A stretch of 64,000 bases of DNA, taken from contig CM067526.1 of assembly GCA_034509925.1 (NCBI GenBank), forward strand, positions 1,126,001 through 1,190,000. The letters are read 5' to 3'. Both the position numbers and the translations under genes were made by a program. Below, piece after piece: positions 1-64,000 of this stretch (the stretch's first letter is position 1; every line of letters starts with the position of its first letter). The notes under the pieces were generated by a model, which was not told the DNA's origin, did not search any database, and was given only the letters and a program-made list of their open reading frames with translations. This DNA comes from Hirudinaria manillensis. Taxonomy: Eukaryota > Annelida > Clitellata > Hirudinida > Hirudinidae.

Positions 1-870
1 GGTTCCACATCTCCAACCTTCACCCCTTTCCATTGTAAGTCGAGAGCATCCATTCCAGATTTTACCTCTCCAATTTCCTTTTCCAATTTCTGAATCGTCT
101 CTAACTTCGCTTGGAGTTCCTCTTCAGTGTTCACAGCGACTGGTTTGAGAAGCTCGGAAAGCCTTATTTCGAGTTCGTGGTACCTGTTCAGAAGTGGATC
201 GTAGGCTTTCTTTTTCAAATCTGCTTTTTCTTTGGCAATGTCTTCCTTTTTTGGAAGTTTCAATTTGATCGTCTGGATTGATTCATTAAACTTCTTCACA
301 AGATCAGAAGTTGGAGGAATGGGTTCCACATCTCCGACCTTCACCCCTTTCCATTGCAAGTCGAGAGCATCCATCCCAGATTTTACCTCCCCAATTTCCT
401 TTTCCAATTTCTGAATCGTCTCTAACTTCGCTTGGAGTTCCTCTTCAGTGTTCACAGCGACTGGTTTGAGAAGCTCGGAAAGCCTTATTTCGAGTTCGTG
501 GTACCTGTTCAGAAGTGGATCGTAGGCTTTCTTTTTCAAATCTGCTTTTTCTTTGGCAATGTCTTCCTTCTTTGGAAGTTTCAATTTGATTGTCTGTATT
601 GATTCATTGAACTTCTTCACAAGATCAGAAGTTGGAGGAACGGGTTCCACATCTCCGACCTTCACCCCTTTCCATTGCAAGTCGAGAGCATCCATTCCAG
701 ATTTAACATCTCCAATTTCCTTTTCCAATTTCTGAATCGTCTCTAACTTTGCTTGGAGTTCCTCTTCACTGTTCACAGCTACTGGTTTGAGAAGCTCGGA
801 AAGCCTTATTTCGAGTTCGTGGTACCTGCTCAGAAGTGGATCATAGGCTTGTTTTTTAAGTTCTTTTGTT
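1..870 (-). repeat. Near-identical 321 bp tandem repeat inside coding exon
   Basis: The plus-strand string GGTTCCACATCTCC recurs at 1, 322 and 643, giving an exact 321 bp period. Units 1-321 and 322-642 differ at only a few sites. The third unit stays close to about position 850 and then diverges. 321 bp is 107 codons, and the unit is translated on the minus strand as part of the giant repeat protein. Each unit carries KKEDIAKEKADL, YDPLLNRYHELEIRLSELL and LQWKGVKVGDVEP. The array reaches the left edge, so more copies probably follow. Confidence 0.9.
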
Positions 871-3800
871 TGAGATTCTTTTCTTATAATGTCCTCTTTT
901 TTCTGCATTTCTTCCTGATGATCAAGATCTTTTAGCTTTTCTTGCAATTGCTTCAATATCATACTGGGATCCTGCATTGTTATTGATGTACTACCTTCTG
1001 GTAAAGCTGTTCCTTCATACTTTACATCCTTCCACTCTGATTCAAGAAGTATGAGTTCTTGTGATAATTTGTTTGACTCATCTTTCAGTCGTTTGAATTG
1101 ATCTTTCTTTTGCTTCAGCACCTTTTCCTGTTGGCCAGGTAAAACTAGTTGTTTCATAACATCTTCCAACTCAATAGTAATTTCGTTCATTCTTTCTAAA
1201 AGTGGTTTGTAGATCTCCTCTTTCCTCTCTAACGATTTCTTATCGCCTTCATCAGATTCTCTATCAGATGCAAGCTGGCTCTTGAGAGAAAGGAATAAAT
1301 CTGACACAGCTTTCACGGGGTCTATAGTTTCTGTATTAACAGCACACTCGAAATGTTTCCATTTCTCATCCAACTCAGACAACTTTTCTTTGATTTGATC
1401 CATTTCATCTTCAACTTCCTTGATATGAATATCCCTCTGCTTTTTAAGTTTTGAATGCTTTGGGAAAATTTGTAGACCAAGTTCATTCCATTTTTTCTGC
1501 AGAGCAAACAGTCTTTCCAGCAAAGGCTCATATTCTTTATTCTTTTTTCTCAGTAGATCTATTTTCTGCTCATCACCACTTGAGCTTTGATTCCATTCTT
1601 CAGTTTCAGGTGGAACTATATCACTGAGAATGTTGAAGATATTTGAGAACGAATCAAATCCCTTCACTGGGTGAATCCTCCAATTCCCATCTAATTTGTT
1701 TAATTCCTTCACCAGTAATTCAATCTCATTGTCCAACTCCTTGAGTTTCTTGTCTCTTTGTTTACCTTGCTTTGGGTCTTTAATGTTCTCTTTTGCCAGG
1801 GCTTCTCTATTAAGGCTAAGTTCAGACAATTTGTCAAGCAAATGTTGATAAGGAGGTTTCTTCACAGTTTCTTGTGATACTTGTTCCTCTTCAAATTTTG
1901 TTTGAGCAGGTTCTTCTCCAGATACATTAGGTTTGTTCTCCACTTGTTCAAAACCAAAGGAAACGAAACCGATATTTGAGTAAGGATCAAATCCCTCCAC
2001 TTTGTGAATCCTCCAATTTGCATCCACCTTATCTAAACTCTTTTTTGTTGCCTCGATTTCCTTCTCCAACTCCTTTATTTTCTTCTTCTTTTTATCCTGA
2101 CCTTTCCTAGAGCTGTCACCTTTGTCTTGCTGGGCAGCAGTCAGCTGCTTGCAAAGGTCTGACAATTTGTCCAAAATATGCTGATAGGCTGGTCTTTCTC
2201 TAGTAGGTTCGACGGTCTTCTTAACGATAAATTTACCGTCTGCACTCCTGGGAATTTCTTTGAGTACCGAGGCGGTGTCTTCGTAAAGTGTTGCAATTTC
2301 TTCTTCAATGTTGACACCTTCTACTGGGACTCCTTTCCATTCAAGACTCAATTGGTCAACTTGACTTTTTGTGTTGCTCAAATCATTGTAAATTTTGAAC
2401 ACTTTTTTTTCTCTTATCAATCTTTCCTCTGGAGTCTCTCGTTCGGGGACAGAATTGATTGCCTCCAGGAGCTGCTGCTTCAGATGGTATATTTTGTCTA
2501 GGTAAGGCTGGAGCAAAGACTTCTTTGTTTCAGCTGCAACAACCTGCTCCTCTTTAGTAAGTTTTTTTGTTTTCTGAGGAGGTCTGTAGGATTTAATCCT
2601 GCTCTCTTCGATCTTGTGCGACACTTGACCGAACAGTCTGGAAAGGTCTTCGACGGGATCCGACCGCCCGACGTCGATCCCTGCCCATTCTAGCTCCAAG
2701 GCATCGACACCCTTTTGCACCAAAATCATCTCTTTTCTGAGTTCCTCGATGTTCTTCCTCGTCTCGGGCGAATCGACCTTTCCTCCTTTCATCAGTTCAT
2801 CCTGAGCCATTTGCAATTCCCTTATCCTCACAATATAAGGCTGACACAGAGCGAATTTTGCTTCTCTGGCTTTCTCCTGGTTGAGCTTTGCTTGAGGGAA
2901 TTTTACAAACTCCTCTTTGACAAATGGAATGAGATAGGCAGTGTAATCATCATAAAATCTCTTGTAAAGCTCCTCAAAATGAAAGGACGGATCCTCTTCT
3001 ATAACTTCCCATTCCACGCCGACTCCAGTTCTCAGCTTAATAAACTCCTTCCTCAGATCATCTAGGTCTGACTGGATTTTATCAATATTTTTCTTTTTCA
3101 CTTGCCACGTCTTTTCGTCAGTCGGTTTCTGGTTAGCATAATCGTTCCAGAGCTTCCTCAATTCTTCAAGTTTTCTGTTCAGCTCTGTGTACTTGATTTT
3201 CAAATCCTCCTTCAATTTCAGTTCCTCAGAAGAAATGTCTGTTTTTGGAACTTGCAGTACAAAACTGCCATCTTGGTTTCTCTGGATCTTCTTCAACTCC
3301 GAGGCGATCTCCCCATAAATGTTCTCGGCATCATTTTCAATGTTGAGTCCCTGAACTGGAACTCCCCTCCACTCGAGAATTAATCGGTCCAATTGCCGTT
3401 TTGAATCTTCAATCTCCCGGGAAAGTTTCTGAATCTTGCTCTGCCTGATCAAAACATCCTCCGGTGACTCGTTGTCTGTAACACTGAGCAGCTGGAAGAG
3501 CTGTTGTCTCAAGAGAATGAATTTATCCAGATAGGGCTGGAATAATGACCTCTTTGCTTCAAAGACCTGTGTTTGTTCTGCCCTTGTAAGATTCTTGGTT
3601 TTCTGAGGCTAAAAAGACAAATTTGCTCTTTATTTTCAGAGGTATGTTCGGATGTGAAGAAGCTTTGAAAGAAATCTTTATCTACCATTTATGCCAATCA
3701 AAATGGAAATTTTGCAGCATAATTAATAAATTCCCAAAATGCAAAATAAACCGACTAACGGGTCTGTAGATTTTTATTCTGCTTTCTTCCAATTTGTGCA

Positions 3801-6800
3801 ACACTTCGTTAAACAGCGTGGAGAGATTCTCGACCGGATCTGCCGGTCCAACATCCACGACAATCCATTCTGTTTCCAAAGCGCTGACCCCCTTTTGCAA
3901 CGAGTTCAACTCCTTCGTCAGCTCTTCGATGCGCTCTCTCGTTTCAGCCGAGTCGACTCTTTTCCCGGCCATCAGTTCTTCCAGGGTGATCTCCAGCTCT
4001 TTGATTCGTACAAAGTAAACAAGACAAAGGGTCGACTTCGCTTCTTTGGCTTTCTCCTGATCGGGCCTGGTTTGGGTGTATTTTGTGAATTCCTGGCAAA
4101 ACACAACACTATCTTAAAGTCTTCTGAATACAGTTGTAACTCACTTGACATAAAGAATGTATGAACATGGAGGCATAAATAATAAAGTAATTCCAATAAA
4201 AACAAATCAAATTCAAATCCAGGATGACCCACTTCTCTGATAAAAATGATTCTGTATATCATGTAATCGTTGAAGAAATTTCTGTAATAAGTCACGAAAT
4301 CTGCAAAGCCATCATCCGACTGCCAGTGCATCTTTTCCTTTTCTGCTCTCAATTTCAGTCGATCGAACTTTTCCCTCAACAATTTCAGATTCTGGTGCAC
4401 GTTCTGTAAAAGTAATGATTAATTTTTAAAAAATAAATAAAAAATAAAGATAAAATTTAATTATTAAAGTCAACTAATTGATTTTAGAAATTAAAAATAA
4501 AGGATGTTTTAAACACAGAAATAGAATCGAGCAGAATAAGCTTATAATTAAAGGCCAAGTACCAAACAGGCAAAAAAGCCAAAAAGTTCAGGACACTTCC
4601 GATAATGTTCAGCCAGACGTTATTTTATCTTATTATAGCAGAGGAGAACGACTTAAGTCATATTTTCGGAGGTAGAAAACATCATCGTCATTGACTTACG
4701 TCGACATCCTTCTTTTTTAAGTTCCAGTCTTTGAGGTCTTTAGACGCAAGGAGGCACTGATCTTGCCAGACTGACCTCAGATTGACCAACTGCTTGTACA
4801 AGTCATTGCATTCAGTTCTGATCTCATGAATCGTCTTTTCTCTGTTAGCTTTCTGTGAGGGCTGGTCGAGTTAAATATAATATAATTAAATATTTATTTA
4901 AATATTAATTATATATTTATTTCTAAGATTAGGTATGTAAATATATCCAAAAGTCATTCTTAAATTACTAATCCTTACTAATTGCAATCAGTGAGAAAGC
5001 AATTCTAAGAGTCGCCTACCCTCCTCCGAAATTCCACCCGAAGCTTCTCCAGAATGGGTCTGATGGTAACGTGGAGTTCATCTATGTATTCCATGAGGTC
5101 CTCACCTTCTACCGGAGGCAGGGCGGACCAGTCCCTCCTTATCTCTTCCGTTTCCTCCTCCAACATTTTGTAGTCGCTGACATGAAGCTAATGTCACATG
5201 AGAATGCAATTAATTATTACAGTCAATTATGCAATAATAATAATAATAATAACCATAATAATAACCATAATAATAATAATAACCATAATAATAATAATAA
5301 CCATAATAATAATAATACTTAAAACATTTGTTTATGACAATGCAAGTCTTAACAACAACAGTGCAGCAAGTTTATTATAAGACATTTCTATAAAAAAAAA
5401 AATAATCAAAAATTCTTATTACTAAAATGAATAAAATATCTTGGAGTCACATGGCAGAGCACATAAAGAACAAGAGACCCATCCTCATGAACAGCCATTA
5501 TGTTACAGATGATACAGACCTCATAATTGTCCCTCAAGTTCCAAAACTCTTGAGGGTCCTTGTTGGCAACAGAGAGCAGAGTCTTGAGGTGCCTCTCAAC
5601 GTTTTCCAGTCTGACGAGTACCGTTTGGCACCGATTCCTCTTCGCCTCGGACTGCTTCTTCAGGTCGGACTTGGTGAACTTGGACGTTCTTTTCTCCTTC
5701 TGAGGCAGAGGAAAGATGGATGGAATTGAAAGATGGAAAGATGGTTGGAATAATGAGTGAATGGTGTGATGTTAGATTATTAATTTAAATATCATTACAA
5801 ATAACCTTAAGTCTATAATGAATTATCATATTAAATTACGATGCTATAAACAGACTGCGATGCTATATTACAGACCTCACTTTAATTCTTGAGCTTTATT
5901 CAAAATCATATAAAGGCATTAATAGGTACTCATTAAAAGGGTTCAGAGGTTCTAGAGAAACAAAGAGATAGACAGAAGAAAGGAAAAGTAATATCGGACA
6001 AAATCTGCTGAGGCCAGAAAGCAATACCATACACAAACAAGAAGACATGTGTGAACTTTCACCTGCTTTGAAGCATTTCTAGCATTTTAGAAGTCTTGAT
6101 CAAAGCCTTAGTATTGTTAGATGAGCAAATTAATTAATTAATTTAATTAATATTAGGCTGCAAAGTAAGATTAAAACACCAACAAACAAACAAACAAAGA
6201 AGAGTGGGAAAGTTTCACAAAAGACTTCTTGTTTAGGTGAGGCTGACTTCTGAAGGAACCAATTTCATCACCTGAGTTGAACAAACATTTGTGAACAAGA
6301 GAGGATGCTCATGAAGTACCCATGCAACGAGACAAAGCCAGACATAAAAAAAAAGAAAAAGAAGACAAAATGGTTCCAAATATCATCACAGCAGAAGGTT
6401 TTAAAATAATAGATAATAAGAAAGAATTGATCACTTTGCTCAAAATGTTCGATGGAATTTGACAGTCTGTACTTGTTTATCAAAATATTTATTAAAATAA
6501 TTATTATTATTGTTATTATTATTAATATTATTTGAATTGTACGATTTTAATTTTTATTCCACTAACTGTTACTAATTATTAGTTACATAATGATCGCTAT
6601 GAAATGATGAGCCTCAAAATGATTAAATATTTTTTGGCTAATTTGATTTAATAAATAATTTAATAAAAGCAAAAATCTGCCAATATTTTCAATGATAATA
6701 GTAATAACAGTCCAAAAATAAACAGAAATATTGATCATTGATAAAGCAAAATTAAATCAAAGATCAGTGAAATAAACATGACTAACAGACCATAACATCA

Positions 6801-9800
6801 TGAAGCTTCAAGTATGGCTACCATGCAATCCTAAGATTCCAGACTTTCAAATAAACATTGGATAGATCAATTGATTCAGTTTTTGATCAAAATGAATGAA
6901 ATTCTAATAAAACATTTTTAACGAATATTTCCCAAACCCAATGCCTGGGAAAACAAGTGTATGAAATCTCCGTCTATTTTGATTCTCAACAGTCAAACAG
7001 ACAGTCAGACATGATTAGTCTACCAGTAATGATAACCTTAGGTAAACCAGGTTTAACCAGGTAAAGATGACATTAAATTTTAAATGAGCCAATAGAAATA
7101 GTGAAATAACAAATAAAAATAGACTCTAGGGGAAAACAAAAACAAATTTCACCAAACATCATTCAAGAAGAAAGAGTAAACAACAGAGAAAGGAATCTGC
7201 TTTTTTACATTCAACCTTCCTTCCTTCCTTCCATCCATCCATCCATCCGCCTGGAAATTTCTCTGGTGACTAACACAGCGTAGGTTTAAACTCAACCTGA
7301 CTGCAGGAAAGTACTGGCGAGCAGATGCTCATTATCATAATAAATGCATATCTCATTATCATAATAAATGCTTTGACATTTTGATTTTACCACATAGAGG
7401 ACGAAACCAAACGATCAGGCTATTTTTTTTTGCCAAATACCAACGTGCTGAGTGGGCATAAAATTTAAATTGCATTCTGACATTCAGCTGCCAATTTAGA
7501 ACTTATTCTGCAGAATATAAAATAAAAAATTTCAAAGCTGTCTGATTTTGGGACTGGACAAAGCACAAGTTGATAAAAATAACTGAATTGTGGTGGGGTC
7601 TGTCTTTTAAACCCTTAAAATCTCCATTACAGAAATTCGTCTCTCAATCAGAATTATAAATCGTCATGACAAATTCATGCATTTTTCATCAAAACCCGTT
7701 TTAGAAAAACAAATCAAAACTTATTGGTTACAACACTAAGCTAAGCAAGCACGAAATCTGACCAAAAAAATTGATTAATTTATTTATTTATTTATTTATT
7801 AACCCTCAGCTGTTCACCTTACTTAAACTAAATTATTGATGTTTTGCGAACATAAAAACATGGCTTTATTTAGCAACAACAAAAGAAACGATGCGGCACC
7901 GTTTCGGGACTTTGCATCCGTTTGTTTGTATGCAAAACGAGTAAACATAACAAAAAAAAAAAGTCCTAAACTACTCAAAGTCTGCTCTGCTTTGCAAAAT
8001 CTTCAAACAACTTGCAGAGAGAAATGCCAAAGGTGGTGGATATTGAACATAAGAACAATCCTAATTAAAATAATAATAATAATGATAATAATAATAATAA
8101 TAATAATTTAGTAAGCAAAGTAAAGATAACAACAGCCATGCATCCGATTCACCTGTAACACAAAACCATAACCACATCCCACACACTGCCACATGCTCCC
8201 CAAATGTAATGATATTTATGATAAGGTTTAAATGTCAAACAGTGCCTTAGATAAATTTAATAAATTAGCCAAGAGGCTAATCAATTCAGAGAAAAACTAA
8301 TTTTCTCAAGTTAGCTTCGTTTAGTGCTTAATCTCAGATCCACCTTTGACCGGCTTTAAAATGTATTAAAGAATAATTTACATCACATTTTAATCTTATT
8401 ATATCACATTTTAATCTTATTATATCACATTTTAATCTTATTATATCACATTTTAATCTTATTATATCACATTTTAATCTTATTATATCACATTTTAACC
8501 TTATTAAATCACATTTTAATCCACTTATTTACAAATGCAGCCACTATTGAATATTTCTGCAGATTAAAATTTATAATAATCCAAGAATAGAATAAAACGG
8601 TCGTAGCTGACATAAAAATCCTACACTGCTCCGAATGAAAGACTCTCAAATTTAAAAGAAAATAAATAAAAATCTCAAATAAAAAAAATTTAACCCCAGC
8701 AACTTAAGCAGCGATTGTCATGTCATGTCAAAGACAGTTTGCAAAAGGTGATTTCAACATGCACACAAACAAGGCAAAGCCTATGTTACGTTTGGCACTT
8801 TAAAAGCTAGGCCCAGTACTTTGAGAGTTTGCATTGAAGACACAAACTAAAAAGGCAAAAACCACCTCCACTTATTCAAAACTTCACAGCTCTCCTTTCA
8901 GGTACTCTGCTGAACTAAGAAGATAACAACGACAACAAGAACAGCTACAACAACAACAATAGCAGCAGCAACAACAACAACAACAGCAGCAGCAACAAAA
9001 CCGAACGCGTGATTGCATACTAAATAAATACAAACTCCGCAATAGCGGGGCAGTCTGAATCGACAAATGGATTGCAAAAGAATGTGTTGCAAGAGAAATG
9101 ACAGCTGGCACTGAGACAATCTGCTTAGGCAAAGAATGTTCTCTATCAGGACATCCTAATGCAAATATATGCAAATGTATGCAAAAGTAAGTACTGCACA
9201 AACAAGTACCAATGGACATAACCGTTGCATTTAATGACGATGATAACCTTTTAACAACATCATTATCACGATGGAACATGAAATTAATTTAATTAACTTT
9301 CAACGAACATTTGTGCAAAGCAAAGCAACAAATTGTTAGCAAACTTATATCCTCATCATTATCATAATCACCATCATACCACCACCATCATAACCATTAC
9401 TGAAACTCTAGAAGAGCCCATACATGTTAAGTCAATTATAATCCAATTATATATACCTACTACAGCTAAGGCTGACTATATTGAGGCCCAGTATATTAGT
9501 TTGAACAGTTTGAACAGCCTATAAGGTTTACAGATTAATAGCATATCAGAACCAGACACAATTCAGGACCCGAATGTTTTCTTTTGAATATGCCCAACTA
9601 CTCTGATGTCTGATAAATAAATAAATAAATAAATACATAAATAAACAAATAAATAAATAAATACATAATAATTTCATAATATCAAATTCTCTTGCTGATA
9701 ATAATAAAGCAAAGGTGTAATGCTATCATCATCATCATCATCTGCTGCTGCTGATGTCATCTTCAGCTGACATCATCAGCATTACTCATTAGACCAAGCA

Positions 9801-10935
9801 CAATCGGGCCATGTTCATTCAACACATTTACACTCTGATAAAAATGTAATTTTTAATTCACTTCTTAATGGATAGATAAAACCAGTAAACACGAGATAAC
9901 AAGAATCATCCTTCACAAAAACATCCCGCAAATATCCAGCAGAAATGGCAGAAAATCGTCCGAGAAAGAAATAAAACAAAACCAAAAGAATTTGTCAATT
10001 CCTTCCAAACATTATGCATTATGCATTCCTGCTTCAATCTCATAAATGCAATCGAGCATACAATAGAGGCAGAATACTTGAAAGCATTTCTGATCGGTTG
10101 AAAAGCTAATCGACAGAGACATGCACATTAACGAGGGGCGACCCTTGCAAACCTTTTCCTCTCGAGGCGGGGACACGTCTTGGGGATCGAGCTGAACGAA
10201 ACCCTGACCAGTGAGTCGTCTGGTCAGGGTGTCCTGGCGCGAATAGGTCGGAACGACCTTGTCCGCGCTCGAGCGATCCTCGTCTACCGGACCTTCCGCG
10301 GGTTTTTTGGCACCTCCGGGTTTCCTTCTAAGGACGTGGTGATGCCGGTCCGACAACTGGATCCGAGGATTTTGAAAAACTTCTCTTCAAAGTTCGTTCG
10401 GTGAAATGTGCAAACGAAACATCTCTACGCTACACGGCACGTCCAATCGCGAGCAAAATAAAAAGAGCAGGCAGTCAAAAGGAAGTACGACCGGGTAACT
10501 CACGTCGACTTGCTCCAGCTGCTCTTTCAGGTAGAAATCGAATTCTTCCTCCGTCAGGCTATCCACAGACCTCTGTCCGATGGAGTGCTCGATGTTTTCC
10601 ATGCTAATGTCCTTGGCGGTGGTGTGGTACTCCTTGGCCGTGACTCCGATGTAAGTACGGCTGCAATAGTAGTCCAGATCCACACGTTCTGTGGATGGCT
10701 GGGGCTCGAAAAAACCATCATCCAATTCAGTGGTAGAAGTTGCTATGCTAAGAGAATCGTCAGCCATGTTTCCTTTCAGCATTGAGTACAAGTTCACATA
10801 GGTCAGTGGGCAATAATTTCCATCCCTAAGGACAACAGTTGGATGTTTTTTGACCTGCCAAGTAAAGCATGAATTTACTTGATCAGTATAAGGATCTGGC
10901 ACGGCCAGGTAATTTTTAATATCCTGTTCGGCCAT
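1..10935 (-). CDS. Giant spectrin-like helical-repeat protein, 5' part (3' end off window)
   Basis: I do not recognise this gene by name. I read eight exons on the minus strand: 10935-10504 (ATG at 10935, MAEQDIKNYL), 10356-10153, 5699-5520, 5187-5020, 4852-4700, 4403-4233, 4092-3760 and 3608 to the window edge. All junctions are phase 0 with GT/AG ends. The first two exons encode about 212 aa of non-repetitive acidic and basic sequence. From 5699 on, the protein is a chain of charged helical repeats of about 105-110 aa, each with a conserved Trp in motifs such as LEWRGVPV, LEWKGVPV or LQWKGVKV. This resembles a spectrin-repeat or plakin-like rod. The last exon is open for about 1,202 codons with no stop. 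Function is unknown; the rod suggests a cytoskeletal or scaffolding role (inference). The least certain link is the 4.45 kb intron joining exons 2 and 3: the first two exons could belong to a separate gene. Confidence 0.7.
5700..10152. other. Large AT-rich intron, no gene seen
   Basis: This lies between the second and third predicted exons of the giant repeat gene. It is AT-rich with short open frames only. It contains a 21 bp minisatellite near 8380-8522, a TAA run near 8070-8108, a CAA/CAG-type run near 8930-9000, TAAA runs near 9618-9665 and a CAT run near 9726. I see no exon, RNA gene or transposon in it. Confidence 0.6.
8380..8522. repeat. 21 bp minisatellite, about 7 copies
   Basis: The unit ATATCACATTTTAATCTTATT is repeated about seven times head to tail. 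The first copies are near perfect and the last two carry substitutions (ATTTTAACC, then TTATTAAATC). There is no unique spacer between copies, so this is a minisatellite and not a CRISPR-like array. It sits in an intron of the giant repeat gene. Confidence 0.9.
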
Positions 10936-11812
10936 TTCATTGAACACAAGATTCTTTAAGATGGCGTCAACTCAAGTTAAGCGAACGTAGACAGATATAT
11001 TTCTCCTAGTAGGAAACTATGTAGGAAAGCGGGAAGCGAGCAAGCGAGCACATAAATTAATATCAACAATTCTCGCGTTAGCAGTCCCGATATTTAAAAT
11101 CGATAACGGAGATGGACTAATATAACAAAAAAGAGCGAATGCGCGGGAGGTCAAACTAATACTTCTCACTGCATCCAATGAAATGCCACCGTAGGTGGAA
11201 AGCCATGAGTCGAGTGGTGCATTTAGCTTATAATTTGTAATGCGAAATGTTCATCATTGAAATCTTATCATAAGGAAATTCCACATAGTTCTGGAGTTTT
11301 CAATGACCTTAGAGGGTATGCCAGTCAGGAGTCTGCTACCAATGCCACTTGCCGAGAATTGTGCATTAAAATAATTAAATGAATATTAGAAACTAACTTT
11401 CTTGCCAGACAGTCACTTTTACCTCCGCTATAGACAAGCAGAAACTACTTCACAGTAAAATGGTTCTATTATTAGTAGGAGATGGACACAAGCTGCTTTC
11501 GAGCATTCAATACAACAATAAAATTTAAAAATTTTCAGCTGCGCTTGATCCTTTGTAATACTTAATCCTGCTTTTACCTTATTCGTTAAACAATTGTGGA
11601 ATTTTCAGAGTTTTGCTTGCAAGCGCTTATGAAATATAATAATAATTTCGTTAAAATTATTTAACAACCAAAAAAACTACATTTTTCTAGAACAATTCTA
11701 GCAGCTAATTAATTTCTAGAAGCAGCTTAAAATACTTCCAATCGTGTTTTTGTTTTGACTGGACCTGCAGGCGTTTATTGTTTGGTGGTTTTACTACTGC
11801 TGGTTTCTCGTA
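10936..11812. promoter_or_regulatory. Head-to-head gap, likely bidirectional promoter
   Basis: About 880 bp separate the minus-strand ATG at 10935 from the plus-strand ATG of HEATR6 at 11813. No coding exon is visible between them. The spacing suggests a shared divergent promoter. I did not find a convincing TATA box, so the transcription starts are not placed. Confidence 0.5.
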
Positions 11813-14536
11813 ATGAATATAGAAAGGTTTGAAGCTCTCTTCTCTGCTAGTGAGAGCGATGCTGACAAAATATGGATTGCATCCCAAAAAATTCACGATG
11901 CACTTCTGGATACCAGTTCACCCGATGATGCCATGACCCAAGAGCTACATATAGTCATACAAAGAATTAACCAGCTGAATTATTCATCACAGTTTTTATC
12001 AAAAAATGTAAGATGTTTCATTGTTAGGCACTAGTTATTAAGTGATGAGAAACGGTAACACAACAAATAGTAGAATATAATTTAATAGGAAATGGAAAAA
12101 GTGAACATTTTTACCTCTTGTTAAAGACTTTGAACAACACGATACTTTGCTTAATACGCCAGTTAAAAGTTTCAAACGCTAATAAAGTAAAAAATGCCAT
12201 GAAATGAATCGATTGGTGTTAATCAATCAACAATCAAATTCTTCTGATGTCACAAATTCTTGTGACTTGTTCTTGGAATTCAATGGCTCCGATGCATTTG
12301 ATTCCAGATCGCAAATGACATCATATCTGACCTGACCAGACTGGTTCCTGCAAAAGATGTCGAACTGCTGGCCAAGTTCAGCTGGCTTGTACTAAATTTT
12401 CTGAACAAACAGACGGTAATTAGTTGATTTCAGTTATAATTATGACATTTTAACTCATGGTGTTTGTTGCATACCTTGGATTAAAATTAAATATTAATAA
12501 TAAATTCACATAAATCATATTTTTACACTAAATAAACACGTGTTATCGTAAAATATTATGATATCAATCTTTTATCGGCAAACGTGGTAATCTAGCCTCG
12601 ATCGTATGTCAACGATTTTGGTAGCACGCATTAAGCAAACTTTCATTTCTCAGATCGTCTTGGAACGCGACGTCGAGAGAGTGGCCGAGTATTTCCTGAA
12701 GGCTTCCAGGGCGATTCCCCTCGCACCTTGCAACATCTCCGTCGTAGTTCTGCACCTCAGAGCTCTGGGCACGGTCCTCTATGACAACGTCAGGAAACTG
12801 AAGCCGGTAGAGCTTTTATTAGCTTTTAGTTATCTCAACTCTCAACGTTATTACATTATTATAACTGAGGTAGTTAAAGTGGTTCTTGTTCAATCCATCT
12901 ACCCAGACAGCTATCCTTCTATTCATCCACCCATCCATCTTTCTATTCACCCATCCATCCATCAAATAAGCATTGTTGCACTCAAAGATTGGTCAAGCCC
13001 CATGAACTTTAACCCCCACAGGTGCATGGAAAGGTTGTCGGGGACCTCAGAATCCTATGGCAGTCCTCGGGCCACCTCCTTCAGTCCACGGAGGTCCCGA
13101 AGTCCGACAAGTTGTCTCTCATGTGCGCCGTCGTGCAGTGCTACGAGAATCTCTCGGCAGAGTCGGTGAAATTTTCTGGATTACGGAGGATTATGTAGAT
13201 TTATTATTATTATCATTATTATTATTGTTGTTATTATTATTATTATTGTTATTATGTAGATTTATTTATTTATTTTTTCTTTTTAATTTGGGTCCAAATG
13301 AGTTTTTACTCCTTTATTAGTTTGTTAATGGGGGTATAAATGAAATAATTTAATATTAAACAATTATATTTAAATTCCTTCAAATTCTAATTTGCTTCAT
13401 CCTTATTCTCCTCAATCCATCCAGTTCCAAAAACTTTCCTGGCAGCAGTTACCTGAACGAGGAACACCAGGTGATTCTGGTCCAACACTTTCTTCAGGCT
13501 CTGCAGAGGCTCTCGGGATTTGACTGCATTGATGACTGTCTGTATTACAAGGTTTAAAATTTATTTATAAATTAATTTGGTATTGAATTTATTATTATTA
13601 TTCAAAGTTAATCGATTCGTTATTATTTTAAGTACTGCTACCACTGTCAAGTGCCAGTGCCTGCTGTATATATCTGTTTAGTGAGGACATTAAAAGAAAT
13701 TATAATGTTGTTCTTGTGTGTTATTGTAGAAGCACTTTTCGTAGTTTTTGCTTTAACTTGTTAGTACGTGTATTGGTTAAGTGAGAGGAATTTTTGCAAG
13801 TTAACGAAGGTCGATTTATCATTCAAAGATTGCATCGGGCAGCCTGAGGGGACTTAAAAACGTCATGGAAGCCGGTCGCACCTTTCCGACAGACCTGGTC
13901 GGGCACTTGGTGAGCCTCGTACAGGTAGGTTGGCACTATTGATTGGCATGACGAGTGTCGATTGTGTTGATGTTCTGATGCCAAACATTAACTGATCATC
14001 TGTCACCTAATCAACCAACATGTCTTTAATGTTCTCATTATGGTCAATAAATAAATATAAATAAATAAATAAATGAACAACATCATAATCATCATCATCA
14101 TCAACAAAGGGTTATCACAACGAGTGCAAATAAATAAATATATACGATTAATTTCCATGTCACGTTCCTCATCGAGTCATCCATTCTTTCATATTGATCA
14201 GACCACTGACATCTCAGAACAAAATCTATTTGCAATTAAAGAGGTATTCCGTCCTGGGCCACTCCGGACTGCCGGGCAACAACAAGGACCGAGAGCCATC
14301 CGGAAAAGGGCCAGAGACGGAGAAGGTCGAGGCATCCGTCGTGGAGGAGGGTGCGTCGACTCCTCCCAAGAGACCGGCAAAAAGTTCCGACTCCAGGTCG
14401 GAGCTTCTGACTTCAACTCCCAATCAGAAGCAGAAGAACAAGAGGCAGTCTAAAATGGTGTAATCGGACATCTTTTTTAATTTTACTTTATGACTAGCAA
14501 TTGCAATTGCTGTTGATATTAATGCTGTTATTATTC

Positions 14537-14578
<42 letters not shown>

Positions 14579-17500
14579 CATTACCATTATTATTGCTGTT
14601 TGTGATTGCATATTTATTATTACATAATCACAACGGCAATAAGTTTTAGTTTCTAAGGTCCAGAATTCCGATTCTTCGTGAGCGCAGTGAATCAATCGAA
14701 AGTAAATGATCTTTAAATATTAAACTGGCTTTGAAGTCAAAGAAGTTCCAGAAGCCGACCGGAGCCAAGGACGTCGGTCCGGAAGGCGAGGACGGGGTCA
14801 AACCCGCCCGGATTTACGAGGAGGATCAACCGAAAGGCACCCCGAAAGACTCCGAGGAGGACGAAGACAAATTTTGGGCGATGTTCGAACTATCCGACTC
14901 AGATCTCTCCGACGGAGAAGCGAACCAATCGTTTTCGAGGCCTTCTGGAAGCAACTTCGCTGCCAAGATCAGGACTCAGGCCCTGGCAGTTCTGCACGCT
15001 ACCGTCAAGGTTGCAATGCATTAATAATATTCCTACTAATTATGGCCTAGTTCATGAATAATTAACGAGATGAATCGTGGTTGATCGATATGGTTAACTA
15101 TCTGCCATGACACGATAATATCAACGTCGATGGACGTATCATAGCAGTGCGATAACATGACACACGTCAAACTCTGTCGTGCTATTAATTTACTAATGTC
15201 GTCACAGTGCGTGGACAGGAAGACGATGTTCGGGCACTGGCACCTCATCTTCCCCGATAGGTTTGTCTGCAACTGGAACCAGCTCAACAACTACCCTCTC
15301 TTCGTCGCCGTCATGAGGGATCCGTCGCACAAGGTTGGAAGGTCGATTGATCAGGGCCGGTCAATCAACCGATCCATCTGTCCATCCATTCATCTGTCTG
15401 TCTATCCATCCATAACCTTTTGATGAATTTAAATTTGTCCATCAGATGAGACTCGCAGCACTCTCCATCCTGACGACTCTTCTCGACGGATCGAAGCAGT
15501 TCCTCATGGTTGCCGAGGACGGGTGAGCGGGTGCTTCGAGGGGTAGGGGAGGAGGAAAGGATCCAAAAGATCACTGAAATGCATATTTAATTAATTTATT
15601 CAACTAACCATTTAAAATCTATTGCTTGAATGTTACCATCATAATTTATTTACATTTACATAATTTATGCAGATATTGCTATTTGATTAAGATTTTAGTT
15701 ACATTTAGATTTTTTGTTATCTTTTACTTGATGATTGTTGACTTATCGAGTTTTTTTTTATTTTTTTGAGTTTATGAGTTTATTAAGGTATCAAAGCAAC
15801 TAAAAGAACAAATAGCAAATTTAACATGTACAATATTAAACAAACTTTCAATACTTTCAATTCAGGGCACAGTACCACAACGTGGCCTATACTCCGTTTT
15901 CCGTCAGTCTCGGCAATACGATCAAAGAGCTGCACAGGTGCTTGCTGATGACACTGACCAGGGAACAAGTCCCTCTGGTACTCGTACAGGCCATCAAGGT
16001 AGAATAAATGTAATTAATTAACTATTACTTTAATTCATTCATAATTAATACTAATGTTATATGAATGTTTTGCCAGTCAGATGCCAATGACTACCCATCC
16101 ATAGAGCATTTGCATATTTTTAATTTCTTATTTATTTTATGATATTTTTCTATTTCTTTATAATTCCATCCCTCGTTTCAGTGCCTGGGTACTCTGGTGG
16201 CCAACTCACCCTATCATCGTCTGAAGCCGGGACTGCTCAACAAGTCGGTCAAGTTCGTCAGTCACTTCCTGTCCCACAAAGGTTTGTGTATACATATGTT
16301 TGTTGCCTGTTTGTATTTTTGTTTTTTTTTTTTTGATTGTAACTTTGAGCAGCTGATTGTTAATGTTTGACCTTGTCAGGAAACTCTGAATTAGACTGAT
16401 CATCCATTCCAGATGCCAACATAAAGGTCGTGGCTTTGACCTGCCTGGGCAAGGTCGTGTCGGTTCATGCCCCTTTGGGAGAGGTCATTCAACTCCTTGG
16501 AAACAAACCTTCCAAGGTCAGCTTCTCATCTCCTGGTTTCTTCCACCAGAGGGAGAAGTCCAAGGACGTTGGAGAAGAATCGAACCGTGACGAACTGGAT
16601 TTCAAAGCTATCCTATTGAGTGGTTAGTTCATTCATAAATGCAAACCTTCAGGCAAAATAAGGTTAAAATGGAACCCCATTGTTATTGAAAAGTGCTGGA
16701 TTTTCTCTCCTTCAATCATAGGTTCTGTCACTCCATTGCTCCATGGCCCCTCTGAACACTGCCTCGAGCTGAACATGGACAATCAAAACGGAACTCGCCG
16801 GGAGATGTCGTGGCTTCTCAAGTCATGCATCGAGATTGTCGTGTCAGGATGCACCAAGAAAAATTCGACGTTCGACCTTCCTTCTCCCGAGTCGTCCTAC
16901 GTCCACGTCGTCCCCGTCAGAGTCGAGGCTCTGCAAGTCCTGACATTGATGACTCAAAACTACTTCGTGGTAGTCAGGCCTCACCTCAAGGTCGTGCAAG
17001 AGCTGGCAGGCACTTGTCTTCAGAACGATCCGGACAATTCCATTCAGTTGCACTCCGTCAAGCTTCTCGAAGCACTCACTTCATCGGTGCTTTCCAACCA
17101 GTCCGAGGACAAGACTGCCTCTCCTGTCCACGTTCCATTAAAAGAGGCTCTAGCTCTTTGGAACTACATTCTGAAGGGTCCCATTCAGAAAGCTCTTTCC
17201 AACAACGGTGATTCGATGGTGGAGATGGTGGCATGCGAATGTTTGGGAAACATCGGGTCGGACGTTTTCGAGAAGCTGCCAGAGAAATCCTCGGATTTCG
17301 TCAAGACCATCGTCCTCGGATTCTCCTCGGTGTCCGACCACCACATTTGCGTCGGAGCCCTTTCTGCCGTCGGTCGGTCTGTCAACTACCCCTGCCTGAG
17401 CTGCGATGCCCTGTTCTTGGTCGACGCTTCCAATGCCGTCCTGAGGTCACTCAAAACCAGCAATCTCGGAGTCGTGACAAAGGCCGCTTGGGTCCTAAGC

Positions 17501-19116
17501 AATCTCAGCGATGCTCTGGTTCTGCAGAGAACGGATAGCGAATTTGTGGAGAAAATTCCTGACTGCCTGCTCCTGAAACTGCTCGAGAGCTGCGTGGATC
17601 TTTGCTCCATCCACGACAAGCCCCGCTCCAATGCTCTGCGCACCGTCGGAAATCTCCTCAACTTCCTCCCGCCATCTTCTCTCGATGACGGAAAGTTTGG
17701 CACAGCTATCAGGAATGGCCTCCAGGCGATCATCAAATACATTCAGTCTGGAAGCGTCAAAGTGCGCTGGAACGCTTGCTATGCGTTCGGAAATGTCATG
17801 TGGAACGAGCCCGTACTCTCTCTTGTCTCCCACAAAATGACGGAGGCCTACGAGGCTCTGGTCAAGGCCGTCAGGACGTGCAAGAACTTCAAGGTCAGAA
17901 TCAGCGCCGCGACGGTGCTGGCCATACCGTCGAGAAGGGAAATGTTTTTCCGAGGGGACGAGTCGAGGACGTCTCTGAGGCTGTTTTCGAGCACGGCTGA
18001 CCACAAGAGTTTCGCAATCTGTCGGACGGAAAGTGGCAACCAAGCGAGCAGCGTCCACTTCTACCGCTACGCCATCAGGAGCAGGAAGGGATCGATCGAT
18101 CACTTCCATCCGGGAAGCTATTCCCTCGACGTAGACGTCGAGACGGAGTTCGGAATGATGCGGGGTGCGGAGAGGAAGGTCGGCTGCCGAGACGACTGCT
18201 TCGCCGTCGTTTGGGATGGCATCCTGTCGGCCCTTCTGGAGTGCGAGTCCGGTTCCGTCCACTTCGCGGAGATGAAGTACAAGAACGTTCTCGTATCAAG
18301 GGTAAGTTGGTAAACTATTACACATCTCTAGAACTTCTTTCCTTGACTTGTAGACCACTCTGTCTTATGCTTTCTTTTTTTGGTGTCCAAACCATGCAAC
18401 ACAAGCGGTAGCTTCGCGATTGATTCATGATTTACCCGAACAGCTGATGATAACCCTCCTCCATCTTCTCTCTCTGGTCGTACCTGGTGACCTCGAGCAC
18501 TGTTGGAAATCTCTTAAAGGTCACGAGGACCTGATAAAGAGGCACTTGCAGGTCAATAACGATGAAGAAGATGCTGTCAATGACAATGACGATGACTGCA
18601 AGCTGCAGCCCAGAGGAACTGTTGCCAACAAAGTTAAAAGTCAGTGCTTGTCAATTTGAAAGTATTGGTCACATAATTATTATTTTTATTATTATTATTG
18701 TATTGGACTGATATGCATGTCATTTCATGACACTCAGTTGAGGATGGCCTCAGAGAAGTGAACAGGCACTTTTCCATGCTCCCAAAGTGTGCCTCCTTGA
18801 CCGAAGCACACCTGGAGGCCATCGGAGGACTCTCCGGTATCTTCTGTTCAACCACAGGTAGGAAAACAAGTAACGTATCAATTTCCAGACCGATTAATGA
18901 ACAAATATTAATAATAATAATAATAATAATGATAATAATAATAATAATAATATCGATGATGATCAAGTGATTACTTTAGTTACGAAACTAATTTAGTAGA
19001 GTGAGACTTGCTCAAGCTGCGCCTAATTTTAATTGCATACGGATTTGCCAGAGGCTGACACCGACCCAAACGCTGACCAAGGCATGGAGCTGAAATTCTT
19101 CCAAGTCTACGACTGA
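11813..19116 (+). CDS. HEATR6: HEAT repeat-containing protein 6
   Basis: Seventeen exons: 11813-12007, 12308-12415, 12654-12806, 13022-13161, 13425-13551, 13829-13924, 14242-14457, 14737-15009, 15208-15333, 15446-15522, 15866-15998, 16182-16281, 16413-16622, 16722-18301, 18444-18639, 18738-18857 and 19052-19116. They join in phase to 1,304 aa; human HEATR6 is about 1,180 aa. Family-diagnostic stretches are FGHWHLIFPD (DUF4042 region), LDGSKQFLMVAEDG, IKELHRCLL, VEALQVLTLM and VKVRWNACYAFGN followed by CKNFKVRI. The N-terminal and C-terminal parts are helical HEAT repeats, with an acidic low-complexity linker at about residues 280-410. HEATR6 is a poorly characterised HEAT-repeat protein amplified in some human cancers; no enzymatic motif is seen. 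For the fourth exon I chose the donor after GCAGA, not the stronger-looking GAGTCG|GTGAAA, because only the former keeps phase with the fifth exon. Residues about 1060-1143 are an insertion absent from the human protein as I recall it. Confidence 0.93.
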
Positions 19117-19433
19117 ACATCGTGGCGGATTCGCCATCGGACGGATCCAACTGAAAACGGATTGTTTTCCTTTGTTTTTTTATTTTACTCGTCGTCTCGA
19201 TGTCGTACGTAAAGACGAACGGAGAAGGGAGGGAGGGAGGTTAACGAATCAGTTAACGAAATTAAATTAACTCAGGCCTCGTCCTGAATTTGAGTAAATA
19301 AAGAAAGAGTCGTTGATCATGCAGTGCCGGGCTTTGGACTTAAAGGGTTTGCCGAGGGATCAAAAAAGGTCGGTCTTCGTGCTGATTTGTCGGAACGATT
19401 GTTCTGGACAGCTAATCTAAGATTCTCTGCCCA
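19117..19433. terminator. Convergent 3' ends with facing poly(A) signals
   Basis: This is the 3' flank shared by HEATR6 (plus, stop ending at 19116) and the SKICH gene (minus, stop at about 19434). AATAAA on the plus strand at 19297-19302 would serve HEATR6. AATAAA on the minus strand (TTTATT at 19179-19184) would serve the SKICH gene. If both are used, the two 3' UTRs overlap by about 120 bp. Confidence 0.55.
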
Positions 19434-22400
19434 TCAGTCTTCCTTCTTCTTTTTCTTCTTTGGTTGGCTTTTTTTCTTTGTGGGCAGTGAAGGGGTTTTC
19501 TCGACCCCCATTGGGGTTTTGATTTCGAGGTTCTTCAGTCGTGGAAATTCGTCCGAGCATGACAGGCAGAGTTGGTCCGTAGATTTGTTTTCGGAAGCCA
19601 ATTCAGTGGTCGTGTTCGTCGAATTCTGGTCGGCTTTAGCCGACGGATCCGTGGCGGTTTGCTCATCGTTTTGGTCCTCGTTCTTCAGTTCTTCAACTTT
19701 TCCCGCTTGGTCCACGTTCGTTGTTTTCATCAATTCATTTTCGTCAGGTACTGAAGTTGACTTGGACGGTTGGTAAGAATCCTCACTGGAAGTGGCATCT
19801 CTTGTCAGGTAAGGCTTCAACTCTTCTGATGAGGCAGGGAATATGGGCACCGTGTGCCTTCTTGGCGGGTGCTTTTCGTTCGAATCAAACTCTTTCACTT
19901 CCTTGTTTTTGCTGACAAAAAATGGCGAGTTGATTTGTACTTCTTTGTGTGCAATTTTAACAGGTTCTTTTTGAGAGTAGGCATAACTGGTGAAGGTATT
20001 GTAGAGATTCACTATGTTGGATATTGTGGAGTCGAAGGAGCGCACCAGCATGAGACCAGGAAAGCGAGGGTTGGTCTCTTTGGTCGAGTAACAGGAGGTG
20101 ACCAATGACTGGGTATCCAAAGAAGGCAGGCCTTGGAAATTGTCGCTAGGGACGCTCGAGGAAGTGATGGGCGAATTGTCCGTGGAACACTTGGATGCTT
20201 GGGGCAATGTCGAATAGGTCCTCTTGCTAGACTGTGTTCCGATGTTGAAATCCCAGAAGTCCCTCAAGTCGGCAGGACCGGAGAGGATGCTCTCTGGCCT
20301 GTTCGGATGACTCGTAAAAGAGACGGTGTCGTCTTCTACTACATCTTTGAGGATATCGCTGCGAGGCAAATCTTCGACTGGAGTTTTGACCAATCTCGGG
20401 GTCTTGGTACCGTCTCTCGGCACTTTTGCAAGGATTTCGGCGTTTATGTCCTTCCACAGTTTTCTGATCATTGCATTCCTTTCGGCTTCGTTTGACGGTC
20501 TTTCGATAGAAGATTTGTCGTCCTCACTAGCGGGAGGTCTGCCTTTCAACAGAGTTTCTGTCTTGTCGGAAGGAGACAAAACTTTGTCAGTTTCGAGTTT
20601 GACTCTTGCTTTTGGATCTTTGGTCGACGAGTGAATCTTCACGTCGAAGGGGATTAATGCAGGGGGACGCATGAGTTCTATTCTATTGCCTTGGATAGGC
20701 TGTTTTCCATCCTGACTATGTTGTTGAACCAGCGATGGCCTCTTTTCATTTTGGGAGGCCACAGCCTCTGCCTTGGCATCCGTGGGTTCCAGCCGGTTGG
20801 AAACTTTTTCCAGGCCTACAGCCTGCGTCGCTGTCAAGGACCTGATGGCTTTGTTCAGTACTTCGGCGGATATGTCCTTCAGAGTCACTGCTTCAGTTTT
20901 GAATATCCTGACCGCAGTGCTGATGGTATTCTGTATGTTGAGCATGCTCTGTGACATCAGCTTGGCCTCCATGTCTATGAGATCGAGAAATTTATGGATG
21001 GGCGGTACGTTGGCATTGGGCTTCTTGGTCGGCTCCTCCTTCTTGACTGGAAAGGTCGGCTTGGAAATGTTGACGGATTTGGACTGCTCTTCTTTGTCGA
21101 CTTCCTCGTTGTCGAAAAGACTCGTTAAGATGATGGTGTTGAAGCTGACTTTTCTCTCACGTTTTAAATCCTGGGCCACTCGATTTTCCGAGACCGGTGA
21201 AATGTCCGATGAACGTGGCGCCCTATCCGAGTTTGCCTGCTGCTCGACTTGGGCCGAACTCTCGGCTAGAAAATCATTCTCGATATGATTTTCGAAGCCG
21301 CTTATATCGCACTGAGTCGAAGCGTCTATAAGAAAAGTAACTGAGGATTTCTTGTGGTTCTGACCGGCGTCTTTCACAGCCGGTGGCAGAGGAGATGACT
21401 TCTTCTTCAGGATCGGTTTGGCTTTGAAATCGTCCTCGGAAGAAGCTGCAAAAGAGTTCTTCGAATCGGAACGCAGCACCGGAATGATGGAGACCGGCAG
21501 AGGCTTCTTGACTAACTTTGGAAACTTCGAACTGTCGTCGGTGATCATCGACGATTCCGTCGGTCCTGAGTTTACGTAAGGACAATCGAAGTCCGTTTGG
21601 GTGAACTTATTCTTGCCGAATCTGTTCCTTCGCAGCTTCTTCGACCGTCTTCCTTTTTTCGAAAAATCCACCCTGACGCCGTTCCTATCGTCATCGTTGT
21701 CATCTTTGCCAGGCGGAGTTTCGCCGCTGGTGTCGGACGTTTCGTACTCCGTCGAGGTATCCTTCTCCAGTATCTGATTCTGCATCTTTTGAACCGGGAA
21801 CTGCTTCCTCAGCGAATTTGTTCCGGGATTTTTGCTGTTCGTGTATATGAGACTGATCGAGGAAACTTTTTCCTCGTCGGTCAGGTTCGATTCGAGAATG
21901 GCTCTCATGAGAGTCAACTTGGCGGTGTTGCATCGCTTTGCCGTTACGTTTCGCGCAAAGAAGTTTTTCTGGGGAGAAGCCAAAATTTCGTAGCTGTCCA
22001 GCAGAGCCAACCGTGTGGCAGCAGGGGAGGACTCGAGCTGGGGGTTGGCTTGTTCCATCGACCCTACTTGGACGGCCATGGAAATGTCGGTGCTCGGAGG
22101 GATGTGCGTCGAGGAGTTGCTTTCTTTTTCCGATCGTACCAGGCCTCCGGAAAAATCGTTCTTCCAGTCTTTTCTCGTCGAAGTGTTGTTAGGATGGCTG
22201 GTGGATGCGAGTAGCTTCTCCTTACTGAGTAGGTCCGAGATTTCGTCCATGTCGGTCATGGTCGATGCGTTCTGCTTTGTTATCACGCTCGGATTCTCTT
22301 CGTCGACGCGCAGAGGTTGTATGACGATGTTCTTGTCCCGAGTCAGACCCACGACCAGCGCTTCGGACTTGTCCTTGTCGTGCGAGGCATCTTGGAAGAC

Positions 22401-24149
22401 GACGCGAGGTGACGTTCCGTTTTCCTTCAGCACGATTTTCAACGAGTAGCCGCTTTTATCCAAGACTGAGGTTTCGAGGGAGTCTGAAGCAGAGGTCTGA
22501 GTGGTCTTGTCGACCAACATTGTCGTCGGGGTACTCTTGGCATGGATCTTGTGCGATTCCTCGAGTTTCGTAGAGTTATTTTCTTGCAAAACCGCAGTCT
22601 TGTGGGATATTTCCAGGGGTATTTTCATTTTTTCCTCTCCAAGACCGGAGCCTTGGGGCAGTTCGTCCGCCATTTTATTGTTGCTGCCTTGCAAGAGGTT
22701 TATCTTCTTAGCGTCACCTTCGAGCTCGTTCGAAGCGCCGTTCTCCGAAGGCCTGACCTCCTCGAGATTTCCAACTTCCGGAGTTGCCCTTTTGATGGCT
22801 GGGTTGATAGGTTGCTTTGCCACGGTTTCGTTTTCCAATTTGTCACTCTCCTCGGCAAACATCATTCGAAAGGCCTGAGAAGAGCCTGAAAACAGACTGG
22901 CGGTGTCGAATTCTGGAAGCTGATAGTCGGCGTTCTTCTGTCCTTTGGGCTCGTGTCTTTTGGAATGAACGTGTTTGTTTTCAGGTTTTCTTTGATCCTG
23001 TCCGAAGACGTTTTCAACTTGTGAAGTTAGGGAGGGAGATTCAGGGAACCATCAAATGCACTGACCTTGTGGCCATTGCCCCTCAAATTCCAGCTGGCTT
23101 CCACGACCATCATGCACTGGAGCATCTGATCCTGCAAAGCTTTCTGGAGCGACAGAATGTTACTCGCCAAGTCCTCTATTCTGCCGACTCTCATTTTGAG
23201 GAAGGAATTCTTCATGGACATGTCTTCGAATTTCTTCGTCAGGAACTCGTTTATTTCCTCCAATTTGACTTCGTAATGTGCTTGACCCTGTTTTTGTGGA
23301 TTTAGTAAATAAATCGATTAAATAGAGATTCGGTCCTTCAACTAGTTAAACACAATCAAGTTACTCAATTCATACCTCACTCACCTGTTGGGTTTCACTT
23401 CCGAGCGAGTGTAATTGGGCGTGGTCGGACGACTCCTCTTCGTTCTTCAACACTGATTGGTTCGTATCCGGCCGAGTTGTGTCTTGGGATTTCTCAGCGT
23501 CCTTAGAGGGTACACCGGTCTCCTCTGTACCGGAGAGTTCCTCGATTTCTTTGTTATCAACATGTTCAGAGGCTTTGTTGGATAAGTCGATGGCGGTTTT
23601 CGGAACATCAACGATATCTCCTAAATAAAGTTTGAATCTAAAACGCGAACTCTGACCAATGATTCTCTCATGGAGTGTCATGTACAGGAATACGTATTGA
23701 ACGTCGGTTGGTGGAACCTGAGAATAACAAAAATAAATAAATACGAAAGTGTTTATCTCCTAAAGGAGATATGAACCAATGCCCACCTCGACATCCACCA
23801 GGTTAAAGGTCACGCTTCTGTCCAGGGGCTTGCTCTTGAACGAAGGACGCTTCTGAGCCCAGACAAAAGTGACGAATTCGAAAGCATTTTCGTTGTCTTT
23901 GTTGCATTGGAACAGTCCGATCCAATCGTCCGACTTGGTCGAATGAGACTTGAGTATGGAGTATTTCAAGACTATCTTCTCCCCTATCGCGTAGCAATCC
24001 GGAACATCCCTGAACTGAATCGGCTGTATGCAGTCTCGACAAGGAAACTCAAAGTTGATGCAGACAGGTTTCTTCACGGTGGAAGCCATTTCCGAATTCT
24101 TAATGAACTGATATGAATCAAGAAAAAGGCTTTTTGAAGTTCTGTCCAT
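19434..24149 (-). CDS. SKICH-domain protein with long disordered tail (CALCOCO/TAX1BP1-like)
   Basis: Four exons on the minus strand: 24149-23787, 23717-about 23385, 23287-23066 and 22997-19434, giving about 1,493 aa. Residues about 25-145 form a SKICH domain: IQPIQFRDVPDCY, DDWIGLFQ, FEFVTFVWA, then VQYVFLYM and SRFRFKL across the first intron. This is the pattern of CALCOCO2/TAX1BP1 N-termini. Residues about 235-305 are a short helical coiled-coil segment. The last exon (about 1,187 codons) is Ser/Lys/Glu/Asp-rich and looks disordered, ending in a lysine-rich tail. It contains several TQT-type motifs and three FPxL motifs. Vertebrate relatives are selective-autophagy receptors; that role here is inference. 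No C-terminal zinc finger of the TAX1BP1/CALCOCO type is seen, and the tail is far longer than in vertebrate members. I read the ATG at 24149 as the start; an in-frame ATG (MASTVKKP) lies 20 codons downstream. Confidence 0.78.
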
Positions 24150-26340
24150 TTTGATTCAAAATCCTAACAAAGTCTAACCTCTTCCAAAACTTTCATAACC
24201 TCTTTCCAAAGCTACTCCCTCAGCTAGATACATAACAGTTTTTTTTTATTTTATCATTTCGTAGCTTGTTCTGGAAATGATGGCTGATTTTAAAAAGTTC
24301 CCGTTTGGCTTCATTGCGTCATTGTCGTCTGCATAGAAACGCGCCTTACTGTTCCGATTTTAGGATAATTTTCCATTAGTTATTTAAGGACGAGGGAATT
24401 TATTTCTGAGTTTTTAGTTTTAAATGAAATAATTTTTTTTCTTTAATTTGAAGTCGATTTTAGGAAAATTGATTATTAAATTGCATAAATTTTCGCCATT
24501 ATCTGACCTTAAAATGACCAGAATCTATATAAATTTTCAAAATTTAAAATCGACTAAAGCATAAATCTTAACCTAAACAGATAAATTTTTAAAAGGCAGA
24601 CGACCAAATCGTTCGATGATGGATTGTTCAAACCAGATCATAAAACCTGTACGAAGCTATGAATGGCTTGTTTATACTTATTTCATCGTCGCTTCTTTCT
24701 GCCTTTTCTTCATATTGTTGTTAAACGCATGACAAAATCCTCGGTATTTTATTAAAACCTACTCAAAGAGCTCTGAAATTCTTTGGATTTCATTCGCCTC
24801 TGTGCCAATGCTTTTGTGACTCCATTAGACGCGTATCTTTGAGGCCGCGCCCCGAGGATTTTGAATTTTTATTTCGTAAGGACTTGATGACTTTTCAGAT
24901 TAGTGAAGTACGTCTCTTGACGTTCGTCATTTGATTGAAATTAATTTACTGTAGTGTACTCTCTCGTCACAAGACAACAAAGGCAAACCAAAACTCTTGT
25001 TTCTCAAGAAATCAAATGCAGATATAAAAAAAAATAATCTGACAGTCTACAGAGACATTGCCGAATGTCATGGCTAACCGTAAAACAATTTATCCAAAGT
25101 TATTCCCACGAGCAATTACTCAGACAGAGCATTCGTCGATCGAGTTCTGAGGAGGTGAATAAGACAGTTGAGATTCCTAATCTCAGTGACTATCGTAGTC
25201 ATCGGGGTCACCAGTAGGGTTGGGGTGTTCCGCGGGAAATTCTAGCCCCACGGTCGAATACTAATCCGGGTGCGCCAAAGTATTCCAGATCCTCAATTGT
25301 TCAGCCATTGTCCCATGGAAATGGCAGGAGGTCTCTTAGAAAAATTTAAATAAATTTTTAAATTAAAATTTAAAGAAAAAAATGTTAATCGAAACTTCGA
25401 ATTTCAAGTTTAAAACTGACGGCTTGTTGTTTGAGGTCTAACATCTGTAGATTTTTTTGTGCGGATGGTTATTTATGGTATATTAGATCCCTTATTTATT
25501 GTTTTATAAGTTGTTAATATGGCGACTATTCGGATTTTCTTCACATCCATCGATTGCTCTCCGAAAAATTGCATCTGTGCATTCGAGCTCTTTGTTTTGA
25601 CTATCCTCATTCACGCGCACCTGTCAACTCACCTCGTGCATGAAACAGGTGAGCTTCTAATGCAGGTGAGGCTGTTGTGTTTTGGTTATCAACAGCTGAA
25701 GCCTGGCAGCCTACATTGACATAATGAAAAATGGAGGATAAAGTTTGTAAACAAGAGATAATCAATCGATCGCCATAATTAGCCAACCAATCAACCGACC
25801 GATCGACCAACCAACCAACCAAAATAGCTGACCAATAGGATAATAGGTGGTGATCACGTGCTCTTATGGAAAGGATCGACATGTTCTCATTTCCGTTCGA
25901 AAGACAAAGTGCCAATCGATTCGTAGACAATGGTTGACGACGACCAATGACCGTGCCATTCCTATTCTGTCGTCTGGGGATTTCCCCGACGGTGATATCT
26001 CAGATGACTCACTGACGGTGGCAAGCTTCGGATACCTTCTAGTTAGATTATAATTAACACCTTTTTATAGACCTCACTTTAACAACTTGACGAATTGAAT
26101 AAATAAACAAAACAAAAACCGGTCTCATGAATATTCATCCCTTCGGAGGCGGGGCCGAGCTGTGCGATCAACCGTAGCGGAGTATACGAGTCGAGGCTGC
26201 CACTCATTCTCTTCTACCCACTCTCTCGTCCCGGTCCAATCGCTTGTCTCCTACTCACTCGTGTGAGTAGTACGTAGTACATAAAACCATGCCGGACCTG
26301 TGATCTCTTCGGAACACGCAACTCTACTTTAGCTTACCTG
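24150..26340. other. Intergenic region with a hairpin-rich segment
   Basis: This gap separates two divergent genes (SKICH protein minus, sHSP plus). It is AT-rich and non-coding by eye. At about 25118-25262 there is a run of four potential hairpins, described in the findings. Near 26276-26285 a TATA-like ACATAAAA lies upstream of a possible non-coding first exon of the sHSP gene that would end at about 26340 (donor GTGAGT). A downstream acceptor for that exon is not fixed. Confidence 0.4.
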
Positions 26341-26670
26341 GGTGAGTTTTTTCAGTCTTAAGGAGACAAAAAGGAGATTTGTGAACGACAAGATATAATG
26401 ACTCGACGTAAGAACTTCACTTTGGTATTCGTTTCGTCAGATTTCGTCGATTAACTCTAGATCCTCTTCTCGATTTCTTGTGGACCTACGAATTTCAGAC
26501 TTCTGCTCGATGTAAGCGTATCTTTGAATGTCTTGACATTTGTAATTAAACGTATACAATTTTCGGTTCTTGACGCTGTGATATTATAGAACAGCCCCGC
26601 TGCCAAAAGCTGATCAGTGAGAGTAAATCGTGGTAAACAAATAAAATAAACTCACGCACACACATCGACC

Positions 26671-29600
26671 ATGTTCGATGAGGATTGCTACCAGCGCGGC
26701 TATTCAGCACTGGACGAAGACTTCAAGAGCGGCCGTTATTACGTCGTTTCCGACCCTTCCAGGAACGGACCGAACAGCAGGGTCATCCGCCTTGAGCAGG
26801 CAACGAAAAACGACTTTTCCAGGAGACGCGGTGGAAGCAGCGACAACCTCCTGATCGTCAAAGATCCTTACTCTTCCACTTCGAACGGCTACCACGGACG
26901 TCGAGAAAGGAGCTCGGAATACGACGACCAAGACTGGCCGGATCGGAGGCAGTTGGACAGCAACTACCACAAAATGAGATCCATGGGCAACCTGAACTCT
27001 TCCAGCTTATACTCTCCCAAGTCGGACGACTTAAATAGGGTCCGGAGAGAGCGCGAGAGATACGACTACCACAAGAGTTACGCGAGTCCCTCGTACGTGG
27101 AGGTGCATCCTCGTTTCAGGCAAGCCAAAGAAATGTCCAGGTACGACTCCACTTCGTCGGACGATCGCAGCGGCTACCTGCAGTCGCATCTTCCCGGCGA
27201 CTACTTCCGCTCGATGTCGAACGACACCGAGTCCAGCGACGACGTCCTCATTAATATAAATCGGGGCATGCACCCCAGGTCGATGCAGAGGGTGGCCAAC
27301 GAGGAGCACGTGGCTCGAAGTTGGGAATCTCGAAGTCCGAGTGGATCTGGGTGGGGATCCCACGGAAGACTCGGAAGTAACGATGCCTTTGCTCAGGAAA
27401 AGCCTTATCGGAAAGCCTTCTATTCCACCACTAACAACAACAACATCAACAGCTACAGAGACGGCAGGGTGCGAGAGATAAGCGTCGAGAGAACGGACGG
27501 CAGCAGCGGCCCGAGCAGTCTGACGTCCAAAGACTATTGGGAGAACAAGTGGTCGAGCGGAACAAGTGGTGTCGGCAGAAAGGGATTCGCCAAGAGCGCT
27601 TCCTCGTCGCTGTCAGGTGATGGCCCAACGGGCAGGAACCCCTACCTTTCCATCGATAATCTGTCCACTTCGGCCGGTCGCCGGTCCAACGGCGTCAACG
27701 AGGAGAGAGCCAGACTCAACAATTCGAGGGTCATCTACGACGGCGTGAATTCGCAGAGACCTCCGAGCGGCAAAAACTTTCGCAATGACGGCTCCTCGAA
27801 CGAGAAGGACTTTCTCAGCAAGGTTCAGCAAGAGTTGGAGTTCCAGAGGAAGAATCTGACTGGAGAAATCGACAAACTCCTAGCTCCCATGGTCACAGAG
27901 ATCGAGAAATCGAGGTGGGTGTTGACTTGTTATTTTGTTTTTGTTTTTGTTTTTTTTTTCTGAGCTGTTGACCTGTCGTCTTCATCGATTCGGCGTGGTT
28001 TTCGAGAACAGAGTCGTTGATGGTTTTGAATAGAATCGTTTGAGTTGAACAATTGTTTCAGTCACTCGATTCCTACAAAACATTGGCCTCACACCATCTT
28101 TTTTTCCACGACAACCTTTTATTAGTTTTTTTACGATATTAAGGAATGTCACAAATCTTGTTCTACTTGGAAACATATTGACTGTCATATTGGATGAGCA
28201 CGAGTTTTGATTTGCAAACGTTGAAAATGACAAATAAATAAATAAATGAATAAAATTGGTTTACAAGAAATATCAAAAAGGTGTCAAAGTGCTGTGGAAA
28301 TTATGAAAATCTGCAACAACGCAGTCAAAAACAACAAGGCAAAACTTCTGTAACAAATAACAAATTTCCAAGCCCTTTTCCCACCTCCACCGTAAAAAGT
28401 AGGTCACCGAAAAATGTAGGTCATGATGTTTTGCACTTCCAAGAAAAAATAAACAAAAAACAAACTCATTTGTTACCGTCTATCACACACAAATCAAGTT
28501 CAGGTTTACAGAGACTTGAAGTGAATTAAGTGGAATTTTAAAAAAAATATTCAAAATTAATTCTTTCAAAAACCACCCCTCAAAATCATTCACGTCAAAG
28601 CCAAGAAAATCCTCGGACTGTGAAACCTCGCGCCATCGGCGGATGTCGGGCAGACGATTATTTCGATTTTTTTTACAGGGATTCAGATCGAAGAAAACAA
28701 ACTCGTCATAAAAACATATCTGGACTCGTAATTCGACGAAATTTAATTATGAAATAAAATATTGTTTTAATATGAACAATTATAAATAAAAATAAAAATT
28801 TGATTTATATAAAAGCCAATGATTTGCTTTCACCGGGGTTTTTGCATGGTTTAGGAGACTTCCTGAGACTTTCCATCAATGATTCATCCCATCTCTCCAA
28901 TGGGGTCTCCCCATGCAGCAAAGGAGAGGAGGGGACTATACCCCCCAAGCATTCTTTGGGGTAGGATTAGCTTACCCCAACCCTTCAAGGTCAAAGGGGC
29001 GAAACGCTCCTGTTGTTAGCCATGGTAGCCAATGTTTGCATAACCGTCGTTTTTGGCCACAGTTGGTAGCCAATGTTTGTCTTCAAGCAAACAGAGCACG
29101 TGAGCACACAAATGGAAATGGAAAGCAGGTATTCCAGGACAAGATTATCGAGAATGAAAACAATTCTTCTGGAATTCTTAAATTAATATAATTAATAATT
29201 TCGTCTTATTTTGTAGATTTAAAGATTATTAGTGAATAATATTTTATTTCGTTTTCAGATTATTGATAATTTAAACTAAATTATCTTTTAAATCCAGTAA
29301 AATGATATCAAAATCCACGAATTATACAATCTAAAAGGACATAAACACACGCACACACGCACGCACGTGCAAGAAACAAAAAAATACAAAACACAGACTT
29401 CACATTACACGTAAACATTTCAGCTTCTGCCTTCCGATTGGCTGACCATTAGAGAAATAATTTTTTATACCTCCCCAGAAGTTGCCCTTAATATGGGCCA
29501 CGTTGGTGTGCCACCTGTTGCCACTCATCGACCGTAGAGGGTCACGTAGGTGTGATCCAGCACCCTGGCCCTAACCTATTCCATGTTATCATCGTCGTCG

Positions 29601-29936
29601 TCGTCGTCGTCGTCGTCATCATCATCGTCGTCACCGTAATGTATTGTCGTACCGTTGTTAAACATTTTAATAAATTTATATTTTGGATTATACAGCTGCG
29701 CTATTATATTACTAAAGAAAACCTTGTTATATAATCACGTGTGTGCAAATAATTATATTATTTGATCACAATTATAATTATAATTATACTTGTGTCTCAG
29801 AAGAACATCCTTCTGGAATAAAAACGAATTCTTCTGTCTCCATTCAAACGATTTTACCGTCATCATCTTCATCATCATCACCATCATCGTCGTCATAAAT
29901 AATTAAATAAATATAATAATAATAATAATAATAATA

Positions 29937-29984
<48 letters not shown>

Positions 29985-30213
29985 GTAATAATAATAGTAA
30001 TATTAATAACAATTAAAAAGGTCTCCCCTGAATTCGCCCGGGGTCACGTCGGGTCTGGCCTCCCCCACGTTCAACGCCGAGAAAAGCACTTTCGTGGACA
30101 CCAGCGGCCTCTGTCCTGTCTTCAAAGCCTTCGTCGACGTCAACGACTACCCTTCCAACTCAGTGACCGTGGGGCTCGACCAGCTGGGGAATAAGGTGCA
30201 ACCAGTTAAATTA

Positions 30214-30306
<93 letters not shown>

Positions 30307-30748
30307 CATTATTAATTGTTATTAATATCGTTTTTTTAACATTGTCGAAGGTATTAATAGCTTTTGATTGATTTTTGATCGGTTCAATAAAGGTCATCGT
30401 AGAAGCCCGTCAAAACGAGAATTCTAAAAGCCACATCGCCACATCGTTCACTCAGAAGATTCCTCTTCCGAGGTTGGTCCATCCATCCATCCATCCATCC
30501 ATCCATTCATCCATCCGTCCATCCATCCATCCATCCATCCGTCCGTCCGTATGTATGCCCGTGTACTTGCATATTCGCCCAACTGATTAATTCTTCGGAT
30601 TGTTGCCTTCCCCGTAGTTGAATTTTTAATTTGATTTTCGAATCAATTTTTATTAATCCTCAGGAATGTCATGAAATCATGTTTGCCAAAATTCAAATAC
30701 AAAGTTTGTTATTATTAATATTATTTTATTCTTATTATCATTACCTTA

Positions 30749-30801
<53 letters not shown>

Positions 30802-31103
30802 TTATTGTTATTGATATTATTTATTTTTAATCTTGCTATTTATAAAATGTTTTTGCGTCTAATCACCCGCAGTTCTGGCGCACCCAAAGGATTCATCATC
30901 GCAATCGTTACCATCACCGTCGTCGTCATCATCACATCGTCATAGTCATCGTCACCACCACGTCATCCTATCATCATCATGACTGTTGTTGTTGAATATT
31001 ATTATTATTATTGTTGTTGTTGTTGCTATTGTCCTATTTTTACAACTGTCATTTATTAAGTTGCACCAATATTATTACTGCCTGGATATTATGCATATTA
31101 TTA

Positions 31104-31193
<90 letters not shown>

Positions 31194-31375
31194 TTAATCT
31201 GAAGAATAAACAATGAGATAATTAAAAACTCGAACCTGAAGTCACAAAGTTAATCCGAGGCAGAATTTAAGCAAATAAAGAAAACATTCTTTGTGTAAAT
31301 TTGTGTTTACACCTTCTGGCACCAATTATTATTACCATTATTATTGTTATTATTATATTTTTTTATTATTATCGA

Positions 31376-31420
<45 letters not shown>

Positions 31421-32310
31421 CGTTGTTGTTATTCTCATTATTATTATTGTTGTGTTGCTGTTGTTGTCACGCTCAGTGCTATTAATAGTGTAGAAACAGG
31501 AAGACAACATATGGAATTAAAGATATATCTCCATTAGAGGTGTGTGTATGTGCGTGTATGCGTGTGCGTGTGCGTGTGTGTGCATGTATGTGTGTGCATG
31601 TGAATAATGAATTAGATGTATCAATCTAAACAATAGAAAATCTATTTTAAGACGTGTGACGACAAACACAAAGGACCAATGAGAAACGAGCACATGACGT
31701 CATGAACTAACCATGACTAATACTTGATGAGATTGGCCCTGTTAACAATAACCACGTCATTATCAAACAAATGACAATTAAACGACTTAATTTAATCAGA
31801 TTAATCTTAAACAATTATAAAAATAATTGCAATTATCATCCTAAAAAAGATAATAATAATAATAGCAACAATAATAATTCCAGATACGCCGATACGACTT
31901 CAATGTCTGCCAAATTGAACAGCAAGGGGATCCTCAAAATCGAGGTTCCCCTCCTCTTTTATTTCCCCTCGGACCACGAAAACAGGGGGTCGACCAGCAG
32001 CCTCGGAAAGTCCTTCGTCTACGAGGTCAAGACCGACCCCAGCGGGTCAAAGGTCATGGAGATCGTGGTCAAGCCAGGGGCAGAGGTTACCCTGAAAGAT
32101 CTCCGAGTCGAGGTAAGCGAAGAAGGCCAGCTGACGGTCTACGTTGAAAGGCAGACGGCCGATCAACATGGCGGCAGGCAAAAGAAGGTGATAAAGACTT
32201 ATTCTCTCCCCCAAACTGCCAACTTGGACGGCATCAGTTCCAAGATGGCCACCGATGGAACACTGACCATCAGCGTGCCAATCTCAGGAGGCCGTGTATC
32301 GATGAGATGA
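26671..32310 (+). CDS. Two-domain small heat shock protein with long N-terminal extension
   Basis: Four exons, 26671-27914, 30021-30195, 30393-30472 and 31884-32310, join in phase (2, 0, 2) to 641 aa. Residues 1 to about 415 are Ser/Arg/Tyr/Asp-rich low complexity, ending in a helical stretch ([18 protein letters not shown]). Residues about 444-521 are a first alpha-crystallin domain split over three exons: [39 protein letters not shown], then [15 protein letters not shown]. Residues about 543-635 are a second one in the last exon: [47 protein letters not shown]. Alpha-crystallin domains form dimers and act as ATP-independent holdases. Two-domain members are known from flatworms (the p40 egg antigen family) and other spiralians. 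The protein is two to three times longer than those relatives. Introns 2 and 3 are filled with ATT and ATCC microsatellites. The start is the first ATG of the long open exon. Confidence 0.85.
27915..30020. other. First coding intron of the sHSP gene
   Basis: A 2.1 kb intron with donor GTGGGT and acceptor AAAAG at 30020. It holds a TCG/TCA run near 29586-29632 and ATA/ATAGTA runs from about 29915 to 30005, ending about 15 bp before the acceptor. The segment about 28900-29080 is more GC-rich and contains the direct repeat GGTAGCCAATGTTTG twice, about 42 bp apart. It has no coding capacity. Confidence 0.5.
30216..30315. repeat. (TTA)n microsatellite in sHSP intron 2
   Basis: About 32 near-perfect TTA units lie within a 197 bp intron between exons 2 and 3, so the tract makes up half the intron. 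Similar ATT-family tracts recur at about 31098-31192 and 31376-31430 in the next intron. Confidence 0.95.
30478..30550. repeat. (ATCC)n tetranucleotide repeat
   Basis: ATCC/TCCG tetranucleotide units start just after the donor of sHSP exon 3 (exon end 30472). Shorter ATCC runs occur at 7225-7250, 12930-12962 (a HEATR6 intron) and 15375-15415. Confidence 0.9.
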
Positions 32311-32914
32311 TAACGCCTGGAATTCAATTGATAATCTTTATTCTTTGTTTTTGTTTCTCTTTGTTTTATTTTATTTTTTTTGTATATGTGACGATCTGCA
32401 GCAATTTCGTAGACTAACGAGTCTTGATTTCCGATAGTACTAAAAGACTAAAGAGCGCTTTCAAAACGAACAACTAATCCTTGTACTTGAAAAAAATATC
32501 CCCGTGTTTTAAAGTTATAAATAAAATTTTGAAAATTAGACCAAAAGTAAGATATCGATGAAAGGAAAAATTAATGGTTTGGGTTTAATTAGAAATTGTT
32601 CTTGCGTTTGGTAGAAAATTAATGTTTCAAAATAACCTAAGACGTTCCTAAAATTTAATCGCCAGAAATAACATAGTAAAAGTCCATTGTTTATTTAACC
32701 TTACTAAATTAATTTCCAAATTTATTTACGAATCGAATGAAGCGCATAAAATAAATTCATTGTTAATTAGGTATATTCTGCACAGTTTCGATAATTTCTC
32801 AAAATAACATTTGAGTCGATAGGTAGAAAGATTCCAAACTTGATGTTATATCTTTGGTATTGTTTACATTTAAGCTATTGGATATAATATTTCGTTCCCC
32901 GACTCTGCGCAGTC
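32311..32914. other. Gap between sHSP and EMC7, with sHSP poly(A) signal
   Basis: AT-rich, about 600 bp. AATAAA at 32520-32525 is a likely poly(A) signal for the sHSP transcript. The remainder should hold the EMC7 promoter; no clear core element is visible. The two genes point the same way. Confidence 0.5.
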
Positions 32915-34078
32915 ATGTGTGATCGCGGTTTCTTGAAGAACATGCTAAACAATGTCATATTTGTTTGTCTAATCGTAAATAGTCTCTCAATTTTGAGTTC
33001 ATGTTCCGAAACTTCAGAACAGAGCGAAGGTCTGTTTAAGTTGGAGGGGAAAGCAGTTTGTCCAAATCAATACACTGCCGACGAGAATTGGGCCCAGTCG
33101 GCCCGTGTTGTTGTTGATGGCGGTGCTCACGTTGGAATAGTCAAGTGAGTGGCTTATTTTATGTAATTTACCATCACCACTTGAAATAACCAACTGTAAT
33201 GGAAGAAACCAGTAAAACATTTTTCACAAACTTCTAAGCTTAGAATCAAATTGTCAATGAAGTTTAATAATTAATGAGAAAACAAAATAATAATATTCTA
33301 GCTGATATTGGGACTCAATATAGTTTCTAATGACAAAAATGTCCATAATGGTAAACCAATTTCATTACTAAAGACCAGACGGCCAGTTCGTGGTGAACGG
33401 AGTCGCTACAGGCTCTTATGTTCTCGAGGTTGTGCATCCCCACCTGTCCTTTGAACCTCTGAGGGTGGAGGTCAACTCGAAGGGCAAAGTCAGGGCTCGG
33501 GAGTTGGACAACGTTCAGCCCTTCCAGGTAAAGAACGTCGTGGCCTACCCCCTGAGAATGTCGTGCAGAGGGCGCTTTCAGTACTTCCAGCAGAGGGAAC
33601 AGTGGAGGATCAGTGACCTTCTTTTCAGTCCAATGGTCAGATTTTATATCATTTAAAAAAAAATTTTCATACAAATTTAACAATAGTATCAAAAGGTCAT
33701 CACTAAAATACTGCTTTTCGTTTGTCCGACCAGGTGCTGATGATGATGCTACCGGTGGTGATGATGTTCATCATTCCTAAGCTCATGAACTCGCAGGATC
33801 CCGAAGTCCAGAAGGTGAGAAAGCTTCTATTTGATCCTCGCTTCCGTACCAACTTCGCGTCTTAACGTACGTCCGTCCGTACGATCTCTAACCCACGCTC
33901 CGTCGCTCAACCGCAACGAACGAATCGACAGGAGATGCAGCAGTCCATGAGCTGGATGACCCCCAAGTCGAACATGCCCGACCTGTCTGAGATGATCACC
34001 AGCTGGCTCGGAAGCAAGGCACCGCCGGGCGCAACGTCCGGAAAGAAATCCACGAGGGGCAAGATCAAGCAGAAGTGA
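32915..34078 (+). CDS. EMC7: ER membrane protein complex subunit 7
   Basis: Four exons, 32915-33144, 33374-33635, 33734-33814 and 33932-34078, join in phase to 239 aa; human EMC7 is 242 aa. A hydrophobic signal peptide covers about residues 10-31. The luminal beta-sandwich domain carries FKLEGKAVCP, FVVNGVATGSYVLEVVHP and FEPLRVEVNSKGKVRAR. A single membrane segment (VLMMMLPVVMMFIIPKLM) lies at about residues 165-182. The cytosolic tail includes MPDLSEMITSWLGSK, as in the family (PDVSEFMTRLF), and ends in a basic KQK. EMC7 is a subunit of the EMC insertase, which places tail-anchored and polytopic proteins in the ER membrane. The start is at MCDRGF; a second ATG 10 codons in (MLNNVIF) could also begin a good signal peptide. 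Confidence 0.96.
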
Positions 34079-34700
34079 AAGGTCACAGGCAGGGCAATGG
34101 AGTTTTAGGAGAAAGATGCGGCCATCATTTTCATTTCTTTCGACCTTCTTGCGGAGTTGCAGTCTTTGGGATTTTTTTCTTATCCTCCCAGATGGCGAGA
34201 GCTGTGGGTTCGTTTGAGTCAGGCAGATGATTGTAATTTATTTTGAATTATTTGTAAGGGGTTCGTTTGTTAAACTTCTATTGTTGTTGTCGTCCTTAAA
34301 CAAAGACTAGCGTACGACGTCGGTTTGATTTTCACGATTTAAAACGGCAAACGCGGATCGATTGCAAAATCTCGCTTAATTTCGAATGTTCAAATTTCTG
34401 GCCGCAGACGATGGCCGTGCGTCGTGAAATACTCGAACTTTGACGTGATTTTTGTGGACTGGAAATTTAATAATAAACAAAGGAAACGAGAGCAATTTCG
34501 GAAGTGGAAAACAACGAAAAGAGTCGAGTCCTTGCCACGAGAATCACAGGAATCGGCCGAGATCGGGTCGGGCCGCGACTACTTTCATCGACTAGTAATA
34601 CGTAACAGGTTTGAGGCAAGAGGTACAAAAACTTTTGGATCGATTTCGTTAACTTCGACTCGGCTAGGAAGACAGACGACTGACAGTTTCAAAATTTAGA
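34079..34700. terminator. Convergent 3' ends of EMC7 and TRIM2/3-like gene
   Basis: A 622 bp gap between stops of two genes that face each other. Minus-strand AATAAA (TTTATT at 34237-34242) would end the TRIM gene. Plus-strand AATAAA at 34472-34477 would end EMC7. If both are used, the transcripts overlap by about 235 bp. There is no coding content. Confidence 0.5.
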
Positions 34701-37700
34701 TCATGCGAAGAGGTGCTTGTACACTTTGAGACAGTGATTGCCGGAGTCGGCGACTATGACGCTGTTGTCCGCGGTTATCGCCAGTCCCTGCGGTCCGTAC
34801 AGGGGATCAGAAGAGGTGTCGATGTGGCTGAGGAAGGAGCCGTACTTGTCGAAGATCTGGCAAAGATTTAAAAATTCATTCACATTTATTTTTGCGAGGC
34901 CTGTGCCGAGATGTTTATGGCAATTTTTTTCTAGTCAAAACTTATTAGTAATCTTCGAGGAACATATGTCAATGCACTTTAATCATCCTCATTTTACATA
35001 TATACTTAAATACGTAAATAAACATAAATTTTAGTTTTAAGATTATCATTAAGTTTTAAGATAAAATAAGATTTACAAACCTGAATTCTCGAATTACCCC
35101 AATCGGCCACCAAGATGTTTCCCTGTCTGTCGACACAAATGCCCGTCGGGGCGTTAAACTGCCCGTTGCCGTCTCCCGCTGATCCGAAGGAGAACTTGTA
35201 CTGACCTTCCGAGCTGAAGACCTGTGGAATGGTGAAGTAACCTTTGACCCTTATGACCTTGAGGTCTCATTAACAAGTGAATATTCTTTTGCCTGCCACT
35301 TACTTGGGTACCATGTTTGAATGCCTCGCCTATGAATCAATCCAATTTTGCAACCATTTGACTTCAAACCAAATAGCAATTGGCAAATAATAAGCAAGAT
35401 AAGAATATTTACAAAATTCAAGTTACAAGTTTACGATACCACTAATCGTGACCTTGACACGGTGGTTGTGGAAATCCGTGACCACGACGTCGCCATCTTC
35501 CGGATCGATGGAGCAGAAGTGTGGACCGGCCAGTCTGGCGTGGGCCTCCGTGGTCGTGACGAAGCCCGAGGGGGATGAAGCCGAGGGACTGGATGAACCA
35601 CTGGAGGCGCAGATACCTCGAGCCCCGAACTTTCCGAGGATTTTCCCGTTCAGAGTATACAGCCAGACGGTACTCGACCTATTGTCCACTATTACTACCC
35701 TGCCCTGCTTGTCAATGGAGACCCCTTTTGGACCTGCCAACTTTCCCTGACCAATTCGGTTCACATATCGTCCCTCGTTGGTGTAGACCCCTACCCACTT
35801 GTTCTCGTAGTCCGAGACGAGTATGTGTTGACCGTCCGGAGTGCAAGTCACACCCGTGGGTCTCTGCAGTTGACCCGGCGACCTGCCCTTTGAACCGAAC
35901 TTGAGGAGACACTTGCCGTCCAATGAGAAGGCCTTCGTATGAGAAAGTATGAGGTTGAGTTTAATATGCATAACATGAATAATAATAATCATCATAATCA
36001 TAATAAAAGAATATAATAACATGAATAATTCAAATTTGTTCTATATTTTGCGTGCACATTGCGATTTTGCTTAATGAATAATGAGGAAAGGTGTGGCAAA
36101 TGGGGTCATAGTTCAATTGACCTAATTTATGAGAAGGGGTCAATCCTACTTTATTATAAAATGCATAATTTATCGTACTAATAATCATAATTTATTTTCT
36201 CCTATAGTGGAAAGGGAATAAGGAGATAGGGAGAGAGGAATCATTATCAAGTCATCCAAGTTTGAGAGCAGCGCCATCTGGTAATTGAAGGAAATGGTTC
36301 CAAGTAAACCGAGATCTCTTCTAAGGCCTTAGATGTTACTGCGAGCGATCCAAAAGGCTTTGGAACTCATTTCGAGAGATTACTAAGACGTGGATAACAT
36401 GGAATCAGGAGAGTCGTTGTAAAGTGATGATGAAGACAACGATGATGATGATGACGACGATGATGATGATGATGGAAAGTCACGAATAGAAAGAAAACAA
36501 AAAAAACAATTCGAACATAAACAGCTCGTTACAAAGCCACTGTTAACCTGACTAATAAACAAGCGAACCGACCCAGTTTACGGCGCCATTAATGTCAATC
36601 TGGGTCAAGTCGTTACTCCATAATAAATCTCATCACGCGATTCGGCGAGCAATTTCGATGATAGCGAATAGAGACGATAAATCGTTTCCAGGCGGGGTCA
36701 AATGAGTACGTCGGGTGGATTCCCCCATTTGGAATGTCTATTGGGGAGTTATTGTTTCTTTTTTTTCTCGAGCACTTTGGCTCAGCACTGCTTCAGAAGA
36801 AGGGATAAATTTAAACTGAGTTGAGTCATCGCCAGCAATTTAAATTAACTTTTAAAAGGAAAAAGTAGAAGTTTTTATGGTCGAAAAAATTGTTGCTTTT
36901 TATTTTTTATTTTTATTTTTTGTTTGTTTCAACGGGGAGTGAATCTATTTTGAAGGTTAATTAAGGCGTTAGGAAAAAGTAATTTTTTTTTATTTATGCT
37001 TAGTCACGACTGAGATGCCAGCTTGGTTTTGTAAAGTTTAATTTGTTTTTTATTAACTTTTTGTCAAAGATTCGCATGGCTTAAGCGCGTGGACTTAATT
37101 GTCTAAGATTAGGCTTTCTATTAATACAAAATGCGGCCTTTTATGAGCAAGCGTTGGAGACGCGAGTCTATTAATATAAGCCTTTTTATTCATCAGTACG
37201 TCGCTTAATGGGATTGGCTTATTAGCTAAGATTCATGTCGATTGTTTGAATTGTGATGATAAATTCAAAATTTAAGCAAATTTATTAGCGATTATTAGTA
37301 TCTGCATAGTATGCAGTGTATACATTTCTATTGTTTTCTTACATAATTAAAATTGGCTTTTGATTAAATTTAATCAATAATTATAAATGAATAAATTAAC
37401 ATTGCTCTGAACAAATCTCACTTGAACACACTGGCCATTGCTATCGGCCACATATATCCGATCCTCGTGTACAGCTATTCCCTGTAAGTTCATGAACTCC
37501 CCTTTGTTATGACCTTTGATCCCTATCCTCTGACACGGCCCGTCGTTTTGACTGGCCGAGGCGCTACTGGGCTTGCGATTTCCCCCTAAGGGCTTGGAAC
37601 TCGTTATTAACCTCTTGGCTGTGGCGGATCCCGAATGGCGTCTGCTGGTCCATTCCGAGGAATGCCTGGAGTTGAGGTAGGTGGAAGAGGAAGTTTTCTG

Positions 37701-40203
37701 ATCTTTCGGGAACTTCGGACTGACCTCTTTCCTGACCTTAAGGCTGAAAGGGCTCCCTTTGATCTGCTGACCGTAGAGCTTGATCTCCAGCTGGACTGAT
37801 TCGAGGAGGTCAGAAACTTCGGGAGCAGATTTCGGTCTCCTCTTCTGCTGGAGTTTGTCCAGGGACGAGTGGAGTTCACGGTGGGTGGGCGTGCACGAAG
37901 GAGATTGGGGCGTCAGACGGCCAGATTCGACGACCGTCGTCTTGGAAACATCGAGGGTGGAGTGATTAGCTGGTGGGTAACGTTTCAGTGAGCTTTCGGT
38001 CACCGTGAAGGTCAACTCGTATGTTCCATCGCCGAGGTCGTGAACTTCCGGTACGATGAGAGTTCTCTTGTAGACCGACTTCTCCTTCGCTTGTTCCAAC
38101 TTTGAGATCGTGACGATGTCTTCCCTCTTGAGAGGGGTGGACGTTTCACCGGAGACAGAACTCTCCGTCAGACTGTTCTGATGGAAGCTGACTTTCTGCT
38201 CTTTCGAAGTCTCGTCAATCTCAGCGTCCCTCTGGCCGTCTTCAGGGACCTCGGCTGGTGAAACTACTGCATCGGGGGCTGCCGGACTGTCGAGAACTTC
38301 TATTTCCTGCTTGTTGTTACTTTCCGACTTGACCTTGTAGCCCACTTCCAGGTTATAAATTTTCGCTGAGAGCTTCGCTCCGCCCCTATTGACGTTGGCA
38401 CCCCTGGCGTTCTTCGTGGTGACCGTGATTAGGGCGGGAATGTTGAGAAAGCAGCGTCTCAAGTGCTCACCACTGGCCGTGGTTTCATGGGGTACCGCGG
38501 AATTATTGACGACCGTGCCGAAATCTTGAGGGCCAAGGGAGATTATGGTACTGTCCGACGATTCAGAGCTCGCTTCGCTGTCGGCCGAATCTCCTGCTTT
38601 CGAACTCACCTTCGAAGTTTTTCCGGACTGTGGTTTTCTCGTCTTGAGAGGTCTTTCGAGTCTGCCTGATTTGCGGATCTCTTGGTTCGTTTTCGTCTTC
38701 GAAGATTTGATGTTTGCAGGGGGCGTACCCTGGGCGGGTGTTGGGTTTTTCGACTGCTTCAGACTCTCCTCGATGATACCTCCGAGGACAGACAACTTGC
38801 CCTGGTCGAAGGAAATGAAGGGATTTTCCTCCGGCAGGAGTTGAACGCTCGACCTACAGAACTGCTCCAGTTTTTCCGACAACTCTTTCCTGGCGAGAAT
38901 CAATCCGACGAGATTGGCGTCTTCTTCCAGGCAGGACTCGACGAACGAACAGCAGGCTTCGACCGTTCGTTTCAGTTTCGTCACTTCCGCCTGTTGGTCG
39001 TCGAGTTTCTTGAATTTCCCAGCACTTCCGCTTTCGATTTCCGACAGGAGAGACTCCTTCTTCCTGTCGAGTATCTCGACGATCGAAGCGAAACTCCTTT
39101 CCACGAAGTCTTCGGCTTCGAGTTTCTGGCGCTCCAGTTTCAGTTTCGTTTTCGAGATGTTGCGCAACGACGTGTCGATGGATTTGCTGGAATCTCTGAC
39201 GTTATGGAGGAGCTTCAAAAATGAAACGATTGATTTTTTGATCCAATTTATGGAAAAAAAAATGGCATCTACATATTAATTAATCTCAGATTACAAAAAA
39301 ACTGACAAAATTAACTCATTTTAATACATTTAAAGAAAAACAGAATATTTAAAAAACAATGAAACATAATTTTTCAGTAATTGTCCTCCTCACTTTCTCC
39401 AGCGAGCATCTTTCCACGGAGGAAAACTCCTGGAGGTTCTGGACGGAATGTTTTCTGTGCTCGGCTTCCAGGCAGTGTTCGCAGATGATGGTGTCGCAGT
39501 CGACGCAGAAGTGACTCAGATCCGAGGACTCGTGTTGGAGACAATTCGTAGCCAAGCCTGGAAAACTGCCTGTAACGTCTGCCGGAAAAGTTAAAAGAAT
39601 GTCCTCTCCTTTCGACGGCTGGTCATCGAAGACTTCGGAAGAATTGTCGATTTCGATTGAGAGGTCTTCGGCCGTGGAGTCGAAGACGCTCTTGTCTTGA
39701 AGACTCTGGTTGGTCGCTTCATCCCTCTGCTCTTCGTCATCTCCGTTGGCGCCGTTGGCAGGAGTCGAACCGTCCGGCTGTCGACTCTCTCCGGGCTTGG
39801 AACACGGAGAATCGTCCAGGCGCATTTCGATTTTGTGGCCGTTCTTGGCCCGTCGCAGGCCCAGACGCTCCATGCGCTGCAGTAGCTGAGCGAGGAAGCG
39901 ATTGTCGCGCAGTGCAGCCACGCCGGCTACCGGTAATATGGAATGCTGGCGACACGACGGACAGGCCAGGGACAGACTGTGGTCGGGAATGTAGCTGGAG
40001 AGGCATCTCTTGCAAAACGAGTGGAAGCAGGGCAGTAGTTTCGGCTCGACGTACAAGTCTCCGCATAGGCCGCAGGCCAGGAACGTCCTGGAAAGGTCTC
40101 CCGGATCGACCTTCTTCTTCGGATCCTTTCCAGGAGTCGATCCCGGACCCGGAGCTGTGGATGCGCTGGCAGCGCTGAGCGATGCCGACGACGTTGCTGA
40201 CAT
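34701..40203 (-). CDS. TRIM2/TRIM3-like RING/B-box/filamin/NHL ubiquitin ligase
   Basis: Five exons on the minus strand, 40203-39394, 39212-37422, 35932-35453, 35221-35081 and 34856-34701, all in phase 0, give 1,125 aa; vertebrate TRIM2/3 are about 745 aa. RING at about residues 44-90 ([22 protein letters not shown]). One B-box at about 215-258 ([21 protein letters not shown]). Coiled coil at about 271-400. A filamin-type domain at about 526-763 ([30 protein letters not shown]). Six NHL repeats from about 828 to the end ([67 protein letters not shown], then HCLKVYKHL). A single B-box plus filamin plus six NHL repeats points to TRIM2/3; TRIM71 has two B-boxes. Family members are E3 ubiquitin ligases active in neurons. 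The start is the ATG at 40203 ([10 protein letters not shown]). The middle is stretched by Ser/Lys-rich insertions, including inside the filamin domain. Confidence 0.93.
35933..37421. other. Intron inside the NHL region of the TRIM gene
   Basis: A 1.5 kb AT-rich intron between NHL repeats 1 and 2. It contains a GAT/GAC run near 36427-36475 and poly-T stretches near 36760, 36900 and 36985. No exon or RNA gene is seen. Confidence 0.6.
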
Positions 40204-41065
40204 GACGAGCCCTTTTTTGTCTTTCTGAAGCAAGCAGCCTTCAGATTTCAGCTCTTCGTTCAGGCCTCTTAGTCAATTTCTTTTAGTCTTTTTTATTATC
40301 CCTTATTACGTATTCTCGGTCATAATGCAGTTCATGTGATTTCTTAATAAAGTCAAGTTTTCAGACGCTCAACGATGTAGATTCCTTATCAGACTAAGAC
40401 GTTTTATAATTTCGTGTTTTTGTTTTTGCGAGCCTAGAAAATTCATCCGTCCCTCATTCAATCGCTCATTGGCGACAAAGCTCATCATCATACTATCGCA
40501 TACATCCACCTCGCTACCCGACATACATCATCATCATCAACATCATCTTCATCATCATCATCTTCGACACCATCAACATAATAATAATAATCGCTAGCCT
40601 AATCACTATAATATATTAATAATTACACGGCAATAGAATTCGTTTTTGCAAACTCACAGCTGAGACGACGACAGAGATACGAATAGGTATAGGTCCGCAT
40701 TGGAAAAATACGCAAAGGCGAGCAGTTTTCAGCCCAACAGACCGCGCTACCCACTACAACTACAGACGGTGGACCATCTACGGCCCTCTGGGTACCCTCT
40801 GCGTTTGCCGTTCGTCGTAGAAATGAATTCGCAACACGGCATCGGTTGTATTTTGTTTTCTTTTTCTTTTCCTCCTCTCTCGATATTCTCTTCTCCTCGG
40901 CTGCCTGCCTCTAGCCGCTCTCAGAGCTGGGGATGCAGGCTTCATTAGCATAGAAGAACATGAATATTCATCACATCGGGGCACTGCGCTTCCGATGCGA
41001 GGATGTTGCTGATGCTGTCCTGCTGGCAGCAAGTCATCGTCGCGTCATCGTCGTCGTCGTCGTCA

Positions 41066-41097
<32 letters not shown>

Positions 41098-41902
41098 ATT
41101 GTTGTCATTGCCGTTACGTCGTGAGTGTTGATCGAATTCTCATAATTATCTTCCACGTCCACGTCGTCGCAGCTACACCTTTGTTGCCATGGAGTGACGG
41201 CTCATTGACATTCATATGGTTAGCATAATTTATTCATCAGGCAGGCTGTCGTGGTTTTTATTGATTCATTGAAGGTGGACGCTGAAGGTCATCCTGCTGA
41301 ATAAATTAAACATGTAAATAAAACGAGAAGATAATAAATAAGAAATTAATTCAAATAAAAACATTTAAATAAATTATAATATTTTAAAAACAAATGTTGA
41401 TTTACCAACTTGCAATAGACACATGACCGATTTAAACGTATCATCATCGCTGTCATCATCTTCGCCGTCATCGTCATCATCGTCGTAATCATCATCATCG
41501 TCGTCGTCGTCGTCATCATTTTCGTCTTCACAGATAAATGTTTGGCAATTATCTCACTCCATTAACACTTTAATTAGGCCGGTTATTGAGAGAAATCGAC
41601 CTCTTGAATATTGATTGGGCTCATCAATATTCATGAGGACGTAATTCATCATTGCGATGAGAGCGATGATGAAGACATGCGTTATTAGTTGCAAAATCGT
41701 ACCCTAATTAATTATTCATAACCGAAATGAGTAGCTGAGTGATTTATCATAATTTATTATAATTAGCCGTCGGTCAATGAATAATAAATGAACCAAACTT
41801 CAAATTGGGTCAACCTAATTCATTGTGGACCATTTGATTGAAGTAAATAAAAACGCTGGTTGAAACCAGTGATTGAAAGAAATAATGTGATTGGATGACC
41901 TA

Positions 41903-42028
<126 letters not shown>

Positions 42029-43262
42029 ATAATAACACAAAAGTTTATAAAATGGAAACTATTACCATCACCATCATTATTCTTATCAGGATAATAACCA
42101 GAACCTGACGCTGGCACATAATCACGATGATGATGATGACTACGAGGATGACATTGATGACGACGACGACGACGATGATGAATATGATGACGAATCATTC
42201 CACTAATGGAATCTAATGGATTTCTTCCTCCTCATCCTCCTCCTCCTCCTCATCTTCCTCATCCGTCATGACCCTGCCTTGACCCAGTTTCTTCGCAACC
42301 AATTCCAAGGATGGCCAATATCATTGTCGATAGAAATGGATGTAATTGGTTTTATTTTATTTTTTTAATTTGCAAATTCAAATTTTCAAAATGAGGAAAA
42401 CCCTGAAATGGCCTTGACTTAAAATGCCCTTTGACCCTGACAGGGTACCCCCCTACCACTTTAGGTCAGAGTGTAAGGTTACCGCTACTCCAAGAGGAGT
42501 CTTCAACGTTGCCTAGCAACCCTAAGAGTATGGCACGTGGTCCACTTCCCTTTAATTATTACCGAAGCAATAATTAGTGTAAATAAAAATTATTTCATAA
42601 ATAATTTAAAAAATATGTCTGTGTTTATTGTTAGCGTTGTTATTGTTAATATTACAATTATTGTAATTATTTTTAATATAATAACATTTAATTATTATTT
42701 TTATGTTGCTTTTATAAAACACCCTTTTGAAAATAATTTCTTATCACTTTTTTTATATATATTATTATTGTTGTTGTTGTTGTTATCACTCATTATTTAT
42801 CTTTGTAGTTCTAGTTACTGTAAATTCAGCATCAAGTTTCTAGGTCACTAATGCCGCCGACGACGACGATGATGACGATGACGACGATGACGACGACGAT
42901 GATAACGATGACGATGACTATGGTGATGACGACGACGACGACTTTTAAGCAAAAAAAAAAAGCAAAAAGCAAAAAGATTTAAATTTCTCAAGCAACTGCG
43001 TGTGGCATGCCTTCCCCTCTATTCCTCCTCCTCTCCTCTCCCACCTCCCCTTCAGTTCCCCTCCCCCTCTCCCACTTCCTGATTGTTTCATCTTCCCTGA
43101 GTAATCACCTCTTTGTGTCCGCGGTCATGGTAATGATCGTGAATGACTTGGCATTGCGAACGAACGAATGGAATGTTATTATTGTTTTTATTATAATTAT
43201 TTATTATTATTATTGTTACTATTTAATAATATTTAATGTCATTAACTATTATGAAACCATTA

Positions 43263-43370
<108 letters not shown>

Positions 43371-43393
43371 CATCATCATCATCATCATCATCA

Positions 43394-43428
<35 letters not shown>

Positions 43429-43604
43429 GTTATAGTTGTATGACATCATTAACAATTTTTATAACCTTGAATATATTTGATACGAAATAACATAAAAAAA
43501 ACAAAAAATTAAAAACTAATAAACATTTATTAAGTAAAAGCCTTTATTGGAATATTTCCTACAATTTCTTTCGCTTAAATACTACAGCCATTACGGTCGG
43601 AAGC

Positions 43605-43705
43605 ATCATTGTCATCGTCGTCGTCGTCATCACCGTCATCATCATCATCAATGCTGCAATCATCATCATCATCAACGCTGTAATCATCATCATCATCAAT
43701 TCTGT

Positions 43706-43743
<38 letters not shown>

Positions 43744-43750
43744 ATTCTGT

Positions 43751-43782
<32 letters not shown>

Positions 43783-43890
43783 ACGCTGTAATCATCATCA
43801 TCATCAACTCTGTAATCATCATCATCAACAACTCTGTAATCATCATCATCATCAACTCTGTAATCATCATCATCATCATCATCATCATCG
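43605..43890. repeat. Higher-order CAT/CTGTAAT minisatellite
   Basis: Short blocks of ATC are punctuated by the spacer CAACGCTGTAATC or CAATTCTGTAATC. This gives units of about 20-45 bp: TGTAATCATCATCATCATCA with variable ATC copy number, then AACGC, AACTC or AATTC. About nine units are visible. The spacers are conserved while ATC length varies, so both array-unit and slippage mutation are at work. Confidence 0.85.
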
Positions 43891-44534
43891 ATCTTATCAG
43901 ATGATGGTCGTGACAGACGAGAAGGGCATAAAAGCCAATGACGTCATCGTCACGTGATAAACGTCAGACGTTGAAAGTGCTTTTCGGTCTGCAAAGTTCT
44001 TGAGCCGATCTTGATAATGATTACACACATTGTGGTGATGATGATGATGACGATGATGACGACGACGACGACGATGATGATGATGATGATGATGCTTGTT
44101 ATGGCAATGACGATGACGATGACGACGATGATGGTGAACATAATGATGATGACGAAATCGAAATCCTTGCTGACAACATAAACAAAATGGGCAGTATTTG
44201 CCAGGCGACAACAGCAAGAACATGCCAACAAAACATTCAAACAGACAGACAGACAGACAAACAAACAAAGCACGCGCACAAATACACAAACACACGCACA
44301 CGAAAATACACACACACACAGAGAACAAACAGAACAAAGAAGCACAAAGGCTTGCAATCGATCAATAAACAGTGGAGAATGGCAACCCCGAGCAACAAGT
44401 TAGCAACAACAATAATTTAACGATAATAAGTTAAATAATTCAGGAGGATGTCAATGCACATGGAATCCATTCCATCTGACAGGTCAAGATGGCGGTGAAG
44501 ATGATGACGACGACGATGCCCGTGGTCTTCTACG

Positions 44535-44590
44535 TCACAGGAAGCCACGTCACGTCACGACGTCACGGGAAGCCACGTTACGTCATGACG
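44535..44590. repeat. 28 bp direct repeat rich in TGACGTCA-like sites
   Basis: Two adjacent copies of about 28 bp share GGAAGCCACGT(C/T)ACGTCA(C/T)G. The second contains a full TGACGTCA palindrome (CRE/ATF type), the first CGACGTCA. The repeat lies about 340 bp past the Dscam stop codon, in or beyond its 3' UTR. Confidence 0.7.
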
Positions 44591-44864
44591 TCACAGCGCC
44601 GGAGGTGGAATGGATGGCCGGGATATCCGTCCGAGGATGACGGCGAAGTCACGTGTGAATCCGTCGGCGTGTTCTGGACACCTGGCGAACGAATGTGAAA
44701 CACACTGTCAGCCTAGCGAACGAAATATAATTTTTTACTGTTGGTTTTTGTTTTCATTTCATTCCATAGGTGTCGCGGCATTTTGTTTTATTTTTTTTTC
44801 GTTTTTTAAAAATTATTTCCGATAAATTGGTGGCAAATGATGTGTATTAAATGCTTTAAGATTA

Positions 44865-44899
<35 letters not shown>

Positions 44900-44924
44900 G
44901 TCATCATCATCATCACCGTCAGCA

Positions 44925-62684
<17,760 letters not shown>

Positions 62685-62717
62685 CTCAGTCTGATAAAAG
62701 AATAAAAACATTATTAC

Positions 62718-62777
<60 letters not shown>

Positions 62778-64000
62778 CAGCTAGCGAATAATTAGTCGAT
62801 TAACTGATCGAACTCTCGGCTGGACTCAATGATTGAAGTCAAAGTTCAGTAAGGACTCGCAAGACAATGAATGAGGCACCGCTAAGACAACCTTTGACGC
62901 CAGGATTGCGAAAGTCATAAAACAACAACAACAAGAGAAGTCAACTTCTTCGTCTTCGTCATCATCACCGCCACTATCATCATCATTATCAGCACCACCA
63001 TCATCATCGTCGTCGTCATCGTCGTCATCGTCATCCAGACGATCAGTAACATCAGCATTACGAATACTGAATGTCTGTACCAAGTGCTTATTTGGTATAT
63101 CCGCACACAGGCACATGTAGGGACACAGACATCTAGAGACACACACACATACACAGACAGACACAGAGACACAAGAGAGCACGGAATAGGACTCAGGGAA
63201 CTCCATAGGGAGACAATCCGGTGACCCGATTAAACCTGAATGACATCTCAATAAACCAATGAACGACAACATCAACGACCATAAATCAATTCAAATTCGT
63301 CGGAAGCCATCTTGCAACGACCAAACGACGACCCGACCTTGAACCCGGACTTCCGGCGACCTCTGACCTTCCTAGAGAGTCGTTTGTCTAATCTCCGCTG
63401 CATTGAAAAGAAGTCATCAAAGGTTGACAGCGCGAAAAATCAAAGCATAAATCATCATTATCATCATCATCATCATCATGTCACAATCATCAACGTCGTC
63501 GTCGTCTTCATCGCAGAGATCTTATCGGTGACGTCATCCATGTCGTTGGTGACGTTGGTCCAATGTCATCGTGTACCGAGAGGAAAGAGACAGACAGAGC
63601 TTCATCCTGTAGTCCGGGTTATCGTCGGGTGGCACCGAAAGAGATTTATTTGTTGGGCCTGTACTCAGAGTATTAACAAGGCAAAGACTATAAGGTTGGG
63701 GACGGTAACCCTATGCTGTCGTGATAAAGTCATCATTATCGTCATCGTCATCAACATCATCATCATCGTCATTATCATCATTATCAGCTTCACCCAAGGC
63801 ATCATCGTAGTCGTCGTCATCATCATCGTCATCATCATCGTAGTCGTCGTCGTCTTCGCGTGAACGACGTTAATCAAATTCACTTGGTGAATTAATGTCA
63901 CTCTCATGAATGGAGCTCTCGACCGGTTCACAATGTTTAACACGCCATAATAATAACAACATAACAAATATGATGATGATGACAATAATTAATATTAATA
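62685..64000. other. Region upstream of Dscam, no gene seen
   Basis: This should include the Dscam promoter and 5' UTR exons, which I cannot place. It contains ATT at 62713-62778, CAT/CGT at 62955-63035, an ACAC/ACAG run at 63130-63170, CAT/CGT at 63455-63515 and CAT/CGT at 63730-63860. The open frames are low-complexity shadows of these repeats. Confidence 0.6.

Follow-up and report, generated by a model that had tools for sequence, protein, structure and literature searches.

What kind of gene carries a coding exon of several thousand codons beside exons of ordinary size, and how could such an exon have arisen? The question is raised by a minus-strand open frame at the left edge of a 64,000-nucleotide stretch of the Hirudinaria manillensis genome (the window; C1:1126001-1190000), and the genome searched comprised 148,429,096 bases in 23 contigs. 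The original prediction described one exon of about 1,200 codons that runs off the window edge, in a gene for a protein of well over 1,900 amino acids. The frame is present as described, and its size was understated. On re-translation it had no stop from 3608 to 3 (1,202 codons), and in the assembly of the same genome extended leftward past base 1 it stayed open for 3,735 codons, to C1:1118401. It begins after an acceptor at 3608 (minus strand) that reads ttgtctttttag and then CCT. We refer to it as exon f and consider it very likely, from the domain matches presented below, to be the exon that encodes most of the rod in an animal gene of the nesprin-like KASH type.

Chance is excluded for this frame, since in 200 single-base shuffles of exon f DNA the longest open frame among all six frames averaged 142 codons and reached 236 at most, far short of the actual 3,735. 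In the unshuffled exon f DNA, no frame other than the coding one held more than 193 open codons. Giant exons are already known, as in ankyrin-type cases. Nor is exon f the sole open exon of such length in the window, which also holds an open frame of 1,205 codons at 19434-23051 (minus strand), together with 23760-24155 (minus strand). The 19434-23051 frame had no Pfam match at an E value of ≤0.01; a SKICH domain (E = 8.5e-13) lies upstream of it.

The gene model was built by hand from splice sites and reading frame. It has 14 exons and extends from an ATG at window position 10935 to C1:1114275, so that its 3' end lies about 11.7 kb left of window base 1. The model contains 5,226 codons with a single stop, the final one, and predicts a protein of 5,225 aa, in line with the large product originally proposed. 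GT-AG borders were found in all 13 introns, with the frame kept throughout, and every one of the nine introns lying between exons 1 and h is in phase 0. Upstream exons, first estimated at 150 to 330 bp, measure 180, 168, 162, 171, and 333 bp for the five nearest to exon f and 204 and 432 bp for the next two as modeled (Table 1). Exon 1, exon 2, and exon k (26 nt) were chosen by hand, and some donors in the model are weak (gttcat and gttggt). An alternative acceptor for exon 2, which needs a -1 slip at an AAAAAAC run (10302-10308, minus strand), was rejected in favor of the acceptor before 10356, which keeps the frame. Exon 1 folded alone gave a pLDDT of 38 and was uninformative.

Table 1. Positions of the exons and repeat features assigned to the putative nesprin-like gene (window coordinates unless prefixed with C1)
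Feature	Position	Strand	Length	Remarks
Exon 1, from proposed ATG	10504..10935	-	432 nt	Phase 0; without Pfam match
Exon 2	10153..10356	-	204 nt	Phase 0; without Pfam match; boundaries hand-chosen
Exon a	5520..5699	-	180 nt	Phase 0; N-terminal part of unit 1
Exon b	5020..5187	-	168 nt	Phase 0; C-terminal part of unit 1
Exon c	4700..4861	-	162 nt	Phase 0; N-terminal part of unit 2
Exon d	4233..4403	-	171 nt	Phase 0; C-terminal part of unit 2, plus linker
Exon e	3760..4092	-	333 nt	Phase 0; whole of unit 3
Exon f, whole	C1:1129608..1118425	-	11,184 nt	3,728 codons
Exon f, in-window part	1..3608	-		Repeat units 4 to 13 and most of 14
Intronless counterpart (units 4 to 6) of exons a to e (units 1 to 3)	2580..3608	-		127 of 329 aligned residues identical
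Start of near-identical tandem array	1..857	-		321-bp period, 96 to 97% matches; continues left of window

On the opposite strand, a HEAT/ARM-repeat gene, which we take to be HEATR6-like, apparently occupies 11813-18313; its domains lie at 16628-18313, and the ATG at 11813 was read by eye. We read the frame that opens with this ATG as the opening exon of the HEAT-repeat gene; this gene and the nesprin-like gene would then apparently start about 0.9 kb apart, head to head. If the HEAT-repeat gene does start at 11813, the 5' end of the nesprin-like gene falls between 10935 and 11813.

About half of the predicted protein, from residue 213 to about residue 2738, consists of 23 copies of a helical unit of approximately 107 aa. 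Three copies are encoded by exons a to e and 20 by exon f (11 of them in the window, the last one cut). One tryptophan is invariant across 14 aligned units, and the unit carries a WKGVxV-like loop. Units 21, 22, and 23 match the unit profile with E values of 4e-10, 1e-10, and 3.5e-12, and these three alone are independent of the profile, which was trained on units 1 to 14. With P0001 as the query, all 7 genome matches listed at an E value of ≤0.001 were at the nesprin-like locus.

The unit had no convincing match in the family libraries searched. When single units were compared with Pfam, none of the families listed (25 of 43) appeared in more than 2 of 14 units at an E value of ≤0.1. The best single-unit match was Seryl_tRNA_N (E = 1.4e-4, in 1 of 14 units), FapA reached 3 of 11 units at an E value of ≤1, and the spectrin profile (PF00435) matched 1 of 14 units at an E value of 0.012 and 1 of 11 in the other run. 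The in-window exon as a whole gave no spectrin row at an E value of ≤1 in Pfam, and its matches in Pfam, NCBIfam, and PDB sequences were coiled-coil noise. Nucleocap_ssRNA (25.1 bits at a cutoff of 25; 32.8 bits in another run), TEX15 (39.4 bits at a cutoff of 27), and SGS (31.4 bits at a cutoff of 23.9) exceeded their Pfam cutoffs over the whole exon and were rejected, because no stretch passed alone and the totals sum weak pieces over a near-identical array. A PDB match to vimentin with an 11-unit profile (E = 0.0011) was read as coiled-coil composition. Six short peptide patterns found no relative in genome_contigs or viral_contigs, as expected for an animal gene.

Profile and structure comparisons bear on whether the unit is a spectrin repeat. 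An hhalign comparison of the unit with spectrin gave a probability of 0.9% and a score of 14.4 over 19 columns, below the reversed control (15.0) and above the maximum of 30 column shuffles (12.0); a two-unit profile scored 17.8 with a probability of 1.5%. The spectrin profile used here was made from 12 of 101 genome matches, chosen for length and freedom from stops, of which ten came from elsewhere and two from the nesprin-like gene. The short match places the unit tryptophan near the helix-C tryptophan of spectrin. An AlphaFold2 model of two units has three helices per unit, and Foldseek returned 221 matches at an E value of ≤10 and none at ≤0.001, among them spectrin-type chains and unrelated bundles. 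On these results together, we read the unit as one that may work like a spectrin rod, and we do not file it as spectrin. No description of the 107-aa unit or of the gene was found in a small part of the literature, and we regard the combination of this unit, its exon register, and the absence of a calponin-homology (CH) head as a variant that was not found described in the literature searched.

The exon structure of the first units offers a view of how exon f may have formed. Once spliced, exons a to e can be aligned with exon f over its initial 343 codons, which indicates that the giant exon opens with an intronless counterpart of the five-exon block. Within this alignment the a/b junction falls inside a 6-residue gap, gaps of 7, 5, and 2 lie near, and the c/d and d/e junctions are gap-free. 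The internal introns of units 1 and 2 both lie between profile positions 63 and 64, as placed by an intron-register profile trained without units 1 and 2, against which these held-out units scored weakly (10.5 and 7.2 bits). Introns at unit starts were placed at profile positions 7/8, at 2/3, and just before 4; for the first of these, junction b/c, a second overlapping alignment of unit 2 (11.1 bits) gives 51/52 instead of 7/8. Junction 2/a is outside the aligned part of the profile. Units 1 to 4 start at or a few residues from an intron, always in phase 0, and the 20 units of exon f have no introns. Intron loss is indicated by these intronless units standing beside intron-bearing first units.

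Most likely, the giant exon arose by intron loss in an array with two exons per unit, after which a single unit was recently amplified in tandem. The ancestral unit would have consisted of two phase-0 exons that were duplicated together with their introns, and introns would then have been lost from unit 3 and from the units of exon f. Copying through an mRNA is one possible route for such a loss, put forward here without proof. In the opposite history, the units originally had no introns and units 1 to 3 acquired them later; in its favor, intronless is the more frequent state, as the giant exon holds 20 of the 23 units. We consider it unlikely, given that two units share a mid-unit intron site and that units 1 to 4 start at or near introns of a single phase, a pattern explained most simply if intron-bearing units were duplicated before the loss. 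Under the intron-loss reading, exon borders in register with the repeat, preserved beside intronless copies in one gene, make this locus a readable case of giant-exon formation.

The amplification step concerns nine units spaced at exactly 107 aa. Units 2 to 8 of this array are 97.5 to 100% identical among themselves in DNA; compared with them, the first copy is 95.3 to 97.2% identical and the last 88.5 to 89.4%. The array would reflect recent tandem amplification of one unit after intron loss. Nonsynonymous divergence was lower than synonymous divergence (dN < dS) in 33 of the 36 pairs of units, and the remaining 3 pairs had a dS of 0 and a dN of ≤0.004, in keeping with translation of the frame. 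Near identity of this degree, as in units 2 to 8, also marks the type of array that assemblers are prone to miscount, and the size of exon f could in part be a product of miscounted or misjoined 321-bp units. We think this improbable as an account of the exon, as the frame is open across the entire array, the first and last units are clearly divergent, and no run of five or more N was present in the 50 kb examined. The copy number may be off, and the exon without the nine array units would still have about 2,765 codons.

The affiliation of the gene is suggested by its downstream part. Exon h contains four spectrin stretches (E = 2.5e-20; 73.4 bits at a Pfam cutoff of 29.9), a Spectrin_SYNE1 match of 50.5 bits summed over three stretches (cutoff, 35), and a weak SYNE3 match of 22.3 bits (cutoff, 30). 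Spectrin matches also occur at the end of exon f (43.2 bits over P0002; cutoff, 29.9); P0002 had no match among PDB sequences at an E value of ≤0.01. Genome searches scored the best candidates only, so their counts are lower bounds. In these searches two spectrin matches of the nesprin-like gene exceeded the cutoff (41.4 and 36.7 bits), and 4 of the 7 Spectrin_SYNE1 matches listed, including the best three, fell in this gene, with no single Spectrin_SYNE1 match over the cutoff (best, 27.9 bits). The early description of the exon as encoding spectrin-like helical repeats is partly supported: spectrin matches occur at the end of exon f and in exon h, and the 107-aa unit itself was not matched to spectrin in the profile comparisons.

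In the last exon, a single transmembrane helix precedes a tail that ends in SFSGGPPPT directly before the stop. No 19-mer elsewhere in the protein is as hydrophobic as this helix (2.31 at aa 5187; best elsewhere, 0.91). Pfam KASH matched the tail at an E value of 2e-4 and 22.0 bits, against a cutoff of 23, over only positions 2 to 35 of 58, and three unrelated stretches outscored it in the genome KASH search. Among the 9 weak genome matches listed (E ≤ 10), the present gene is the one with a frame ending in PPPx. A comparison with the PDB matched no solved KASH peptide and gave one chance row (E = 1.1). Counting the last residue as 0, the tail has PPPT as its last residues and phenylalanine at -7, where nesprin-2 has tyrosine. 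The KASH-tail residues that matter, according to the available part of one study, are a PPPX end, an aromatic at -7, leucine at -9, a hydrophobic residue at -17, and cysteine at -23 (PMC6527376). The present tail departs from this pattern with tyrosine at -9 and threonine in place of a large hydrophobic residue at -17. It has isoleucine at -23 and cysteines at -15 and -19, and we do not file the gene under the long-tail KASH subtype.

SUN-domain exons are present in the genome, on contigs C7 and C3. No calponin-homology match was found within 1 Mb of the gene; of at least 67 in the genome, the nearest on the contig is at C1:2291128, and we do not file the gene under the giant CH-KASH nesprins. 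The spectrin and SYNE1 matches, the KASH-like tail, the SUN genes, and the lack of a nearby CH domain together make a nesprin-like KASH protein that lacks CH and belongs to the LINC complex the most likely identity, with orthology to nesprins suggested by Pfam profiles.

We see little probability in the view that this is a giant cytoplasmic rod protein of the plakin, dystrophin, or muscle type, with the KASH-like exons forming a separate small gene or a chance resemblance. It could appeal to a Pfam KASH score just below the cutoff and to exons i to l, which are short and whose joining to exon f is predicted from splice sites and frame. Against it, frame and phase fit through exons g to l, the SYNE1/spectrin exon h lies between exon f and the KASH-like exons on the same strand, and the tail has its transmembrane helix and a PPPT placed exactly before the stop, an ending that none of the 8 other KASH matches listed shares. 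That the gene is a decaying pseudogene is scarcely credible, with 5,225 codons free of an internal stop and the dN and dS values of the array pairs.

The nesprin-like KASH protein shares features with several known systems. Nesprin-3 is a KASH protein without a CH domain and far smaller than 5,225 aa; the likeness lies in the lack of CH and in the weak SYNE3 match given above. Drosophila MSP300 and mammalian nesprin-1 and -2 resemble the present gene in having spectrin repeats before a C-terminal KASH tail and in the SYNE1 profile match. As far as the available text describes them, they have more than 50 spectrin-like repeats (PMC8139857), whereas here the N-terminal half is built from a different unit and no CH domain was found, a comparison made through Pfam only. 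CH-less isoforms that retain KASH exist for MSP300, as stated in the accessible part of another paper (PMC8616381). The tail of Caenorhabditis elegans UNC-83 has a short luminal part without the -23 cysteine, as here, a likeness in a single feature taken from an excerpt (PMC6527376).

The closest parallel in overall form is C. elegans ANC-1, a nesprin-1/2 orthologue and giant KASH protein whose rod contains tandem repeats that are near identical at the nucleotide level, and whose CH-less isoform ANC-1b suffices for nuclear anchorage in hyp7, according to the portion of the paper at hand (PMC8139857). To the extent of that account, giant KASH proteins and near-identical rod repeats are already known, and ANC-1 and the present gene are alike in giant size, near-identical rod repeats, and a CH-less form. 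By the same partial description, ANC-1 has six 903-residue repeats and, in its longest isoforms, CH domains, whereas the present gene has nine 107-aa units within a series of 23 and no CH domain found. We tentatively speculate that the 107-aa unit belongs to a separate, non-spectrin rod-repeat family that came to occupy the N-terminal half of a nesprin. The two exons per unit of its array would have become a single 11-kb exon by intron loss, perhaps mRNA mediated; this loss would have freed the array to grow by unequal exchange and so given nesprins that vary in length, in convergence with the repeats of ANC-1.

If it acts as known KASH proteins do, the protein probably ties the nucleus to the cytoskeleton. 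Its one C-terminal transmembrane helix would anchor it in the outer nuclear membrane. The last 20 or so residues, ending in PPPT, would lie in the lumen, where SUN-domain trimers of the inner membrane may bind them, and the long helical rod would extend into the cytoplasm. Without a CH head, the nucleus or a membrane system could be held through other contacts of the rod or through the N-terminal 212 residues. We infer transcription as a single mRNA, a nuclear envelope location, SUN binding, and force transmission. Giant KASH proteins serve both to move nuclei and to anchor them, roles that forms without CH can fill in worm and fly, as reported in the parts of the two papers available (PMC8139857, PMC8616381). 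The missing CH head does not speak against an anchoring role, since CH-less ANC-1 and MSP300 isoforms act in nuclear anchoring. A giant that lacks CH and carries an unlisted rod unit of recent amplification would offer a natural test of whether anchoring is done by the rod and not by an actin-binding head.

Elsewhere in the window, RING, B-box, filamin, and NHL domains occur in this order at 35423-40272 (minus strand), in what is presumably a TRIM2/3/71-type gene; the filamin match seems to be split by an insert, as it takes 168 residues to cover 71 profile positions. An HSP20/alpha-crystallin domain was detected at 31717-32310 (plus strand; E = 2.1e-9), and open frames at 46000-57000 (minus strand) resemble, by eye only, a cell adhesion receptor with Ig and FN3 domains. 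The whole window gave 133 tandem-repeat rows, and trinucleotide microsatellites are very numerous from 29500 to 64000, including a 282-bp AAT run at 51636-51917.
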